From: Lachnospiraceae bacterium
GTDB lineage: Bacteria; Bacillota; Clostridia; Lachnospirales; Lachnospiraceae
NCBI GenBank assembly: GCA_014804425.1
Contig: JAAUZV010000012.1
Span: 21,775 to 85,774 of the forward strand
Length of the DNA stretch: 64,000 nucleotides
Direction of reading: 5' to 3'
Positions 1 through 64,000 of this stretch are shown here, one piece after another. The translations under genes and the position numbers were made by a program. The notes below the pieces were generated by a model. The model saw only the letters and a program-made list of their open reading frames with translations, did no database searches and was not told the DNA's origin. Positions within the stretch are counted from its first letter, which is position 1. Each line of letters begins with the position of its first letter.

Positions 1-870
1 GAACTTTATACCGGAAAGATCATCAATGGTAAGCAGGAGGTAGAGGATTTCCTTACCGGAAAGCGGAAAGACAAGGACGAATCAGAATGGATGGTCGTAG
101 AACGCCCCGATTTAAAAATCGTGGAGCCGGCAGATTTTGAAAAAGCGCAGAAGATTCTGCACGGCAGACATGCATCTTTTCACATGAACAAAGAACGACA
201 GAGCAATCAATATCTTTTTTCCACATTAATTCGCTGCAAGGAATGCGGATGGTCTTTCCGCAGAACCGTGCGCACATACAAAAATACATATGTTCGCTGG
301 GTATGCTCCGGGCATAATGGAAAAGGAGCTGACAGCTGCCCGAATGCGATCACGGTTGATGAGGATGAGCTGATGGATGTGTTGCAGGAGTATTTTAACT
401 ATATCCTCAGCCAAAAGAAAAAAGTGGTTCAGTATGTTGTGGGAGAATTTCAGCGCGCCTATAAGGCAAAGGACGAAAATCTGGAATATGAAAAAGAACT
501 GAAAAGCCAATTAAACAAGTTGACAAAAGCCAGACAGAAATATATGGATATGTATACCGACGATCTGATTTCCAGACAGGAATTGAATGAAAGAATCGGC
601 GGTTCCAAAAAAGAAATCGAGCGTTTGGAAAACGAATTGAAAATGGTATCCTATCATTTAACGAAAGGGGAGCAGCTGGAAAGTGTTTTGAATCAGACAT
701 TTAAAGAAATAGAAGACATTACGGATGTGCGTGAGATGACCAATACCCAGCTTAAACGCATCATTCAGAAGATAGAGGTGGACAAGGAGGGGAACGTAGG
801 AATTTTTCTCCGGTTGTTCGGCGATTTGGGCTTGGAAGGAAACGTTCTAAATCATGACAACCATACATAA
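1..870 (+). CDS. Large serine site-specific recombinase, C-terminal part (cut by window edge)
   Basis: The reading frame is open from base 1, so the catalytic N-terminal resolvase domain lies outside the window. What is visible is the end of the recombinase domain, then a zinc-ribbon (CKEC, followed about 30 residues later by two more Cys in WVCSGH and SCPN), then a long charged coiled-coil stretch rich in Lys and Glu. This order is typical of large serine recombinases of phages, Tn4451-type transposons and integrative elements, which insert or excise DNA between att sites. Its position beside the ordinary trkA gene suggests that the window begins at the end of a mobile element. An in-frame ATG at 91 is internal and not the true start. 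Confidence 0.9.
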   Translation, partial: ELYTGKIINGKQEVEDFLTGKRKDKDESEWMVVERPDLKIVEPADFEKAQKILHGRHASFHMNKERQSNQYLFSTLIRCKECGWSFRRTVRTYKNTYVRWVCSGHNGKGADSCPNAITVDEDELMDVLQEYFNYILSQKKKVVQYVVGEFQRAYKAKDENLEYEKELKSQLNKLTKARQKYMDMYTDDLISRQELNERIGGSKKEIERLENELKMVSYHLTKGEQLESVLNQTFKEIEDITDVREMTNTQLKRIIQKIEVDKEGNVGIFLRLFGDLGLEGNVLNHDNHT

Positions 871-1021
871 GGACTTAACAGAGCGTCTTCCGCAGGTGCA
901 TCCGCAGCTTGCGTCCGAAGTCAGGAAGGTGCTTGATGTGAACAAATTGGAGCGGCATATCAGGGGAGGACTTGCCACAAAAGATAAATATCTCAGGGAG
1001 AAAAAAGCATCGAAAATGTAG
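854..1021 (+). CDS. Small ORF overlapping the recombinase stop (55 aa)
   Basis: An ATG at 854 lies inside the last codons of the recombinase gene and opens a 55-codon frame ending at TAG 1021. The protein is basic and hydrophilic (begins MTTIHKDLTERL, ends REKKASKM). The 17-base overlap would allow translational coupling. I do not recognise a family. Small basic ORFs after large serine recombinases may be accessory or directionality factors, but that is only inference; it could also be a chance frame or the remnant of a recombinase extension. Confidence 0.45.
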   Translation: MTTIHKDLTERLPQVHPQLASEVRKVLDVNKLERHIRGGLATKDKYLREKKASKM

Positions 1022-1166
1022 CGGTTCACATTGCTTTTGCGCCCGCCGGGCGCGGCGGCACGGGTATTTGTAAAAAGTTACTGCATTTTTTCTAAAATAA
1101 GAGTATAGTATAGGAAGATTATCTTTTGCAAAAATGTGCGGAAGAAGTTTCGGAGGAATATATACT
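1022..1166 (+). promoter_or_regulatory. Intergenic hairpin and weak trkA promoter region
   Basis: GCGCCC (1039-1044) and GGGCGC (1048-1053) form a GC-rich hairpin with a 3-nt loop and no T-tract behind it. TATAGT at 1104-1109 is a plausible -10 box for trkA, but no good -35 box lies 17 bases upstream. No c-di-AMP riboswitch is recognisable in the 60 bases that would be transcribed before the start codon. Confidence 0.35.
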
Positions 1167-2549
1167 ATGCGTATTTCAAAGGATACGGACGGGCTGCGTA
1201 TTATGATCGTCGGCTGTGGCAAGGTCGGCGCAACCCTGATCGAGCAATTGGTGAAGGAAGGCCATGATATTACCGTCATCGACAAAAGCGCGGTAAAGAT
1301 ACAGGAGATCACGAATCTCTATGACGTCATGGGGATTGTCGGAAACGGCGCAAGCTACAGCACACAGATGGAGGCGGGGATCGAGGACAGCGACCTGATC
1401 ATTGCCGTTACGGATTCGGATGAATTGAATCTGCTCTGCTGTACTGTGGCAAAGCGTGTTGGTGACTGCGCCGCCATCGCAAGAGTCCGCACGCCGGATT
1501 ACAGTAAGGAAGTCGGCTACCTCAGGGAAAAGCTCGGGCTTGCCATGATCATCAATCCCGAACTGGAGGCGGCAAAAGAAGCGGCGCGCATTCTCTACCT
1601 GCCGACCGCGCTGGAGGTCAACTCCTTTGCGCACGGACAGGCGGAACTGATCAAATTCAAGATTCCCGACGGAAACGTGCTTGACGGTGTGACGATCGCT
1701 TCCATCGGGAAAAATATTGGGTCCAAAGCGCTGATCTGCGCCGTGGAGCGCGACGGTGACGTGTATATCCCGTCAGGTAATACCAAGCTCTATCACGGCG
1801 ATGTGATCTCTGTCGTGGCGTCCAGAAAATATGTGAAATCCTTTTTGCTCAGCATCGGCGTGAAAACAAAGCAGGTCAAGGACACGATGATCATCGGCGG
1901 CGGAAAGGCGGCTTATTATCTTGCGCAGCAGCTTTTGCACATGGGTATTTCCGTAAAGATCATTGAGAGAAGTCAGGAACGCTGCGAGGAATTGAGTGTG
2001 CTTCTTCCGAAGGCGATCATTATCAACGGCGACGGCACGGACGAGGAGCTGCTGCGGGAGGAAGGCATTCAGACGGTGCAGTCCTTTGTTCCGCTCACCG
2101 GTATTGATGAGGAAAATATTATGCTCACCCTGCACGCAAGGCAGGTTTCCGACGCGAAGGTCATTACCAAGATCAACCGCATCCAGTTTAAGAACGTCAT
2201 TAACAGTCTGGATCTGGGCAGCGTGATCTATCCGAGATATATCACGTCGGAGGCGATCATCGCGTATGTCCGTGCAAAAAAAGATTCCATGAACAGCAAC
2301 ATCGAAACGCTTTATCACATGTTCGATCACCGCGTGGAAGCGATCGAATTCCGTGTGGAAAAAGCGTCCGAGGTGACGGACATCCCGCTGATGGAGCTTT
2401 CGTTAAAAAAGAATCTTCTGATCTCTTTTATCAATCGAAACGGCACAATTATCATACCGGGCGGACAAGATTGCATCAAGGCGGGCGATACGGTCATGAT
2501 CGTAACGACGCATACCGGCTTTCACGGTATCCGGGACATTCTCAAATAG
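1167..2549 (+). CDS. trkA: Trk potassium uptake system peripheral subunit TrkA
   Basis: Cytoplasmic NAD(H)-binding regulator that gates the TrkH potassium channel-like transporter. The 460-residue protein has the duplicated RCK architecture of bacterial TrkA: a first Rossmann nucleotide-binding motif GCGKVG near residues 16-21 and a second (IIGGGKAA) near residue 242, each followed by a TrkA-C-like domain. I chose ATG 1167 because GGAGG at 1152-1156 sits 10 bases upstream; an in-frame ATG at 1134 lacks a ribosome site. TrkH follows after 15 bases, so the two form one operon. Length and domain order are normal for the family. Confidence 0.95.
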   Translation: MRISKDTDGLRIMIVGCGKVGATLIEQLVKEGHDITVIDKSAVKIQEITNLYDVMGIVGNGASYSTQMEAGIEDSDLIIAVTDSDELNLLCCTVAKRVGDCAAIARVRTPDYSKEVGYLREKLGLAMIINPELEAAKEAARILYLPTALEVNSFAHGQAELIKFKIPDGNVLDGVTIASIGKNIGSKALICAVERDGDVYIPSGNTKLYHGDVISVVASRKYVKSFLLSIGVKTKQVKDTMIIGGGKAAYYLAQQLLHMGISVKIIERSQERCEELSVLLPKAIIINGDGTDEELLREEGIQTVQSFVPLTGIDEENIMLTLHARQVSDAKVITKINRIQFKNVINSLDLGSVIYPRYITSEAIIAYVRAKKDSMNSNIETLYHMFDHRVEAIEFRVEKASEVTDIPLMELSLKKNLLISFINRNGTIIIPGGQDCIKAGDTVMIVTTHTGFHGIRDILK

Positions 2550-2564
2550 GGGGCGAAGGATATC

Positions 2565-4028
2565 ATGAACGGTTCGATTATTCGATATATTCTTGGATGT
2601 GTACTTAAAATAGAAGCGCTTCTCATGCTGCTGCCCTGCCTTGTCTCGCTCCTTTACGGGGAGAAAGAAGGAATTTATTATCTGGCAGTGGCAGGCGTGA
2701 GCCTGCTCATCGGCGTGACTGCCACATGGAAAAAACCGTTAAATACGGTGTTTTACTTGAAAGAGGGCTGCGTGACAACGGCGTTAAGCTGGATTGTTTT
2801 AAGTCTTTGTGGGTGCATTCCGTTTTGGCTGACGGGGGAAATCCCGAATTTTATAGATGCGCTTTTTGAGACGATTTCCGGCTTTACGACAACCGGCGCA
2901 AGTATCCTGAGCAACGTGGAGGCGCTGTCGTATACCTCGCTGTTCTGGCGCAGCTTTACCCATTGGATCGGTGGCATGGGCGTGCTTGTTTTTTTGCTCG
3001 CGGTCGTTCCCATGAGCGGCGGCTCCAATATGAACCTCATGCGTGCGGAAAGCCCGGGGCCTTCCGTCGGAAAGCTTGTGCCGAAAGTGCGTTATACCGC
3101 ACGGATCTTGTATCTGATCTATTTTGGTATGACTGTGGTGGAGATCCTGCTGCTGATTGTGGGCAGGATGCCGCTGTTTGACGCGGTCACATTGAGTTTC
3201 GGCACGGCCGGGACCGGCGGTTTCGGCATAAAAAATGACAGTATTGCCGGCTATTCCGCATACAATCAGTGGATTATTACGATTTTTATGATCCTGTTCG
3301 GCGTGAACTTTAACGCGTATTATCTCATCCTGTTCGGGCGGCTGAAAAAAGCACTTCGCATGGAGGAGGTGCGTTATTATTTTTTGATCATCTTAGCATC
3401 TGCCGGATTGATTTTTGCAAGCCTCGTGCAGACGACGGGACATGTGTTTGATTCCCTGCGGCACGCGTCGTTTCAGGTGGCGTCCATCATCACGACGACG
3501 GGATACTCGACGGTCGATTTTGATCTGTGGCCACAGACCTGCAAGACCGTGCTCGTATTCTTGATGTTTGTCGGTGCGTGTGCGGGCAGTACGGGCGGCG
3601 GTATTAAGGTGTCGCGCTTCGTTATTTTGTTCAAGACGGTGACGAAGGAAATTCATTCCTATATTCATCCGAAGAGTATCCGCAAGATCAAGTTTGAGGA
3701 CAAACCTGTGGAGCACGAGATCATACGCGCGACGAATGTGTATTTTATCACGTTCGTGCTTTTGTTTGCGACATCCATGCTGATCGTTTCGTTTGAAGGG
3801 CGGGACATGTTGACGAACTTTACCGCGGTCGCCGCGACGATCAACAATATCGGACCGGGATTAGAGATGGTCGGACCGACGCAGAATTTCGGATTTTTCT
3901 CACCGCTTTCCAAGATTGTCATGATGTTTGATATGCTTGCGGGCAGACTCGAGCTGTTCCCGCTGCTGCTCTTATTCCATCCGGCGGCGTGGAGGGATAT
4001 GCTTCCGAAGAAGAAAAAAGAAGAATGA
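2565..4028 (+). CDS. trkH: Trk/Ktr potassium transporter membrane subunit TrkH
   Basis: Integral membrane potassium uptake protein of 487 residues. It carries the four-repeat pore design of the TrkH/KtrB family. The glycine-bearing selectivity-filter segments are visible as TISGFTTTGAS (about residue 103), SFGTAGTGGFG (about 210), ITTTGYSTVDFD (about 307) and INNIGPGLE (about 424). An Arg-containing helix typical of the family precedes the last filter. It follows trkA closely, as expected for a TrkA-TrkH pair. The C-terminus ends in a Lys/Glu-rich cytoplasmic tail. Confidence 0.95.
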   Translation: MNGSIIRYILGCVLKIEALLMLLPCLVSLLYGEKEGIYYLAVAGVSLLIGVTATWKKPLNTVFYLKEGCVTTALSWIVLSLCGCIPFWLTGEIPNFIDALFETISGFTTTGASILSNVEALSYTSLFWRSFTHWIGGMGVLVFLLAVVPMSGGSNMNLMRAESPGPSVGKLVPKVRYTARILYLIYFGMTVVEILLLIVGRMPLFDAVTLSFGTAGTGGFGIKNDSIAGYSAYNQWIITIFMILFGVNFNAYYLILFGRLKKALRMEEVRYYFLIILASAGLIFASLVQTTGHVFDSLRHASFQVASIITTTGYSTVDFDLWPQTCKTVLVFLMFVGACAGSTGGGIKVSRFVILFKTVTKEIHSYIHPKSIRKIKFEDKPVEHEIIRATNVYFITFVLLFATSMLIVSFEGRDMLTNFTAVAATINNIGPGLEMVGPTQNFGFFSPLSKIVMMFDMLAGRLELFPLLLLFHPAAWRDMLPKKKKEE

Positions 4029-4120
4029 GGCTTGGACAGGCGCAATTACGGATGAAATCTGCGTTGATTTTAGAAAAGCATCCTAAAATGGAGAGAATTC
4101 CATGTGACGTGGGAATTTCT

Positions 4121-4150
4121 TTGACAAGTGTTTCGGGGCTCACGTATAAT
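4121..4150 (+). promoter_or_regulatory. Consensus sigma-A promoter for guaA
   Basis: TTGACA (4121-4126) and TATAAT (4145-4150) match the consensus exactly with an 18-base spacer. Transcription would start near 4157, giving a leader of only about 55 bases before the guaA start codon. That leaves no room for a purine riboswitch downstream of the promoter. Confidence 0.85.
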
Positions 4151-4210
4151 AGGGCGTAGTGAGTGAACATACGCGGTAAACAGAAAATACCAAGGGGAGG
4201 ACGTAGAGGC

Positions 4211-5755
4211 ATGGAAAGAGAAACCGTGATCGTGATCGATTTCGGCGGGCAGTATAACCAGCTTGTGGCGCGGCGCGTCAGGGAATGCAATGTATATTGT
4301 GAGATTTATTCCTACAAAACTGACATAGAAAAAATCAAAGCCATGAAGCCGAAGGGCATCATTCTGACCGGCGGACCGAACAGCTGTTATGAGGAGGGGG
4401 CGCCGACGTATAGTAAGGAGCTGTTTTCACTCGGCATTCCGGTGCTTGGCTTGTGCTACGGCGCGCAGCTGATGCAGCTGATCCTCGGAGGCAGGGTAGA
4501 GCGTGCGGCGGTGCGTGAATACGGAAAGACAATGGTACATGTCGATACGACATCTCCTCTTTTTACAAATGTGGCGAAAGATACGATCTGCTGGATGAGT
4601 CATTTTGATTATATCTCACAGGCAGCACCGGGGTTTCAGATCGTGGCGACGACTGCGGATTGTCCGGTGGCGGCGGCGCAGCGCGTAGAGGACAAGCTTT
4701 ACGCGATCCAGTTCCATCCTGAGGTGCTTCACACACAGGAAGGAAAAAAGATGCTTCACAACTTTGTGTATGATGTGTGCGGCTGTTCCGGTGACTGGCA
4801 TATGGATTCGTTCGTCGAGGAGACGATCGGACGGATTCAGGAGCGCGTCGGAAACGGCAAGGTGCTCTGCGCGCTTTCGGGTGGTGTGGATTCCTCCGTG
4901 GCGGCCGTGCTGCTTTCAAAGGCGGTCGGTGAACAGCTCACCTGTGTGTTTGTGGATCATGGTCTTTTAAGAAAAAATGAAGAGGACGAGGTGGAAGCCG
5001 TATTCGGACCGGGAGGCAGCTATAAGCTGAATTTCATCCGCGTGAACGCGCAGGAGCGTTTTTATGGAAAACTGGCGGGCGTGACCGAGCCGGAGCAGAA
5101 GCGGAAGATCATCGGAGAGGAATTTATCCGCGTTTTTGAGGAAGAAGCAAAGAAGATCGGCGCGGTTGATTTTTTGGTGCAGGGGACGATCTACCCCGAT
5201 GTGGTGGAGAGCGGACTCGGCGGAGAGTCGGCGGTCATCAAGTCGCATCATAATGTCGGCGGACTGCCGGATTATGTGGATTTCAAGGAGATCATCGAGC
5301 CGTTACGTGACTTATTTAAGGATGAGGTGCGCAAGGCGGGGCTTGAGCTGGGCATTCCTGAGCATTTGGTGTTCCGCCAGCCGTTCCCGGGACCGGGACT
5401 CGGCATCCGTATCATCGGCGAGGTGACGGCGGAGAAGGTTCGCATTGTGCAGGACGCGGATGCGATCTATCGTGAGGAGATCGACAAAGCGGGATTAAAC
5501 AAGGATATGGGACAGTATTTTGCGGCGCTTACGAATATGCGTTCCGTCGGCGTGATGGGTGACGAGCGGACGTATGATTATGCGGTGGTGCTCCGCGCGG
5601 TCAACACGATCGACTTTATGACGGCGGAGAGCGCGCAGATTCCGTACGAGGTGCTTCAGACAGTCATGAGCCGGATCATCAACGAGGTGAGCGGGGTCAA
5701 CCGGGTGCTGTATGATCTGACGAGCAAGCCGCCCGGGACGGTGGAATTTGAGTGA
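4211..5755 (+). CDS. guaA: GMP synthase (glutamine-hydrolysing), full length
   Basis: Converts XMP to GMP using ATP and ammonia released from glutamine, the last step of guanine nucleotide synthesis. The 514-residue protein is complete. The class I glutaminase domain has nucleophile Cys in GLCYGAQ (about residue 82) and His/Glu in IQFHPEV (about 168-170). Then come the ATP-pyrophosphatase P-loop SGGVDSS (about 224) and the C-terminal dimerisation domain ending in [11 protein letters not shown] 4211 is preferred over an in-frame start at 4163 because AGGGGAGGA lies just upstream and the protein then begins at the usual place. A shorter paralogue follows at 5927. Confidence 0.97.
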
Positions 5756-5759
5756 GGGG

Positions 5760-5798
5760 GCAAAACGGGATTCAGAAAACGCGGGTGTTTTGCTTTTT
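5760..5798 (+). terminator. Possible rho-independent terminator after guaA
   Basis: GCAAAAC (5760-5766) pairs with GTTTTGC (5787-5793) and is followed directly by five T. The loop is long (20 bases), so strength is uncertain. A second perfect hairpin, ATGAATC/GATTCAT with a 3-base loop, lies at 5848-5864 between the two GMP synthase genes; its role is unknown. Confidence 0.45.
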
Positions 5799-5926
5799 CA
5801 AGCAGGAAGAATGAGTTCACTCATTCGGCGAGCGGCGAATGACGATGATGAATCGCAGATTCATGATATATTTATAACAATGAGTCGTTATTAAATAAAA
5901 ATAAAGGTACATAAGGAGGTTCAAAA

Positions 5927-6910
5927 ATGGCAGCAGACAGACGTCCGGAGGACATGACAAGAATTACCACGCCAGCGCTGGCGGATGCGTTCATCGAGGA
6001 GCAGGTAAAAGAAATACGCGCACAGGTGGGAGATAAGAAGGTATTGCTCGCGCTATCCGGCGGGGTGGACTCTTCCGTAGTGGCAGCGCTTTTGATCAGG
6101 GCGATAGGAAAGCAGCTGGTCTGTGTACACGTGAATCACGGTCTTTTACGCAAAGGCGAGCCTGAGCAGGTGATTGAAGTATTCCGTAATCAAATGGATG
6201 CCAATTTGATCTATGTGGATGCGACGGATCGCTTTTTGGATAAACTGGCGGGCGTTACCGAGCCTGAGAAAAAGAGGATGATTATCGGCGGCGAGTTCAT
6301 CGAGGTATTTGCAGAGGAAGCGCGCAAGCTGGATCATATTGAGTTTTTGGCGCAGGGAACAATCTGGCCCGACATTTTGGAGAGCGAAAAAGGCATCAAG
6401 GCGCATCACAACGCCGGAGGTCTGCCGGAGGATATGCAATTTGAATTGGTCGAGCCGGTAAAGATTTTGTTTAAAGACGAGGTGCGTGTGGTAGGTAAGC
6501 AGTTGGGATTGCCTGACAATATGGTTTTCCGCCAGCCGTTCCCCGGGCCCGGACTCGGCGTCCGCTGTCCCGGCGCCATCACCCGTGACAGACTTGAGGC
6601 AGTCCGCGAGTCTGACGCAATCCTTCGCGAAGAGTTCGCGAAGAACGGTCTGGAAGGAAAGGTATGGCAATATTTCACGGTCGTGCCCGATTTTAAATCG
6701 ACCGGCATCAAGGACGGAAAACGCGCCTTCGAGTGGTCCGTCATCATCCGTGCCGTCAACACGACAGATGCCATGTCCGCAACGGTAGAAAATATTCCCT
6801 TCGACCTCATGTGCCATTTGGTAGAGCGGATCACGCATGAGGTGCCGGGAGTGAATCGGGTGCTTTACGATTTCACGCCGAAGCCGACGGGGACGATTGA
6901 GTTCGAGTAA
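5927..6910 (+). CDS. GMP synthase-like ATP-pyrophosphatase lacking the glutaminase domain
   Basis: A 327-residue protein made only of the synthetase half of GMP synthase. It has a short N-terminal extension, the PP-loop SGGVDSS (about residues 44-50), the conserved [11 protein letters not shown] block (about 201) and the dimerisation domain ending in PTGTIEFE. No class I glutaminase is present. AAGGAGG at 5912-5918 supports the start. Archaeal GMP synthases are split in this way into separate subunits, but here a full-length enzyme is encoded immediately upstream. It may work with free ammonia, borrow a glutaminase, or act on another substrate. It is clearly a diverged paralogue and not a copy of the neighbouring gene. 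Confidence 0.9.
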   Translation: MAADRRPEDMTRITTPALADAFIEEQVKEIRAQVGDKKVLLALSGGVDSSVVAALLIRAIGKQLVCVHVNHGLLRKGEPEQVIEVFRNQMDANLIYVDATDRFLDKLAGVTEPEKKRMIIGGEFIEVFAEEARKLDHIEFLAQGTIWPDILESEKGIKAHHNAGGLPEDMQFELVEPVKILFKDEVRVVGKQLGLPDNMVFRQPFPGPGLGVRCPGAITRDRLEAVRESDAILREEFAKNGLEGKVWQYFTVVPDFKSTGIKDGKRAFEWSVIIRAVNTTDAMSATVENIPFDLMCHLVERITHEVPGVNRVLYDFTPKPTGTIEFE

Positions 6911-6917
6911 ACGATAC

Positions 6918-6952
6918 AAACGCTGGAAGCCTTTGCGGGTTTTCCAGCGTTT
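6918..6952 (+). terminator. Strong hairpin after the second GMP synthase gene
   Basis: AAACGCTGGAA (6918-6928) and TTCCAGCGTTT (6942-6952) form a perfect 11-bp stem with a 13-base loop, 8 bases after the stop codon. The T-tract is contained in the stem end. It is a likely terminator. The AT-rich stretch from here to about 7140 shows no gene. Confidence 0.75.
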
Positions 6953-7144
6953 AATGTTTTCTATGGTAATATTCTGGTAATAAAATTAGATGTTTTCTAC
7001 ACTTTCAGTTATTGCGGAACATAAATGCTTCGGATTGTGGAATGAGAAGAAAAATTGTAAGCAATCTAAATTTTTTATCAATATCTCTGTTAGTCCCGTC
7101 TTTAAAAATTAAGTCATAGATTTAAAGGTTATCTTCAATTTTAT

Positions 7145-7190
7145 ATGAAGAAACTTCATGTTTGTAATAATGTGGATTTGCCTGTATACT
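7145..7190 (+). promoter_or_regulatory. Candidate promoter with an upstream inverted repeat
   Basis: TTGTAA (7162-7167) and TATACT (7185-7190) are 17 bases apart and point at the gene starting at 7250. Just upstream, ATGAAG and CTTCAT (7145-7159) form a small inverted repeat that could be an operator. The rest of the 6953-7249 gap is AT-rich without a recognisable gene or RNA. Confidence 0.5.
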
Positions 7191-7249
7191 ATGATTATCC
7201 TTTTTTATACCTGAATCCTTAAATATAGCTAACGAAAGGAACTTATATC

Positions 7250-8557
7250 ATGCCAATCACATTAACCTGTATGCTTCCTCATCCGCCGCTCATAGTTCCG
7301 GCTGTCGGCAGAGGCGAGGAGCGGAAAATTCAAAAGACAATTGACGCATATCATGAAGCTGCGCGCAGAATCGCAGCGTGTCGGCCGGAGACAATTGTTC
7401 TCATCTCGCCGCATCAGGTCATGTATGCCGATTATTTTCATATTTCGCCGGGAGAAAGCGCTTATGGTGATTTTGGGCAGTTTCGCGCACCCGGAGAACA
7501 AATGAAGGTCTCTTACGATACCGCTTTTGTAAAGAAACTATGTGCATTGGCAGAGGAGAAAAATTTGCCGGCAGGCACTTTTGGGCAACGTGACAGGAAG
7601 TTAGATCACGGTACGATGGTGCCCTTATATTTTGTAAATCAATATTGGACGGATTATCAGCTTGTCAGAGTCGGGTTATCGGGGCTGCCGCTTATCAGGC
7701 ATTATGAGTTAGGACAGTGTATTCAGGAAACGACGAATGCGCTGAACCGAAAAGTTGTTATTATTGCCAGCGGAGATTTATCACATAGACTGAAAGAAGA
7801 CGGTCCGTATGGATATCGGGAAGAAGGACCTGCATATGACGCTCGTATTATAGAGGTAATGGGCAGGGGTGATTTTGGACGGCTCATGGAGTTCTCTGAG
7901 GATTTCTGTGAAAAGGCAGGAGAGTGCGGACACCGCTCTTTCACGATTATGGCGGGAGCGTTAGATAAAATGAAAGTGACAGCTGAAAATCTTTCCTACG
8001 AGGGACCATTTGGAGTGGGGTATGGAATCTGCACATATAACGTATGCGAAGACGCCTATGTACAGCTTGCCCGCAAGACAATAGAAACCTATGTCCAAAC
8101 AGGGAAAAAGATAAAAGTGCCCGACGGACTTCCGCAGGAAATGTATGAGCGTCAGGCGGGAGCTTTTGTGTCGATTAAGGAAAACGGAAAACTTCGCGGC
8201 TGCATCGGCACTATTCAGGCTGTGCAGGAATCCATAGCGGAAGAAATCATCAATAATGCGATCAGCGCTTCTTCCAGAGATCCGAGATTTTTACCGATAG
8301 AGTTCTGGGAACTGGACAAACTGACGATCACTGTGGATGTACTGGGGGAGACGGAACGGATAGATTCTCCAAATCAGCTGGACGTGCAGCGCTACGGTGT
8401 GATCGTGACAAAGGGCTATAAACGCGGATTGCTGCTTCCAAATTTAGAGGGTGTAGATACGGTAGAAGAACAGATTGCGATAGCAAAGGACAAGGCAGGA
8501 ATCAGTGCGCAAGAAGAAGTTGAACTGGAAAGGTTTGAAGTAGTCCGTCATTATTAG
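7250..8557 (+). CDS. AmmeMemoRadiSam A/B fusion: MEMO-like dioxygenase-fold domain plus AMMECR1 domain
   Basis: The 435-residue protein joins two parts that are separate genes in many genomes. Residues 1 to about 265 resemble the MEMO1/LigB class III extradiol dioxygenase fold (starts with MLPHPPLIVPAVG; ISPHQ and SGDLSH motifs). Residues from about 280 to the end form an AMMECR1 domain with the signature LRGCIGT. Together with the radical SAM gene at 8687 they form the AmmeMemoRadiSam system, whose reaction and biological role were, as far as I know, not established. The start is supported by GAAAGGA upstream. It probably forms an operon with the next gene despite the 129-base gap. Confidence 0.9.
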   Translation: MPITLTCMLPHPPLIVPAVGRGEERKIQKTIDAYHEAARRIAACRPETIVLISPHQVMYADYFHISPGESAYGDFGQFRAPGEQMKVSYDTAFVKKLCALAEEKNLPAGTFGQRDRKLDHGTMVPLYFVNQYWTDYQLVRVGLSGLPLIRHYELGQCIQETTNALNRKVVIIASGDLSHRLKEDGPYGYREEGPAYDARIIEVMGRGDFGRLMEFSEDFCEKAGECGHRSFTIMAGALDKMKVTAENLSYEGPFGVGYGICTYNVCEDAYVQLARKTIETYVQTGKKIKVPDGLPQEMYERQAGAFVSIKENGKLRGCIGTIQAVQESIAEEIINNAISASSRDPRFLPIEFWELDKLTITVDVLGETERIDSPNQLDVQRYGVIVTKGYKRGLLLPNLEGVDTVEEQIAIAKDKAGISAQEEVELERFEVVRHY

Positions 8558-8558
8558 A

Positions 8559-8654
8559 GCGCGAGAAGTACTTCTAAAGACGTCCCGCCATAGGACGGAA
8601 CGCCAAGAAGTACTAAGTCTCACGCAGGAGAATGCCTGAAATGCGGCATTCTCC
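8559..8654 (+). ncRNA. Candidate structured RNA between the two AmmeMemoRadiSam genes
   Basis: The gap is packed with complementary segments. GCGCGAG (8559-8565) pairs with CTCACGC (8619-8625) with one mismatch. AGTACTTCT (8567-8575) pairs perfectly with AGAAGTACT (8606-8614). CGTCC/GGACG (8581-8597) forms an inner hairpin. Then GGAGAATGCC/GGCATTCTCC (8627-8654) forms a separate 10-bp stem. I match this to no known riboswitch. It could be an mRNA leader element, a processing site or a mobile palindromic repeat. Confidence 0.45.
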
Positions 8655-8686
8655 GCGCCGATTTTAGAATAAGAGAAAGGGTCAGT

Positions 8687-9526
8687 ATGAAAACAGTCTG
8701 TCAGGTATGTATGCACCATTGTACCTTATCCCCTGGTCAAATGGGAATCTGCAGGGCAAGAGAAAATGTGAACGGTAAAATTGTATGTACAAATTATGGG
8801 CGGCTAACATCCCTTGCGCTTGACCCGATCGAGAAAAAACCGTTGCATATGTTTTATCCGGGAAGTTTGATTTTATCCGTCGGAAGTTTTGGCTGTAATT
8901 TGCGTTGTCCTTTTTGCCAGAACCATGAGATTTCCATGACAGACAGTGAGGGTATCCATACAATAGAAATGACTCCGCAAATGTTGGCAAATAAGGCATT
9001 GGCATATAAAGATGCCAGAAACATCGGCGTGGCATATACCTATAATGAACCGCTGATTGGCTGGGAATATGTGCGTGATACTGCCGTCTTAGTGAAAGAA
9101 TCCGGAATGAAAAATGTGCTGGTGACAAATGGTACGGCGGAACTTTCTATATTAGAGGAACTTTTGCCTTATATTGATGCTATGAATATTGATTTAAAAG
9201 GTTTTCGACAAAAATACTATGAAAAGCTCGGCGGTAGTCTGGAAACCGTGAAAGAATTTATTATTCGTGCGGCCGCAGACTGTCATGTGGAGCTAACGAC
9301 ATTGATTGTACCCGGGGAGAACGACAAAATCTCCGAAATGGAAGAGGAAGCGGCATGGATTGCTTCTGTGGAAGACGCTGTCGGGAAAACGATTCCGCTT
9401 CATGTGACACGCTTTTTTCCGCGCTATCATATGCTTGATAAGGAGGCGACAGATATAGCGCAAATACATCGCCTGGCTGATACCGCGAAAAAATATCTGA
9501 ACTATGTGTTTGTTGGAAACTGTTGA
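8687..9526 (+). CDS. AmmeMemoRadiSam system radical SAM enzyme
   Basis: Radical S-adenosylmethionine protein of 279 residues. The 4Fe-4S cluster-binding CxxxCxxC motif is CNLRCPFC (about residues 70-77). A second set of four Cys near the N-terminus (CQVCMHHC then GICRAR) is typical of this family and of pyruvate-formate-lyase activase relatives. It is somewhat shorter than many family members. It pairs with the A/B fusion encoded upstream. AGAAAGGG before ATG 8687 is the ribosome site. The substrate is unknown. Confidence 0.88.
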   Translation: MKTVCQVCMHHCTLSPGQMGICRARENVNGKIVCTNYGRLTSLALDPIEKKPLHMFYPGSLILSVGSFGCNLRCPFCQNHEISMTDSEGIHTIEMTPQMLANKALAYKDARNIGVAYTYNEPLIGWEYVRDTAVLVKESGMKNVLVTNGTAELSILEELLPYIDAMNIDLKGFRQKYYEKLGGSLETVKEFIIRAAADCHVELTTLIVPGENDKISEMEEEAAWIASVEDAVGKTIPLHVTRFFPRYHMLDKEATDIAQIHRLADTAKKYLNYVFVGNC

Positions 9527-9828
9527 CTTTCTGAGGTCTCTAACTCATTTGCAAGTATGTTTATGACGGGACGGAGACGAAGATGCCTTGTGCTGAAAGA
9601 TCCGGTATATGTATGATGATGTGCGGAGTGGGAAACTGCTTCGTATTTTTATATTGTGGATGAATTTCATTGAGCGATATTGTACAATGAACCAAAGCAG
9701 ACATTCTTCTTCAAGTGACAAAATCCCAAAAAGCAACACATGGTTTACAAAATTCCATGCTTGGGTGATAGAACTGCAACCGCCCCTAAGTATATACTTG
9801 CTACAAAGATAAAAAAGGAGGTCGTGAC
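9527..9828. other. Intergenic stretch with no supported gene
   Basis: About 300 bases without a convincing coding frame, RNA or terminator; short open frames on both strands lack family character and ribosome sites. The last 20 bases hold AAAAAAGGAGG, the ribosome site of the next gene, and a possible -10 sequence TATACT about 35 bases before its start. Confidence 0.5.
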
Positions 9829-10209
9829 ATGAATGTTGCGGATAGAATTCAAAATTTAAGAAAGATAAAGGGAATATCGCAGGAACAATTGGCGGAGGCA
9901 ATTGGTGTTTCAAGACAAGCTGTTTCAAAATGGGAAAGTGAACAAAGTACACCTGATTTGGAAAAGATTGTATTAATGAGTGATTTTTTTGATGTAACAA
10001 CAGATTATCTGTTAAAAGGTATTGAACCAACAAAAGAAATAGAGCATATGACAGTTGGTGATGTGATAGATAACAAGATATTGACAGATAGAAATGGGAA
10101 GCGTATGAAGTTAATACTTAGATATGTACTGTACGTATTTATAGGAGTAATGGCAGTTGATTTATTGGCGTTTATTATTTATGTCATGATATATGGTTTG
10201 CCAATGTAG
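9829..10209 (+). CDS. XRE-family transcriptional regulator with C-terminal membrane segment
   Basis: A 126-residue protein. Residues 5-60 form a Cro/C1-type helix-turn-helix ([20 protein letters not shown]). The C-terminus (about residues 99-122) is a hydrophobic transmembrane helix. Such membrane-tethered regulators are common in clostridia. AAAAAAGGAGG precedes the start. It lies 11 bases before a CPBP-family membrane protease gene, which suggests one operon and perhaps control of the regulator by the neighbouring protein. The target genes cannot be read from the sequence. Confidence 0.85.
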
Positions 10210-10220
10210 GGGGTGACGCA

Positions 10221-11069
10221 ATGAATACAAATAAAGCGATCATTGGCTCTATTGCTGCTATTTTTGTGCTTGTTTTTTCTCAGATTGGTGCGCAGCTGGT
10301 TGCCAGTGTATTTCATTTAACCGGAATTAGTATAGGGATCTGCAATATCATTGCCGGTATTATTTATATATTTCTTTCGTATCTCCTGCTAAATGTATTA
10401 GTAAGTAAATTCCTAAAAACAGATATCAGAATACTTCGTATCTCATTAAATGTAAAGTGGATGATCGTAGCCGTTGCGCTGCCGGTTATTGTTAAGGGGA
10501 TTTTTTTATTGTTGCCGGGAGAATTTGTATCTTCAGGAATGGATAAAAGTCAGATATTTACGACATTAAGCGCAGGAATTGTATTTACAGGGATTGCTGC
10601 CGGAGTGGTTGAAGAAATGGTCTTTAGAGGTGTCATAATGAGCCTTATAAGGGAAAGATGGAACAAGGAGGCAGCAATTCTTGTTCCGTCAGTCTTATTT
10701 GCGTCGGTGCATTTGATTGGGATGAATTTTTCAGCGCCTAGCTGTATTTTAGTTTTGGTAGCAGGAACAATGGTAGGCATTATGTTTTCGATGATTGCTA
10801 TGGAAAGTGGTTCCGTATGGAACGGTGGAATTGTTCATTCAATTTGGAACATCATAATCATTGGGGGAGGTCTTGGCATTAGCGAAAAAGCAGATGAGTA
10901 TTCAGTAATGACCTATGTTTTAGATTCAAAATCCCTTGCAATAACAGGAGGTGAGTTCGGGATTGAAGCATCCGTTATTGCTCTGATTGGATACATTGTT
11001 GTTACGTTAATAGCCTATGCTATGATAAAGAGAAGGACAAAGAACTCACTCAATAATTTATGTAATTGA
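10221..11069 (+). CDS. CPBP-family intramembrane glutamic endopeptidase
   Basis: Polytopic membrane protein of 282 residues of the CAAX protease/bacteriocin-processing family. The catalytic motifs are visible: EEMVFRG (about residues 131-137), a His in the SVHLIG segment (about 165) and NGGIVHSIWN (about 205-213). Family members cleave membrane-associated substrates or give self-immunity to bacteriocins. Here it is transcribed with the preceding XRE-type regulator. Substrate unknown. Confidence 0.88.
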   Translation: MNTNKAIIGSIAAIFVLVFSQIGAQLVASVFHLTGISIGICNIIAGIIYIFLSYLLLNVLVSKFLKTDIRILRISLNVKWMIVAVALPVIVKGIFLLLPGEFVSSGMDKSQIFTTLSAGIVFTGIAAGVVEEMVFRGVIMSLIRERWNKEAAILVPSVLFASVHLIGMNFSAPSCILVLVAGTMVGIMFSMIAMESGSVWNGGIVHSIWNIIIIGGGLGISEKADEYSVMTYVLDSKSLAITGGEFGIEASVIALIGYIVVTLIAYAMIKRRTKNSLNNLCN

Positions 11070-11101
11070 AATATAGATCCGGCAGATTTTTTCCTTTTTT
11101 A

Positions 11102-11131
11102 TTGCATTACTGTATGAGTAAATGGTATACT
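11102..11131 (+). promoter_or_regulatory. Promoter for the CD3324-family gene and its leader
   Basis: TTGCAT (11102-11107) and TATACT (11126-11131) are 18 bases apart, and TGG directly before TATACT gives an extended -10 element. Transcription would start near 11138 and run through the short leader ORF at 11163. Confidence 0.6.
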
Positions 11132-11162
11132 TAAATTATTCTTGAGAAAGGAGTTCAAAAAA

Positions 11163-11195
11163 ATGATTATGTATATGAGAGGGCTTTGTCTTTAA
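11163..11195 (+). CDS. Possible leader peptide of 10 residues
   Basis: AAAGGAG (11147-11153) lies 9 bases before ATG 11163, which opens a 10-codon frame, MIMYMRGLCL, ending at TAA 11195. The good ribosome site, short length and position behind a promoter resemble regulatory leader peptides. A weak hairpin (TCATTG/CGATGA near 11251-11266) precedes the next ribosome site. It could instead be a chance frame. Confidence 0.35.
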   Translation: MIMYMRGLCL

Positions 11196-11278
11196 TCAGT
11201 CATTGATAAACGAAGGTAAATGAATATTTGCATAAAATTCTCTTCTTAGATCATTGCGAAACGATGAAAGGAGAAGAG

Positions 11279-11539
11279 ATGAGTTATATTAATGCAAATG
11301 ATATTTTACCATTGGAATTGATCAATGAAATTCAAAAGTATGTGCAAGGTGTAAATCTTTATATTCCTAAGATTCCTGAGAAGAAGAAAACAGACAGCAG
11401 CTATAAACATGAGTTATACGAGAGGAACAAGGAAATAGTTGACCTGTTCCAAGCGGGTAATACGGTTTCAGAATTGGCCAAAATGTATTACCTTTCTGAC
11501 AAGAGTATTTATCGAATTTTAGGACAAATGAAAAAGTAA
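11279..11539 (+). CDS. CD3324-family helix-turn-helix protein
   Basis: An 86-residue protein starting MSYINANDILP, which matches the clostridial CD3324 family. After a conserved N-terminal segment (IQKYVQG, LYIPK), the C-terminal half carries a helix-turn-helix resembling a resolvase or Mor-type domain (SELAKMYYLSDKSIYRILGQ). AAAGGAG upstream supports ATG 11279 over an in-frame start at 11228. The same module forms the N-terminus of the kinase encoded at 24200-25378. Its function is not known to me; DNA binding is likely. Confidence 0.8.
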   Translation: MSYINANDILPLELINEIQKYVQGVNLYIPKIPEKKKTDSSYKHELYERNKEIVDLFQAGNTVSELAKMYYLSDKSIYRILGQMKK

Positions 11540-11547
11540 TACGAGTG

Positions 11548-11588
11548 CGGGAGAGACTGTGAAATGCAGTTTCTCTCGTTTTGTTTTC
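11548..11588 (+). terminator. Rho-independent terminator
   Basis: CGGGAGAGACTG (11548-11559) pairs with CAGTTTCTCTCG (11567-11578) over 12 pairs including two G-T, with a 7-base loop, followed by TTTTGTTTT. Confidence 0.85.
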
Positions 11589-11650
11589 GAACAAAGTTTG
11601 AGAATGACACAGGAAGAATAGGATGGTAGACTTTAAATGAGGTGATGAAA

Positions 11651-12163
11651 ATGCAAAAAGGAAGAATTATTTTTTTGAATGGTGTAACCAGTTCCGGAAA
11701 GACATCCATTGTCGAGGCATTACAGGAACGGAAAGATGTATTTTTTTATGTTGTTGCAAATGATCTGTTTGAGCAAATGGTGGGAGATAAATATTTGCAG
11801 GAGGATTACTGGAAATATTTAAGTGAAGTAATTATTATGATGTATCATACTGCCAAGTTGTATTCTGATATGGGAAAGAATGTATTGATTGATGGAATAT
11901 TAGTGGAGCGAGAAGAAATAAAGCCCCATTATGAGCAGCTATTGGAAATATTAAAGCATAATCCGCTTGATATTGTAGAAGTATATTGTCCCATAGATAT
12001 TTGCAGAAAACGTAATCGCATGCGTGAAGACAGATATGAAATGCAATCCGAGGAACAGCTTGAGTTGATGGCAAAAAATATAAAGTATCGCATGAAGGTA
12101 GATACAAGTGTATATCGTTCTGCGGAATGCGCAGACAGGATTGTAAAAGAATTGTTTGCTTAA
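11651..12163 (+). CDS. Chloramphenicol phosphotransferase-like P-loop kinase
   Basis: A 170-residue kinase-fold protein. The Walker A loop GVTSSGKTS lies at about residues 11-19, and the rest resembles the chloramphenicol 3-O-phosphotransferase-like family (DVFFYVVANDLFEQM; LIDGILVEREE). Family members phosphorylate small molecules, and only some give drug resistance, so the substrate is open. GAGG at 11639-11642 lies 8 bases before ATG 11651, which I prefer over GTG 11642 or ATG 11645. It touches the following gene region directly. Confidence 0.78.
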   Translation: MQKGRIIFLNGVTSSGKTSIVEALQERKDVFFYVVANDLFEQMVGDKYLQEDYWKYLSEVIIMMYHTAKLYSDMGKNVLIDGILVEREEIKPHYEQLLEILKHNPLDIVEVYCPIDICRKRNRMREDRYEMQSEEQLELMAKNIKYRMKVDTSVYRSAECADRIVKELFA

Positions 12164-12228
12164 TGTATAAACAACAAAAGCAGATATGTTATAATAAATC
12201 AATAGCAAGTGAAAAGAAAGCTGAGGTA

Positions 12229-13158
12229 ATGGCATTGAAAAAAATATCCCTTGATGAATTTTTGAGATTAAGAAAGCTGGTTTACCGCAGTGCGAGGCCT
12301 CTTGACTATACAAAATGGAAATTTCTTTTTGAAAACGGCAGCTGCGACGATTTCCTGTCGGTTCTGTCCAGCTACCAAAATGAAGACGGAGGTTTTGGAC
12401 ACAACATTGAGTGCAACAACTGGAACCCCAACTCCTCTCCCTATACAGTATGCATTGCGCTGGATTATCTGGATACGACAGGTGATCACGAAAGCGGCAT
12501 AAAAAGCAAGATTATTGCGGGTATCGTCAAATATCTGGGATCAGGAGCATATTTATTGGACGACGGCTGGGTGGGGATGCAGGGAATCCCCAGCAATAAT
12601 GACTTTGCGCATATGCCATGGTTTCATTTCGATTCCAAGAAAGCAGCGCAAGCCGATATCGGAGTGACGAAGCGCCTTGCGGACTTCATCCTGAAACATG
12701 CAGACGAGGACAGCAACATCTACCGTAAGGCAAAGGAACTGAGAGACCGGTATAGACAATGCGGGCAGGTTCTTCTCCACGGTTATCCCGATTACGATCC
12801 GACAGCGCTAAACATTAACGCATTTGATCCTGCAACCTATCCGTCCTGGCTGCCGCTGCCGGTGTATTTTGTGGCTTCGCCGGAAAGCAGCTTTTATCCG
12901 GAGTGCAGACGCACTGTGGATATGAATCTGGATACAATCATCGACTCGCTGCTCAGTACACACGAATTTCAGTTCCCTTCTGCCGAGGAGCTTGACGCAT
13001 ATGAACAGAGCAACCCTCATCCGGATGGGAAGCGATGGTGTGTGGCCGAGCAGACGATCGGAAATTATTATTGGGGTAGTCATTTTATCATACGCGATCT
13101 GGACATACTGAGGAAGTTTGGCAGATTGGATTTTGATTTGCCTGTTCTCATACAATGA
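12229..13158 (+). CDS. Alpha/alpha-barrel protein with a prenyltransferase/terpene-cyclase-like repeat
   Basis: About 309 residues from ATG 12229. The segment LSSYQNEDGGFGHN (about residues 40-53) matches the QxxDGGFG-type motif of squalene cyclase and protein prenyltransferase beta repeats, and more Trp- and Gly-rich turns follow. I do not see a complete cyclase active site. Such proteins in clostridia are usually annotated only as prenyltransferase-repeat or hypothetical. The start is uncertain: ATG 12163 overlaps the previous stop and an in-frame start at 12127 is also possible, while GAGG sits only 2 bases before ATG 12229. Likely co-transcribed with the preceding kinase. Confidence 0.65.
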   Translation: MALKKISLDEFLRLRKLVYRSARPLDYTKWKFLFENGSCDDFLSVLSSYQNEDGGFGHNIECNNWNPNSSPYTVCIALDYLDTTGDHESGIKSKIIAGIVKYLGSGAYLLDDGWVGMQGIPSNNDFAHMPWFHFDSKKAAQADIGVTKRLADFILKHADEDSNIYRKAKELRDRYRQCGQVLLHGYPDYDPTALNINAFDPATYPSWLPLPVYFVASPESSFYPECRRTVDMNLDTIIDSLLSTHEFQFPSAEELDAYEQSNPHPDGKRWCVAEQTIGNYYWGSHFIIRDLDILRKFGRLDFDLPVLIQ

Positions 13159-13255
13159 GGATATCGGGGATGCGCTGTAGAGTGGGATAAATAAGGTAAA
13201 CATATATGGTTAATAACAACAAAGAACACGCCGAGTTCCAATAGGAGAACAAGTT

Positions 13256-14326
13256 GTGGAAAAGCGAAAAGAGATAAATGACAAGTTAGTTAAGTGGATA
13301 TTACATAAAGTAAAAACAGAATACGCCAATGATGTCAGCCTCGTACTCATATATGGTTCCTATGTGAATGGCACTGCTAACAGCAAATCAGATGTTGATT
13401 GTTATTATATTCCTAAATCAGAGCATGGATATGATTTAGCAGTTGATTTTATGATAGAAGGTGTGGGATACGATATATTTCCGATATCGTGGGAAAGAGT
13501 TGAGAGAATTGCCGATTTGCTTGAAAATATGTCACCACTGGTCGGTGATGCTAATATCATTTATTCCAATAGCGCAGACGATGTAGAACGATTTAAAACG
13601 ATGCAGGCGAGACTGCAAAGTAATCTTTTAAATGATCAATATGTCAAAGAGATAGCTGCAAGGCGATGTGAAGAAGCGGGCAGGCTCTGCACGATGCTGA
13701 ATCAAGTTCAAAGTGCATCAGAGATTCGAAAAATAGCAGGATTCATTATTATGACACTTGCTGATGCGGTGGCTGTATATCATCATGATTATTATCATTT
13801 TGGATTGAAAAAACAATTTGAAGATTTACAAAATAATATTCCAAATGTTCCCCGCAATATCGTAGATGGATATCTGAATGTAGTGAAAGCGATTGATATT
13901 GGTGATGTTACAAAATATGCGATGAAATTATTTGAAGATGTATGCGCGCATCTTAATGTAACATTTTCTTTGCAAGAGGTACCCGAACACAAAAGTCAGA
14001 TAGTAAATAAAGTGGATGCTCTATGGCTTGCTTCATTATATGAAGAGATTAGTTCCACATTCAATAAAATATATGTGTGTTGTGAAACGGGAAATTATAT
14101 ATTAGCTTTTCTTTCCACAGTATGTCTTCAACGAGAGCTGGATGATGCGAAAGAAGCGGGGTGTCCCGTTTACGAGTTGTTAAGTAACTTTAATTATAAA
14201 GAGCTCTACAAGCTTTCTGAAACAACTCGAAGAATAGAAAATGATTTGGTACAACTGATCACAGATCATGGGGGATATATCAAGCAATATGACAGTTTTG
14301 AACAGTTTGAATCAGCGAAATTGTAG
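13256..14326 (+). CDS. Nucleotidyltransferase-domain protein (aminoglycoside-adenylyltransferase type)
   Basis: A 356-residue protein. The N-terminus has the pol-beta nucleotidyltransferase signature GSYVNGTANSKSDVD (about residues 34-48) with two catalytic Asp. The remainder is helical, with features like a KNTase-C domain. It probably adds NMP to a small molecule or protein. It resembles aminoglycoside nucleotidyltransferases in its motif only, so resistance is not proven. It starts with GTG 13256 after ATAGGAGAAC. Its neighbours are also orphan resistance-like enzymes. Confidence 0.8.
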   Translation: MEKRKEINDKLVKWILHKVKTEYANDVSLVLIYGSYVNGTANSKSDVDCYYIPKSEHGYDLAVDFMIEGVGYDIFPISWERVERIADLLENMSPLVGDANIIYSNSADDVERFKTMQARLQSNLLNDQYVKEIAARRCEEAGRLCTMLNQVQSASEIRKIAGFIIMTLADAVAVYHHDYYHFGLKKQFEDLQNNIPNVPRNIVDGYLNVVKAIDIGDVTKYAMKLFEDVCAHLNVTFSLQEVPEHKSQIVNKVDALWLASLYEEISSTFNKIYVCCETGNYILAFLSTVCLQRELDDAKEAGCPVYELLSNFNYKELYKLSETTRRIENDLVQLITDHGGYIKQYDSFEQFESAKL

Positions 14327-14481
14327 AATAAGTGTGAAAGGTATGTCTACGCATCGTGGAATCCTTTTATTCCATGTTGCGTTGGTATACATTACGAATG
14401 AGAAATCCGTTTCTAAATGGGAAACGGGGGAGTTTTCTGTTTATAGTAACCGCTATTTCAGCCGGAAACGATAGCAATAAC

Positions 14482-14510
14482 TTGATTTCTATTTTCCTTC
14501 ATGATAAGAT
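14482..14510 (+). promoter_or_regulatory. Possible promoter for the efflux leader
   Basis: TTGATT (14482-14487) and TAAGAT (14505-14510) are 17 bases apart. The predicted start near 14517 would leave only a few bases before the leader ribosome site, so an upstream promoter is also possible. The remaining bases between 14327 and 14480 show no gene. Confidence 0.35.
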
Positions 14511-14536
14511 TGATTTTATCAAGGAGGTGTTGCGAA

Positions 14537-14599
14537 ATGACGCAATCACGGCATAGTTTGCCTTTTTCCGCAGATGTTTTTGCTCCGCGCAAGGTCTAA
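14537..14599 (+). CDS. Leader peptide of the Mef-like efflux gene (20 aa)
   Basis: AAGGAGGTG (14521-14529) stands 9 bases before ATG 14537, giving a 20-codon frame MTQSRHSLPFSADVFAPRKV that stops at 14599. The end of this ORF overlaps the first arm of the attenuator stem (14582-14594), so a ribosome stalled on it would change the RNA folding. This is the classical arrangement for drug-inducible leader peptides of macrolide, phenicol and lincosamide resistance genes. Confidence 0.7.
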   Translation: MTQSRHSLPFSADVFAPRKV

Positions 14600-14710
14600 T
14601 ATAGGACGATGCCTGCACGGAGCGATTGCTTATTTTAAAGGAGCTTTATCGTCCTCATTAGGCTTTGCGTTACATGTAATGATTATTATTATTTTGTAAG
14701 GAGCAAAGCC
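14582..14710 (+). promoter_or_regulatory. Attenuator with alternative stems sequestering the efflux gene start
   Basis: Several mutually exclusive pairings can be drawn. Stem A: GCTCCG (14582-14587) with CGGAGC (14618-14623), extended through GCA/TGC and GG/CC. Stem B: AGGACGAT (14603-14610) with ATCGTCCT (14648-14655). Stem C: GGCTTTGC (14661-14668) with GCAAAGCC (14703-14710). Stem C covers the end of the ribosome site GGAGC (14700-14704) and stops directly at ATG 14711. Stem B begins inside the loop of stem A. This predicts translation or transcription attenuation relieved when the leader ribosome stalls. Confidence 0.7.
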
Positions 14711-16006
14711 ATGAAAAAATTAAATTTTATCAAAGAGCTTCGGAGTTTTTTACTCTTATGGAGTTCGCAAACTGTATCCGAATTGGGTACAGCTATGACT
14801 AGTTATGCGCTGATCATCTGGATATATGGTCAGAAAGGAACTGCTTCCAGTATAACGTTATTAACAATCTGCACTTTTTTACCAACAATTATTTTTCGTT
14901 TTATAGCCGGGACTTTGGCGGATCGCTGGGATAAAAAGCGCATTATGCTGCTTACTGATTTGGCAGCTGCTTGTGGGACGATAACCGTCCTTGTTCTGTA
15001 TTCCTTTTCAACACTTAGAATATGGCATTTATATGTCATCAATGTTTTGCTCAGTTTTATGAATGCCTTTCAAAACCCGGCTTCCTTTGTGGCGACCAGT
15101 ATGCTGGTGCCGAGAAAGTATTATACCAGAGTCAGCGGGCTGCAGAGCTTTTCCAACTCTGTCGTTTCCATTCTGGCTCCGGCATTGGGCAGTTGTCTGT
15201 TGGCTTTTGGCGGAATGACGATGGTCTTGGTTTGCGACTTGGTAAGCTTTTGCGTTGCGTTTTTTGTTCTCTTGTTCTTTATCAAGATACCGGAGATAGA
15301 ATATGCAGAAGAGAAAAACAGAGAGCCATTTTTAAAGAGCTGTTTGGATGGGGTGCATTATTTGAGGGATCACGCAGCACTTTTACACATTACCCTGTTC
15401 ATTGCTATCATCAATTTCCTCGCAAAACTTGGAAATGATGGTATGATTTCGCCCTTTGTTCTGAGTAGAACTGGTAACAACCAGCAAGTGCTGGGTATGG
15501 TTCAAAGCGCTGTGGCCTTAGGACTGCTTGCAGGAAGTCTCATCGTCACCGTGATGAAACCTGTGCGGAACAAATCAAAGGTGGTTTTTGTAACCACTGC
15601 TTTCATCTTTGCAGGCAATGTAGTGCAAAGTCTCACCCTCTTGCCATTGGTCTGGTGCATTGCTGCTTTTGTGTCTTATATACCGGCGGTCATAATGAAC
15701 GCCAATCTAACGGCGATCATGCGTGAACATATACCGGTTGAGATGCAAGGGCGTGTCTTTTCCGCAAAAGATACTTTACAAAACTGCACGATTCCATTAG
15801 GGTTATTTTTAGGGGGCGTATTGGCAGATTATGTCATAGAACCGTTTATGGCGACAGATTCTCCTATTCAAGAGCTACTTTCTCGTTTCTTTGGTTCGGG
15901 AAGCGGGTCAGGAATAGCAGTTATGTTCTTTTTCGTGGGAGTTTTTGGAATCGTCATAAGTCTTTCACGCTTGAAAAAGCCGATTTACAAGGACTTGAAC
16001 CAATAG
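14711..16006 (+). CDS. MFS efflux transporter, Mef-like
   Basis: Membrane transporter of 431 residues with about 12 predicted helices. It is similar in pattern to the macrolide-efflux Mef group of the major facilitator superfamily: an N-terminal LWSSQTVSELGTAMTSYAL helix, the loop motif GTLADRWDKKRIM between helices 2 and 3, and GRVFSAKDTLQN in the second half. AAGGAG at 14698-14703 supports the start. The leader peptide and attenuator upstream suggest induction by a ribosome-targeting compound, which fits an antibiotic pump. The drug cannot be deduced. Confidence 0.85.
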   Translation: MKKLNFIKELRSFLLLWSSQTVSELGTAMTSYALIIWIYGQKGTASSITLLTICTFLPTIIFRFIAGTLADRWDKKRIMLLTDLAAACGTITVLVLYSFSTLRIWHLYVINVLLSFMNAFQNPASFVATSMLVPRKYYTRVSGLQSFSNSVVSILAPALGSCLLAFGGMTMVLVCDLVSFCVAFFVLLFFIKIPEIEYAEEKNREPFLKSCLDGVHYLRDHAALLHITLFIAIINFLAKLGNDGMISPFVLSRTGNNQQVLGMVQSAVALGLLAGSLIVTVMKPVRNKSKVVFVTTAFIFAGNVVQSLTLLPLVWCIAAFVSYIPAVIMNANLTAIMREHIPVEMQGRVFSAKDTLQNCTIPLGLFLGGVLADYVIEPFMATDSPIQELLSRFFGSGSGSGIAVMFFFVGVFGIVISLSRLKKPIYKDLNQ

Positions 16007-16106
16007 GCGCCGGATGCTTCATTTACTTTGAAGAAACAATGTCGTAGCAAATCACCAGGAGATACTTGGAAGCGGCGGTTTCGCAGTATTTTATGAAATG
16101 AGACTA

Positions 16107-16147
16107 CCCCTTGCACAGACAGCAGTTTGTGTAAGGGGGTTGTTTTA
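16107..16147 (+). terminator. Rho-independent terminator after the efflux gene
   Basis: CCCCTTGCACA (16107-16117) pairs with TGTGTAAGGGG (16128-16138) over 11 pairs with one G-T, followed by a GTTGTTTTATT tail. Confidence 0.85.
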
Positions 16148-16158
16148 TTCTCAAACTA

Positions 16159-16180
16159 GCAACAGAGAATCAGCAAGCCA
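16159..16180 (+). repeat. Left copy of a 22-bp direct repeat flanking hicAB
   Basis: Matches 16883-16904 at 19 of 22 positions (GCAACAGA, one mismatch, AATCA, two mismatches, AAGCCA). A second shared segment, TAAAATATTG then one mismatch then CA, follows each copy (16193-16205 and 16926-16938). Confidence 0.7.
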
Positions 16181-16199
16181 AAGAAGCAGCCATAAAATA

Positions 16200-16228
16200 T
16201 TGACACCGAATATGACACCACATATAAT
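16200..16228 (+). promoter_or_regulatory. Consensus promoter and repeat operator of hicAB
   Basis: TTGACA (16200-16205) and TATAAT (16223-16228) match consensus exactly with a 17-base spacer. The spacer carries a direct repeat TGACACC (16201-16207 and 16213-16219), one copy overlapping the -35 box. This is a likely binding site for the HicB antitoxin, giving autoregulation. Confidence 0.8.
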
Positions 16229-16247
16229 ATAAGCAGAGGTATTCAAA

Positions 16248-16505
16248 ATGTCAACGTGGGATAAACTATTAAAACGTATTTATATATTATCCAAAGACCT
16301 AAGATTCGATGAATTGCGCAAGGTGTTGGAAAGCTATGGCTATGTGATGAATGCACCGAGAAACGGAAGCAGCCATTACACATTCCGAAAATCAGGATGT
16401 CAACCGATTACGATACCGAAACATGAACCAATTAAGAAAGTTTATGTAGAGATGGTGAAGCAGATTGTGGAAGGTGAGGTGAAAAATGATGAAGACGCTG
16501 AATGA
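16248..16505 (+). CDS. hicA: HicA-family toxin (mRNA interferase)
   Basis: An 85-residue type II toxin of the YcfA/HicA family, which cleaves mRNA in a translation-independent way when free of antitoxin. The double-stranded-RNA-binding-like core is clear: FDELRKVLESYGYV, then GSSHYTFRK with the catalytic His (about residue 43), then ITIPKHEPIKKVYV. The toxin-first order and the overlap with the antitoxin gene are usual for HicAB. AGAGGT precedes the start. Confidence 0.92.
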   Translation: MSTWDKLLKRIYILSKDLRFDELRKVLESYGYVMNAPRNGSSHYTFRKSGCQPITIPKHEPIKKVYVEMVKQIVEGEVKNDEDAE

Positions 16506-16851
16506 TTATATGGCGATGTCTTATCGCATGGAAATCGTGGAAGACAAGGAAGAGGGCGGCTATGTGGTTTCCTACCCTGATCTTCCGGGCTGTATTACTT
16601 GTGGTGAAACTGTAGAGTCAGCAGTAGCAAACGCAACGGATGCAAAGAAAGCGTGGATTGAAGCAGCGCTTGAAGATGGGATAGAGATTCATGAGCCGGA
16701 TAGTTTAGAAGATTATTCGGGTCAGTTCAAATTGAGAATACCTCGTAGTTTACACAAATTACTGGCAGAACATTCCAGGAAAGAAGGTATCAGTATGAAT
16801 CAATATTGTGTGTATCTTCTTTCTAGAAATGATGCCGTTTATTCAAAATAA
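16486..16851 (+). CDS. hicB: HicB-family antitoxin
   Basis: A 121-residue antitoxin. The N-terminal partial RNase H-like domain has the family signature EEGGYVVSYPDLPGCIT (about residues 22-38). The C-terminus (LRIPRSLHKLLAEHSRKEG, then ISMNQYCVYLL) is a ribbon-helix-helix DNA-binding domain, so it should repress the operon as well as block HicA. It overlaps hicA by 20 bases. The pair has its own consensus promoter and is enclosed by direct repeats. Confidence 0.92.
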   Translation: MMKTLNDYMAMSYRMEIVEDKEEGGYVVSYPDLPGCITCGETVESAVANATDAKKAWIEAALEDGIEIHEPDSLEDYSGQFKLRIPRSLHKLLAEHSRKEGISMNQYCVYLLSRNDAVYSK

Positions 16852-16882
16852 GACATGGATATAATGAAACGGCAACATTTTG

Positions 16883-16904
16883 GCAACAGAAAATCAATAA
16901 GCCA
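16883..16904 (+). repeat. Right copy of the direct repeat flanking hicAB
   Basis: See 16159-16180: 19 of 22 bases are identical, and the second shared segment TAAAATATTG follows at 16926. The pair brackets hicA, hicB and their promoter. Confidence 0.7.
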
Positions 16905-16985
16905 GAATAATATGTGCAGATGAAGTAAAATATTGGCATAGTTTAAGCCTAAGCGAAAACTTGCCGAGTTCAATATAGTAAACAG

Positions 16986-17025
16986 AAATCCGGAAATCTG
17001 TATAAACAGCGGACTTTCCGGATTT
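16986..17025. terminator. Bidirectional terminator between hicB and a convergent kinase gene
   Basis: AAATCCGGAAA (16986-16996) and TTTCCGGATTT (17015-17025) form a perfect 11-bp stem with an 18-base loop. It lies 5 bases past the stop of the minus-strand gene and serves both directions. Confidence 0.7.
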
Positions 17026-17029
17026 ACTT

Positions 17030-17944
17030 TCATGTGTTTTGTATCATTTTCCACAAAACCGGCTTTTGATTTAGTCCGAACTGTAGTATTTCCCATAAGG
17101 AATCGACCGCATCAGGTCCATATGACTGCATATACGAGATATGCATATAAACTGCTCCCTGCCATAGGAGGTCGTATTCTTTTTCCGGAAGGTGCGTTGT
17201 CCCATAATAGCCTTTCAGAAAAGCCAGCGCTAGATCGAAACGATAGGATAGCTGCATATCTTCCGTATGTTCAACAAACTGCATGATAAATGCCCACCCC
17301 AGATCCAAATAGCGACTTCCGATTCCGCAATCATCCAAATCAATCAGTACAGCTTCTCCATTTATCCCGACTATGGTATTGTGCGGACCAAGATCGGTAT
17401 GGATCAGGCATCTGTCATACTTTTCAAAATCGGGAAGACTGTCAAGCAGCATATCAAACGCAGCCTTAAAAGGTTTCTCACGAAACCAACTGTAAAAACG
17501 CTGTTTGTTTTCATTCAGTGCTGACGGGAAGGAATATCCTTCCAGAGAATGCAGCATTCTTGCCAGCTTACCCAGCATGAATTCATCCTCTGGTGTTTCC
17601 TGCATCGGGCGTCCCTGAACAAATTCAATCAAGTAAAACCAATAGCTGTCTTTATTTAGATAATATTGTTGTTTATCGCATTTGGTAGGAAAGATTCGCG
17701 GCGCAATACCCTTCTGATTTCCCAAGAATTGATGTGCAAGCACATTGCCGCGTATCGTTTGCTCTCCCCGCGATTCTCCGTCCCTTGTATCCGGGATTCC
17801 TTTGAGGATATAGTATGTATTTTCATTCCTGATCTTTGCCACGATCCTTGGAGAATCAGGGTGGAAATGTTTTATGATTTCGGCATCGGAAAATCCCCAA
17901 TATGTCAGTATTTCATGTAAATTTATACTTTGAGGATTATACAT
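17030..17944 (-). CDS. APH-family small-molecule phosphotransferase
   Basis: A 304-residue protein-kinase-fold enzyme of the aminoglycoside phosphotransferase/choline kinase group. Catalytic Brenner motif HTDLGPHN (about residues 182-189) supplies the base Asp and Mg-binding Asn. The DFG-equivalent is IDLDD (about 201-205). A Lys in YILKG (about 48) fits the ATP site. The substrate is unknown; most such clostridial orphans have no proven drug target. The next minus-strand gene upstream is an alpha/beta hydrolase 52 bases away, so an operon is possible. Confidence 0.85.
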   Translation of the reverse strand: MYNPQSINLHEILTYWGFSDAEIIKHFHPDSPRIVAKIRNENTYYILKGIPDTRDGESRGEQTIRGNVLAHQFLGNQKGIAPRIFPTKCDKQQYYLNKDSYWFYLIEFVQGRPMQETPEDEFMLGKLARMLHSLEGYSFPSALNENKQRFYSWFREKPFKAAFDMLLDSLPDFEKYDRCLIHTDLGPHNTIVGINGEAVLIDLDDCGIGSRYLDLGWAFIMQFVEHTEDMQLSYRFDLALAFLKGYYGTTHLPEKEYDLLWQGAVYMHISYMQSYGPDAVDSLWEILQFGLNQKPVLWKMIQNT

Positions 17945-17996
17945 GACTGGTCACTCCTTTTTCTGACTGTTAGTTACATTTTTATTTTGCACACGT

Positions 17997-18560
17997 TCAG
18001 GCCTTCCCCCTGCAGAAATCCATTGTCCTTTGCATGATATCCTTTAAATTCTCAAGATTTTTCATTGTATCATTACATTCGAGGGAATGATTGCAGTTTT
18101 CATATACACTTAGCGGAATATGATTTGCCTTTGAAAGCCGGATAATCTCATTAATATCGCTCCAAGGGTCTGCTGTCCCGATAAAACCGATTGCATTACT
18201 TGGTGCAGAGAGAAAAGTCTGTGCTAAGGGCGTATATAGAATATGTCTTGCATGTTTTAAGCCATATTTCGCCGCATACGACGTTGCAATGATCGTTCCG
18301 ATACTTTTTGAAATAAAAAGCACATCATCATATTCAGACCAGTCCATGTCTGCAAGTTCAGCCTCAGTCTGCGAAAACAGTGCTTCAAATGCTTCTTTCA
18401 TTTTCTCTTCATTACCGCGGATATTTCCTGCGTTATATGTGTAGCTTATATTTCTATTATTCTGATATCCCAGTTCACAGGCGATGTTCCTGCTATAATA
18501 TAGAAGGGGTTTGTCGCAATGGTATCCTATACCCGGAAAGTAAACAGCTATTTTCGACAT
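17997..18560 (-). CDS. Alpha/beta-hydrolase-fold protein
   Basis: A 187-residue compact hydrolase. The nucleophile elbow is SKSIG (Ser at about residue 86), the acid is in GTADPWSD (about 131), and the His is in NCNHSLE (about 158). The length and pattern resemble small YdeN/RBBP9-like or dienelactone-hydrolase-like serine hydrolases. Substrate unknown. The downstream neighbour is an APH-type kinase. Confidence 0.75.
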   Translation of the reverse strand: MSKIAVYFPGIGYHCDKPLLYYSRNIACELGYQNNRNISYTYNAGNIRGNEEKMKEAFEALFSQTEAELADMDWSEYDDVLFISKSIGTIIATSYAAKYGLKHARHILYTPLAQTFLSAPSNAIGFIGTADPWSDINEIIRLSKANHIPLSVYENCNHSLECNDTMKNLENLKDIMQRTMDFCRGKA

Positions 18561-18659
18561 AAGTTTTCCTTTCGATTTTAGTTATTTTTCCATTAGATAA
18601 TACCATAAACTTAAAGCCATATCTATTCTTTTCTATAAATTCTTAAGTTATTCAGCTGT

Positions 18660-18692
18660 TAGGGCATGGTGGTTGCTATGCCCTATCTTTTT
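18660..18692 (+). terminator. Orphan plus-strand terminator
   Basis: TAGGGCAT (18660-18667) and ATGCCCTA (18678-18685) form a perfect 8-bp stem followed by TCTTTTT, a good intrinsic terminator on the plus strand, yet no plus-strand gene lies upstream. The gap 18561-18856 otherwise holds a short open frame without start (18707-18784, ending RGRIITDMVA) that may be a gene remnant. Confidence 0.6.
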
Positions 18693-18856
18693 ATGGTGGT
18701 AAACGCCGGGAAGAAGTGATAAAATCAATGGTACTGGAAATAAAAAAGAAACGCGGCAGGATAATAACCGATATGGTCGCATAATAACAAGCGGATTTCG
18801 TTTCGTGAAGTCGTTTCAAAACGACATTACTGTTCCGCAGAAGGTGAACATGTGAG

Positions 18857-19285
18857 ATGAAAAAAATAGAGATATGGGAACCCTGGTTTTTTCTGTTTTT
18901 TGGTGTGTTTCATTTACATAGAATATGGGGACTGCTTGACCAAAAATCCTATGCAGATTTTTGGCTCGGAATCATGGAAAATAAAGGTGCGCTTTATTAT
19001 CTGACAATGGGTGTCTTGGCGGCGCTATGTATTTGGGGAATAGGCATATTCATAAAAAAACGGCATCATAACTTTTGGTGGCGATGGGTCTATGTTTTTG
19101 GTGGAGGATATGTATTGTTTGATCTGTTCGCTATTATGGTGGGTTTGGAATTTTGGCATGGCTTAATATTAAAGATGTACGATATCAATGCACCGTATTG
19201 GAATTTATTGTGGAGCTTTTTTATTGTGCTTGGCGGATTATCGTTTGCACTGGGAGTAACATTGTTATTGAAAAGAAGAAAATAG
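18857..19285 (+). CDS. Small integral membrane protein of unknown function
   Basis: A 142-residue protein with four predicted transmembrane helices (about residues 8-26, 46-66, 75-95 and 113-137) and a basic C-terminal tail ending KRRK. Aromatic residues are abundant. I recognise no family. A possible ribosome site AAGGTGA lies upstream, and a strong terminator follows at once, so it is a single-gene unit. Confidence 0.75.
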   Translation: MKKIEIWEPWFFLFFGVFHLHRIWGLLDQKSYADFWLGIMENKGALYYLTMGVLAALCIWGIGIFIKKRHHNFWWRWVYVFGGGYVLFDLFAIMVGLEFWHGLILKMYDINAPYWNLLWSFFIVLGGLSFALGVTLLLKRRK

Positions 19286-19296
19286 ATCCGGCGTGT

Positions 19297-19336
19297 TGTG
19301 GCAGTTCGCGGTAATAAACAGACTGCCACATTTTTT
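19297..19336 (+). terminator. Rho-independent terminator
   Basis: TGTGGCAGT (19297-19305) and ACTGCCACA (19322-19330) form a perfect 9-bp stem followed by six T. Confidence 0.9.
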
Positions 19337-19380
19337 ATGGAAAGAAGGACGGTTGTGTGGTAATATATAGGGGCAAAGAT

Positions 19381-19575
19381 AAAAACACAACGCAAGGAAA
19401 TCTTGCAGAACTGGTAGGTAGTCCAGTCGCACCATTCTGGTGTAAGTAGCCCTCCCTCCTTAGGGTCGTCCGTTCTTTGTTCATCACAATAATCTGCGCG
19501 AGTAATGAGGAAAATGCCGTGTTTGCAGGAGCATTTGACGAATGCCGCGACAGCCGTAAGGTATTAAGGAGGAAT
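19381..19575 (+). ncRNA. yjdF-motif (azaaromatic-type) riboswitch candidate
   Basis: The leader of the yjdF gene is GC-richer than its surroundings and folds compactly. ACTGG/CCAGT lies at 19410-19427, CACCA/TGGTG at 19430-19442, and CCCT/AGGG near 19450-19464. GAAC (about 19408) pairs with GTTC (about 19472) to close the group. Further on, AAATGC (about 19512) or AATGC (19541-19545) can alternately pair with GCATT (19531-19535), a possible expression switch before AAGGAGG at 19566-19572. The yjdF RNA motif is known upstream of yjdF genes in Firmicutes and responds to azaaromatic compounds. I infer identity from position and fold, not from an alignment. Confidence 0.72.
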
Positions 19576-19579
19576 TGTC

Positions 19580-19996
19580 ATGGACAAAGTATCGGGCAGA
19601 CTGACAGTATTTTTTGAGGAACCATTTTGGGTGGGCGTGTTTGAATGTGTATCAGGTGGAAAGCTATCTGCGTGTAAGGTTACATTTGGCGCAGAGCCAA
19701 AAGACTATGAGATATACGATTTCATCCTGAAAAATTATGATCGGCTGCGATTTAGTCCGGCTGTGGCAACTGATGTAAAAGAAGCTGGCAGCAATCCGAA
19801 ACGGATACAGCGCGATGTGCGGAAACAAGTGCTGAATACCGGGATAGGAACAAAATCACAACAGGCTTTGAAATTACAGCAGGAGCAGTTGAAAACTGAA
19901 CGCAGGGCTGTGAGCCGGGAGAGACGGGAAGCAGAGAAACAGCGTCAGTTTGAACTGAAACAGCAAAAAAGGAAAGAGAAGCATCGGGGCAGGTAA
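19580..19996 (+). CDS. yjdF: YjdF-family protein
   Basis: A 138-residue protein of the YjdF (DUF2992) family. The N-terminal domain begins SGRLTVFFEEPFWVGVFE and includes VTFGAEPKDYEIYDFI. The C-terminal third is highly charged and helical (QEQLKTERRAVSRERREAEK). The molecular function is not established; the family is controlled by a riboswitch for azaaromatic compounds and may detoxify or sense them. AAGGAGG precedes the start. The last codons form the first arm of the terminator stem. Confidence 0.9.
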   Translation: MDKVSGRLTVFFEEPFWVGVFECVSGGKLSACKVTFGAEPKDYEIYDFILKNYDRLRFSPAVATDVKEAGSNPKRIQRDVRKQVLNTGIGTKSQQALKLQQEQLKTERRAVSRERREAEKQRQFELKQQKRKEKHRGR

Positions 19997-20018
19997 TTCC
20001 TGCCCCGATGCTTTACTT
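19981..20018 (+). terminator. Strong terminator overlapping the end of yjdF
   Basis: GCATCGGGGCAGG (19981-19993) and CCTGCCCCGATGC (19999-20011) form a perfect 13-bp stem with loop TAATT that contains the yjdF stop codon, followed by TTTACTTTTT. Confidence 0.95.
19991..20008 (+). repeat. Copy 1 of a terminator-derived direct repeat
   Basis: AGGTAAT, one variable base, CCTGCCCCGA. It recurs at 23522-23539 with one mismatch in 18. Here it is part of a complete hairpin, there only a right half. Confidence 0.65.
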
Positions 20019-20040
20019 TTTGATTAAAAAAGATTACGCG

Positions 20041-20084
20041 CTGTAAAATGTTGCGTTGATTTTTACAGCAATTTTGAGTATAAT
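20041..20084 (+). promoter_or_regulatory. Promoter and operator-like inverted repeat of the Phd/ParE-like pair
   Basis: TTGATT (20056-20061) and TATAAT (20079-20084) are 17 bases apart. CTGTAAA (20041-20047) and TTTACAG (20062-20068) form an inverted repeat flanking the -35 box, a suitable place for antitoxin binding. Confidence 0.7.
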
Positions 20085-20129
20085 ATAGAAAGAAATATTA
20101 TAGTTTGATTGGAAAGGAAGGGTATATCT

Positions 20130-20378
20130 ATGGCAAGTATATTACCGGTATCAGATTTAAGGAATTATAATGAGGTTTTGAAAAATTGTCAGATCGGAGA
20201 ACCAGTGTTTCTGACTAAAAATGGCAGAGGCAGATTTGTGGTGATGGATATAGAAGATTACGAGCGTGATAAAGCAGAAAAAAAGCTGCTGGAGAAACTG
20301 CATGAGGCAGAGGAAGCTGTTAAAGACGGGAATGGCTGGCTAACAATGGATGAATTAAAGGCTGAGGTTGGAGAGTAA
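20130..20378 (+). CDS. Phd/YefM-family antitoxin
   Basis: An 82-residue antitoxin. The N-terminal DNA-binding fold has the family pattern ILPVSDLRNYNEVLKNC and then PVFLTKNGRGRFVVMDIEDYE. The acidic C-terminal tail would wrap the toxin. ATG 20130 fits the usual family start and is preferred to an in-frame start at 20109. The toxin gene follows after 4 bases, and an inverted repeat overlaps the promoter, which fits autoregulation. Confidence 0.9.
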   Translation: MASILPVSDLRNYNEVLKNCQIGEPVFLTKNGRGRFVVMDIEDYERDKAEKKLLEKLHEAEEAVKDGNGWLTMDELKAEVGE

Positions 20379-20382
20379 ATTT

Positions 20383-20682
20383 ATGATGAAATTGCGAATC
20401 AATCCGGTAGTGGCAGAAGATTTAAAATCAATTAAGAACTTTATTGCAGAGGATAATGCCGATAAGGCATTAGAAACGGTTCAGGAGATTTATAGGCAGT
20501 TTGAAAATATACAACAGTTTCCGCATATTGGTGCGGACTTGTCTAAACGTGTGAGCTTTAAGTCGGATTATAAGTATGTGGTGTGGAATGATTATGTTGT
20601 GCTGTATAAGGTTACTAAAGAGGCGGCTGAGATTTATCGGGTGGTGAATCGGTATCAGGATATTACGAAGATTTTTAATTAA
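20383..20682 (+). CDS. RelE/ParE-superfamily toxin
   Basis: A 99-residue toxin of the RelE/ParE fold: N-terminal helices (VAEDLKSIKNFIAEDNADKALETV), then the IGADLSKRVSF and DYKYVVWNDYVVLYKV strands, and the C-terminal IYRVVNRYQDITKIF. It either cleaves ribosome-bound mRNA or poisons gyrase; the family cannot be split from sequence reading alone. GGAGAG lies 7 bases before ATG 20383; a TTG at 20368 is less likely. Confidence 0.88.
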   Translation: MMKLRINPVVAEDLKSIKNFIAEDNADKALETVQEIYRQFENIQQFPHIGADLSKRVSFKSDYKYVVWNDYVVLYKVTKEAAEIYRVVNRYQDITKIFN

Positions 20683-20711
20683 AGACAGTTTTAAAAATAA
20701 AAGTGGGGAAA

Positions 20712-21839
20712 ATGGAAAAAGATATTTATAAACATGAATTTTTAGAATATTTGAATAGTAATAAAAGTGGTAATAATATTATTTTTGATGAAGCTAATTC
20801 GGAATATTCTCCTTTTGAGAATGAGTTAATTCATAGTGTATCTGTTATAGTTGACAATTTGATTGAGAAAATGTCCGAAGGTAGGGGAATTTCACCCGAG
20901 ATACATGTGTTTTGCGTAAAAGACGAAATAGTTAATGCTTTTTGTTTTGTTACAAACAAACATTACTACATAGGGATTCATTCTGCTACATATGTTGAGC
21001 TGATAAGGCGTACACAGATTTTATCTGATTATTTAGTCCAAAATGAGCACTTGTCATATTATCAAAATAAAAATGTATCTGATGTGCAGGCATTACTGTG
21101 GACCTACGCATTTAAGATGATATTAGTACACGAATATATGCACATTATATTAGGGCATTGCGATACAATATGCGCAGAAAGAGCTTTTTTGTGGGAAAAT
21201 GAAAATGGTGAAGAAAGACTAGAAGGAACTTTAAATGTAATTGCTTTACAAGCCATAGAGATGTTTGCTGACGAGTTATCTGCTATGGATGCTGCATGGC
21301 AGATAATGATGAAGGAAGAAGACATCGAAAGTATTAAATATGATTTGTTGAATTATTATTTGGCGGTATTACTGGTATTTTCAATTTTTCATAATTATAG
21401 TTTAAATGATATAACTCATCCAAAGCTGGGAATTCGGCTACATTCAATCATGGCTGCTGTTGATGATACGATTGTTAAAGGTCTAGGTGTGACTGATGCT
21501 GAAGCGCAAATAGAAAAAATTGATACGGTTATTGATGTGTTTATGGAGGTGGCGCAGCAATTCCCAAGACTGTTTGCTTATGATATTGTAACAGAGTTGG
21601 GTATGGGCGAATTCGACAAGGAATACATTGATTTGTATAACGCAGCTGCGGATGTTGTTAAGACAACGAATTCAAGGGCAATATATCCGATTGACGAATT
21701 CGAGAAAATGGATCAATCAACGCTTGAATTACTAAATTGGGAAAGAGATTTTTTGCAGAATGCGCAGCAGAGTGGAATGAGTTATGAGGAAGCGCGTGAA
21801 CTGATAGCAAAAATGAGAAAGCAAATGGAGGAATTGTAA
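20712..21839 (+). CDS. HExxH metallopeptidase-like protein (Lit/U49-like motif pattern)
   Basis: About 375 residues. A zinc-peptidase motif HEYMHIILGH (about residues 140-149) is followed some 35 residues later by IEMFADELSAMDA, giving a Glu and Asp in the place of a third ligand. The HExxHxxxxH plus ExxxD pattern is seen in gluzincin-like peptidases such as the phage-exclusion peptidase Lit (U49) and related domains. No signal peptide or membrane segment is visible, so it is probably cytoplasmic. The start is unclear (ATG 20712 or GTG 20703). It follows the Phd/ParE-like pair by 30 bases and precedes two unknown genes. Base composition is AT-rich. Confidence 0.6.
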   Translation: MEKDIYKHEFLEYLNSNKSGNNIIFDEANSEYSPFENELIHSVSVIVDNLIEKMSEGRGISPEIHVFCVKDEIVNAFCFVTNKHYYIGIHSATYVELIRRTQILSDYLVQNEHLSYYQNKNVSDVQALLWTYAFKMILVHEYMHIILGHCDTICAERAFLWENENGEERLEGTLNVIALQAIEMFADELSAMDAAWQIMMKEEDIESIKYDLLNYYLAVLLVFSIFHNYSLNDITHPKLGIRLHSIMAAVDDTIVKGLGVTDAEAQIEKIDTVIDVFMEVAQQFPRLFAYDIVTELGMGEFDKEYIDLYNAAADVVKTTNSRAIYPIDEFEKMDQSTLELLNWERDFLQNAQQSGMSYEEARELIAKMRKQMEEL

Positions 21840-21866
21840 GTCATAATTTGAATAGGGGGATGAAAA

Positions 21867-22457
21867 GTGGGAGAAGAATGGATAAATGTATGTGGGAAAA
21901 AATCAGAAATTATTGAGAGATTACAAGAGGTAGGATTAAACCAACAGGGATCAGAGAAACTGTTGTCTTTGCTAACGAAAGAAAAAAACATAATATGCGA
22001 AGATGAAACATATCAGATGGAACCATACAAGGAAAAATCGGATGGTAATATGCTCGGTCTTATGCTTATGGAATATAACTATTTTATTAACGTAAGGGTT
22101 GGAACGGTTTTTTTATTGTCTGTACTTATTGATAATAGTATTGGATTGCCTATTACATCAGGTTATTTGGCAGTAAGAGGAATGAACCGATTAGTAGAAA
22201 AAATTGATGAAAATACAGGAGTAAAATGTATTCTTCTTGAGATATTGAGATCACCCAATAAATCGGGTAAAGTAAATATTTTAAGTGATTTTTTTGGAGA
22301 ATGCTGTAATAATAATCTTAAATGTTGTTTTCAAAATGAAAACAGATGTATGTGTACGATTGATAAAGTAGAAAGCATTATGGAGCAATTAACTGATATA
22401 GGGATCTTAAAGAAGGATGGTGAAATATACCGTTATGAAACATTAGGAATTATGTAA
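21867..22457 (+). CDS. Unknown protein, 196 aa
   Basis: I do not recognise a family. The N-terminal third looks like a winged-helix or wHTH pattern (EIIERLQEVGLNQQGSEKLLSLL), and so does the end (IMEQLTDIGILKKDGEIYRYE). The middle is hydrophobic (TVFLLSVLIDNSIGLPIT) and the later part is rich in Cys (ECCNNNLKCCF, NRCMC). It starts 27 bases after the peptidase-like gene and probably shares its transcript. A hairpin follows. Confidence 0.6.
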   Translation: MGEEWINVCGKKSEIIERLQEVGLNQQGSEKLLSLLTKEKNIICEDETYQMEPYKEKSDGNMLGLMLMEYNYFINVRVGTVFLLSVLIDNSIGLPITSGYLAVRGMNRLVEKIDENTGVKCILLEILRSPNKSGKVNILSDFFGECCNNNLKCCFQNENRCMCTIDKVESIMEQLTDIGILKKDGEIYRYETLGIM

Positions 22458-22461
22458 TAGT

Positions 22462-22484
22462 ATAATTCTTAATATAAGAATTAT
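22462..22484 (+). repeat. AT-rich perfect hairpin
   Basis: ATAATTCTT (22462-22470) and AAGAATTAT (22476-22484) with loop AATAT, directly after the stop codon. No T-tract follows, so termination is uncertain. The gap to 22661 also holds a coding-like stretch without a start (ending LKKAIAQF, TAA about 22600), perhaps a remnant. Confidence 0.5.
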
Positions 22485-22661
22485 GGGTGATAGTTTAACA
22501 ACAAATTGTAGTATGCGGCAATTCGGTGTCAGACTTATCTTTGACAGATGCGCAATTTCTATTGGAATATGATTTGAAAAAGGCAATTGCTCAATTTTAA
22601 CGAAGCGGTTCATTTTAAATGATTTGTAATTAATGCTGTTTAGAGATTCGAGAGGAATATA

Positions 22662-23297
22662 ATGTTATCTCATAGTGAACTTCAAAGAATTTATAATAAC
22701 TTATTTAATGAAACTATAAAAAGTGGTATATCAGATTTTTTCGCGCAAGATATGGATAATGCAAAGTATGTATATTGTACCGATGTTTTATGGAAAATGG
22801 ATGCTTTAATAGGTGGCATAGGTGGATATTGTATGCCGGCTAGCCCGGTAAAAAACCCATTTCCGGCCGGAGTAAAAAGGGAGTTATATCGTCCTTTGCA
22901 ATATGCTAGAAGCAGCATAGACATATGTGATGTTAGAATTTTTGCGAGACAGGTTGTGGAAAATTCTGGCATGCATTTAGAGGCTGCATGCAGAATGTTT
23001 TTGAAAAAAATAAGTGTATTAGGTGGTCTTACATTTCAAAATTCAACATTAGGTAAGGCAGTATGTAGAATTGAGAAAGAAAACGCATTTAATGATTATG
23101 TAATAGATGCTTTATACGATTTTGTAAAAGTATATAATCGTTCAAAACATGAGGTAAATCAAGATGAAGCTAAGGATAGAATGTTTAATGCAGAAGATGC
23201 CGTAGTATCGTATTTTGCAACTAGATTATTGGGAGTACTTATATTGCAAAAAATTAATGTGACAGAGAGTTTTAAAAAATATGAAATTTGTGAGTAA
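22662..23297 (+). CDS. Unknown protein with a HEPN-like C-terminal motif, 211 aa
   Basis: No family recognised with certainty. The C-terminal helical part holds VKVYNRSKHEVN (about residues 156-167). This N/R-x-x-K-H pattern resembles the RxxxH active-site region of HEPN ribonucleases and abortive-infection proteins, but a single motif is weak evidence. CGAGAGGA upstream supports ATG 22662. It stands in an AT-rich cluster with the peptidase-like gene and may belong to the same unit. Confidence 0.55.
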   Translation: MLSHSELQRIYNNLFNETIKSGISDFFAQDMDNAKYVYCTDVLWKMDALIGGIGGYCMPASPVKNPFPAGVKRELYRPLQYARSSIDICDVRIFARQVVENSGMHLEAACRMFLKKISVLGGLTFQNSTLGKAVCRIEKENAFNDYVIDALYDFVKVYNRSKHEVNQDEAKDRMFNAEDAVVSYFATRLLGVLILQKINVTESFKKYEICE

Positions 23298-23335
23298 TAT
23301 GGAGATATAGTACTGTGTATGATTGACTGCTTAGT

Positions 23336-23473
23336 GTGAAAAAGATTGCGCAACAACGCAATTTGACAGGATATGTGGTAAAAGCAGTTACATTTGATAT
23401 TGGTGAGATTTTGGCAGGATATGACAAGTCATTGAAATGGTACAAGTTATATTGTCAAGAATTTAAAAAATAG
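23336..23473 (+). CDS. Possible 45-aa ORF or gene remnant
   Basis: GTG 23336 opens a frame reading VKKIAQQRNLTGYVV and ending KLYCQEFKK at TAG 23473. The composition is protein-like and the start may be lost. No ribosome site is evident. It lies just before the half-terminator repeat at 23522, so it may be the end of an interrupted gene. Confidence 0.3.
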   Translation: MKKIAQQRNLTGYVVKAVTFDIGEILAGYDKSLKWYKLYCQEFKK

Positions 23474-23521
23474 GGAATGGGTATGGTTGTAATCTTTTTG
23501 AAATAATATAATAATACATTT

Positions 23522-23539
23522 AGGTAATACCTGCCCCGA
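23522..23539 (+). repeat. Copy 2 of the terminator-derived direct repeat (right half only)
   Basis: 17 of 18 bases match 19991-20008. The left arm that would complete the hairpin (a GGGGCAGG-type segment) is absent upstream, as if an insertion or recombination ended here. Confidence 0.65.
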
Positions 23540-23585
23540 CTGCCTTGGAATCGTTCCAGTCCCATAGTCACCGGATTAAGGCAGT
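23538..23585 (-). terminator. Possible minus-strand terminator of the methyltransferase gene
   Basis: GACTGCCTT (23538-23546) and AAGGCAGTC (23577-23585) pair perfectly around a 30-base loop that contains the stop codon and a small GGAA/TTCC hairpin (23547-23557). The stem overlaps the direct repeat. Confidence 0.45.
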
Positions 23586-24203
23586 CCTCCTCCTTCCTGT
23601 CCGGTCATATTTACGCTGCAATTTCTTTGAGAGTTTTTGTCTGTTTTTTGTCCTTGTTTTACGAATCGCTCGTTTCTCTGAAATAAAAATATAATAGCCG
23701 TTTTCCTCGATTACCTTAACACCGCCAAATACAGATTGCAGCTTATTCTTATACCATTGATACCTCTTTGTGACCATAACCATACTGCCGCCATACTTCA
23801 AATGATGAAAGCCGTTTTCAATGAAATTTTTGGGCACATGGAAGTCCGCATGATAAGGCGGATTTGATAAGATCAGATCAAAATCCCGTTCGACAATATT
23901 ACTCAGTCCGTCGCTTTGAACGATATGGATAGCTCCCAGATCATGATAGAGGGCATTCTTTTTTGCCAGTTCAATTGCAATGGGATTATTATCAACCATT
24001 GTAACATTCTCGGCTCCTGAAAAATGTGCGGCATAGATTCCGATCACACCATATCCGCAGCCTAAATCCAATATTTTCTGTCCCGGTTGAAATTCTGTTT
24101 TTGACAACATCGTTAAGGTTCCCTTGTCAACAAAATTCGGCGAAAATAAGGAGCTTTCGGTATGCATTTTAAGACGGATTCCATTGATCGTACACTCTAT
24201 CAT
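23568..24203 (-). CDS. Class I SAM-dependent methyltransferase, RsmC-like
   Basis: About 211 residues. The SAM-binding motif LDLGCGYGVIG and the catalytic NPPY motif (ILSNPPYHADF) identify a small N-methyltransferase of the MTS/RsmC type, which methylates guanine or adenine in rRNA or similar substrates. The C-terminus is very basic (RTKNRQKLSKKLQRKYDR), fitting nucleic-acid binding. ATG 24203 overlaps the previous gene stop by 4 bases (ATGA), the usual coupled arrangement; an ATG at 24230 is also in frame. Confidence 0.8.
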   Translation of the reverse strand: MIECTINGIRLKMHTESSLFSPNFVDKGTLTMLSKTEFQPGQKILDLGCGYGVIGIYAAHFSGAENVTMVDNNPIAIELAKKNALYHDLGAIHIVQSDGLSNIVERDFDLILSNPPYHADFHVPKNFIENGFHHLKYGGSMVMVTKRYQWYKNKLQSVFGGVKVIEENGYYIFISEKRAIRKTRTKNRQKLSKKLQRKYDRTGRRRTALIR

Positions 24204-25378
24204 ATCGCGCGCTGAATATCGCTTTCGCAATTTTGGATAAAACGGAATACCTCATATGCATCATTTGCGTGTTTTGTGTCATTCATGCCGATGAAATACG
24301 CGACAAATAAGACTTCGATACATTCCATCACGCAGGGGATTGCCGTTTTTTCTTTTTCAGAAAGAGGAAGGATACTTTCGTAACCTGCGATCACGGATCT
24401 GATGTTTTCAATCCACTCAATTTTGGTAAAGGAGTCCTCCGTTTCTTCGGCTAATAGTCCCGTCAAAAAATAACAAATATCAAAAATCCTAATGTTTCTT
24501 TGGCTCAAATCGAAATCAATATAACCGGACAATTGACCTTCAAAGAATAAGAAATTGCCAAAATGAACATCCCGATGAATTAATTGTTTCGGCAGGAAAT
24601 CATATACGCTTTCCAACAAATCCACTGTTTTTGAATATTCTTCTTCATATAGGATCTTCCACTTGTTATTTGCTAAATTTTCCCGTATCCATCCTTTCAT
24701 CTCTTTTAGCAGGCTGTTATCCCAAAATTCCAATTCTTTTTCGCATTTCATAAATGCCGTATGTAACTGTGCAATGGCACAGCCCATTTTCTGAGCCATT
24801 GTCCGATCTTTCAAATCGGTAATATTACTTCCACGTAATTTTTTTGACAGGAGGAAATAATGGTTTTGATGCGAAGCATACTTTTCACCCGTTTTTGTAT
24901 GAACGATCGTTACGACCGGAATATCGCAATCCGATAATATTTCCGATATTTTGATATTCCTTTCCAACTGTTTTTTATCCTCATACATTTTTATGACATA
25001 AGAATGATTCACTTCCCATGCTGAGGGATATATTTGTTCTAAATGTTTGTTTTCCATTTCCCATAAGGGCAGAATCTGTTCGATCATCTCTTTCATTTTC
25101 TGATATTTCACCTTTCCTTGTGCAATGATCCTTCTGATACTTGCTGCCGACAAATGATAGATAGTTCCAAGCTGTCCGTTCGTTCTTCCCTCAAGATGCT
25201 TCAGATAGATATACTGGTTGCGTTTCTCTAATTCGATCTTATAGTCGGTCAGCCGCTTTACCTCACAATCATTTCCTTTTGGGATATATAAATAACCGCC
25301 CTGATAATATTTTTGAATCATGGAAAGCAATTCTTCAGGCAAAACATCATTTGCATTTACATATTTCATTAGCGTCAT
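24200..25378 (-). CDS. CD3324-like domain fused to an APH-family kinase
   Basis: A 392-residue two-domain protein. Residues about 5-90 (KYVNANDVLPEELLSMIQKY, LYIPK, then SIRRIIAQ) match the CD3324-family protein encoded at 11279. The rest is an aminoglycoside-phosphotransferase fold with catalytic loop HRDVHFGN (about residue 266) and metal-binding IDFD (about 285). The same start motif NANDxLP in both proteins makes homology clear. The fused HTH-like domain may target the kinase to DNA or sense the substrate. GGAG lies just before ATG 25378, and TATAAT (minus strand, 25408-25403) is a possible -10 box. It is co-transcribed with the methyltransferase gene. Confidence 0.82.
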   Translation of the reverse strand: MTLMKYVNANDVLPEELLSMIQKYYQGGYLYIPKGNDCEVKRLTDYKIELEKRNQYIYLKHLEGRTNGQLGTIYHLSAASIRRIIAQGKVKYQKMKEMIEQILPLWEMENKHLEQIYPSAWEVNHSYVIKMYEDKKQLERNIKISEILSDCDIPVVTIVHTKTGEKYASHQNHYFLLSKKLRGSNITDLKDRTMAQKMGCAIAQLHTAFMKCEKELEFWDNSLLKEMKGWIRENLANNKWKILYEEEYSKTVDLLESVYDFLPKQLIHRDVHFGNFLFFEGQLSGYIDFDLSQRNIRIFDICYFLTGLLAEETEDSFTKIEWIENIRSVIAGYESILPLSEKEKTAIPCVMECIEVLFVAYFIGMNDTKHANDAYEVFRFIQNCESDIQRAI

Positions 25379-25456
25379 TCACTCCGTAAGTATATTTATT
25401 TTATTATAACAGAGGATTCCTGCTTATCGGTGATCATATTCATTTCTGTAAAAAAC

Positions 25457-25639
25457 ATGAGCACCGATCATTATTCCTGCGGTATACTGCATGGTATGGA
25501 AAGCAGGCAGATAGGAGACAGAAATCTTGAGATTCTAAATGAAATCGCTTATAATCTAATCAAAGAGTTTGATAGAATGGAAAGGGACCATAAAAGACGC
25601 TATGGATCGGATTCTAATAAAAAATGCACATTTTCATAA
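25457..25639 (+). CDS. Possible 60-aa ORF overlapping the start of the first UvrA-like gene
   Basis: ATG 25457 opens a frame that overlaps the next gene by 38 bases. The text looks helical and coding-like (LEILNEIAYNLIKEFDRMERD). No family recognised. It may act as a translational feeder for the UvrA-like gene, whose own ribosome site is weak, or be chance. Confidence 0.3.
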   Translation: MSTDHYSCGILHGMESRQIGDRNLEILNEIAYNLIKEFDRMERDHKRRYGSDSNKKCTFS

Positions 25640-28043
25640 TCTGAAAAACATCGATATTGAGATCCCCAAAAATAAAGTCGTAACGGTTGCAGGGGTAAGC
25701 GGTTCCGGTAAGACCACCATTGTGTATGATATTCTGTATCAAAAAAGTGTTATGAGATATCTTCATTATCGGGACATGATCACTGATAATCTTGAGGAAG
25801 ATACGTGTGATGATATCATCGGGTTAGGCCCTGTCATTGCAGTAAGGCAGGATATGATACGGCAAGCGAATCCGAAATCTGTCATAGGGACGAGGATGAA
25901 CATGCTCGATGACTTAAAGAAACTTTATTTGCTGGAGGGGCAGATTCGTTGTCCTGCGTGTGGAAATGAGATCGGAAATACAAATATATGCCCGATATGC
26001 GGTGCTTCTGTTACGATGGTACATGAGCGGCAGCTGTCTTTTAATTCGCCGGAGGGTATGTGCTTAGAATGCCGGGGGAGAGGGCATAAAACCGAAATTC
26101 ACATGGAACATATCATACCGGACTCGGAGGAATCGCTTTTTCAGATTTGTAAGCGTATCAAGATTCCTCTTTTGTTAAAATCGCTTACCCGTTTTACGGA
26201 TTATTATGGTTTTGTGCCTGATACAACAAGATTCTCGGATTTGGACCGCAAAATGCGCAACCAGTTTTTATATGGATTTGAGAATCCGAAAATGGCTTAT
26301 GGAACTTATTGGGGAGTCATACCGGCAGTGGAAAATGCGTATCGGAAAGGAACGTTAATTCCCAATATTGCGAATGAGGTAAGATGCCCGGCGTGTCAGG
26401 GATACAAGCTTGGAGATGCAGGGCGCAGTTTGAAATTAATGGGCTTACATATCTGTGAGATGCAGGAATTGCCGGTCAGCGAGTTGAGAATGCGTTTGCA
26501 TCAGGCATTAGAAGAACAAAGATTTTCGAGCGAGGGCATGCATTTTGCGAAGCGCTTAGTTTCGAAAATGGACAAGATGATTGATTTCGGACTTGGGTAT
26601 TTATCCCTGTTTCGGGAAATACCATCTCTCAGCGGGGGCGAATTGCATAAACTTTTTTTGATGCAGCGTATGGATCAAAAATCAGATTCCATGATATATG
26701 TTTTTGATGAACCTACCTCGGGGCTGCATAAGATCGAGAGAGAACAATTCATATCCCGGTTGTTTGATTTAAAAAATGCGGAAAACAGCGTGATCGTTGT
26801 TGAACATGATATGGATATGATGCAGGCGTCAGAGTATATGATCGAGGTAGGCCCCGGCGCAGGGGAAGAGGGGGGACGCATCATCTATTCAGGTACCTAT
26901 CAGGATATGTTATGCAATAAAAATTCTGTATTGGCAAACTATCTGACAGGGGAAGATCTGTTCAAGAAGAAAACAGATCGGTTCATTGATGAAACCACGG
27001 CAAAGCTTGTATTAAATGATATATCTACGAATAATTTGCGACATATTGATGTAGAAATACCACTTAACAGGATGATAGGAGTTGCGGGGGTTTCAGGGAG
27101 CGGAAAAAGTTCTCTGATTTCCGGAACCTTGGTTCCGATATTAAAGTTTTATTTTGGAGCTGCCGCTAAGGATGATTCTGAAGAGCATACAGAGAGCGCC
27201 GAAGACGCTGCCATGATAGAACAGGAAGAAGAATATGTAGAACAAACATGGAAGCGTGTGAGTGGTTTACAGCATCTGAATGGATTTGTTGAAGTGAATC
27301 AAAAGCCTATTTCGATGAACAGTCGGTCTAATCTGCTTACTTATTTGAATCTTTGGGACACGGTCAGAAGCCTTTATGCTGAGCAGGCATCAAAAGAAGG
27401 GAGAGCGGTTTCTGCTTCGTATTTTTCCTTTAATTCCAAAGGGGCATGTGAAAAGTGCAAAGGCTTAGGAGTGATCGAAAAAAGGAATGCAGGATTCATA
27501 TACAGGGAGACATGTAATCGGTGTAACGGAAAACGGTATCAGCAGGACGTGCTCCAAGTGAGATACAGGGAGAAGAGTATTGCGGAGGTCCTTGATCTGT
27601 CTGTCCAAGAAGCGGGGGATTTCTTTGGCGGGCATGAGAAGCTGAGAAAAAGCTTTGAATTGCTCCAAAAAATCGGATTGGGATATATGAAACTCGGACA
27701 GCCCGTTTCTACGCTGAGCGGCGGCGAGTGCCAGCGATTGAAATTGATGAAGCAATTTCTCAAGAAAAAGAAAGGGCATATATTATACATTCTGGATGAA
27801 CCGACCGCCGGTTTGGGTATTCCTGACAAAGAACGATTATTCACATTATTGGATTCGATGGTTGAGGAAGGAAATTCGGTCATTGTCATAGAACACGATT
27901 TGCAAGTGTTATCATATTGTGACTGGATCATTGAACTCGGACCGGGAAGCGGAAGTGACGGAGGTACCGTACTGATGACCGGCTCTCCGGCGGAATTGAA
28001 AAAATCGAATCAATCGATGATAGGTCAATACCTAACAAGATAG
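25602..28043 (+). CDS. UvrA-like ABC ATPase, first paralogue (no UvrB-binding domain)
   Basis: An 813-residue tandem ABC ATPase of the UvrA2/DrrC type. Each half has Walker A (GVSGSGKTT at about 31; GVSGSGKSS at about 495), signature (LSGGELHKLFLM; LSGGECQRLKLM) and Walker B (YVFDEPTSGLH; YILDEPTAGLG). The C-terminal zinc finger is intact (CEKC at about 616, CNRC at about 639). The first zinc module is followed after only about 25 residues by the SFNSPEG segment, so the UvrB-binding domain of true UvrA is missing. Such proteins are linked to resistance to DNA-binding drugs. The start is inferred from the family; AAGGGA is 14 bases upstream. Confidence 0.88.
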   Translation: MDRILIKNAHFHNLKNIDIEIPKNKVVTVAGVSGSGKTTIVYDILYQKSVMRYLHYRDMITDNLEEDTCDDIIGLGPVIAVRQDMIRQANPKSVIGTRMNMLDDLKKLYLLEGQIRCPACGNEIGNTNICPICGASVTMVHERQLSFNSPEGMCLECRGRGHKTEIHMEHIIPDSEESLFQICKRIKIPLLLKSLTRFTDYYGFVPDTTRFSDLDRKMRNQFLYGFENPKMAYGTYWGVIPAVENAYRKGTLIPNIANEVRCPACQGYKLGDAGRSLKLMGLHICEMQELPVSELRMRLHQALEEQRFSSEGMHFAKRLVSKMDKMIDFGLGYLSLFREIPSLSGGELHKLFLMQRMDQKSDSMIYVFDEPTSGLHKIEREQFISRLFDLKNAENSVIVVEHDMDMMQASEYMIEVGPGAGEEGGRIIYSGTYQDMLCNKNSVLANYLTGEDLFKKKTDRFIDETTAKLVLNDISTNNLRHIDVEIPLNRMIGVAGVSGSGKSSLISGTLVPILKFYFGAAAKDDSEEHTESAEDAAMIEQEEEYVEQTWKRVSGLQHLNGFVEVNQKPISMNSRSNLLTYLNLWDTVRSLYAEQASKEGRAVSASYFSFNSKGACEKCKGLGVIEKRNAGFIYRETCNRCNGKRYQQDVLQVRYREKSIAEVLDLSVQEAGDFFGGHEKLRKSFELLQKIGLGYMKLGQPVSTLSGGECQRLKLMKQFLKKKKGHILYILDEPTAGLGIPDKERLFTLLDSMVEEGNSVIVIEHDLQVLSYCDWIIELGPGSGSDGGTVLMTGSPAELKKSNQSMIGQYLTR

Positions 28044-28056
28044 ATAAGGAGTTGAA

Positions 28057-29079
28057 ATGGAGCAAACAAAAAATGATTTCCCGATGAAACAGTGGATAGA
28101 GCGATCACCTCAGGAAGCAGGGATAAAGAATGCTGTTATATCTGATTTTCATAGAGAACTTGAACGCAGAGGGAAAGGTGTTTATGCATCCTTAATGATC
28201 AAAAAAGGTTATATCATATATGAGAATTATTGGAATGGATTTGACCGGAATACCCCGGGAAATGTATATTCTGTAACAAAGAGCTTTGTGTCAACCCTCA
28301 TAGGAATCGCGATAGATCAGAAATATTTGAATATCGGGGATCTGGTGGCTGATCATTATGAAGAATTTTGCGCAGGCCCTGCGGAATGGTATAAGGAGAG
28401 TATTACGATCGAAAACCTTTTGACGATGTCATCCGGCATTTTTTGTCCGACAAATGCGGGCTTTAATCATAGGATGAGCATAAGTCAGGATGAACTGAAT
28501 ATGCTGCTGAGGCTGCCGGTAGATAGAGGGAAAATTGGTAAATTCTCATATAATGATGCGAATTATCACTTATTGTCGCGGATTTTATCTAAGGCAACAG
28601 GGATGGGTCCGATGGAATTTGCGCAAAAAGTACTATTCAATGAGCTAAACATCACCGGCGCTGAAAACGGGGAGTCTTATCCCAAATGGGAAGCAGACGC
28701 CCAGAATATCAATTATGGCGGCTTCGGTCTATGGTTATGTGCAAGGGATATGGCTAAATTGGGATATTTGTTTATGAATGACGGCTGTTGGGGAGAGAAG
28801 CGATTGCTATCAAAAGAGTGGGTATCGCAATCGATATCTCCTCAAATAAGGACGACACAAAAAGATGTTTATTACGGATATGGCTGGTGGAATCGGGAAA
28901 TAAATGGAATTTCTGTTTTTTATGCGCTTGGTTCCGGCGGGCAATCTATTTTGTGTGTACCTTCATTGGATTTGCTCATCGTGTTTCTGTGTAACAGAAA
29001 TTCTATGGCATTTCGAGAAGTGGATTGTTTGTGGGAAAACTTGGTTTTGGATTTAAGCAGGGGAGCAGAGGGGATATGA
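28057..29079 (+). CDS. Serine hydrolase of the beta-lactamase class C/esterase family
   Basis: A 340-residue penicillin-binding-protein-fold hydrolase. The catalytic SxxK is SVTKS (about residues 72-76), the YxN-type motif is YNDANYH (about 168), and a GGQS-like segment near SGGQSILCVP (about 295) replaces the KTG box. No signal peptide is seen, so it is probably cytoplasmic, unlike secreted beta-lactamases. It sits 13 bases after one UvrA-like gene and overlaps the next by 4 bases, so it belongs to their operon. Confidence 0.85.
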   Translation: MEQTKNDFPMKQWIERSPQEAGIKNAVISDFHRELERRGKGVYASLMIKKGYIIYENYWNGFDRNTPGNVYSVTKSFVSTLIGIAIDQKYLNIGDLVADHYEEFCAGPAEWYKESITIENLLTMSSGIFCPTNAGFNHRMSISQDELNMLLRLPVDRGKIGKFSYNDANYHLLSRILSKATGMGPMEFAQKVLFNELNITGAENGESYPKWEADAQNINYGGFGLWLCARDMAKLGYLFMNDGCWGEKRLLSKEWVSQSISPQIRTTQKDVYYGYGWWNREINGISVFYALGSGGQSILCVPSLDLLIVFLCNRNSMAFREVDCLWENLVLDLSRGAEGI

Positions 29080-31301
29080 AATTTATCCAAATAAAAAATG
29101 CAAGTTTGCATAATTTGAATGAGGTATGCGTCGATATTCCCAAAAATCAGCTTGTTGTTGTCACGGGAGTAAGCGGCTCAGGAAAAACGAGCTTGATCTG
29201 TGATATTTTAGATGAGGCCGGAAGCAGTGATTATTTAGAAAATATCGGACTGCTGCAAGACGTTCCGTTTCATCATTGTTCTGAAAGCATAAGTGGATTA
29301 AGCCCCACAGTCGCTTTACGAAAAAGAAATGAAGGCATATGGAACCCGAGGTCATTGGTAGGAACAAAAACCAGAATATTACATTATCTCAGATTATTAT
29401 ATGTCACAGACGGAGAGATACCGTGTAATAACTGTGGCCGCATCAACAGGCTGAGTAAGACGCAGTGTATTTGCGGAGCCGAGATACCCTCAATTGGCAG
29501 CAGGGAGCTATCCCCGAATTCGTCCGCTGGAAAATGTGCGGAATGCGAAGGAACGGGATATATATTGGATGTAGATTTGGATATGATCTATGACAATCCC
29601 GATAAAACAATGGAAGAATTATGCGGTATGATTCCGGGCTGTACTCCCCTGAAAAACCAGCTTTCTTTTTTTGCAGAAGCGCTGAAGACAGATTTAACGC
29701 TGTCTTTTGAAAAACAACCGCTGCATGTGCAGGATGCATTTTGTAACGGGCTTCATAGCGCTAAAAGTAATTTCCGGGGAATCGGACCGTATTTGAAAAA
29801 GCTGTATGCGGAAGGGAAATATCATGGTACGAAAATTCATAAACGTATTTGCCCGGAGTGCAGCGGAGACAGACTTTGCCCAAAGGGGCGCAGTATACGG
29901 ATCAAGAATATCACGCTGCCGGAAGCGTCGCAAATGTCAATTGATGAAATAAAAGTATTTATTTTGTCTATCCTTAACGATGCAGCCACAACGGATGCCG
30001 GAAAAAGCATCTGCAAGATCGTCGTTTCTTATTTAGATGATCTCATTCATGTGGGGCTTGGTTATCTGAACTTGTACCGGACAATTCCCAGCCTGAGCGG
30101 AGGTGAATTTCAGCGCTTAAAACTGGCATCATTGCTTGGAAACACGATGGAGGATATGATCATTATCGCAGATGAGCCCTTAACAGGTCTGCATCCGGCG
30201 GAAAAGAGGAACATATTAGAGCAGATGCGCTTCCTTTGTGATAAGGGAAATAGTGTGATTCTCATTGAGCATAATTTGGAAGCTCTGAAAATCGCGGATC
30301 ACATTATTGATTTTGGGGTTTATGGAGGGATACGTGGCGGAAATATCATCTATACCGGTGATTATGAAGGACTGCTGAATTGTGAGGAATCTATTACCGC
30401 CCGGTACATACGAAAAGGAAATATGACGCTTTTGGGCGGTGATATTGGCAAGGATAACTTGATCATCCAAAACGCCTGTGCGAATAACTTAAAGGGAATT
30501 GATGTGGAGATTCCCTTGCATTCTTTGGTTGGTATCACAGGTGTTTCCGGCAGTGGTAAGAGTTCACTGATCGCGGGTACACTCGTTCCGTTATTGAAAA
30601 GCTATTTTGAGGATTCTTATTCTGCCTTGGATGAATCGGATGATGAAGATATTCTTTATGATAAAGATAAGAATGCAGCGTTGTCCGGGATAAACAATCT
30701 TGATGGCTATACCTATGTATCTCAATCTCCGATAGGAAGGAATCATCAGTCAATTGTTGCGACCTATGTCGGTATCATGAAACAGATACAGGCCTTATTT
30801 GCAAAGCAGGAAAGCGCAGGAGAAGCAAAATACAAGGGAAAGAGTCTGTCGCAGATACTCGATATGACAGTGGAGGAAGGACTCTTATTTTTTGACTGTG
30901 AAAAAAAGATTCGAAAAATATTATCTGATCTAAAGGATCTGGGATTAGATTATTTGACGTTAGGGCAGCCGACACAAACGTTGAGTGGCGGGGAAGGGCA
31001 GCGGTTAAAGCTTTGCAGGAGCCTTGCGGGGAATAAGAAAAATAGTTTATATCTATTTGATGAGCCATCCATTGGGTTAAGCTTATACGATATCGATCAT
31101 TTGATACAAATTTTTCATAAGTTATTACAGCATGGGCATTCCGTTATCGTCATCGAACATGATGTGAATATTCTGTCGAATTGCAATTGGCTGATAGAGC
31201 TGGGGCCGGGGGCGGATAAGCTGGGAGGGTCTGTGATCGCGGAAGGAACACCGGAGGATATCAAAAAGAATAAACATTCTAAAATAGCAGAATTTTTATG
31301 A
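29076..31301 (+). CDS. UvrA-like ABC ATPase, second paralogue (no C-terminal zinc finger)
   Basis: A 741-residue relative of the preceding UvrA-like protein, also lacking the UvrB-binding domain. Walker A loops: GVSGSGKTS (about 31) and GVSGSGKSS (about 488). Signatures: LSGGEFQRLKLA and LSGGEGQRLKLC. Walker B: IIADEPLTGLHP and YLFDEPSIGLS. The C-terminal zinc finger is deleted: the sequence runs from ALFAKQESAGEA directly to YKGKSLSQILDMT, where UvrA normally has two CxxC pairs. That finger is important for DNA damage recognition in UvrA. ATG 29076 overlaps the hydrolase stop (ATGA). The pair could act as a heteromer. Confidence 0.88.
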   Translation: MKFIQIKNASLHNLNEVCVDIPKNQLVVVTGVSGSGKTSLICDILDEAGSSDYLENIGLLQDVPFHHCSESISGLSPTVALRKRNEGIWNPRSLVGTKTRILHYLRLLYVTDGEIPCNNCGRINRLSKTQCICGAEIPSIGSRELSPNSSAGKCAECEGTGYILDVDLDMIYDNPDKTMEELCGMIPGCTPLKNQLSFFAEALKTDLTLSFEKQPLHVQDAFCNGLHSAKSNFRGIGPYLKKLYAEGKYHGTKIHKRICPECSGDRLCPKGRSIRIKNITLPEASQMSIDEIKVFILSILNDAATTDAGKSICKIVVSYLDDLIHVGLGYLNLYRTIPSLSGGEFQRLKLASLLGNTMEDMIIIADEPLTGLHPAEKRNILEQMRFLCDKGNSVILIEHNLEALKIADHIIDFGVYGGIRGGNIIYTGDYEGLLNCEESITARYIRKGNMTLLGGDIGKDNLIIQNACANNLKGIDVEIPLHSLVGITGVSGSGKSSLIAGTLVPLLKSYFEDSYSALDESDDEDILYDKDKNAALSGINNLDGYTYVSQSPIGRNHQSIVATYVGIMKQIQALFAKQESAGEAKYKGKSLSQILDMTVEEGLLFFDCEKKIRKILSDLKDLGLDYLTLGQPTQTLSGGEGQRLKLCRSLAGNKKNSLYLFDEPSIGLSLYDIDHLIQIFHKLLQHGHSVIVIEHDVNILSNCNWLIELGPGADKLGGSVIAEGTPEDIKKNKHSKIAEFL

Positions 31302-31340
31302 GATTTCTGTTTTTTATAACTAAGAATATAAGAGAGCCTT

Positions 31341-31439
31341 TTATTGAATCACCAGTTTCATACTGCGGTATCTTGTCTCCGTTTCCCGAAAACCAAGAGA
31401 CTGATACAGCGGATAGCCGTCCACTTTTATCCTACTCTC
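31341..31439 (-). pseudogene. Remnant of a GNAT acetyltransferase C-terminus
   Basis: On the minus strand, 32 codons before TAA 31341 read as a typical GNAT end: YPLYQSLGFRETETRY then RSMKLVIQ. The frame has no start and is replaced upstream by the end of the monooxygenase gene, whose stop overlaps it. The 5-prime part of the acetyltransferase gene has been lost. Confidence 0.65.
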
Positions 31440-31764
31440 TTATAAAATGCCTGTCTTTTTCCGGTATTCCGGTATCATCAGATAAGTACCGCTCCACCTT
31501 CATATGCAGATCATATTTTGTCCTGAGCGCTGTGATCTTCTCCATCATCGGAGAGGCGTGGTGCAGATCCAGCGCTTGTTGGTTTTCCCAACAGTCAATC
31601 AGCAATACGGTTTCTGAATCCGACATGGGGATAAAATAATCATACCGCAAATTTCCTTCCTCGCTGCGAATCGCCGCCGCAGTTCCGCTGCTTTCCATTT
31701 CTGCCGCAAACTTTCGCGCAGCTCCGTCTGTTCCGGTATAATAGATATTTATCACAATGCTCAT
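31432..31764 (-). CDS. Antibiotic-biosynthesis-monooxygenase (ABM) domain protein
   Basis: A 110-residue dimeric alpha+beta barrel protein of the YgiN/ABM group (YYTGTDGAARKFAAEM, then RYDYFIPMSDSETVLLIDCW and a trailing HHASPMMEKI). Relatives act as quinol monooxygenases or heme-degrading enzymes. GGAGG upstream supports ATG 31764 rather than the in-frame TTG at 31779. It overlaps a GNAT remnant at its 3-prime end and lies downstream of a flavodoxin-like gene. Confidence 0.8.
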   Translation of the reverse strand: MSIVINIYYTGTDGAARKFAAEMESSGTAAAIRSEEGNLRYDYFIPMSDSETVLLIDCWENQQALDLHHASPMMEKITALRTKYDLHMKVERYLSDDTGIPEKDRHFIRE

Positions 31765-31841
31765 AGGCGTTTCCTCCAAATCTTTTGATCAGAGATCGTG
31801 TCGGGCTTAGGACCTATTTTCCTTTCGCCTCCGCTGGTCTG

Positions 31842-32426
31842 TCATTCTAAATATAAGTTTTTGCCAAATTCATATGCCTCGCTCAAATGATTCGTTTGAT
31901 CGATCTGAGCCTTACCGTTTGTATCGCCGCAGCCGCCGGCCAGAAGCATACCCTTATCATGAAAACCAATATAGTGGATCAGCGTAAACTGATAATAGGA
32001 CACGGCCTGTTCAAACGTCCAAAAGAAATCGTCGGCAGAAGTCATGAGCAAAGCACAGTCCTTAATCGGATACTTTTCATATCTTCCGAGCGGCGGGTTC
32101 GGATCTTCCTCCGCAATGCAATAAAATCGTTCGATAAACGCCTTCAGCTTTGCCGAGATCGTCCAGAAATATAATGGTGATGCAAAAACAATGCAGTCAG
32201 CACTTTTTATTTTAGGAACAATGTCAGGAAATGCATCCTTCTGAATACAGGGTTTTCCGTAGCGGCAGGCATTACAGCCCAGACAGCCGTTTACAGTGTT
32301 TTCCAAAAGTGAAATTTTTTCTGCGGTATGGCCGGCGGCTTCCGCACCCTTCCTGAAATGATCGACAAGCTGTGCGGTATTCCCCTTCGGTCTGCCGCCT
32401 CCCTGTATTATGAGTATCTTTTTCAT
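31842..32426 (-). CDS. NAD(P)H-dependent FMN oxidoreductase (flavodoxin family)
   Basis: A 194-residue flavodoxin-fold protein. The FMN-binding loop GGGRPKGNTAQL lies at about residues 8-19. GCLGCNACRYGKPC gives the Cys cluster typical of iron-sulfur flavoprotein relatives, and FASPLYFWTISAKLKAFIER is the conserved second flavin loop. GGGGAG precedes ATG 32426. It has its own promoter (32482-32510) and probably drives the monooxygenase gene as well. Confidence 0.88.
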   Translation of the reverse strand: MKKILIIQGGGRPKGNTAQLVDHFRKGAEAAGHTAEKISLLENTVNGCLGCNACRYGKPCIQKDAFPDIVPKIKSADCIVFASPLYFWTISAKLKAFIERFYCIAEEDPNPPLGRYEKYPIKDCALLMTSADDFFWTFEQAVSYYQFTLIHYIGFHDKGMLLAGGCGDTNGKAQIDQTNHLSEAYEFGKNLYLE

Positions 32427-32481
32427 GGCGTCTCCCCCATCATTCGGTCCGTCAAACAAGACAGCGCCTTCTTTGCTTCAA

Positions 32482-32510
32482 AGTATAGCAAAAAAGTGCA
32501 GCTTCTTCAA
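32482..32510 (-). promoter_or_regulatory. Promoter of the flavodoxin-like gene
   Basis: On the minus strand TTGAAG (32510-32505) and TATACT (32487-32482) are 17 bases apart, with TGC before TATACT giving an extended -10. Confidence 0.65.
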
Positions 32511-32535
32511 TCAATTATTAGATTCCGTTGTTCAG

Positions 32536-32564
32536 TTGAAAAGGGAATTGCAAAATGATAAAAT
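32536..32564 (+). promoter_or_regulatory. Promoter of the bcp-yaaA unit
   Basis: TTGAAA (32536-32541) and TAAAAT (32559-32564) are 17 bases apart. It diverges from the flavodoxin promoter 26 bases away. Confidence 0.5.
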
Positions 32565-32654
32565 GTTACCGAAAGACGTCATGACGCTGGCATGGGAAGC
32601 GGAAGGTAACAGCCGCGTCCTGAAAAAAACGAAGACGCAAAAGGAGAGAAAACG

Positions 32655-33107
32655 ATGTTAGAAACAGGAATAAAAGCGCCGGATTTTGAACTGCCGGATC
32701 AAAACGGAACCACGCATAAATTATCAGATTATGCGGGAAAGAAAGTGATCTTATATTTTTATCCGAAAGACAATACACCGGGATGTACAAAGCAGGCATG
32801 CGGCTTTTCGGAAAGGTACCCACAGTTTCTGGAGAAGGGTGCGGTCGTTTTGGGCGTCAGCAAGGATACGGTTGCGTCCCATAAGAAGTTTGAGGAGAAA
32901 TACGGACTTGCATTTACGCTTTTGGCAGACCCGGAGCGCAAGGTCATTGAGGCTTATGATGTCTGGAAAGAAAAAAAGAATTATGGCAAGGTGTCCATGG
33001 GCGTGGTTCGGACAACTTATCTGATCGATGAGAAAGGAATCATCATCAAAGCCAATGATAAGGTGAAAGCTGCGGACGATCCCGAGAAAATGCTGGGTGA
33101 GGTGTAA
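32655..33107 (+). CDS. bcp: Thiol peroxidase of the BCP/PrxQ peroxiredoxin family
   Basis: A 150-residue thioredoxin-fold peroxidase that reduces hydrogen and organic peroxides. The peroxidatic Cys lies in DNTPGCTKQACGF (Cys about 44) and the resolving Cys five residues on (about 49), as in PrxQ. The length is normal. AAAGGAGAG supports ATG 32655. Its stop overlaps the yaaA start by one base (TAATG), so the two oxidative-stress genes are coupled. Confidence 0.95.
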   Translation: MLETGIKAPDFELPDQNGTTHKLSDYAGKKVILYFYPKDNTPGCTKQACGFSERYPQFLEKGAVVLGVSKDTVASHKKFEEKYGLAFTLLADPERKVIEAYDVWKEKKNYGKVSMGVVRTTYLIDEKGIIIKANDKVKAADDPEKMLGEV

Positions 33108-33904
33108 TGAAGATCGTATTGTCACCGGCCAAGAAAATGAAGGACGATTTAGACAGTCTGGCGCCGTTAGGATTGCCGGAGTTCGTTGATCAGGCGGAGG
33201 AAATTCTTTTTTGGCTAAAAAATAAGTCCCGGGAGGAATTAAAGAATCTCTGGAAATGCAATGATAAAATAGCCGAACAGAATTTTGAACGGATAGCGCA
33301 TATGGATTTGAAAAGAAGGCTGACTCCGGCAGTGCTGGCCTATGAGGGGCTCGCTTATCAATATATGGCGCCCTCCGTATTTGAGGACGGCCAGTATGAT
33401 TACGTGCAGGAGCACTTGCGGATATTGTCAGCATTTTATGGTGTGCTGAAACCGATGGACGGTGTGACGCCATACCGGCTGGAGATGCAGGCAAAAGCTG
33501 CTATTGGCGGGTATCAGGATCTTTATGAATTATGGGGAAGCAGATTATATGAAGCTGTCCGGGATGACAGCGGGGTTATCATTAATCTTGCATCTAAGGA
33601 ATATTCAAAATGTATCGAAAAATACCTCTCGGAAAACGACAGATATATCACGATCACCTTTTGCGAAAGATCCGGCGGTAAGCTTGTGACAAAAGGGACT
33701 TATGCCAAGATGGCAAGGGGCGAAATGGTACGGTTTATGGCAGAGGAGAACATCGAGGAGCCGACAGAAATACGAAAATATAACAGGCTGGGGTACCTAT
33801 TCAGGGAGGATTTATCCACGGAGACCGAATATGTTTTTGAAAGGGTAAAGGCAAGTGCGTACCCGGATGGAAAGGAGCAGCGTGTTGGAAGGAAAGTTAT
33901 TTGA
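33107..33904 (+). CDS. yaaA: Peroxide stress protein YaaA
   Basis: A 265-residue UPF0246 protein, in other bacteria induced by hydrogen peroxide and thought to limit free iron and DNA damage. Recognisable family blocks are MKIVLSPAKKM at the start, VLAYEGLAYQYM (about 84-95), LRILSAFYGVLKPMDG (about 104-119) and INLASKEYSK (about 163). It overlaps bcp by one base, and the pairing fits a shared peroxide defence role. The following GNAT gene overlaps its end. Confidence 0.93.
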   Translation: MKIVLSPAKKMKDDLDSLAPLGLPEFVDQAEEILFWLKNKSREELKNLWKCNDKIAEQNFERIAHMDLKRRLTPAVLAYEGLAYQYMAPSVFEDGQYDYVQEHLRILSAFYGVLKPMDGVTPYRLEMQAKAAIGGYQDLYELWGSRLYEAVRDDSGVIINLASKEYSKCIEKYLSENDRYITITFCERSGGKLVTKGTYAKMARGEMVRFMAEENIEEPTEIRKYNRLGYLFREDLSTETEYVFERVKASAYPDGKEQRVGRKVI

Positions 33905-34430
33905 TGAACATCCTATTGCGGATAAGGAAATATTAGAAAAATTTGAATTCAGAGATATAAAACCCGAAGAGGCGGAGCAGGCGGTGACGATCGAGCAGAT
34001 TTGCTTTCCGCCCCATGAGGCGTGCTCGGAACAGCATATGAAGGAGCGAATGAGAAAGGCCCCGGACTTGTTTTTGGCGGCAGTGGATAAAGAAACAGGA
34101 AGAATCGCGGGATTTCTAAACGGAATTGCGACAAATGAGGATTCCTTCAGGGATGCATTTTTTACGGATGCCGAACTGCATGACCCTAATGGCAAAAATA
34201 TTATGCTGGTGGGCTTGGATGTGCTGCCCGAATATCGAAGGCAGGGGCTTGGCAGAGCGCTTGTATTTCAATATCTGCAAAGGGAGCGGGAAAAAGGGCG
34301 TAACATGCTGGTGCTTACCTGTCTGGAATCAAAGGTCGAGATGTATCTGAAGTTTGGCTTTCAGGATGACGGAATCGCAAATTCAACATGGGGCGGGGAA
34401 GAATGGCACGAGATGAGCCATGCGATATAG
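33882..34430 (+). CDS. GNAT-family N-acetyltransferase
   Basis: About 182 residues. The acetyl-CoA loop LDVLPEYRRQGLGRALV (about residues 107-123) and the downstream ESKVEMYLKFGF segment are diagnostic of GNATs. The acceptor is unknown. Ribosome site GGAG (33874-33877) favours GTG 33882 or TTG 33885 over an in-frame ATG at 33867. It overlaps the end of yaaA and is part of the same transcript. Confidence 0.85.
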   Translation: MLEGKLFDEHPIADKEILEKFEFRDIKPEEAEQAVTIEQICFPPHEACSEQHMKERMRKAPDLFLAAVDKETGRIAGFLNGIATNEDSFRDAFFTDAELHDPNGKNIMLVGLDVLPEYRRQGLGRALVFQYLQREREKGRNMLVLTCLESKVEMYLKFGFQDDGIANSTWGGEEWHEMSHAI

Positions 34431-34509
34431 GATGGAATGATCAAGGCATGGGAAAATGACAATCTGCAGGAATAGGCGGATTGCCCCTCATTTGATTACA
34501 TTATGACAC

Positions 34510-34538
34510 TTGACAGGCAGAGAAAACTTAAATACAAT
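34510..34538 (+). promoter_or_regulatory. Promoter of the AbrB/RelE-type toxin-antitoxin pair
   Basis: TTGACA (34510-34515) and TACAAT (34533-34538) with a 17-base spacer, about 75 bases before the antitoxin start. Confidence 0.75.
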
Positions 34539-34611
34539 TATCTTAACGCAAAGAAACCAAGAAACAAAGAATATTATTTTTTGATTTACATATGATAAGG
34601 AGGGCATGGAA

Positions 34612-34992
34612 ATGCCGGCAGCAATGGTGAAAGGCAGTGTTCCTATGGAAATGAAAAAAGTGAGCATCTCTGCAAAAAGGCAGATAACAATCCCACAGAA
34701 GTTTTTTACAATGTTGGGGTTTGATACGGAAGCGGAATGTATGGTACGCGGGAATGAACTGGTTATCCGTCCTGCGAAAACAAATACAGGTGGGGAATTT
34801 GCAGAACAGATACTGGCAGATCTGATTGAGCAGGGATATAGTGGCAATGAGCTGCTTCAACATTTTAAACAAGCACAAAGCCGAGTGCGTCCGGCTGTAG
34901 AGGAGATGATCGGGGAAGCAGGGCGGGCCGCTGTTTCAGAATCCGAATATGAGTCCTATGAGGATGTTTTTGGCGGGGAGGAGAAAGAGTGA
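34612..34992 (+). CDS. AbrB/MazE-fold antitoxin
   Basis: A 126-residue protein. The swapped-hairpin DNA-binding domain reads VSISAKRQITIPQKFF (about residues 15-30), then CMVRGNELVIRP. The acidic C-terminal half (EYESYEDVFGGEEKE) is suited to bind the toxin. AAGGAGG at 34597-34603 lies 8 bases before ATG 34612; the ATG at 34606 would be too close. The toxin gene overlaps its stop by 4 bases. Confidence 0.87.
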   Translation: MPAAMVKGSVPMEMKKVSISAKRQITIPQKFFTMLGFDTEAECMVRGNELVIRPAKTNTGGEFAEQILADLIEQGYSGNELLQHFKQAQSRVRPAVEEMIGEAGRAAVSESEYESYEDVFGGEEKE

Positions 34993-35285
34993 CAGAGGTA
35001 CGTTTTCTTCCTCCTGCAGCAAAATTCATAAAAAAATTGAAAGACAAAAAGCTGAAAAGGTTGTATCAGGAGGCAGTTGATAAAATCCGGGAAGATTATA
35101 TGGTTGGCGAAGCCAAGACGGGAGATCTGTCCGGCGTGTATGGTTATGACATTTATTATAATAAGACAAATTATGAATTGGCATATACAGTGGAATATCT
35201 GGAGGATGTTGTAGTGGTTGTGATCATGGCCGGAACAAGGGAAAACTTTTACGACCAACTCAAGCAGTATATGAGGAATGTATAG
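34989..35285 (+). CDS. RelE/ParE-family toxin (YafQ/RelE-like)
   Basis: A 98-residue toxin starting with GTG 34989, which overlaps the antitoxin stop (GTGA). Core features are FLPPAAKFIKKLKDKKLKRLYQEA, DLSGVYGYDIYY, and a C-terminal TRENFYDQLKQYM that resembles the catalytic tail of RelE-type interferases. With the AbrB-like partner it forms the third toxin-antitoxin module of this region. Confidence 0.85.
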   Translation: MTEVRFLPPAAKFIKKLKDKKLKRLYQEAVDKIREDYMVGEAKTGDLSGVYGYDIYYNKTNYELAYTVEYLEDVVVVVIMAGTRENFYDQLKQYMRNV

Positions 35286-35337
35286 GTAAGCGGGCATGAT
35301 AAGCTGCATTGATAAAATGGAGTCAATGCGAAACCGT

Positions 35338-36060
35338 TTACTTATTTATCTCTCCCAAAGGAATGACATTGATATAATCATTCATGCTCCTGAATTTTTG
35401 ATAGTATAATCGATCAACCGTTAAATCTATTTCAAATTCATTCTGATTAAGCTGATAAACGGCATCTTCTAGAATTCTGGCAGACCGCTTATCAAATCCG
35501 TTGATATGGTAGTACGCCAGCGTAATATGCGGCGTAAAGGGATAATTTAATATTTTTACCTGATCAAAAACGGAATATAACTGCATCAAACGGAGGTAAT
35601 CGGCCTCATCAGCCGGATACAGCCCCAATACCAAACTGGTGTCAACCATATTAAAGATATATTTACTTTTCATTTTTATGACGGCATTGCCGTGTTTTTG
35701 TATTTCGCCTATTTTTTCGATCACCTTGAGTTCGTTCTCAAACAATTCCTCCGCCACGTCTCGTAAAACCGGGGAATTGCTGAGATCATGCAAAGTCACG
35801 TGAAATGTATTCGGGACCAATCTTTCACAAAAGCATTCCGGGGCAGCCTCATATAATAAATCCACATACTCAGCTAATTGATCTTTTATCCTTTTATCTA
35901 ACGCAAAGACGACGGTATCTCCGTAAAAGCTTCGAAACGTATTGTCGGTATCAACTTTTTGGGAAAGGGAGGGATTACCTTTAAAGTAATCGCTTCCATA
36001 ATTTATGTCCTTTTTTTCAAAAGAATCTATTCTGTTTAAGAATTCCTGATATGTTTCCAT
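35338..36060 (-). CDS. 2H phosphoesterase-superfamily protein (LigT/2-5 RNA ligase-like)
   Basis: About 240 residues. Two HxTx motifs define the 2H fold: FHVTLHDL (about residues 86-93) and TPHITLAYY (about 173-181). Relatives hydrolyse cyclic phosphodiesters in RNA or nucleotides. The exact substrate is open. ATG 36060 is chosen, with AAGGCGG upstream; an ATG at 36069 is possible. Its 5-prime coding sequence is partly duplicated at 37519-37560, beyond the Rpn-type nuclease gene. Confidence 0.8.
   Translation of the reverse strand: METYQEFLNRIDSFEKKDINYGSDYFKGNPSLSQKVDTDNTFRSFYGDTVVFALDKRIKDQLAEYVDLLYEAAPECFCERLVPNTFHVTLHDLSNSPVLRDVAEELFENELKVIEKIGEIQKHGNAVIKMKSKYIFNMVDTSLVLGLYPADEADYLRLMQLYSVFDQVKILNYPFTPHITLAYYHINGFDKRSARILEDAVYQLNQNEFEIDLTVDRLYYQKFRSMNDYINVIPLGEINK
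36001..36042 (-). repeat. Duplicated segment, copy within the 2H phosphoesterase gene
   Basis: 42 bases coding for part of FLNRIDSFEKKDIN. They recur at 37519-37560 with only two mismatches and in the same orientation. Confidence 0.85.
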
Positions 36061-36101
36061 AAAGAGCATCCGCCTTCGTAAAATTTTGTTGCAACAATCT
36101 G

Positions 36102-36130
36102 ATTATATCATCGTCAGTGGCGCGGGGCAA
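36102..36130 (-). promoter_or_regulatory. Promoter of the 2H phosphoesterase gene
   Basis: On the minus strand TTGCCC (36130-36125) and TATAAT (36107-36102) are 17 bases apart. Confidence 0.6.
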
Positions 36131-36169
36131 TGTGAAATGAGAGAAGTTACTGGAAATATGCACAATGGG

Positions 36170-36199
36170 TTGACTTTAAAATATAACCTTTGCTATAAT
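36170..36199 (+). promoter_or_regulatory. Promoter of the Rpn-nuclease leader
   Basis: TTGACT (36170-36175) and TATAAT (36194-36199) with an 18-base spacer, and TGC before TATAAT giving an extended -10. Transcription should start near 36206, about 290 bases before the nuclease start codon. Confidence 0.8.
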
Positions 36200-36202
36200 C
36201 AA

Positions 36203-36490
36203 GCCAAAGCATATATTCTTTGGCGAATCTGTTTTGGCGTTCCTATTCCTGTAATGCCAATCCATGTCAAGCGGCATCAAGCCGTTTCTTAAGGGAACTC
36301 TCCCTATGATTCCAAGAGAATTTCTAAAAGAAATTCTCTGAAAGAATGCGCAGCATTCTAAAAGAACACAAGGTGTTCTTTTGTAATCTATGCTTTATCC
36401 CAACCAAATTAGCAAAGCATAGTGCACTGAATGATAGGTAAGAGGGTTTTGCCTTTGGCCCCTGTTTTCGCGCACTATGGGAACAGGAGG
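36203..36490 (+). ncRNA. Structured leader: array of consecutive perfect hairpins before the nuclease gene
   Basis: Stems in order: GCCAAAG/CTTTGGC (36203-36224); TTGGCGTT/AATGCCAA (36234-36260); CGGC/GCCG extended by three pairs (36269-36287); AGAGAATTTCT/AGAAATTCTCT (36315-36339); AGAATGC/GCATTCT (36343-36359); AAAAGAACAC/GTGTTCTTTT (36360-36382, terminator-like); CTATGCTTT/AAAGCATAG (36388-36422). Then ATAGTGC (36419-36425) can pair with GCACTAT (36472-36478), and CCTGTT (36461-36466) with AACAGG (36482-36487), which covers the ribosome site CAGGAGG. I match it to no known RNA class. Confidence 0.6.
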
Positions 36491-36496
36491 AAACGA

Positions 36497-37393
36497 ATGA
36501 GACAACGAAGGAAACTGGAAGAACTGAACCTTGTGGATGACTTTCTGGTCAACAGTCTGACAATTCATAAGGTATACGGAGAGCCTGCGGCGCGCTGCAT
36601 TTTGGAATGTATTTTAGGCAGAAAGATCGGAAAACTTAAGATTATCCCGCAGCATTTTGTGCCGGGAGAGGACACGGACGAGCATGGCATTCGCATAGAC
36701 GTGTATCTTGATGAAGTAGACGGAGAACTTTTTGACCTAGAACCCGACAACAACAGCGGGGATGAGGACGTTGCCGCCCTGCCGAAGCGGGTGCGTTTTT
36801 ATCATGCAAAGCTCGACGCAGGAAGCCTGAAGCTCGGCGAGGAATACGGCAGTCTACGAAATGTTTTTGTGATCTTTATCACGACCTATGATCCATTCGG
36901 GCTTGACCGGATGGTCTACACGGTCAAAAACGCTTGTATAGAAGTTCCGGAATTGCCATATGAGGACGGAGCGAGAACCATTTTTCTTTATACGAAAGGG
37001 ACAGTCGGGAATCCGCCGGAGAGCTTACGGGAACTTCTTTATTACATGGAGCATACGTCAAAGGAAAATGCAAGAACAGAGAATTTGCAAAGACTGCATA
37101 AAATGGTAATGGCAGTCAAACGTGACGGAAAGGTGGGGCTGACCTATATGAAAAGCTTTGAGATTGAACAGAAGATACGGCGGGAAGGCATAAATGAAGG
37201 AAAAACTGTTGGAAAAGCAGAAGGAAAAGCAGAAGACATCCTTGATCTTCTTAGCGAATTAGGCGATGTCCCCCTGTCCGTGCAGGACAAGATCACTTCG
37301 CAAAAGGATATGCACATTCTGAGCACGTGGCTGAAACTGGCGGCAAAAGCGGAAAACATACAGGATTTTACACAAAAAGCCTTTACAACCTAA
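36497..37393 (+). CDS. Rpn-family PD-(D/E)XK nuclease (recombination-promoting nuclease/putative transposase)
   Basis: A 298-residue protein of the Rpn/PDDEXK_2 type, DNA nucleases that promote RecA-independent recombination and are often multicopy. The core is IRIDVYLDEVDGELFDLE (about residues 73-90) followed by the KRVRFYHAKLDA helix and VFVIFITTYDPFG. The usual ExQ is read here as LEPD, so the active site is altered or shifted. The C-terminus has a GKAEGKAED-type repeat, common in the family. CAGGAGG stands 6 bases before ATG 36497; an in-frame start at 36431 lacks one. A 60-nt block shared with the invertible element follows. Confidence 0.85.
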   Translation: MRQRRKLEELNLVDDFLVNSLTIHKVYGEPAARCILECILGRKIGKLKIIPQHFVPGEDTDEHGIRIDVYLDEVDGELFDLEPDNNSGDEDVAALPKRVRFYHAKLDAGSLKLGEEYGSLRNVFVIFITTYDPFGLDRMVYTVKNACIEVPELPYEDGARTIFLYTKGTVGNPPESLRELLYYMEHTSKENARTENLQRLHKMVMAVKRDGKVGLTYMKSFEIEQKIRREGINEGKTVGKAEGKAEDILDLLSELGDVPLSVQDKITSQKDMHILSTWLKLAAKAENIQDFTQKAFTT

Positions 37394-37395
37394 CT

Positions 37396-37455
37396 GTATG
37401 ATTGTTGCGATTTGGAGTTCCCTTGAAAGTCTTCAAGGGAACTCTTTTATTTATG
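37396..37455 (+). repeat. 60-nt terminator block, copy A
   Basis: Begins GTATGATTGTTGCG and contains the perfect stem GAGTTCCCTTGAA (37415-37427)/TTCAAGGGAACTC (37432-37444) with loop AGTC, followed by TTTTATTTATG. It matches 55446-55505 at 54 of 60 positions. It is a strong terminator for the nuclease gene. Confidence 0.9.
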
Positions 37456-37518
37456 TATGGATCCTTTTGCAGTGCGCTTTTTACACATTGCAAGGTTCGG
37501 GTAATCCTTTCAGGCATT

Positions 37519-37560
37519 ATTTATGTCATTTTTTTCAAAAGAATCAATTCTGTTTAAGAA
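37519..37560 (-). repeat. Duplicated 5-prime fragment of the 2H phosphoesterase gene
   Basis: 40 of 42 bases match 36001-36042. On the minus strand it still reads FLNRIDSFEKNDIN, so it is a piece of a second or displaced gene copy. The two copies bracket the nuclease gene, its leader and its terminator. Confidence 0.85.
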
Positions 37561-37579
37561 CTTTCTGAACCCCAAGCCT

Positions 37580-39979
37580 CTAAAAGTAATATTCTTCCAA
37601 ATATGCATATACCTCCGGCATCACGAATCCTTTTATTTCTTCATACCGTTTTTCGTTCATCAACTTCCGTACCCGCGATGCACTGATGACGCTGCCGTCA
37701 TGCTCTCGGCGTGGAATTTCGATAAATTCTATCCCGTGCGCCGGCAAAACTTTACTCATCGCCTGATTGTACTGCCTTGTATAGGCGTCGATCGGCTCCT
37801 CACCGGCAAAACGGACGCTGATATTCAGTTCCTTTGCGATCACTTCCGAAAACAGATCAAGGTCGTCCGTGGCATCAAACACAATGTCGGGATTGTCATC
37901 CTTTTCAAAGTAGCCTGGCAGGGTGACTGCGGATATGATATATTTCCCACTCGGAATGACCGTCACCTTATCAAGATCTGCCGTACCCAAACGCACCATC
38001 GCGATCCTGTCCTTAAATTTAAAGAACGATTTATCTTCCTCAACCACGAAGATGAGGAGTCTGTCCACCTGTGCGCATGCCTGTTCAATGAGATAGCGGT
38101 GCCCGAGTGTAAACGGGTTACAATTCATAACAATAGCGCCTGTACGCTTTGCTGACCTATCTATATGTTGCGACAGGGACCTTAGCCAATTCAGCAACTG
38201 CACCGGAATCGCCTTGGAATGTTTTCTTTGTAATCCAAAACATACGATATTTCCCGCATTTTCATTTTCAAGCTTCTCTGACGTAAGCAACTGTTTTTTA
38301 TTCAAGATGTCATATATGTAATCTGTAATCCGTTTTGTCAAATAACTGTCTACGTGATTGAGGCTGTCCAAAACATGACTCATCAGATTCGGACAGTTTT
38401 GGTATACCTCCGCAAGGCTGTGTACCTCAAGGCCCGCCTTACGATAAATAGAAGGATCAAATGCATAAAAAATCACAATATCTCCGCTGCGGAACATCGC
38501 TTCTCGCGCTATTAAGTGGCGCGATTCAAAATGCGTTCCCATATTTCTGATATAATAATGCCCGTCTATTTTTCTTCTCAATAGGCTGCCAATTGTATTC
38601 TCATCCCTCACATAAGCTCCAAACATGAGGCATGGTCCAAGTAACCATAGCGTATATTGATAGTTTAAAGGATTACCGATCGTGGAACGTTCACCTGAAT
38701 ATACATTCATATATTTTCCAGTCATATCAACAATCTGGGGATATCCGTTTATGATGGTGAATTTTCTCGACTTAAATTCATCTAAAAAATCCGGCGCTTC
38801 ATGGGCTGATTTCAAGAATTGACGGATGATCTCAAAATATTCGGATCGTCCCTTCAAATATGCCTCCTCAAGCCGCCTCCAATTTTGTTTATCAAACTGC
38901 TTAATATTTTCCCATTCCATATCAATATTTGATAGGATCAGCGTCTTTATCTTGTTTTTATGTAGCTGCGGAATCAGATTATACACGATATCATAATCTG
39001 ATGATCGTGCCTCTATTCTTGAGGAAAAGCGATCCGATGATGTATATCGCTCGAATAGAGGCCACTCTTTACTAATTACGGGGATCGTATGGCCGCCTAA
39101 TAAAACACATGGATTTTTCAGGATACAGCAGGATACGCATAAGACCTCTGGTATTTCCGTTATTTCTCCCATATACTCATAACAATTTTGGTTCGGTCTC
39201 CAAACAAAATGATTTTTGAGTATCGTGATCGAGTGTTCTTGTTTGATTGCAGCTTTAAAATACTCGTTTTCTTCTTCTAAGAATGCAATCGATTCGTAAT
39301 GATAAAGATAGTCGCAGTATTTTTCGTGTACATTTTCTTTGCCTGTTCTGCATACAGGAGAATAAGGAATATTTTGTTTTTTATATACGAGCTCTCTGAT
39401 GCGAAATGTTTCCGGAATACAATCATAGACCACATTTGCACTTAAAAATTCTTCAAATCGGTCTGGCGAAATGAAGTCCCTTTCATCTACGATCATGAGT
39501 GATCCGTTTGTATCTAATGCAATCTGATCTGCGGTATTTTTTTGCGTTTCGTTAATAAAACGGGTAATCACAACACTTCGTGCATGGATTTCTGATGGAA
39601 TGAATTCTTTGTATAAGCGAAGTATTATGTCACAGGAAATGATTTCTGTATCGTTTTCCGTGAATGTTTTTCGATATTCTTTTAGGATGTGATTTTCATC
39701 ATCCAGCACGGGCACTGCATAGATACCGGGATTTTGATCCAATATTTCTTCAGCGCGCGTTTCGTCGTCAACGCTTACATAAGTATAATGTTCCTGAATG
39801 AGCGGTGTATTACGCAGGCAATAACGCCTAAAGTTTCCAAGCGTTATAATACCAAACAGTTTTCCGTCACAGCATACATAAACAACCTGACGTGAGTCTA
39901 TTAAAAAATGCGATATTAAAAAATCTTCACAAAGAGCAGACTCTTCGATAATACATGGTTTTTCAGATAAATAAATCAT
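37580..39979 (-). CDS. Multidomain CBS-domain/CitC-like nucleotidyltransferase protein
   Basis: A 799-residue protein with an unusual layout. Residues 1-120 look like CBS domains (VVYVCCDGKLFGIITLGNF; GIYAVPVLDDENHILKEY). A middle region (about 455-570: GPCLMFGAYVRDENTIGSLL, then GDIVIFYAFDP) has an SGNH-hydrolase-like appearance, which I hold only loosely. Residues about 610-799 are a nucleotidyltransferase like citrate lyase ligase: GAIVMNCNPFTLGHRYLIEQ with the HxGH-type signature, and ISASRVRKL near the end. It probably activates a small molecule with a nucleotide for attachment to the glycan. Last gene of the minus-strand cluster; start overlaps the previous stop. Confidence 0.7.
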   Translation of the reverse strand: MIYLSEKPCIIEESALCEDFLISHFLIDSRQVVYVCCDGKLFGIITLGNFRRYCLRNTPLIQEHYTYVSVDDETRAEEILDQNPGIYAVPVLDDENHILKEYRKTFTENDTEIISCDIILRLYKEFIPSEIHARSVVITRFINETQKNTADQIALDTNGSLMIVDERDFISPDRFEEFLSANVVYDCIPETFRIRELVYKKQNIPYSPVCRTGKENVHEKYCDYLYHYESIAFLEEENEYFKAAIKQEHSITILKNHFVWRPNQNCYEYMGEITEIPEVLCVSCCILKNPCVLLGGHTIPVISKEWPLFERYTSSDRFSSRIEARSSDYDIVYNLIPQLHKNKIKTLILSNIDMEWENIKQFDKQNWRRLEEAYLKGRSEYFEIIRQFLKSAHEAPDFLDEFKSRKFTIINGYPQIVDMTGKYMNVYSGERSTIGNPLNYQYTLWLLGPCLMFGAYVRDENTIGSLLRRKIDGHYYIRNMGTHFESRHLIAREAMFRSGDIVIFYAFDPSIYRKAGLEVHSLAEVYQNCPNLMSHVLDSLNHVDSYLTKRITDYIYDILNKKQLLTSEKLENENAGNIVCFGLQRKHSKAIPVQLLNWLRSLSQHIDRSAKRTGAIVMNCNPFTLGHRYLIEQACAQVDRLLIFVVEEDKSFFKFKDRIAMVRLGTADLDKVTVIPSGKYIISAVTLPGYFEKDDNPDIVFDATDDLDLFSEVIAKELNISVRFAGEEPIDAYTRQYNQAMSKVLPAHGIEFIEIPRREHDGSVISASRVRKLMNEKRYEEIKGFVMPEVYAYLEEYYF

Positions 39980-40446
39980 TTCTTCGACTCCTTATGTGTA
40001 TCATTGTTTATTGCTTTACCATTAATCTTTTTAGCCGGAACGCCTGCATATACACATCCTTTTTCCGTGCTGGTTAGGACGACAGAACCCGCTCCTATAA
40101 TGGTATTCTGTTTAAGCACGATTCCACCAAAAAGGCAGCTATTTCCATATATCACGCACCCTCGCTGTATTACAGGGTAATTTTTTCCGGCGCCCCTTCC
40201 GATAATGACGTTGGCATGTATAATAACATCTGCATCTATTCTGACACCAGAACCAATTACAATGCCGATAGGGTGCGGAAATAGTACGCTTTTATCGATT
40301 GTCGCGGCAGAAGAGATATCATTTCCTGTTTTTCTCATTCCGATCCACTGCAATGCATATGACAATTTTTTCATATGATGTCTATAGAAATAGTTCCCCA
40401 ATCGATAGTATTTTAGTGTAGCATTAGATCGGTATCTATCATTCAT
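39976..40446 (-). CDS. Serine-acetyltransferase-like hexapeptide transferase
   Basis: About 156 residues with left-handed beta-helix hexapeptide repeats (FPHPIGIVIGSGVRIDADVI, then VIIGRGAG, then NTIIGAGSVV and YAGVPAKKI). It is similar to serine acetyltransferases and to O-acetyltransferases of capsule loci. In this context O- or N-acetylation of a sugar is more likely than cysteine synthesis. TTGGAGG precedes ATG 40446. It overlaps the deacetylase gene by 8 bases. Confidence 0.85.
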   Translation of the reverse strand: MNDRYRSNATLKYYRLGNYFYRHHMKKLSYALQWIGMRKTGNDISSAATIDKSVLFPHPIGIVIGSGVRIDADVIIHANVIIGRGAGKNYPVIQRGCVIYGNSCLFGGIVLKQNTIIGAGSVVLTSTEKGCVYAGVPAKKINGKAINNDTHKESKK

Positions 40447-42271
40447 GATATGCCTCCAATTCGGTAAAGCCAATTCTCTTCCCACAACGCTCAAGGATTT
40501 TTATTTTTAATGAATTCGTCCTAATACCTAATTTTACGTCACAATAGGGAACGTCCCCGCAAAACAGATCAAAAGTCTGTCTGTATTGATTATTCGCCGT
40601 TATCAGAATCTTTTTTACATACATTTCTCCGCGATTTCTGTAAAAACGTAAAACGCCGATATCTACGGATTCAGAAAAAAGGATGGAAATTTCTTTGTTC
40701 CGGTCCGATTCGTTCGGGATCCATTCGCCGTCGTTAAACTCATACGGTGCAGTATTCAGCTTTTTCACGTCGGTAAGCATGAAATCATTCAAAAAGTCGG
40801 CATTTCCGGAAGATGCCGTAATTTTAGCGCCTAGCATCAGATTATCCGTTCTTCTTTGCCAGAAAACGCAGTCTTTCTTGATAAAGCAAGGGATATTTCG
40901 ATACATTCTTCTATACATGATCAGCGCGCAAATTGCCGGATTATGATAAACGTTTCTATTTAATAATTCCTTATCGGTTTTAATTCGAATCCGGTCGTTC
41001 CAACATAGACAGGGATTTTCTAATTCCGTCATATATTGCATAGGGTAGTAAGCGTCTTTTCGGGAGGGCTTATGTGTATACGGTAACCGGCGTCTAAAGA
41101 AATCAGGTTTTTGGTATGCACCAGTACTATAGACAAATCCCTTGTAAACGACGGGACGGTAATCATTGTTTTTCTTTAATAACGTTCCCATAGCTTCTTC
41201 AAACAGTAAAGAGTATGCCGTATGATCAGGATGTTTATCAAAATCATTTGTGATAATGAATTCGGGTAAAATACTTGAAATAACGTCACAGATATCAATA
41301 ATGACGTTTTCTCTTGTATATGCAGCAGGTTTGCCTGTTTTCAGAGTGCGCCAGTCTTTGATGTAACGGGATCCATACGTATGCGTATTCCCGTTTATTG
41401 ATGTCGACACGGTATCTGCAACGTTATAAATATGCTGCTGCTTCCACTTTGTACTATACCCCAGGCAAAAAATGCGCTCCCTTTTTACGCCCAGATAACC
41501 TAGGACATGCAAGGCCTCTTTGTGCCGTTCTACGGCATAATCTATTCCTTTTGTATCATTGTTGCAATAAAAGCAAATATAGACCCGCACATGATCTAGA
41601 ACGGCTTTCCTTATCATATTGCATGTCAAGAATACCTCATCGTCTCCGTGCGGAACCATGATTAATAACTTGGTATCCTTTTCACATAAGGCTTTTACCA
41701 CCAGATGGAATTCTTTTTTGCAGACAATGTTTCCGTTTAGCCTCATCTGCGCGGTTAAGGACACGGCGTTATCTTTTGTGCCCCTTGTCACGATATTTCC
41801 GCAAATATGCTTTTTGTCGCTGCTCAACCATACTATGTCTATTCCATAGGAAGATTTTTTCATGAGAGTGAGATCGCTGATCACGTTTTTTCTGTCTTTA
41901 TTTGCCCCAAGAATTTTTTGATATGTAATTTCATCAAGGCTTGATTGAATCCGCTCATTTAACGTCAGCGCCTTATAGCCAAAACATAATGGGATCGTTA
42001 ACTGAAACTTCATTATCTCATCAGAAAAATATGATTTTCCGACTGAAAGTGTGGCAATAAAATGAATCTTTTTGATATCTGCCGCATTATGATTAAAATG
42101 AATTTTTCCACGATCATCAATCAGAGCGGGGGTTTTGGATTTCCAAGTAATATAAATTCCGTTTCTGAATACAGGTAGCTTATAGTCGCAAGATATCGTT
42201 TTCCCCAGACTAAAAAGAATCAGCCAGATTGCTGTGGACATCATTTTGCAATAACTTTTTATTTTGCGCAC
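40439..42271 (-). CDS. PIG-L-family deacetylase with extra N- and C-terminal domains
   Basis: A 610-residue protein. The central PIG-L/LmbE deacetylase has zinc motifs PHGDDEVF (about residue 208) and HPDH (about 338). These enzymes remove N-acetyl groups from GlcNAc-type sugars. Before it are about 190 residues with a hydrophobic N-terminal segment (ISTAIWLILFSLG-type) and a beta-rich domain. After it is a beta-sandwich resembling F5/8-type discoidin domains (LGAKITASSGNADFLNDF, then ILERCGKRIGFTELEAY). It starts with GTG 42271. It probably trims glycan or sugar-lipid amides, perhaps at the membrane. Confidence 0.8.
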   Translation of the reverse strand: MRKIKSYCKMMSTAIWLILFSLGKTISCDYKLPVFRNGIYITWKSKTPALIDDRGKIHFNHNAADIKKIHFIATLSVGKSYFSDEIMKFQLTIPLCFGYKALTLNERIQSSLDEITYQKILGANKDRKNVISDLTLMKKSSYGIDIVWLSSDKKHICGNIVTRGTKDNAVSLTAQMRLNGNIVCKKEFHLVVKALCEKDTKLLIMVPHGDDEVFLTCNMIRKAVLDHVRVYICFYCNNDTKGIDYAVERHKEALHVLGYLGVKRERIFCLGYSTKWKQQHIYNVADTVSTSINGNTHTYGSRYIKDWRTLKTGKPAAYTRENVIIDICDVISSILPEFIITNDFDKHPDHTAYSLLFEEAMGTLLKKNNDYRPVVYKGFVYSTGAYQKPDFFRRRLPYTHKPSRKDAYYPMQYMTELENPCLCWNDRIRIKTDKELLNRNVYHNPAICALIMYRRMYRNIPCFIKKDCVFWQRRTDNLMLGAKITASSGNADFLNDFMLTDVKKLNTAPYEFNDGEWIPNESDRNKEISILFSESVDIGVLRFYRNRGEMYVKKILITANNQYRQTFDLFCGDVPYCDVKLGIRTNSLKIKILERCGKRIGFTELEAYHE

Positions 42272-42274
42272 GTA

Positions 42275-42982
42275 CTAATCCTCCAACAAAAAAATCGTAT
42301 CGCCTTCCAATAAACCATATTTATTTCTACCGCTATTTTTATAACTGATTCTTTTTACTTTCATTCCGCTCAATTTTTCCAGCCGCTCTTTTACATCCCT
42401 TCCGTAAAACCTCTTATAAACAGACTGACCTATATGCTTTCCGGATGGAAAGATCATTGTTTGATCTAAACCGATTCCAATCGGAACGGAAAGAATCATT
42501 TTTCCGTTTGGTTTTAATACCCGCTTCATTTCGCGGATTGCCTGTTCGTCATCCACATATTGTAAGACGTAATTGCAGATAATCCAATCAAAACTGGCAT
42601 TCTTAAAACAGATATTTTCGATATCTACAATACGATCGGCCCGTCCCTTCAGGATGTCACCTGAAATATATTTGCATCTAGGATTCTTTTTTATTTTATC
42701 GCGTATTCCGCTTTCAGGCGCAAAATGGAGTATTGCCAGTTTTTGCTCATAAATGGGCGTATACTTTTGAATGCAGAGATCCATAAAACGGGTACGGTCT
42801 TTATTTCCGCACACAGGGCAGATGACATGATCACGATATCCGCCGCCAATCACCTTTGCCTGTTCAAAAAACTCTTCTTTGCCGCCATCAGGCTTCATGT
42901 GATTCACCCATGAATCACATATATTGCAATAATATCTGATACCGAAATACTTCATCTTTTTTACGGTCTTATCGAATTTCAT
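42275..42982 (-). CDS. Class I SAM-dependent methyltransferase with N-terminal zinc ribbon
   Basis: A 235-residue protein. CNIC near residue 19 and CPVC near residue 55 form a zinc-ribbon. The methyltransferase_11 core follows: ILHFAPESGIRDK replaces the usual GxGxG loop, and DWIICNYVLQYVDDEQAIREM is the conserved motif-IV region. It most likely methylates a sugar or polysaccharide terminus in this glycan cluster. It ends 3 bases before the deacetylase gene begins. Confidence 0.8.
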   Translation of the reverse strand: MKFDKTVKKMKYFGIRYYCNICDSWVNHMKPDGGKEEFFEQAKVIGGGYRDHVICPVCGNKDRTRFMDLCIQKYTPIYEQKLAILHFAPESGIRDKIKKNPRCKYISGDILKGRADRIVDIENICFKNASFDWIICNYVLQYVDDEQAIREMKRVLKPNGKMILSVPIGIGLDQTMIFPSGKHIGQSVYKRFYGRDVKERLEKLSGMKVKRISYKNSGRNKYGLLEGDTIFLLED

Positions 42983-42995
42983 AATATCCCCTTAT

Positions 42996-44030
42996 CTAAC
43001 AATTTTCAAAATCGTCTAACATTGTATAAATTATTGTTTGTATTTTCTTAGGACTATTTTGCATAATCTCTTTCAAAATCGGATCCTGCTCCAGTTCGTT
43101 TTTGAACTGGGAATAATAATTTCTGCAAAGCGGGGTATGCATATATTTATGATAGCTTGCATCTGCCTTTGTTTTGTCACGCCACATGCCGAAATGCAGC
43201 CCGTGGTGGGGTCTGAAATTGTGTGATCGCATATCGCTGCAGAATAGGATTTCTGTTTTGTCATCTGCCTGTTTGGGCAACCGTAAACGAGACTTCTTAA
43301 TGAGATGGTATAAAAATGTCTCGTCCGAATAAGATGCATAGTATTTCATTATTAATTTATATATTTTATTAATAATATGATTCTTATAGTAAACATTGAA
43401 AAACTTATCAGCCTGCTTTTTTATGGCGGGATAATAATCACGGGTATTAACAAAATGTAAGCCGGTGATACGTTTATGATAGAAAAACTTGTTATATAGC
43501 TTATGCAGCTTTGTGATCGGAATAAATAATCCAAGTTGTTTCAGCACTTTTTGATGTTTACAGATCCATTTGGGCAAAGGTGGCTCACTATATGCTCTGA
43601 CGATATTGCTGAATACCGACTTTTGGGCGGTCATATGTAATATATGCTGTTCATGCAGCGGAACATCTTCTTTACATATATAAATATCAATATCCCCAAT
43701 ATAAACATATTGATAATTTTCAAAAACATCATCGTACATTAGCCATCTATATGCTTTCATCACCGGACGGGGAAGCGTCTGCGCAATCTTATCAACAAGG
43801 CACACCCGGTATTTTTCTCCGTACCCGGGAATTAATTTCAACAGCTTTAATGTTTCTTTTCGCAATTTTCTGTCAACATAAACAATTGCATCGTAATCGG
43901 GGTAATGTTTATAAAGCGAATAAAATTGAAATGGGATATAGCCTTGATAATCATATCCGAACACGAACGTCGCGATAAGCAATGTTTTTGGGGGAGCTGC
44001 ATTATAAGATTTCTTCGGGGCACGCATCAT
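42996..44030 (-). CDS. Glycosyltransferase-like protein (GT-A type, DxD)
   Basis: A 344-residue protein starting with a GT-A-like pattern: LLIATFVFGYDYQGYIPF, FQFYSLYKHYPDYDAIVYVD, and the metal-binding DxD in YVYIGDIDIYI (about residues 112-122). The later SDETFLYHLIKK and HHGLHFGMWR segments look like the acceptor side. I cannot name the CAZy family. GAAAGGA precedes the ATG-ATG start. It lies in line with the other glycan genes. Confidence 0.7.
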   Translation of the reverse strand: MMRAPKKSYNAAPPKTLLIATFVFGYDYQGYIPFQFYSLYKHYPDYDAIVYVDRKLRKETLKLLKLIPGYGEKYRVCLVDKIAQTLPRPVMKAYRWLMYDDVFENYQYVYIGDIDIYICKEDVPLHEQHILHMTAQKSVFSNIVRAYSEPPLPKWICKHQKVLKQLGLFIPITKLHKLYNKFFYHKRITGLHFVNTRDYYPAIKKQADKFFNVYYKNHIINKIYKLIMKYYASYSDETFLYHLIKKSRLRLPKQADDKTEILFCSDMRSHNFRPHHGLHFGMWRDKTKADASYHKYMHTPLCRNYYSQFKNELEQDPILKEIMQNSPKKIQTIIYTMLDDFENC

Positions 44031-44045
44031 ATAGAGTCCTTTCTG

Positions 44046-45221
44046 TTAATCTTTCAAAATGATATTCCATTTTTTTATTACTTTGTCAAAGCAAAACATT
44101 TCCGCACGATTCAAGGATGCCTTTCGGTATTTTTGATACAAATCTTCATTCGTCAGGATTGCCAGCATCGCTTCTCCCAATAAAGTCTCTTCTTCACAGA
44201 GTGGAGATTTTTCATTTAATTGATCCATTGGCATATCAGGGGTCAATATTCCGTATCTGCAGAGCATCATGGTATTGGCTTTGCCCATTCCTTTAGGTTT
44301 TCCTACAATTTCTCCGCAGGATCCCGGTGAATCTGTCGTGATGACAGGCGTCCCGCATCCCATGGCCTCAACCATGGCATTGCTAAATCCTTCCGTTTTA
44401 GATGCGATAACATATGCCCGCGCATGGCTAAAATACCATGTTGGCTCATCTGTAAATCCCAGAAATAGTACATGATCCTGTACAGCACATTTGCGGCATA
44501 GATGTTTCAAATAGCGCAGTTGGGGTCCTTTTCCCAGAATAATCAGCGTTGCGTCAGGTTCTTTTTGATGCGCATAAGAAAACGCCCGGATAATTCGTTC
44601 CTGCTGTTTTATAAAGAAAAGTCTGCCTGCGCATATTAGGACTTTATCCCCGTATTCCCATTCTCTGCCGTCGTTTACGTTCGTTATCCCATTTGATATA
44701 TTGGGGATCTTGATCAGGCGGGAACCCGGAATCCCATATCGGGACCTCATTTCATGATACCCATCATCACTGAGAACAATTACTTTATCTGCTTTCTTAT
44801 AAAAAAAGCTTACTATATTTTTTTTATAATAAAAACTTTTGGGATATAAAGTTTCATATGCCGATAACGTATGACATACTCTTGTTATAACGAGTTCGCG
44901 CCCTTTTGATAAAACATTCAGATAGTTTGCATCTTCCATAAAACTGACCGCCGCATCAATTTTATACTTAAATTTAAGCACTCTGATTTTTAGGGAAGAT
45001 AACAGCAGTCTGATCATTTTTTGCGTATGGCTTCGACCTGCGTTCAAATCAATATCTGCATATATGATTTTCCCTTTCACCGCATAGTCCTGCGTTATTT
45101 GGCGGTTCAATATAAAATAATAAACGGTATCACCCTGATCTACGTAATAATTACCGACTATCTGCGCAATCCGTTCTGCGCCACCGCCGGTGAGCGATGA
45201 TATGATAATTGCTATATTCAT
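44046..45221 (-). CDS. Glycosyltransferase family 4-like protein
   Basis: A 391-residue GT-B enzyme. The N-terminal acceptor domain begins IAIIISSLTGGGAERI. The C-terminal donor domain has VLICAGRLFFIKQQ, TLIILGKGPQLRYLK and the nucleotide-sugar motif ASKTEGFSNAMVEAMGCG (about residue 282). The first Gly of the usual EGFGxxxxE is in SKTEGFSNA. It transfers a sugar during repeat-unit assembly on the cytoplasmic face; donor and acceptor are unknown. Confidence 0.87.
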   Translation of the reverse strand: MNIAIIISSLTGGGAERIAQIVGNYYVDQGDTVYYFILNRQITQDYAVKGKIIYADIDLNAGRSHTQKMIRLLLSSLKIRVLKFKYKIDAAVSFMEDANYLNVLSKGRELVITRVCHTLSAYETLYPKSFYYKKNIVSFFYKKADKVIVLSDDGYHEMRSRYGIPGSRLIKIPNISNGITNVNDGREWEYGDKVLICAGRLFFIKQQERIIRAFSYAHQKEPDATLIILGKGPQLRYLKHLCRKCAVQDHVLFLGFTDEPTWYFSHARAYVIASKTEGFSNAMVEAMGCGTPVITTDSPGSCGEIVGKPKGMGKANTMMLCRYGILTPDMPMDQLNEKSPLCEEETLLGEAMLAILTNEDLYQKYRKASLNRAEMFCFDKVIKKWNIILKD

Positions 45222-45229
45222 TTTAGTGT

Positions 45230-46420
45230 TTACGCCTTCCTATTACGATATTCCATACGAATAACCTGCTCATACAATTGCAGCATCTTAGGCACCACAT
45301 ACTGCGGCCGGAGGCGCAGGATTGTTTTGTGCGCCATGGCAGCAACCCGTTCCAGTTCCGCATCATCCGCATGTAAGACCTTTTCTGCAACGCGCAGCAG
45401 ATCATCCCCGTTTCCGGGCAGCGACAAGTACCCCGACACATCATCACTGATCAATTGATCCAGACTGGAATTCCACGTGCCGATCACCACTTTTCCGTGA
45501 TACATTGCCTCCTGACAGCTGTTCGGCAGATTGTCCGTCAAAGAGGGCAGTACGAGCGCATAAGAGTGTTTTATAACGGGAAGCAGCTTTTCATGTGAAA
45601 GATTCCCGAGATAAATGATCCTGTCACGATTCGGCCGCGCTTTATTCCTCAAAATCTGTAATGTATTTACTCCGTTAAAAAAAGCCGGAATGCCCGCAAA
45701 GACAAAATACAATTCCTTATGACTGCTTAACAGTCTGCCTATCATGTCCGCGATCGTCAATATGCCTTTATTGGTTGACATTCTTCCGAAATAAAAAAGA
45801 TATTGTTTCCCTTTGAGCTGTTTGTCATATATGGAAGTATCCCACTGATCCGGCTCGCAGTCTTCCCAGAACGGCGTCTCGATCACATGAATTTTTCTCT
45901 GAATGTCTTTCTGCAATTGGTCTGCGACGATATTGCTGGGCGAAATCACCGCATTCATCCTACGAGCCGCAAGCCGTTCCATTAAAGAAATCACATTGAC
46001 CTGGTGTTTTGTATGATTAGCGGTAAGCTGTACTTTACAGTAGGAGGACATTCTCATAACCGCCGGGATTTTTCCGCTGTGTAAAATTCCGACGCCAAAC
46101 CATCCGGTATACTGGATCATATCAACGGTTTTTTCCTTACATATTTTAGAAATCCTTCGCTGAAGACAATAATCCCTCAAGACGGCATTTACACCATAAT
46201 GAATCCATGCCCCTTTTCCCGGTATGGAAACGGTTTTAACGGAACATATTTCTACGCCGTCATAATCCCATAGCCGATTTTCAACATCAGCAGCGACAAT
46301 AGAAGCGTGGTGTTCTGTCTGTGTATTCAGATACCGACACATTTTATATAAATATCTGGGCATGCCGGTAAGTGGTTCTCCATGACTTTCAAATGCTCCG
46401 GTAACAAATAAAATATTCAT
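45230..46420 (-). CDS. Glycosyltransferase family 4-like protein
   Basis: A 396-residue GT-B protein starting NILFVTGAFESHGEPLTG. Donor-domain marks are YLFYFGRMSTNKGILTIADM, RIIYLGNLSHEKLLPVIKHS and VLPSLTDNLPNSCQEAMYHG (about residue 295), where the EGF motif is degenerate (TDNLPNSCQE). It is preceded by a GGAGG-type site and follows the next glycosyltransferase by 14 bases, within one long operon. Confidence 0.85.
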   Translation of the reverse strand: MNILFVTGAFESHGEPLTGMPRYLYKMCRYLNTQTEHHASIVAADVENRLWDYDGVEICSVKTVSIPGKGAWIHYGVNAVLRDYCLQRRISKICKEKTVDMIQYTGWFGVGILHSGKIPAVMRMSSYCKVQLTANHTKHQVNVISLMERLAARRMNAVISPSNIVADQLQKDIQRKIHVIETPFWEDCEPDQWDTSIYDKQLKGKQYLFYFGRMSTNKGILTIADMIGRLLSSHKELYFVFAGIPAFFNGVNTLQILRNKARPNRDRIIYLGNLSHEKLLPVIKHSYALVLPSLTDNLPNSCQEAMYHGKVVIGTWNSSLDQLISDDVSGYLSLPGNGDDLLRVAEKVLHADDAELERVAAMAHKTILRLRPQYVVPKMLQLYEQVIRMEYRNRKA

Positions 46421-46434
46421 GCATTCCTCCGCGT

Positions 46435-47613
46435 TTATTTCTCTATTGAGATCAGCTCCTTCAAGGTGTTGATATTTCCCTGATTGTAATGTGCAACAAA
46501 ACGAACCGCTTCCACGGAAAGTCTCATGGCGGCCTCGTCGTTGTTTACGATTTCTACGACCTGTTTCGCAAAGTCCTGTTCATTTTTTGCCACGATCAAT
46601 GCGTCTTTCTGCGCAAGGATTCCTCTTGCGCCTTTTGGCGTCGTGACAAGCGGTTTCGCATATGCCAGCGCCTCTATCGTTTTGATATTTAATCCCGTTC
46701 CCTGCGTCGTCGGGTTGACGATCACTCTGGAAATTTGATAAATTTCTTCTACGTCAGCAACAACCCCTAACTTTTTGTACCGGCTGCTGTCGGGTATTTC
46801 TTTACAGACAGTTCCTGCGATCAGGAATTGAATCTCCGGATCAAGACGAAGGATCGTCGGCAAGATTTTTTGAATAAACCATTCACATGCCAGAACGTTC
46901 ATTCGATAGGAGGAGCCAAGGAAAGAGATATTTTTATTCTTTACGAAATAGGGCTCGGCGGTCTCAATGCTGTCCCCGATCGTGAATACCCTTTTTTGCG
47001 CATTTGTCAGTCGCCTAAAATAGTGTTCTTCTTCTTTTTGGATCGCGATGATCACATCCGCCCGCTCCAGCGCCCGTTTTTCTTCTTTCTCACTGATATA
47101 AAAAAACGGGAGAGAAGAGTGTGGGTCCAAAAACAGTTTATGACGGTCGGCCATCTTATCGTGCGTATCAATTATTTTTACGACATGATCAGGAAGCTGC
47201 AAAAATATCGGGGAATAAAACAGATATTCGCACATCACGGCATCCACATGTATTTTTTTCGCCAGCGCACTGACATATTCCGCGAGACCGGCCGGATATA
47301 AATCATCTGCCAAATATTTGATGATTATTTTTTTATCCAATCTTAGAAATTTCAAAGTTTTCCGCAGATAGCCGCAAAATAAAATGCGGGGATTTATTTT
47401 GTGCTTCGCTTGATTGTATACAAACAGTCCTTTTCCGAACAGCCGTTTCATGGGCATGATGTTCTCTTTGCTGCCTGGCGCAACCCATAGATAAGATACC
47501 TCTACTCCCTGTGTCCGAAAATTGTTTATCAAATTCAGGATACGTCTTTTACTGCCGCTGATCGTCGGAAACAGATTGATTCCTGAAACGATTAAAATAG
47601 ACTTCATTTTCAT
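46435..47613 (-). CDS. Glycosyltransferase family 4-like protein
   Basis: A 392-residue GT-B protein. The N-terminus is ILIVSGINLFPTISGSKRRI. A diverged donor half has ISFLGSSYRMNVLACEWFI, IQFLIAGTVCKEIP, then VNPTTQGTGLNIKTIEALAYA (about residue 310), where GTGLNIKxxEAL replaces the common EGF motif, as in several sugar transferases with four-helix linkers. The start could also be ATG 47607. Same operon. Confidence 0.82.
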   Translation of the reverse strand: MKMKSILIVSGINLFPTISGSKRRILNLINNFRTQGVEVSYLWVAPGSKENIMPMKRLFGKGLFVYNQAKHKINPRILFCGYLRKTLKFLRLDKKIIIKYLADDLYPAGLAEYVSALAKKIHVDAVMCEYLFYSPIFLQLPDHVVKIIDTHDKMADRHKLFLDPHSSLPFFYISEKEEKRALERADVIIAIQKEEEHYFRRLTNAQKRVFTIGDSIETAEPYFVKNKNISFLGSSYRMNVLACEWFIQKILPTILRLDPEIQFLIAGTVCKEIPDSSRYKKLGVVADVEEIYQISRVIVNPTTQGTGLNIKTIEALAYAKPLVTTPKGARGILAQKDALIVAKNEQDFAKQVVEIVNNDEAAMRLSVEAVRFVAHYNQGNINTLKELISIEK

Positions 47614-47632
47614 GCTGCCTTTCTAAAGGTTT

Positions 47633-48922
47633 TCAAACATTCTCTGTAATTGCGCTATAATACCGTTCCTTCGGATTGTCCTCTCCATACAGAAACCGCC
47701 TGACCTTTCGCAGCTGTTCCATATATGCGTCAGGATCATTTTGCATATTCTTTAACAGCGCATCCATACCTTGCCTGCTGTCTGCTTTCCCCCATGAGAT
47801 GCCTTTGCAGACGTCCCCATCCACATCTTCGTCCCTGATATACCGGAATGCCGGAATACCGCAATAAACGGCATCACCAAATGTTGTGCTGTTGCCGCAT
47901 AAAAGAAAATCTACATCCTCGAATAATTCATTTAACCGTGTTCGGTTATCATAGGTTTTTTTACAATAGTTCGGATTAACGCAGGACGTATAATTTGTCA
48001 CTTTATCTGATGGATGTACTTTCAAAATGTAAGTAGCGTTATATTTATCAGCCAGAAAATCTGCAATTTCGATCAAAGATTTATTTTTCTGCCAATCTTT
48101 TTTTGTTAATACAATGGCAAGACAAACGATAAATCGACTAATCTGAATGTGTTTTTTGTCCACATATATGGGTGATGTACTTTTGACAAGTGTATTAATG
48201 TTGCCAACCAGTATGATCCTGTTTTCAGCGATACCGCATTGTACTGCAGTTTGTTTGGAGTATTCTCCCCACAGCAATAAATATCTTGCATTAGAGCATT
48301 TGTAATCAATATAATCATATGTACCGTTTACAATCCCGTGCTCGAGTGTGTACGTGGTGTAGGATTTCTGATTACATTTTTGAACTAAAATACTGTCGAT
48401 TTCTAATACATCGAAAAAGAATATCAGCTTCCTGACAGAGGGATAGCGTTTAATGATCTGAAACATTTCTTCTGCATACGCCGCAGACCGGCACAATCGC
48501 CGGCACAGCCCGTTTTTTATGTAATCAGGGCATGCCAAATGTTTCATTTGCATACGCCAGATTGGGAGCAGCAAAATGTACGGATTCCATTTTGGTCTAG
48601 CTGTCCGGTTCTCGCTTGCAGTGATCACAACCTTATTCTGAAACAGGCTTTCAACTGCTTGAAACTGCGTCAAATGATCTTTTCTGCTTAGGTGGGAGTG
48701 TGAATAGAGAAACGCGCATTCAGGATTCTCCCCCCGCTTCTTTATGGAAAAGCTCTCTGTCATGCACAGCCCGATATTACGAACGCTTTCCTTTGTCCAT
48801 TTAGAAACATGCCACAATGCGGTAGACAGAACATCCCCCACCTTGATTCCTTCTAAACCCACAAACGAGATCTTGTTCAATTGACTGATAAGCTTTTGCT
48901 TTCTTTTCGGCTCAAGTTCCAT
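47633..48922 (-). CDS. GT-B-fold transferase-like protein (CDP-glycerol transferase/capsule type)
   Basis: About 429 residues. The pattern YTLEHGIVNGTYDYIDY then YLLLWGEYSKQTAVQ, ATYILKVHPSD and FLLCGNSTTFGDAVYCGIP resembles CDP-glycerol glycerophosphotransferases and related capsule synthesis transferases, in which HG and HPxD motifs bind the donor. I cannot fix the donor. ATG 48922 has GAGGTAA 9 bases upstream and is preferred over TTG 48949. Confidence 0.65.
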   Translation of the reverse strand: MELEPKRKQKLISQLNKISFVGLEGIKVGDVLSTALWHVSKWTKESVRNIGLCMTESFSIKKRGENPECAFLYSHSHLSRKDHLTQFQAVESLFQNKVVITASENRTARPKWNPYILLLPIWRMQMKHLACPDYIKNGLCRRLCRSAAYAEEMFQIIKRYPSVRKLIFFFDVLEIDSILVQKCNQKSYTTYTLEHGIVNGTYDYIDYKCSNARYLLLWGEYSKQTAVQCGIAENRIILVGNINTLVKSTSPIYVDKKHIQISRFIVCLAIVLTKKDWQKNKSLIEIADFLADKYNATYILKVHPSDKVTNYTSCVNPNYCKKTYDNRTRLNELFEDVDFLLCGNSTTFGDAVYCGIPAFRYIRDEDVDGDVCKGISWGKADSRQGMDALLKNMQNDPDAYMEQLRKVRRFLYGEDNPKERYYSAITENV

Positions 48923-48981
48923 GCTCTTTATTACCTCATGATGCGTCAAAATTTTCTGCCGTCTCCTTGATTTCCAAGAGC

Positions 48982-50055
48982 TTAGTGAAAGAACGGCTTA
49001 AGCACCTTTACAAAATGCTCTAATTCATAAATGCTCAGATCATTCAGCATATCCGGATTGTTTTTCCGATATTCTTCAATCAGGTTCGGAATCTGACGAA
49101 TATTTGTATATCCGATTCCCTTGATCCGATTATTCTCCAAAATTTCTATCGGAGCGATTGGGATACAGCCGACGAATATGCCGTCCAATAACACTCCGCT
49201 TGTTCTGTTCCCATATATTTTGGTATTGTAATTTACGACAACAAATTTAGACTCTGCCAACAATCTCCAATAGTCATCATCCTGTAAATAACAATCGGTA
49301 ACGTTTACTTTACCACTTCTATTAATGTGGGCTACTTGCGACGGCGTCAGACAATTATCCCGTATTCTTCCCTTGACCACCAGCGGAATTCCGATATTAT
49401 TCTTACAAAACAGCTTAATCACGCTCGTCACATTTTTCCCGGGAGTGATCAGCCCAACGGAAGCCACCCGGTCTGATTTGGGTACCTCATATAATTTCTT
49501 TTCCGCCTCTGTTCTAAAATAATCCGGCAGATAGACCGATTTCTTACCCTGCGTACAAGTCGGATTTGTTGTAATACATAAATCCAGCCGGTTTACCCCC
49601 TTTTTTATTTGCCGTTTCCTGTGTTTGCCCAAATACTCCGCATCACGCAAGTACCAATCCCAATTCATATAGGTTGTAGCGATCAGCTTTCTCTTCATCG
49701 GCAAAACTGCCAGCATACTTAAAATAATTTCATTTACGAAAATATACCAGACATATTTTCCTCTTGCGCGAAAATAGGTGAAAAGGTAATTTGTCGTCAG
49801 TTGTATCTTCATTCCTAATGCAGCTTCAACATTCGCCTTATCCGTTACATGGCAGGGCAGATATTGCTTGTTCTTACAGCAAATATCTTTTAATGTTTCC
49901 CTGCCTGCGATCACTTCTATTTTTTCCGGCGGATAACCGAGATGAAGCAGAATCTGTATGGTCTGCTCAATTTGCTTTTTCAGATGTCCTATCGTATTTC
50001 CGTTTTTATCTAACAAATTATTCAGACATATAATACTGACTTCCAAATCCGGCAT
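48982..50055 (-). CDS. Glycosyltransferase-like protein, GT4-related
   Basis: About 357 residues from ATG 50055 (GGGAGGGAAG upstream). The N-terminal part (VSIICLNNLLDKNGNTIGHL) is diverged. A GT-B donor half is suggested by VASVGLITPGKNVTSVIKLF, IPLVVKGRIRDN and VNYNTKIYGNRTSGVLLDG (about residue 295), where the Glu of the EGF motif is not obvious. A role in the same glycan pathway is inferred from context. Confidence 0.65.
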   Translation of the reverse strand: MPDLEVSIICLNNLLDKNGNTIGHLKKQIEQTIQILLHLGYPPEKIEVIAGRETLKDICCKNKQYLPCHVTDKANVEAALGMKIQLTTNYLFTYFRARGKYVWYIFVNEIILSMLAVLPMKRKLIATTYMNWDWYLRDAEYLGKHRKRQIKKGVNRLDLCITTNPTCTQGKKSVYLPDYFRTEAEKKLYEVPKSDRVASVGLITPGKNVTSVIKLFCKNNIGIPLVVKGRIRDNCLTPSQVAHINRSGKVNVTDCYLQDDDYWRLLAESKFVVVNYNTKIYGNRTSGVLLDGIFVGCIPIAPIEILENNRIKGIGYTNIRQIPNLIEEYRKNNPDMLNDLSIYELEHFVKVLKPFFH

Positions 50056-50149
50056 GTTCTTCCCTCCCGCACAGAAGTGTGCCACCCTGTCACATCAATC
50101 ATCGGATTTTCTGATTTTTCACTTATCAAAAAGCATATTTTCCCTTATC

Positions 50150-51310
50150 TCATGATAATCCCTTAAGGATCCTGCAAAATATTTCCGCCGCCCGCCGCCA
50201 TGTAAATTTCATTGCAAACCGATAGTTCTTTTCCATAAAATCAGTATCCGCCGCCTGCCTGTCTGTTTCCATGAGTCCTTCGCAAATGCTTTTTGGAGAA
50301 AATGGATCTGCCAGTATCGCGTGCCCCTCACCGATCTCTTTCATGGAAGAGCAGTCAGATGTCACCACCGGAATTCTGCTCGCCATCGCCTCTATGACCG
50401 GTATGCCGAATCCCTCATATTCGGAAACGAACAGCAGTGCCTTTGCGTTTTTGTATAACGCGAGCTTTTCTTCATCCGTGATATAGCCCAAAAACAGTAC
50501 CTTTTCCCTTAATCGCTGATCAGCATCCACATACTTTTTCAGATTACTGTATTCATGACTCTTGCTTCCGGCGATGTAAAAGTAAACATCTTCTTTTCCG
50601 GTTTCCTTGAGGTATTTTTCAAAGCCCTTTATGGCATTCAGCAGATTTTTATTCTTGCGCATTGCACCGATATAAAGATAGTAGTTTCGTGAAAAATCAA
50701 TGCCGGATTCCGGCACAAAATGCCTGGTAATGTCAAAAACCGGACTGTCTTTCAGAAAACATTCATCAAGTCCGTTATAAATGACCTTTATCCGCTCGGG
50801 ACGGATATGTAAATAATGGATAATATCCATCTTTGTTGTCTTCGAAACAGTCAGAATGATGTCTGCCTTTTTTGCTGACGCAAACATCTTTTGATGTTTC
50901 TGCAGGTCTTCTTTGGTGTAATATTGCGGGTAGCGCATGGACATCATATCGTGGATCCATGCAATCCGTTTGTATGGCAGAAGATGCCGGTACCACGGAA
51001 ACGACTCAAAACAGGTCGGATAATATCCCTGTGCCAGCTCTACCGGGGGAGCACCCCATGCTTCCGGCCAGATAAACCGGCGCTCATAAACAAGATGCTG
51101 CTTGATCCATGCATTCTTTTTCGGTATGAGATATTTTCTGACAGAAATATCATTTTTTCTGACTGAAATGACAAAGGGAATCCCCTGGTCATGGAGGGCT
51201 TTCGACAACTGCTCCTGACAATATCCGACGCCCGTCTTGTTTTCAGCAAACATAAGGGAAAACCCTGTGACCAATATCGGTTTTTGGTTCCTTTTAGCTG
51301 ATTCCACCAT
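50150..51310 (-). CDS. Glycosyltransferase family 4 protein
   Basis: About 386 residues, GT-B. The acceptor domain begins KPILVTGFSLMFAENKTGVG and the donor domain has YYLYIGAMRKNKNLLNAIKG, KVLFLGYITDEEKLALYKNA and FVSEYEGFGIPVIEAMASR with the full EGFGxPxxEAM signature (about residue 300). It resembles mannosyl- or rhamnosyl-transferases of the WbaZ/MtfB type. GAGG lies before ATG 51310. It overlaps the end of the preceding gene by 17 bases, showing tight coupling. Confidence 0.9.
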   Translation of the reverse strand: MVESAKRNQKPILVTGFSLMFAENKTGVGYCQEQLSKALHDQGIPFVISVRKNDISVRKYLIPKKNAWIKQHLVYERRFIWPEAWGAPPVELAQGYYPTCFESFPWYRHLLPYKRIAWIHDMMSMRYPQYYTKEDLQKHQKMFASAKKADIILTVSKTTKMDIIHYLHIRPERIKVIYNGLDECFLKDSPVFDITRHFVPESGIDFSRNYYLYIGAMRKNKNLLNAIKGFEKYLKETGKEDVYFYIAGSKSHEYSNLKKYVDADQRLREKVLFLGYITDEEKLALYKNAKALLFVSEYEGFGIPVIEAMASRIPVVTSDCSSMKEIGEGHAILADPFSPKSICEGLMETDRQAADTDFMEKNYRFAMKFTWRRAAEIFCRILKGLS

Positions 51311-52376
51311 CAATTACCTCGTCAAACTGATCGAATGATTTCTTCCATGTAAATTTGCGGACACATCGCATTCCGGCATATGCCATGCGGATTCTTTGGT
51401 CTGATTCTGACAGCAGTTTGATTACTGCGCCGGCAAGTGCTTCCGTGTCCTTCACGTTCCTGACAAGCGCTGTCTGTCCGTCCATGGCAAAATCCCTGAT
51501 CCCGCCGTTATCCGTCGTCACAACAGCGCACCCGCACGCCATTGCTTCCATAGGGGGCAGCCCCCATCCTTCACAAGTGCTTGTGCATAGAAATACAGAT
51601 GAACGGTTATAGATTTCTTTTACCAGTACTTCCTGCTTGGGGTTTTCATAATATTCCATCCACTTTGGTATGCTGCCCGTTCTCCTGTCAACGCCGAACA
51701 GTTTTACTTTCAGCTCCGGAATCTGCTCCCTGACCTTTTTTAAGACTGCCAGCCCGGTCTTGGAATCCTTAAAGTTACTGTCATGGCTGTAGAGCATGCT
51801 GACCGTGCAATCCCTGTCCTCTATATCCCGGTATACCCGGAACTTGTGGCAGTTAATTGCATTAGGGATATAAGTCATCCTGCTGCAGTTCATCTTCCTG
51901 CCAATATCTAACAGCCACTTGGATATGACGATCTTTTCCATGTCGTAATGCCACGTTTCATCGACATCCTGTTTCCTTCCGCTCCAAGTCTCATAATGTT
52001 GGATAAGATATACTTTTTTTCCGGCATGCCGGAGCGTATCTAATACTACTGCCGTTTTCCACATCGTTGCGATTGTCACATCCGCATCCGGAATCGTCCG
52101 GCGATTGAGATCAAATACATATCTGCAATGCACCGCCTTGTGAAAGCGAAACCAGTTCTTCTCTCCCGACGCCAGTTTTAGAAGATCGCGCGCGTACTGT
52201 ACGATGTGTTCCGGCTTTTTCTGAAAATCGCTGCATACCTCATGGATGACCGTTACACGGTACCCGTTAGCGGCAAGATGGTTTGCATAAATATACGCAA
52301 TCTTAAAACCGCCTACCGGGCGCAGGCCGAAATTCGGCAACAATATATTAACTCGCCTTTGCTTTTGGTCAGCCAT
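51294..52376 (-). CDS. Glycosyltransferase family 4 protein
   Basis: A 360-residue GT-B protein: NILLPNFGLRPVGGFKIAYI at the N-terminus, then SMLYSHDSNFKDSKTGLAVL, LKVKLFGVDRRTGSIPKWM and CTSTCEGWGLPPMEAMACGC (about residue 270), a clear EGWGxPxxEAM donor motif. It is similar to rhamnosyl-glucan/rhamnan synthesis transferases. Position within the minus-strand operon fits a role in the same repeat unit. Confidence 0.88.
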   Translation of the reverse strand: MADQKQRRVNILLPNFGLRPVGGFKIAYIYANHLAANGYRVTVIHEVCSDFQKKPEHIVQYARDLLKLASGEKNWFRFHKAVHCRYVFDLNRRTIPDADVTIATMWKTAVVLDTLRHAGKKVYLIQHYETWSGRKQDVDETWHYDMEKIVISKWLLDIGRKMNCSRMTYIPNAINCHKFRVYRDIEDRDCTVSMLYSHDSNFKDSKTGLAVLKKVREQIPELKVKLFGVDRRTGSIPKWMEYYENPKQEVLVKEIYNRSSVFLCTSTCEGWGLPPMEAMACGCAVVTTDNGGIRDFAMDGQTALVRNVKDTEALAGAVIKLLSESDQRIRMAYAGMRCVRKFTWKKSFDQFDEVIDGGIS

Positions 52377-52421
52377 AGCTACTCCAATCCCATCCTGCGG
52401 AATATAAAATAAACCCCATTC

Positions 52422-53423
52422 CTACCACTCCAGCCCCATTCCGCGGAACATAAAATACAGATAAAATCCGTTATTATGTACGACTGCATCCCGAATGCGT
52501 CTGTCCTTATCTATCACCCGGATCTTCGACTTGTCCGGTACCTGCTTACAGACGAAACGGAGCATCCCCGCCTTCTGCCAGATATGATACGGACACTTCT
52601 TCTGATTCATATATGTGAACACGTTCTGTATCCAATCCATCAGCCGCAGATAATAGCAGTCCTTCTGATAACGCTCCACATCCAGCTTTTCCAGAAGCTT
52701 CCATTCCCGCTTCATGTTCGTGACCATACTCGCGATCAGGTTGACATTGAACTTTCCTGTCGTACTATGTTCTTCCCGCTGAATCCAGTAATAATAAATT
52801 CTGGGATTCAGGACAATGCAGGAGGCATTCTCATAACAGCCATAATTAAACCATGCATCCTCCTGGCCGAACTTCATACACTCCGGGAAACGGATCTGAT
52901 GCCCCATCACCATGCTTCTGCGATATAACCCGCTCCAGACCGCGACATAACTTGCGACAAGCGCGAAGTACTCCTTTGCGATCCCTTCCCCTTTCAGCAC
53001 GGCAAATTTCGTCAGGCGGTCCGAGGTCTTGATCTGCCGCCCGTTTTCCTTGTACGCGATCTTCAGCCGCTTGAACCTTATCACATCCGCGTCATATTCT
53101 TTTGCAAGTGCATAATTATCCCGGATGAGATCCGGAAGATATTTATCGTCATTGTCGCAGAACGCCAGATACTCTCCGCACGCTGCCCTTACCCCCGCAT
53201 TCCTTGCAGAGGATATCCCCCCGTTGCTTTTATGGATCACGCGGACCCGCCCATCTCGTTTGGCGTAGTCATCACAAATACCGGCACAGCCATCCGTCGA
53301 ACCGTCATCCACCAATATCAGTTCAAAATTTTTGTGCGTCTGTGCGAGCACGCTTTCGATCGCGGACGGCAAATGCTCTCTGGAGTTGTAGACCGGCATG
53401 ATCACGGAAACATCTGGCTGCAT
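52422..53423 (-). CDS. Glycosyltransferase family 2 protein
   Basis: About 333 residues from ATG 53423, which follows a GGAGGGATGGG ribosome site; longer in-frame starts up to 53528 are unlikely. GT-A motifs: VSVIMPVYNSREHLPSAIES, LVDDGSTDGC (about residue 41), SSARNAGVRAACGEYLAFCDNDD with the DxD-type metal site (about 95). The enzyme adds one sugar from a nucleotide donor on the cytoplasmic face. Second gene of the minus-strand operon. Confidence 0.92.
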   Translation of the reverse strand: MQPDVSVIMPVYNSREHLPSAIESVLAQTHKNFELILVDDGSTDGCAGICDDYAKRDGRVRVIHKSNGGISSARNAGVRAACGEYLAFCDNDDKYLPDLIRDNYALAKEYDADVIRFKRLKIAYKENGRQIKTSDRLTKFAVLKGEGIAKEYFALVASYVAVWSGLYRRSMVMGHQIRFPECMKFGQEDAWFNYGCYENASCIVLNPRIYYYWIQREEHSTTGKFNVNLIASMVTNMKREWKLLEKLDVERYQKDCYYLRLMDWIQNVFTYMNQKKCPYHIWQKAGMLRFVCKQVPDKSKIRVIDKDRRIRDAVVHNNGFYLYFMFRGMGLEW

Positions 53424-53537
53424 TCCCATCCCTCCTCTGTCACATTGCATGGGATTCTCTGATCCTGTTCTGCATGGCATTGATTGTGCCCGACAATAAA
53501 ATCCATTTGAAAAGCCCTTCGGTTGCATCGGCAGGTC

Positions 53538-54329
53538 TTACCGATACCACGCCTTTGCCATATGATCGTTATGCCGCTTCGATGCAGGCGGCGGTGTCAT
53601 ATAATCGCCGTATAAATGTCTCAGGTAACGGTCATACCCCAACGGCGCCGCAAATTTTCTTCCTTCAAACATAAGCGTCACTGTCTGCACAAGTTCCTTT
53701 TTGGGCATAATCTCTTTCAGGTGATAACCCATGACCGAGCAGCCCGCATACCTTGGTGATGCCGTGTACTGCCTCTTTGCACGGTGTTCCAGTATCCGCG
53801 AGACTGCGCGCATGCATCCGCGGTTCCAGGCGATAAGGAGGCGGTTCTTCTCATCCGCCGTGCTGATGTTGTAATGCCGCTGAAAATGTTCCCGCAGTCT
53901 CTTTTGTATATGATAATGACGGACTACTGCCTGTTTATCATCCGGAAGATCATCCAACGGGAATAGGTCTACGCAGACCCCGTCTGAGGAAAATGGGATG
54001 CAGCCGCTCTGCCGCAGATAAGTCCTCGTATCGACCACCTTTGCGAACGGGTAGTAATATTCCCTGTCGTTATGTATGCAGAGTGCGCGATATGGACTTT
54101 GGTCTGCATTGACAAGCCGGATCAATTTTTCATAATCTTTACGCAACAGCATCATATCGGCATCATCATCCCAGGGGATAAAGCCGCCATGCCGAACGGC
54201 TCCAAGCAGCGTCCCACCGGACAACATACAGTTCAGATCATGCTTTTTTGACAGTTCGTCCAAATACACCATGATGTCAAAAATGATCTTTCGGTATTCT
54301 TCAGCGGTACTGATCGGCTTCATTTTCAT
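53538..54329 (-). CDS. LicD-family phosphotransferase, first gene of the minus-strand glycan operon
   Basis: A 263-residue protein of the LicD family, which attaches phosphocholine or other phospho-polyols to teichoic acids and polysaccharides. The nucleotidyltransferase-like core is GGTLLGAVRHGGFIPWDDDADM (read here in two parts: GGTLLGAVRHGG at about residue 38, then PWDDDADMMLL), with FAKVVDTRTYL after it. AAAGG is upstream. It starts only 33 bases from the left recombination site, and no promoter facing it is evident in the present orientation. Confidence 0.92.
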   Translation of the reverse strand: MKMKPISTAEEYRKIIFDIMVYLDELSKKHDLNCMLSGGTLLGAVRHGGFIPWDDDADMMLLRKDYEKLIRLVNADQSPYRALCIHNDREYYYPFAKVVDTRTYLRQSGCIPFSSDGVCVDLFPLDDLPDDKQAVVRHYHIQKRLREHFQRHYNISTADEKNRLLIAWNRGCMRAVSRILEHRAKRQYTASPRYAGCSVMGYHLKEIMPKKELVQTVTLMFEGRKFAAPLGYDRYLRHLYGDYMTPPPASKRHNDHMAKAWYR

Positions 54330-54361
54330 TCAGACCTTTCGCTTGATAAGCAATAAGATAC

Positions 54362-54391
54362 ATTTTTCCTAAAGTTATTATCTTTAGGAAA
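54362..54391 (+). repeat. Left crossover site (30-bp inverted repeat, IR-L)
   Basis: Two perfect inverted arms, TTTCCTAAAG and CTTTAGGAAA, flank the asymmetric 7-base core TTATTAT, with ATT before the left arm. The whole 30 bases recur without mismatch, in inverted orientation, at 55596-55625. The arm-core-arm form is that of a tyrosine-recombinase crossover site such as loxP or FRT. A recombinase gene lies between the two. Confidence 0.95.
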
Positions 54392-54408
54392 ATTCCGAAA
54401 TGGCAATT

Positions 54409-54438
54409 TTGAACAGGCTCCGATATACTGCTCATAAG
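54409..54438 (+). promoter_or_regulatory. Possible promoter of the recombinase gene
   Basis: TTGAAC (54409-54414) with CATAAG (54433-54438) at 18 bases, or TATACT at 54424-54429 with a poor -35, lie inside the invertible segment and face the recombinase gene. Neither is strong. Transcription from here moves with the gene when it inverts. Confidence 0.4.
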
Positions 54439-54488
54439 TCAAGCGCCCCAAGGATCGGGAATAAAATTGAATTTGGAGGTTACATAGG

Positions 54489-55451
54489 ATGAATCAAATG
54501 ACACTGGAAGAATGGATGATTTTATGGTTGGAGGATCACAGACCGTTTATCAAAGAATCAACTTACGGAAACTACTCGACGATTATTCATAACTACATCA
54601 TTCCGCAGCTTGGAAAAAAACGGTTGTGGGAATTGGATGAGCAATGTTTACAGGAATTTACACTTTATCTGCTCTCAGACGGGAGCAAGCGGCACAGTGG
54701 CGGCCTTTCAGAAAAAACGGTACATGATGTTTGGAATGTGCTAAAAGAATCACTTCGCAAGGCGCATCGACAGAAGAAGATTGACAGCTCCGATTTTAAG
54801 GTATCTTTCCCGTCATCTCGCACCAAGAAAAACGTAACGGTGTTATCGGATCATGATTTTGATTTGTTGTCGGAATATCTTTTCCGCCATAGTGATTCCC
54901 GAAATTTGGGAATATTGCTCGCACTGTATACAGGTATGCGGATTGGCGAGATTTGCGCCTTAAAATGGGAAAATATTAATTTGGAGGAACGTTTGATTCA
55001 TGTTCAATATACTTTGCAGCGCATATATATTAAAAATCAAAACAATCAGAATGTTTCTTATGTTACGATGACATCCCCCAAATCTCTTGCCTCTATCCGA
55101 AGTATTCCGCTCACCATGAACTTAGCAGAGTATTTGAGTTGTTACTATAAACGAAACAGGATTTGTGCGGATGATTACCTGCTAACCTGTTCTTCGCAGT
55201 ATATCGAACCGAGAAGCTATGAGAATTATTATAAGAAGATTCTAAAACACGTCGGCATTTCGGCTATCCGCTTTCATGCACTCCGGCACACTTTTGCGAC
55301 ACGCCTGATCGCGCATGGTGCGGATTATAAGATTGTCAGTGAGCTTCTCGGTCATCGATCCGTTACAACGACACTACATTTGTATGTTCATCCGCAGCTT
55401 ACACAAAAAAGGAGATGCGTGGAGCTGTTGGCAAATTCTGAAAGAGTATGA
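54489..55451 (+). CDS. Tyrosine-type site-specific recombinase (DNA invertase)
   Basis: A 320-residue phage-integrase-family enzyme. The N-terminal SAM-like core-binding domain covers about residues 1-100, the catalytic domain about 115-310. All catalytic residues are visible: Arg151 (YTGMRIGEICAL), Lys198 (TSPKSLASIRSI), His263 and Arg266 (HALRHTF), His289 (LLGHRS) and nucleophile Tyr299 (LHLYVHP). No AP2-like arm-binding domain is seen. GGAGG stands 9 bases before ATG 54489. The gene is enclosed by a perfect inverted repeat shaped like its likely crossover sites, so it probably flips the segment that carries it. Confidence 0.95.
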   Translation: MNQMTLEEWMILWLEDHRPFIKESTYGNYSTIIHNYIIPQLGKKRLWELDEQCLQEFTLYLLSDGSKRHSGGLSEKTVHDVWNVLKESLRKAHRQKKIDSSDFKVSFPSSRTKKNVTVLSDHDFDLLSEYLFRHSDSRNLGILLALYTGMRIGEICALKWENINLEERLIHVQYTLQRIYIKNQNNQNVSYVTMTSPKSLASIRSIPLTMNLAEYLSCYYKRNRICADDYLLTCSSQYIEPRSYENYYKKILKHVGISAIRFHALRHTFATRLIAHGADYKIVSELLGHRSVTTTLHLYVHPQLTQKRRCVELLANSERV

Positions 55452-55505
55452 TTGTTGCGTTTCGGAGTTCCCTTGAAGGTTCTCAAGGGAACTTTTTTAT
55501 TTATG
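55446..55505 (+). repeat. 60-nt terminator block, copy B
   Basis: Matches 37396-37455 at 54 of 60 bases. Stem AGTTCCCTTGA (55466-55476)/TCAAGGGAACT (55483-55493), then TTTTTT. It overlaps the last codon and stop of the recombinase gene and should stop its transcription before the outward promoter. Confidence 0.9.
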
Positions 55506-55553
55506 GAATTTAATGGTGATTCTCAAAAAACATGAAAAAATATTAAAAAGCGA

Positions 55554-55582
55554 GTGAAAGTAGTCGATATATGATGTATAAT
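55554..55582 (+). promoter_or_regulatory. Outward-facing promoter at the right end of the invertible segment
   Basis: GTGAAA (55554-55559) and TATAAT (55577-55582) have a 17-base spacer; the -10 is perfect, the -35 matches at 4 of 6. Transcription would begin near 55589, a few bases before the right crossover site, and enter the plus-strand glycan cluster. On inversion it would face LicD from about the same distance. Confidence 0.75.
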
Positions 55583-55595
55583 GTGTAAAGAGTCA

Positions 55596-55625
55596 TTTCC
55601 TAAAGATAATAACTTTAGGAAAAAT
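55596..55625 (-). repeat. Right crossover site (30-bp inverted repeat, IR-R)
   Basis: Exact reverse complement of 54362-54391: arms TTTCCTAAAG and CTTTAGGAAA around ATAATAA on the plus strand. The segment bounded by both sites, 54362-55625, is 1264 bp and holds the recombinase gene, its terminator and the outward promoter. In RNA the site would form a hairpin in the 5-prime leader of the next gene. Confidence 0.95.
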
Positions 55626-55646
55626 TATCGTCCGGGGGATGTGTCA

Positions 55647-56807
55647 ATGACGATATGCGAAAAACCGATTTCCTATCATCAGCTCATGCGCATGATACGG
55701 GACGAACAGCAGACCGGAAAAGGAATTGATTTCCTTGCGGTGGCAATGACGTCGTGGCATGTCATGGGGATTTTGTCCGTACTGCTCCGGTTGTATGACA
55801 CAGGGAAAATCTCAAGGGGCATCATTGTCATCCAGCGCTATTACGAACTCGGATGGGCAGTTTCCGAGGATCTGTTTTCCCTCCTGAATGACAGGGATAT
55901 TCAGGTTGTCAGACTGATGGATCTGCCGAAGCTTTCCCAGGAAGATTTCCTGCATTGGGCGGCAGGCACACCCAAAAAGCGGACGGGCAATGAATGTTAT
56001 TGTATCGTTCCGCAGGTTCCGATGCCGCTGATTGCCCGCGATCTGGAAAAACTTTTCCCAAAGCGGGGTGTTATCCATATCATTGTTGACGAGGGACTCG
56101 GTACTTATACACGTTCCGTATGGGGCTTCGTACATTTATGCACAGCCGACCTGCATGACTGGGGCGAGCGTTTCAATGTCGCTGCAGAATGGACACAGCG
56201 TTATGCCGCTAAGGCCGTCCTGTCCTGCGCGCACCGTCTGATCGACTGCAACCTATTCCGCAGGCTGCCCATGCACATACGGATCAATGTGCCTACCGTA
56301 TCGGCGTACCGCAGGATGTACCGCGCCATGGGGGCAGGGATTGATTTTTCGGAATATGCCCATTACGCAAATGCGATCATCATCAGCGGGCAACCATATA
56401 CGAGCAGCGGTGTCATGTATGAGAACGAGGATATCACTGCTTTGCGGAAGGTCTGCGCTCATTGCAGGGAAAAGGGGCTTCCGGTTATCATCAAGCCGCA
56501 TCCGCGCGAGATGCACAGAGAACGTTATCAGCCATTGCTTGACATGGGATGTCAGTTAGAGCCGAACCAACAGTATCCGATGGAGCTGATCTTGGCGAAT
56601 CTGAAAGAGAAACCGTTAGGGATCGTCGGGATGACCAGTACGCCGCTGATCACCGCAAAGCTGTTTTGGGACATACCGACTTACTCCGTTGCAGGATTGT
56701 TGCGTCCCGAAAATATGCGGAAGGATCTTCGGAAAGAAATGGACAGCTTCCGACGAAAATTTCAGAGATATGTGAAGATGATAAAGGAACCCGCGGAGGT
56801 AGATTGA
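55647..56807 (+). CDS. Polysialyltransferase-like glycosyltransferase, first gene of the plus-strand cluster
   Basis: About 386 residues. FLAVAMTSWHVMGILSVLLR at the start, VIHIIVDEGLGTYTRSVWG (about residue 140), LPVIIKPHPREMH (about 291) and VGMTSTPLITAKLFWD (about 340) fit the alpha-2,8-polysialyltransferase/GT52-like type, in which an HP motif and a Ser/Thr-rich loop bind the donor. Which sugar is used is open. Start ATG 55647 has GGGGGAT upstream. The frame is open back to ATG 55581 across the crossover site, but that start overlaps the -10 box, so it is unlikely to be transcribed. Confidence 0.75.
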   Translation: MTICEKPISYHQLMRMIRDEQQTGKGIDFLAVAMTSWHVMGILSVLLRLYDTGKISRGIIVIQRYYELGWAVSEDLFSLLNDRDIQVVRLMDLPKLSQEDFLHWAAGTPKKRTGNECYCIVPQVPMPLIARDLEKLFPKRGVIHIIVDEGLGTYTRSVWGFVHLCTADLHDWGERFNVAAEWTQRYAAKAVLSCAHRLIDCNLFRRLPMHIRINVPTVSAYRRMYRAMGAGIDFSEYAHYANAIIISGQPYTSSGVMYENEDITALRKVCAHCREKGLPVIIKPHPREMHRERYQPLLDMGCQLEPNQQYPMELILANLKEKPLGIVGMTSTPLITAKLFWDIPTYSVAGLLRPENMRKDLRKEMDSFRRKFQRYVKMIKEPAEVD

Positions 56808-56829
56808 AAAATCGCGGACTATTGGCGGC

Positions 56830-57867
56830 ATGGAGGATTTGTATAAGATGAAAGCAGACGCACCCGTCAAAATTTCGGTCATTATGCCGGTATATAACCG
56901 CGCGCAGACGTTACCCAAAGCGGTCCGCAGCGTACTCAGCCAGACACTGCGTGAAATAGAGCTTTTGTGCATTAATGACGGTTCCACGGACAATACGGTC
57001 ATGGTGCTCAAAGAGTTAGCCCAAAAGGACTCGCGCATCAAGGTTCTCTCGCAGAGAAACGCGGGCGCCGGTCCGGCAAGAAATTACGGTCTGAAAAGAG
57101 CAAAAGGAGAGTTTGTTGCTTTTTTGGATTCGGACGACTGGTATGCGTCGGATGATGTGCTGGCAAAATTGTATGAGAAAGCCGTCGAGCATCATGTAAA
57201 GATCTGTCTCGGCGGGAGCAGATGTGCGAAACGCGGAAAACTTCAGCCGCTGGAAGGACCCGGGAAAATATTTTTTACAAAAGAGGCGCTGATCTCCTAT
57301 CAGGACTATCAGTTTACGCACGGATACTGCAGGGGGATTTATGAACGGCGTATGCTGATGGATCATCAGATCTGCTTTCCGCCGTATCGGCGTTTTGAGG
57401 ATCCTCCGTTTTTTGTGAGCGCCATGATCTGTGCCGGCCGCTTTTATGCACTGACGGATATTGTGCTCATTTATGATGAGAGCCGTCATTATCAGAAGAT
57501 TAACTGGGATGAGCGGACAGTCACAGATATCTTGAAAGGCATCCGGGATGTGCTCCGCATGGCCGAGGAGCATGCCTATGTTGGTCTGCAGAAGGATTTT
57601 ATTGAACGCATCCGGCGCGGAGACTGGTCGGAAATATTTGCGGAAAATCTGCGCAGAAACTGGACTGAGGCGAGGTCCGTCATGGAGGAAGCAAATGGCC
57701 GTTTTTTAGAAGGTGCCATGCGTCAGTACCGGCTTCCTGATAACGAGAAACCGTTTGACTTAATATTAAAAGATAGTTATTCAAACAACCACGGGTTCCT
57801 AAAAAGAACGGTGCCGCGCGTGTGGAAAGCATTGGAGTCTACAATAAACAGGGGGAAAGCAATATGA
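56830..57867 (+). CDS. Glycosyltransferase family 2 protein
   Basis: A 345-residue GT-A protein. KISVIMPVYNRAQTLPKAVR, INDGSTDNT (about residue 49), GAGPARNYGLKRAKGEFVAF and FLDSDDWY with the DxD site (about 99-104) are standard. ATG 56848 (MKADAPVK) is an alternative start. The C-terminal half is specific to capsule-type GT2 enzymes (DHQICFPPYRRFEDPPFF). It overlaps the next gene by 4 bases. Confidence 0.92.
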   Translation: MEDLYKMKADAPVKISVIMPVYNRAQTLPKAVRSVLSQTLREIELLCINDGSTDNTVMVLKELAQKDSRIKVLSQRNAGAGPARNYGLKRAKGEFVAFLDSDDWYASDDVLAKLYEKAVEHHVKICLGGSRCAKRGKLQPLEGPGKIFFTKEALISYQDYQFTHGYCRGIYERRMLMDHQICFPPYRRFEDPPFFVSAMICAGRFYALTDIVLIYDESRHYQKINWDERTVTDILKGIRDVLRMAEEHAYVGLQKDFIERIRRGDWSEIFAENLRRNWTEARSVMEEANGRFLEGAMRQYRLPDNEKPFDLILKDSYSNNHGFLKRTVPRVWKALESTINRGKAI

Positions 57868-58889
57868 AAACGGGAATCGCTTTTTATCCGTTTGGACGAT
57901 TCGACGACAAGAATTGCTATATCAAAAGTACAAAAAAAATATTATCCGAAAAGCACCGCCTCTCTGCCTATGTGCACGGTACCGGTGCAATCAGCGCCGT
58001 CCGGCGGAACCGTTATCTTTTTTTGAACTGGTTCGAATATTATCTGACTTTAACAGACAAACTGATCCTCCTGCTCGCGCGAGTGATGCGAAGGAAAATC
58101 ATCTGGACGTTCCACGACGCACTGCCGCACGAGGATGAAACCAAAAAAGCAGAAAGAAACCTCTATTTCATGTGCCGAATCTCCACAAGCATCATTCTGT
58201 TATCACGTGAAAGCAAGACAGAACTCGCCCGGATTGCCAAAAACAGATCCGACGTTTTGAAAAAAGCAGTTTACATCCCGCATATCAATTATTGTGAGGA
58301 TTATCTCCCGGGGAAGGACACGATAGAGCGAACCGCGGACAGTCCTTTTACTTTTTTGTATTTCGGCAATATCCGTCCCTATAAAAATTTAGAGCTGCTG
58401 ATTCGCACGTTCCGCAGTTTTAAAGGCACGAATGCATTTTTGATCATTGCCGGAAGCCCCATGAACGCAAAGTACGCAAAAAAAATAAAAAGTCTTTGCG
58501 GCGATGATCCGCAGATTCATCTGGATTTTCGGTATATTCCGGATAAAGAAGTCTATGATTATATGCAGAAAGCAGACGCTGTGGTGCTGCCCCATGATAA
58601 GCGCAGCGGTATGAATTCGGGCGCTATGATCGCCGCGTTTTCCTGCCGGAAGCCCGTTATAATTTCGGACATTGCCATGGCGCGGGATTACGCAGATAAG
58701 GCATATGTATACCAATATCATTACCATTCCGCAAAAGACCACGGCGCAAAACTTTCAGAGGCGATGCATCATGCATATTCAGCCGGAAGAGACAAAAATC
58801 TTGCGCTTGGGGAAGACGCTTATCAGGATGTCATGTTTTATAACAGTAAGGAAGTAATACGAAAAAGATTACAAGAGCTATTGCCATAG
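57864..58889 (+). CDS. Glycosyltransferase family 4-like protein
   Basis: A 341-residue GT-B protein starting at ATG 57864, which overlaps the previous stop (ATGA), with GGGGGAAAG upstream. IIWTFHDALPHEDETKKAE lies in the acceptor half. FTFLYFGNIRPYKNLELLIR, FLIIAGSPMNAKYAKK and VVLPHDKRSGMNSGAMIAAF (about residue 250) mark the donor half, with SGMNSGAMIAAF where EGFGxxxxEAM is usual. It resembles GT4-type transferases of exopolysaccharide loci. Confidence 0.85.
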   Translation: MKTGIAFYPFGRFDDKNCYIKSTKKILSEKHRLSAYVHGTGAISAVRRNRYLFLNWFEYYLTLTDKLILLLARVMRRKIIWTFHDALPHEDETKKAERNLYFMCRISTSIILLSRESKTELARIAKNRSDVLKKAVYIPHINYCEDYLPGKDTIERTADSPFTFLYFGNIRPYKNLELLIRTFRSFKGTNAFLIIAGSPMNAKYAKKIKSLCGDDPQIHLDFRYIPDKEVYDYMQKADAVVLPHDKRSGMNSGAMIAAFSCRKPVIISDIAMARDYADKAYVYQYHYHSAKDHGAKLSEAMHHAYSAGRDKNLALGEDAYQDVMFYNSKEVIRKRLQELLP

Positions 58890-58900
58890 GGAGAATTTCT

Positions 58901-60217
58901 ATGAACATTGGATTGAGCGGACATGCGCTGATTAGCTTCAGACAAACCGGTATTGCCCATTATGCATTAAGCTTGTACAAGGAATTGTTCTGTATCGACA
59001 CCCAAGACCGCTTTTTCATATTCAATTTATCAAACGAGCCATTAAAAGAACAATACTTTTCTGAGTTCGAGAATGTGATTGAATACCGGGTCGGAACACG
59101 ATTAGAAAAAAATAAGGATTATTATACCACGCATAAAAAGGCCTTTGAACAATCCATAAAAAAATTCCTTCATACATATGAAATAGATGTTTTTTATATT
59201 CCTGGCCCTATTGACCACACTCTGCCGCCATATGACAGGACATATTTTGGAAGTGTGCCGGTCGTGGCGACCATACATGACGTGATCCCTGCATTGTTCA
59301 AACAGCAGGAATTATTTGCACGCGACGGGGCGAATGGCTGTCTGGAATATTATAAACGCCTGCTGGCGACAAGGCATATGGATCGTCTGCTGGCAATATC
59401 GGCAACGACAAAAAAAGACTACGCAAAGCTGATGCATATTTCTCATCAGAAAATCGTTCTTGTTTATGAATCTGTTTACCAGAAATATCAAAAAAAGAAT
59501 GTTGATGAACACACAAAACGGGAACTTCAGAAAAAATACGCGATCAGATCCAGATTACTGCTCTATGTTGGTGGTAATGCATGGCGAAAAAATGCAGAGC
59601 GCCTGATTGAGGCACTCGCATTAGTTCCCCCAAATATACGACAGAATGCCACATTGATCTTTGTCGGTAAGACCGCAAAAACAACAGAACAACGTTGGCA
59701 AAAATTGATAGAAGAAAACGGACTATGCGATCATGCCAAAATAGCAGGATATGTTACATATGATGAGTTAAATAATCTCTATAATATGGCGGATTGGATG
59801 GTATTTCCTTCTATTTACGAAGGCTTCGGCATGCCTGTTGTAGAAGCATGGAAATGCGACGTTCCGGTTATGACATCAAATAACTCCAGTCTTGGTGAAA
59901 TCGGTAAAAATGCGGCAGTCCTTGTGAACCCCTTTTCAAAAGAGGATATCGCACGGGGATTAACTGAAATTCTGACCATGAGTGATGCCAAGCGAAAACA
60001 TTATATTTCAAGCGGACAGCGGCGGGCGACGCATTTTGAAGGCGAGCCGATCGCACGGAAAATTCTGCAGCTTCTTCATGAAGAAGCGTACAAAAGCAGT
60101 AAAAAGAAAACATGCTGCATGTTCTTTCGACGACTGACTGGAAAGATGGATGAAGTATACTGCCGGGTTTACACATGGTATGCCACGTGGCGCTACGGTA
60201 GGCCGTCATCACACTGA
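58901..60217 (+). CDS. Glycosyltransferase family 4 protein
   Basis: A 438-residue GT-B protein. NIGLSGHALISFRQTGIAHY at the start, VVATIHDVIPALFKQQELFA (about residue 122), LLYVGGNAWRKNAERLIEAL and IYEGFGMPVVEAWKCD with a full EGFGxPxxEA motif (about residue 306) are clear. It is similar to WbaZ-type mannosyltransferases. The C-terminus has an extra basic tail of about 40 residues (SSKKKTCCMFFRRLTG), perhaps a membrane anchor. GGGAGAA precedes the start. Confidence 0.9.
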   Translation: MNIGLSGHALISFRQTGIAHYALSLYKELFCIDTQDRFFIFNLSNEPLKEQYFSEFENVIEYRVGTRLEKNKDYYTTHKKAFEQSIKKFLHTYEIDVFYIPGPIDHTLPPYDRTYFGSVPVVATIHDVIPALFKQQELFARDGANGCLEYYKRLLATRHMDRLLAISATTKKDYAKLMHISHQKIVLVYESVYQKYQKKNVDEHTKRELQKKYAIRSRLLLYVGGNAWRKNAERLIEALALVPPNIRQNATLIFVGKTAKTTEQRWQKLIEENGLCDHAKIAGYVTYDELNNLYNMADWMVFPSIYEGFGMPVVEAWKCDVPVMTSNNSSLGEIGKNAAVLVNPFSKEDIARGLTEILTMSDAKRKHYISSGQRRATHFEGEPIARKILQLLHEEAYKSSKKKTCCMFFRRLTGKMDEVYCRVYTWYATWRYGRPSSH

Positions 60218-60255
60218 TAGAATAATTCCTGTTGAAAAGGAGTGCGTCCTCCAAA

Positions 60256-61332
60256 ATGAGCGAATACATTTTAAGCTTCTGCATCCCTGTTTATAATCAT
60301 GCGTCTATGACCTGCCGCATTGTAACGAATATTCTTCAATGTAAAGACAAACGCATTCAGGTCGTGGTCTCCGATGACGGTTCCACTGACAATACGGTGG
60401 ACCGTTTACGGGAAATAAACGATGAACGGTTGAAAATCGTCTCATCCTCCTGCAATAGCGGTGCCCAGCGAAACTGGTATCGTACGCTTATGCAGGGAGA
60501 CGGGAAATGGCTTTATTTGCTGATCGGGCGCGATACAGTCAATCCATACAATATAAGCGCCCTGCTAAAACTTTTAGAAGCATTGGAGAAAAAAAACGTT
60601 GGGTTTGTAAGAGAAAACCGCGCCTTAAAAAAAGGAGTACGAGTTTATTCTTCCGTTGAATCCCTAAAATTTTTGTTGGATTTCGCGCATCCGACGGGCT
60701 CCATTTTTCTGCGGGCTGCATTTCATACGCCTCCCGACAAAATGCACTATTACGAGATTGCAGATGTATACCCTGAAAACTATGTAAAAAGGGATATTAT
60801 CCGGAATTATTTATGTGCGGAAACAGCACCCGTGATCTTTACCGGCAAAACCATTGTGCCCTTAAAAACGGTGCGTTCTTTGTATGAACAAAAACAAAAA
60901 CCCGACTTCCCGTTTTATCATCCCAAAAGAAGTACCGGACAAGTTTTAGAGATCATTGACATGATCGAAGCGCCCGGTATGTTTCAGCTTTCTCAGGATG
61001 TGCTGGATGATCTGTTTCTATATAAATGGAAATTTTTATTGTACAATATTACTTTTTATCAAAGAATACGCTTTTTAAGTCCCGGATTTTTAGGACATTA
61101 TGGGGAGAAAAAAAGAAAGGTCGGAAGAATCGAAATGATTAAAAATATGATCATTGCTTACCAAGATGTCTCCGCCCATTTTGCTCCTATCAGTCCTTCC
61201 CGCAGGAAGAAAATGATAATGGCACTTCTGAAGCAGACCGTTCAAATTCTTTCCTGGTCCGATTCGAAAATCTTAAACAGCAAATGGTCCGGAATAGAAA
61301 GGAAAACGATGATCACTAAGGGTACCGTCTGA
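60256..61332 (+). CDS. Glycosyltransferase family 2-like protein
   Basis: About 358 residues. LSFCIPVYNHASMTCRIV, VVVSDDGSTDNTVDRL (about residue 38) and LYLLIGRDTVN, with GRD in the DxD place, suggest a GT-A enzyme of family 2 with a changed metal site. The C-terminal half is basic and not typical. AAGGAG lies 13 bases before ATG 60256, with a small GGAG/CTCC hairpin between; an in-frame TTG at 60232 is an alternative. Confidence 0.8.
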   Translation: MSEYILSFCIPVYNHASMTCRIVTNILQCKDKRIQVVVSDDGSTDNTVDRLREINDERLKIVSSSCNSGAQRNWYRTLMQGDGKWLYLLIGRDTVNPYNISALLKLLEALEKKNVGFVRENRALKKGVRVYSSVESLKFLLDFAHPTGSIFLRAAFHTPPDKMHYYEIADVYPENYVKRDIIRNYLCAETAPVIFTGKTIVPLKTVRSLYEQKQKPDFPFYHPKRSTGQVLEIIDMIEAPGMFQLSQDVLDDLFLYKWKFLLYNITFYQRIRFLSPGFLGHYGEKKRKVGRIEMIKNMIIAYQDVSAHFAPISPSRRKKMIMALLKQTVQILSWSDSKILNSKWSGIERKTMITKGTV

Positions 61333-61369
61333 AAAAGGTTGAAAAACAAGATGTGCTAGGAGGAACAAA

Positions 61370-62479
61370 ATGAAACGGGCTGAAAAGCTGTTTATTATCC
61401 ATACGGCAGATATGATGGGAGGAGGCAGTCAGAGTATTCGAAGGCTGATCGGCAATTTAAATGAGGAAGTGGATCTGCTGGTGCCCAAAGACGGTAGAGT
61501 AAGTAACAGCGCTTTGAAAAGGTTTTACGGTAAAAACGTAAAAAAGATTTATCGTTTTTGCTTGCCGTTCAGACAAAGCACACACGGGCTTAAGTTGAAA
61601 ATGGAAAAAGAAGATGTCAGAAAATGGGTGAGGCGTGAGAAAGGTTACCTACTGGACAAGAAAAAAATATATAAACTGATTCGCATGAATCATTATCGGT
61701 TTGTTCATCTGAACTCATACATTTTATATCCCTTATTAACTTCGCAGTTTCCTATGTATATTCACATAAGGGAGGTTTTTGAAGGAGGAAACCTGACCAG
61801 GATGATCGTGCATCGCAAACTGCGGCAGGCACATGGAGTCATTTTTATAGACCCTGTTGTTCGGGAGGCGATCGGTTCCTGTAATCAAAAAGAACTGGTG
61901 TTAAATAATCCGTTTAATCAGATTGGGGTAATGAGCGTTAACAAGGAAGAAGTATACAACAATTTTCATCTGCCGGAGGGTAGAACAATACTCGCTTTTG
62001 TGTCTGCTTGCTCTAATGAGATAAAAGGTCAGAATTATGTCATAGAGGAGTTTCTTCGGGCGGGCTGTACAAAGTCGGAGCTGCTGATCGTGGGATCTGA
62101 AGCTTCAAAAGAATACAAACATGTTCCCGGTATTCATTTTTTGGGACGCATGGAAAACATGGAGCAGATTTATGCGATTTCGGATTTTGTGGTTCGCGGA
62201 GATGTAATGTTTGCAACCGGCAGGACGACTTATGAAGCATTGTATTCGGGATGCTCCGTCATGATTCCGGGAAAAAGAGCGTCTGATAAAGAGAAATTTT
62301 TTGAGTATGAAAAATTTTGTGATCGGATACAGTTTTATGAACCGAGAAAAAAAGATGCTTTGGCGGACCTGATAAAAAGTGTGGACGGAAAGAAAAAAGA
62401 AAAGTGCTTGGGACTGAGCAATGAGACAGAGTATGTCAGGCAGTTTCTTCAATTTGTCGAAGGAGGAGACAGAGAATGA
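61370..62479 (+). CDS. Glycosyltransferase family 4-like protein
   Basis: A 369-residue GT-B-type protein. LFIIHTADMMGGGSQSIRRL (start), YRFVHLNSYILYPLL (about 110), ILAFVSACSNEIKGQNYVIE (about 204) and VRGDVMFATGRTTYEALYSG (about 285), where the donor-site Glu is in YEALYSG. The glycine-rich GGGSQS loop is like that of GT4 acceptor domains. AGGAGG is upstream, and the oxidoreductase gene overlaps its stop by 4 bases. Confidence 0.82.
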   Translation: MKRAEKLFIIHTADMMGGGSQSIRRLIGNLNEEVDLLVPKDGRVSNSALKRFYGKNVKKIYRFCLPFRQSTHGLKLKMEKEDVRKWVRREKGYLLDKKKIYKLIRMNHYRFVHLNSYILYPLLTSQFPMYIHIREVFEGGNLTRMIVHRKLRQAHGVIFIDPVVREAIGSCNQKELVLNNPFNQIGVMSVNKEEVYNNFHLPEGRTILAFVSACSNEIKGQNYVIEEFLRAGCTKSELLIVGSEASKEYKHVPGIHFLGRMENMEQIYAISDFVVRGDVMFATGRTTYEALYSGCSVMIPGKRASDKEKFFEYEKFCDRIQFYEPRKKDALADLIKSVDGKKKEKCLGLSNETEYVRQFLQFVEGGDRE

Positions 62480-63549
62480 AATACGCATTGATTGGCTGCG
62501 GCCGCATTTCACCAAATCATGTTGCGGCAGCATTAAAAAACAAATTAGAGATCGTTGCATTATGTGATTGTGTGGAAGAAAACGCAAAAGATAAAATCAG
62601 AAAATTCGAATTACCGGATACCGTTAAGATTTATACGGATTATCATGAAATGCTCGCAAACGAACAACCGCAGCTTGTTGCCATCGCAACGGAAAGCGGG
62701 AAGCATGCGGCAATCGCTTTAGATTGCATCGATCACGGATGCAATCTCATTATTGAAAAGCCGATCGCACTCTCTCTTTCTGATGCGGACAGGATCATCC
62801 TGAAGGCGCGCGAAAAAGGCGTCAAGGTGTGCGCATGCCACCAGAACCGTTTTAACAAATCCGTGCAGAAAATACGGGACGCTGTGGACAAGAAACGTTT
62901 CGGAAGAATGTTCTACGGGACAGCACATATCCGATGGAACAGAGATTACGAATATTATGCGAGAGCGCCTTGGCGCGGGACTTGGGAGCAGGACGGCGGC
63001 GCCCTTATGAACCAGTGCATCCACAACATTGATCTGCTGCGCTGGATGATGGGCGACGAGATTGAGGAAGTCGTCGGCATGACGGACAGACTGGAGCATC
63101 CCTACATAGAAGCCGAGGATCTTGGCATCGCGTTGATCCGGTTTAAGAACGGCGCGTACGGAATTGTGGAAGGTACGACGGACATTTACCCGAAGAACTT
63201 AGAAGAAACTTTATATTTATTCGGCGAAAAAGGAACCGTAAAAGCAGGCGGACAATCGGTTAATGTGATTGAGGAATGGCGTTTTTCCGATATGCTGGAC
63301 GATCCGGAGGAGGTCAAACAGCAATTTCATGAGAATCCGCCGAATGTATACGGCTTCGGACACACTCCGCTCTATGCCGATGTGATCGAGGCGATCAAAA
63401 ATGACAGAGCGCCCTATGTGGATGCGGAGGCAGGAAAACGGGCACTGGAACTGGTACTGGCAATCTACAAATCGGCGGCGTCGGGAAGCATTGTAAAACT
63501 GCCGCTTAACGAATGTGGGACAACGGATTTCTCTGGCAGACGCTGGTAG
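62476..63549 (+). CDS. Gfo/Idh/MocA-family sugar oxidoreductase
   Basis: A 357-residue NAD(P)-dependent dehydrogenase. Rossmann motif GCGRIS (about residues 7-12), catalytic Lys in IIEKPIALS (about 97), and the HNIDLLRWMMGDE helix (about 178) with the His typical of sugar dehydrogenases. It is similar to UDP-GlcNAc or UDP-GlcNAcA 3-dehydrogenases (WlbA type), so it may begin synthesis of a 3-amino or otherwise modified sugar for the glycan. ATG 62476 overlaps the previous stop (ATGA). Confidence 0.92.
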   Translation: MKYALIGCGRISPNHVAAALKNKLEIVALCDCVEENAKDKIRKFELPDTVKIYTDYHEMLANEQPQLVAIATESGKHAAIALDCIDHGCNLIIEKPIALSLSDADRIILKAREKGVKVCACHQNRFNKSVQKIRDAVDKKRFGRMFYGTAHIRWNRDYEYYARAPWRGTWEQDGGALMNQCIHNIDLLRWMMGDEIEEVVGMTDRLEHPYIEAEDLGIALIRFKNGAYGIVEGTTDIYPKNLEETLYLFGEKGTVKAGGQSVNVIEEWRFSDMLDDPEEVKQQFHENPPNVYGFGHTPLYADVIEAIKNDRAPYVDAEAGKRALELVLAIYKSAASGSIVKLPLNECGTTDFSGRRW

Positions 63550-63576
63550 AAAGCCGACCGTCGCAGGAGTCTGATC

Positions 63577-64000
63577 ATGAAGTTTACATATGAATCCTAT
63601 ACCGATTTGATAAAAAAGATACAAAAGAGCGGATATCAATTTACAGGGTATCAAGAGTGGCAGAAAGCGGAAAAGACTGTGATTCTCAGGCATGATGTGG
63701 ATATGTGTCTTGAAAAAGCAGTGAGAATGTCAGAGCTTGAAAAGGAACTGATTGGCGGCGGTGGCGTATATTTTGTCCTGCTGACTTCAGATTTTTATAA
63801 CGTACACTCTAAATGGTCAAAACGGTGTATTCACGAAATCATACAAAATGGAGGAACGATCGGACTGCATTTTGATGAGGCACAGTATGAGGCTTCCGAT
63901 AAAGAGGAACTTAAGACATTTATCATAAAAGAATTGGATTCACTGTCGGATATCATAGGTATGAAAGTGGATGCAGTATCTATGCACAGACCATCAGAAA
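63577..64000 (+). CDS. NodB-like polysaccharide deacetylase (cut by window end)
   Basis: The first 141 codons of a gene that continues beyond the window. VILRHDVDMCLEKAV (about residues 35-49) has the HDxD metal motif of the NodB/CE4 fold, TIGLHFDEAQYE is the next conserved block, and SMHRPSE at the end is the RPPxG-like site region. It acts on N-acetylated sugars or related substrates; similar genes in capsule loci are annotated as polysaccharide deacetylases. GCAGGAGTC is upstream. It continues the plus-strand cluster. Confidence 0.85.
   Translation, partial: MKFTYESYTDLIKKIQKSGYQFTGYQEWQKAEKTVILRHDVDMCLEKAVRMSELEKELIGGGGVYFVLLTSDFYNVHSKWSKRCIHEIIQNGGTIGLHFDEAQYEASDKEELKTFIIKELDSLSDIIGMKVDAVSMHRPSE

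Follow-up and report, generated by a model that had tools for sequence, protein, structure and literature searches.

Hin is a serine recombinase; the promoter of its switch drives one operon, and the second operon is shut off by a repressor. In the sap inversion of Campylobacter fetus, one promoter is found between divergent surface-protein genes and gives rise to alternative surfaces. The Salmonella switch, i.e., the Hin/fljBA flagellar switch, is named in two reports (PMC5903667, PMC11868660). Invertible promoters of gut bacteria (invertons) include those of Bacteroides polysaccharide loci (Mpi), the RecV switches of C. difficile and cps1 of Akkermansia (PMC5903667, PMC11892184, PMC13343947). 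According to one of these reports, the recombinase usually lies close to its switch and is encoded inside it in occasional cases, and a fimbrial inverton of Providencia stuartii comprises a putative 844-bp invertible segment that encloses a recombinase ORF (PMC5903667). For Clostridia, another report places a tyrosine-type invertase group (invertase group 35) within 5 kb of nearly all members of inverton group 139 (PMC11892184). Switches that act by DNA inversion, invertible promoters of gut polysaccharide loci, and recombinases encoded inside their own segment are already known.

Here we describe a 1.26-kb cassette, located in a 64-kb window (i.e., the whole stretch of DNA that was analysed), which by its sequence is very probably a self-contained DNA-inversion toggle, in which a single promoter could be joined to the one or the other of two divergent gene runs, both predicted to be glycan operons. 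As in the Hin switch, the recombinase gene lies inside the segment, here together with a predicted outward promoter. Unlike Hin, the cassette is not a Hin-like switch in the strict sense (i.e., one with a serine recombinase), as Pfam classes its enzyme as a tyrosine recombinase, and its one predicted promoter could serve either of two divergent operons directly. The sap inversion of C. fetus, with one promoter between divergent surface genes, resembles this predicted arrangement, but it concerns S-layer proteins, with homologous gene cassettes in place of glycan operons. The P. stuartii inverton resembles the window cassette in that the recombinase ORF lies inside the segment, but differs in its 14-bp imperfect repeats, in its fimbrial locus and in belonging to another phylum. 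With the gut invertons, in which DNA flips between inverted repeats next to genes for surface polysaccharides or other surface features, often close to a recombinase, the cassette shares the inverted repeats and the predicted flipping; it differs from them in that the recombinase lies inside the segment and predicted glycan operons lie on both flanks. Inverton group 139 with its invertase group 35, compared here by description only, may belong to the same wider class, but the available description holds no site sequence, no statement that the recombinase lies inside and no two-operon toggle (PMC11892184). The new part would be the predicted service of two divergent glycan operons by one self-carried promoter; a search of the open-access literature at the level of titles and the beginnings of abstracts found no glycan toggle with two operons and the recombinase inside.

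The segment is bounded by a left site at positions 54362 to 54391 (+ strand; TTTCCTAAAG-TTATTAT-CTTTAGGAAA plus 3 extra outer bases) and a right site at positions 55596 to 55625 (- strand), which is the exact reverse complement of the left site. An inverted-repeat search recovered this pair as 30 nt with 100% complementarity and a spacing of 1204 nt; with arms within 3 kb of each other, it is the longest perfect inverted repeat in the window, as compared to longest repeats of 12 to 17 nt in 20 order-1 Markov sequences. In both copies, 10-bp arms (TTTCCTAAAG and CTTTAGGAAA) surround an asymmetric 7-nt core (TTATTAT in the left and ATAATAA in the right copy). An earlier note on this DNA had claimed both the exact 30-bp inverted repeat and this anatomy, and the search bears it out on each count. 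As in an inverton, the inverted sites face each other, at the level of sequence, around the segment that they enclose. When the genome was searched with a site pattern in which both arms and 2 of the 7 core positions were fixed and 2 mismatches were allowed, only the two sites of the window were matched.

The sole recognised gene between the two sites (positions 54489 to 55451, + strand) encodes a tyrosine recombinase of 320 aa with a SAM-like core-binding and a catalytic domain. Pfam identified the catalytic domain as PF00589 (E = 1.7e-29) along with an N-terminal SAM-like domain, and Phage_int_SAM_3 is among the Pfam domains of this protein. Among solved structures, XerA (5hxy) and an Int protein (6emy) are nearest in sequence, and an alignment to both of them placed the six usual residues at R151, K198, H263, R266, H289 and Y299, which we take to be the catalytic residues of a tyrosine recombinase. 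On this understanding of the residues, the protein is a member of the tyrosine recombinases, and the complete enzyme with all catalytic residues that the earlier note had placed between the repeats is indeed present. The gene is encoded inside its own segment, as it is in a related locus of the same genus (L006, see below). The protein is not a FimB/FimE-type invertase, as it scored 27 bits against NF007370 and 25 bits against NF007371 (NCBIfam), for which the cut-offs are 221 and 222, respectively. A protein database held 884 relatives at E <= 1e-60; among the 120 of these that were listed, ten full-length proteins were 74 to 93% identical and the next was 48% identical. Further relatives of the 74%-identical protein (P0009) beyond the genus were not found among 395 genomes of relatives and 391 genomes of the class (E <= 1e-90).

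A hairpin that resembles an intrinsic terminator (positions 55464 to 55495, + strand; 13 pairs followed by a T-run) lies 3' of the recombinase gene. The search found 2 terminator-like sites as compared to 1.6 +/- 1.1 in shuffled sequences, and a sequence resembling this hairpin occurs at the equivalent place in two related genomes (G002 and G004) and is absent from a third (G003). Further along, 13 nt inside the right site, is an outward promoter-like site (GTGAAA-17-TATAAT; positions 55554 to 55582, + strand), which in the window orientation points at the operon that begins with a polysialyltransferase-like gene. Taken alone this site is a weak consensus match (its -35 element being GTGAAA), and the number of promoter-like sites found was 7 as compared to 4.7 +/- 2.3 in shuffles. 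The TATAAT element and its surroundings are conserved in G000, G002, G003 and G004, and homology among these four genomes ends right after the site beyond the promoter end, where the sequence diverges at once. Support for this predicted promoter comes from its conservation in four genomes. A possible promoter for the recombinase itself (ATGGCA-18-TATACT; positions 54400 to 54429, + strand) is weak and is not kept in G004. A candidate outward promoter at the 5' end of the recombinase gene (TTGCCA-18-GATAAT, with its -10 element in the site core) was rejected because its -35 element is not kept in G004.

The predicted left operon (positions 37580 to 54329, - strand) consists of 14 consecutive ORFs over approx. 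17 kb, and begins with a LicD-family gene (positions 53538 to 54329, - strand) whose start codon is 32 nt outside the left site. In addition to LicD, Pfam identified several glycosyltransferases, a methyltransferase, a PIG-L deacetylase, a hexapeptide transferase and a citrate-lyase-ligase domain protein; 3 of the 14 ORFs had no match (E <= 0.001). The predicted right operon (position 55647 to the window end at 64000 and on beyond it, as seen in locus L145; + strand) spans more than 20 kb. Its first gene (positions 55647 to 56807, + strand) resembles alpha-2,8-polysialyltransferases (PF07388) and starts 21 nt outside the right site; the start at 55647 was used here, the mechanical ORF start at 55581 being one that reads through the right site. 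Glycosyltransferases and a GFO/IDH/MocA oxidoreductase are also encoded within the window, and DegT aminotransferases and a hexapeptide transferase past it; of 14 right-hand ORFs put to Pfam, one had no match. That each of these gene runs represents one operon is predicted from strand and spacing. As the first genes start 32 and 21 nt outside the sites, there is almost no room for external promoters. The terminator-like hairpin, the outward promoter-like site and the two divergent gene runs, which suggest what the cassette is for, were not part of the earlier note. Immediately beyond the left operon, positions 36168 to 37455 hold a block with a PD-(D/E)XK ORF (PF12784, Rpn-like) and the same terminator, which is 90% identical to sequence beside the promoter end in G002 and belongs to a repeat family with 9 to 21 matching stretches per genome. 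Elsewhere in the window, two adjacent ORFs (positions 4163 to 5755 and 5927 to 6910) look, judged by eye, like a GMP synthase of full length and a shortened version that lacks the N-terminal part.

If the cassette functions as its anatomy suggests, the encoded recombinase would bind the 10-bp arms, exchange strands at the 7-bp core and invert the segment reversibly, and the promoter would read across the adjacent site into whichever operon faces it. In this assembly the right operon would be ON and the left operon OFF, and the reverse would hold after a flip; the terminator would keep transcription of the recombinase separate. The population would then be expected to be mixed, with one surface polysaccharide displayed to the exclusion of the other. 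We infer enzyme action, transcription and flipping frequency from the anatomy of the locus and from comparison with its relatives, and the same applies to flipping by the encoded enzyme and to flipping within a culture.

Comparison among five genomes of the genus detected the recombinase (E <= 1e-40) in three, i.e., the window's genome, G002 (locus L005 on contig G002:C14; 94% identity to the window) and G004 (locus L006 on contig G004:C23; 90% identity), with an open reading frame in both relatives. These relatives are metagenome-assembled genomes (Lachnospiraceae and uncultured Lachnospiraceae, respectively). In L005 and L006 it is the 5' end of the recombinase gene, not the promoter end, that abuts the polysialyltransferase-like gene, which is the opposite of the arrangement in the window. 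Unflipped, the window aligned to either locus in pieces that break at the site. When the window segment was flipped in silico, the recombinase and polysialyltransferase-like genes formed one 2460-bp alignment with 90.4% identity to L005 and 88.3% identity to L006. The promoter end (176 bp) stayed a separate alignment piece even after the flip because the relatives carry extra sequence between recombinase and terminator; in G004, the extra sequence inside the segment includes two short remnants of the PD-(D/E)XK block, and in G002 the promoter end is on another contig than the recombinase. The earlier note had predicted that both orientations would be found in related genomes, and between species, i.e., in the window as compared to L005 and L006, this was the case. 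The outcome that it named as speaking against a switch, i.e., loss of the repeats where the recombinase is kept, was not seen in the genus, as two sites are present in each relative that has the recombinase (in G002, on two contigs). An identical 119-bp sequence occurs at three contig ends in G002 (G002:C14:1-119, G002:C17:1-119 and the end of G002:C1), and the join of the two G002 cassette halves that we propose from these sequences is likely, not unique.

The gene opposite the promoter end is a family-2 glycosyltransferase in G004 and a group-1 glycosyltransferase in G002, and LicD in neither of them. The polysialyltransferase-like flank is thus shared, and the other side of the cassette varies between species. 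Overall, the position of the cassette between divergent clusters and its reversal in two related species make it likely that flipping selects the active cluster.

A difference in orientation between species need not mean frequent flipping. The alternative that survives best, though we consider it unlikely, is that the inversion was rare or happened a single time in the past, leaving a promoter that no longer moves, a relic of a recombinase and no working phase switch. Each genome showed one orientation, as this alternative would have it, and G003 possibly represents a locked switch. In G003, the promoter and a single intact site are located ahead of a glycosyltransferase operon (L143, positions 15134 to 15228; G003:C106), and neither a recombinase nor a polysialyltransferase-like gene was detected in the 130 contigs of this genome (91% complete). 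In G001, no match was obtained in the searches for recombinase, site, promoter or polysialyltransferase-like gene. A relic would, however, hardly be expected to retain an open recombinase gene with 90 to 94% identity in relatives and, in the window, a protein that has kept each of the six usual residues. Moreover, all 7 sites found in the genus, including the lone G003 site, share the same core (2 of its 7 positions having been fixed in the search pattern), the site pair of the window is perfect, and pairs in the wider set of loci described below keep the core better than the arms, although exact seeding favours matched centres there. We prefer the reading as a working toggle.

Tyrosine recombinases of this family often act as integrases. 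Together with the Phage_int_SAM_3 domain and the similarity to the Int protein 6emy, this would fit an explanation in which the repeats mark where a transposable element ends or serve an integrative element as attachment sites, and in which the two orientations arose from independent insertions. This is highly improbable, as the cassette has a single copy in its genome and no second copy was seen in the genus searches. A DNA search found no second cassette in its own genome, and there was no close second copy of the recombinase (the next match by E-value was 26% identical and other weak matches were short). The sole other DNA match to the cassette in this genome, besides that of site to site, covers 60 bp at window positions 37396 to 37455, which is the terminator end of the PD-(D/E)XK block. 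Independent insertion also fits poorly with three genomes in which the cassette has the same position beside the same gene, with homology switching at the site, and a mobile element fits poorly with a segment that, in the window, holds no other recognised gene and has no relative in IMG/VR (one scan with P0009). Finally, although each site is itself palindromic around its core and one is flagged as terminator-like on one strand, it is scarcely credible that the repeats are mere terminators or hairpins around a recombinase that acts elsewhere, as the 30-bp match spans an asymmetric core that a hairpin would not need, the orientation swap breaks at the sites, and the pattern search of the genome, at up to 2 mismatches, found no other site for the enzyme.

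To place the proposed toggle among its homologs, 112 loci were compiled, i.e., the window, 80 of 219 confirmed loci, 28 loci from a family search (which had matches in 92 of 397 genomes, part of these being taken in) and 3 further loci from genome G118. In 26 of the 112 loci, the recombinase lies between matching inverted sites. No flanking inverted pair was seen in the other 86, some contigs being too short (90 of the 112 loci have > 500 nt on both sides of the recombinase); L005 is not counted among the 26, as one of its two sites lies on a separate contig. In an earlier run with 108 loci, 22 scored 19 or more, as compared to scores of up to 15 in a reversed-not-complemented control. Three of the 26 pairs (L055, L069 and L083) look like other repeats. 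At least 8 of 9 arm bases are paired around a 7-nt spacer in 14 of the 26 pairs; among random 45-mers, 43 of 2000 reached 8 paired bases with any spacer of 4 to 10. The common arms in this set are TTCGTAGAG/CTCTACGAA.

A match to an outward promoter (at least 10 of 12 consensus positions) occurs in 11 of the 26 cassettes just inside the end on the 5' side of the recombinase and in three (the window, L006 and L158) inside the end on its 3' side, as compared to 99 of 3120 (3.2%) AT-rich control stretches drawn evenly over the 26 loci. At a threshold of at least 9 of 12, these numbers were 14/26 and 5/26 for the two ends and 425/3120 for the control; 12 of the 26 cassettes showed a match of 10 or more at neither end. 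Recombinase ORFs measured 360 to 409 aa in cassettes with a 5'-side promoter (n = 11) and 314 to 324 aa in those with a 3'-side promoter (n = 3). Six cassettes (the window, L006, L012, L041, L083 and L148) are flanked on both sides by an outward ORF that begins at most about 100 nt from the repeat; in L012, whose recombinase is 40% identical, one flank holds a DegT aminotransferase and the opposite flank a family-2 glycosyltransferase. As 26 of the 112 loci have inverted sites and 14 of them a strong match to an outward promoter, the window cassette appears to belong to a wider class.

For the 20 of 26 pairs with a clear palindrome (score of 7 or more), the mates differ at 43 arm positions as compared to 1 core position, numbers to be read in light of the exact seeds and gapless extension used, which favour matched centres; 17 distinct cores were observed among these 20 pairs. 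The 6 pairs left out of this count have palindrome scores of 4 to 6 and together show 18 arm and 4 core mismatches. Genome G118 contains four cassettes (L152, L160, L161 and L162) and a lone site, with arms TCGTAGAG/CTCTACGA (up to 2 mismatches). Its sites show five different 7-bp cores, which are identical within each pair, and its four recombinases are 70 to 88% identical. These differing cores could possibly act as natural private addresses.

We tentatively propose, with more doubt than attaches to the toggle itself, that Lachnospiraceae carry a portable class of cassettes in which a recombinase and an outward promoter are placed between loxP-like 10-7-10 sites, before or between surface operons. 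The arms would set the recombinase family and the 7-bp core would be the private address that keeps cassettes of the same genome apart; the window would represent a two-operon form that chooses one of two complete glycan coats. If the toggle operates as proposed, the choice between two large glycan operons falls to one small cassette, and both coats would be present at the same time within a clone, with relevance to phage resistance, immune recognition and colonisation. With enzyme, sites and promoter packed into some 1.3 kb, the cassette would also represent a compact natural toggle and a potential genetic tool, and the wider set suggests a class whose naturally differing cores could supply mutually independent sites.

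Related recombinases were also observed in two loci from Bacteroidales and Muribaculaceae metagenome-assembled genomes (L041, positions 2660 to 10372, and L083, positions 2552 to 10431), where the gene lies between two large divergent ORFs. The repeats of these loci overlap the 5' parts of the large ORFs, which, judged by eye, presumably encode SusC-type transporters.
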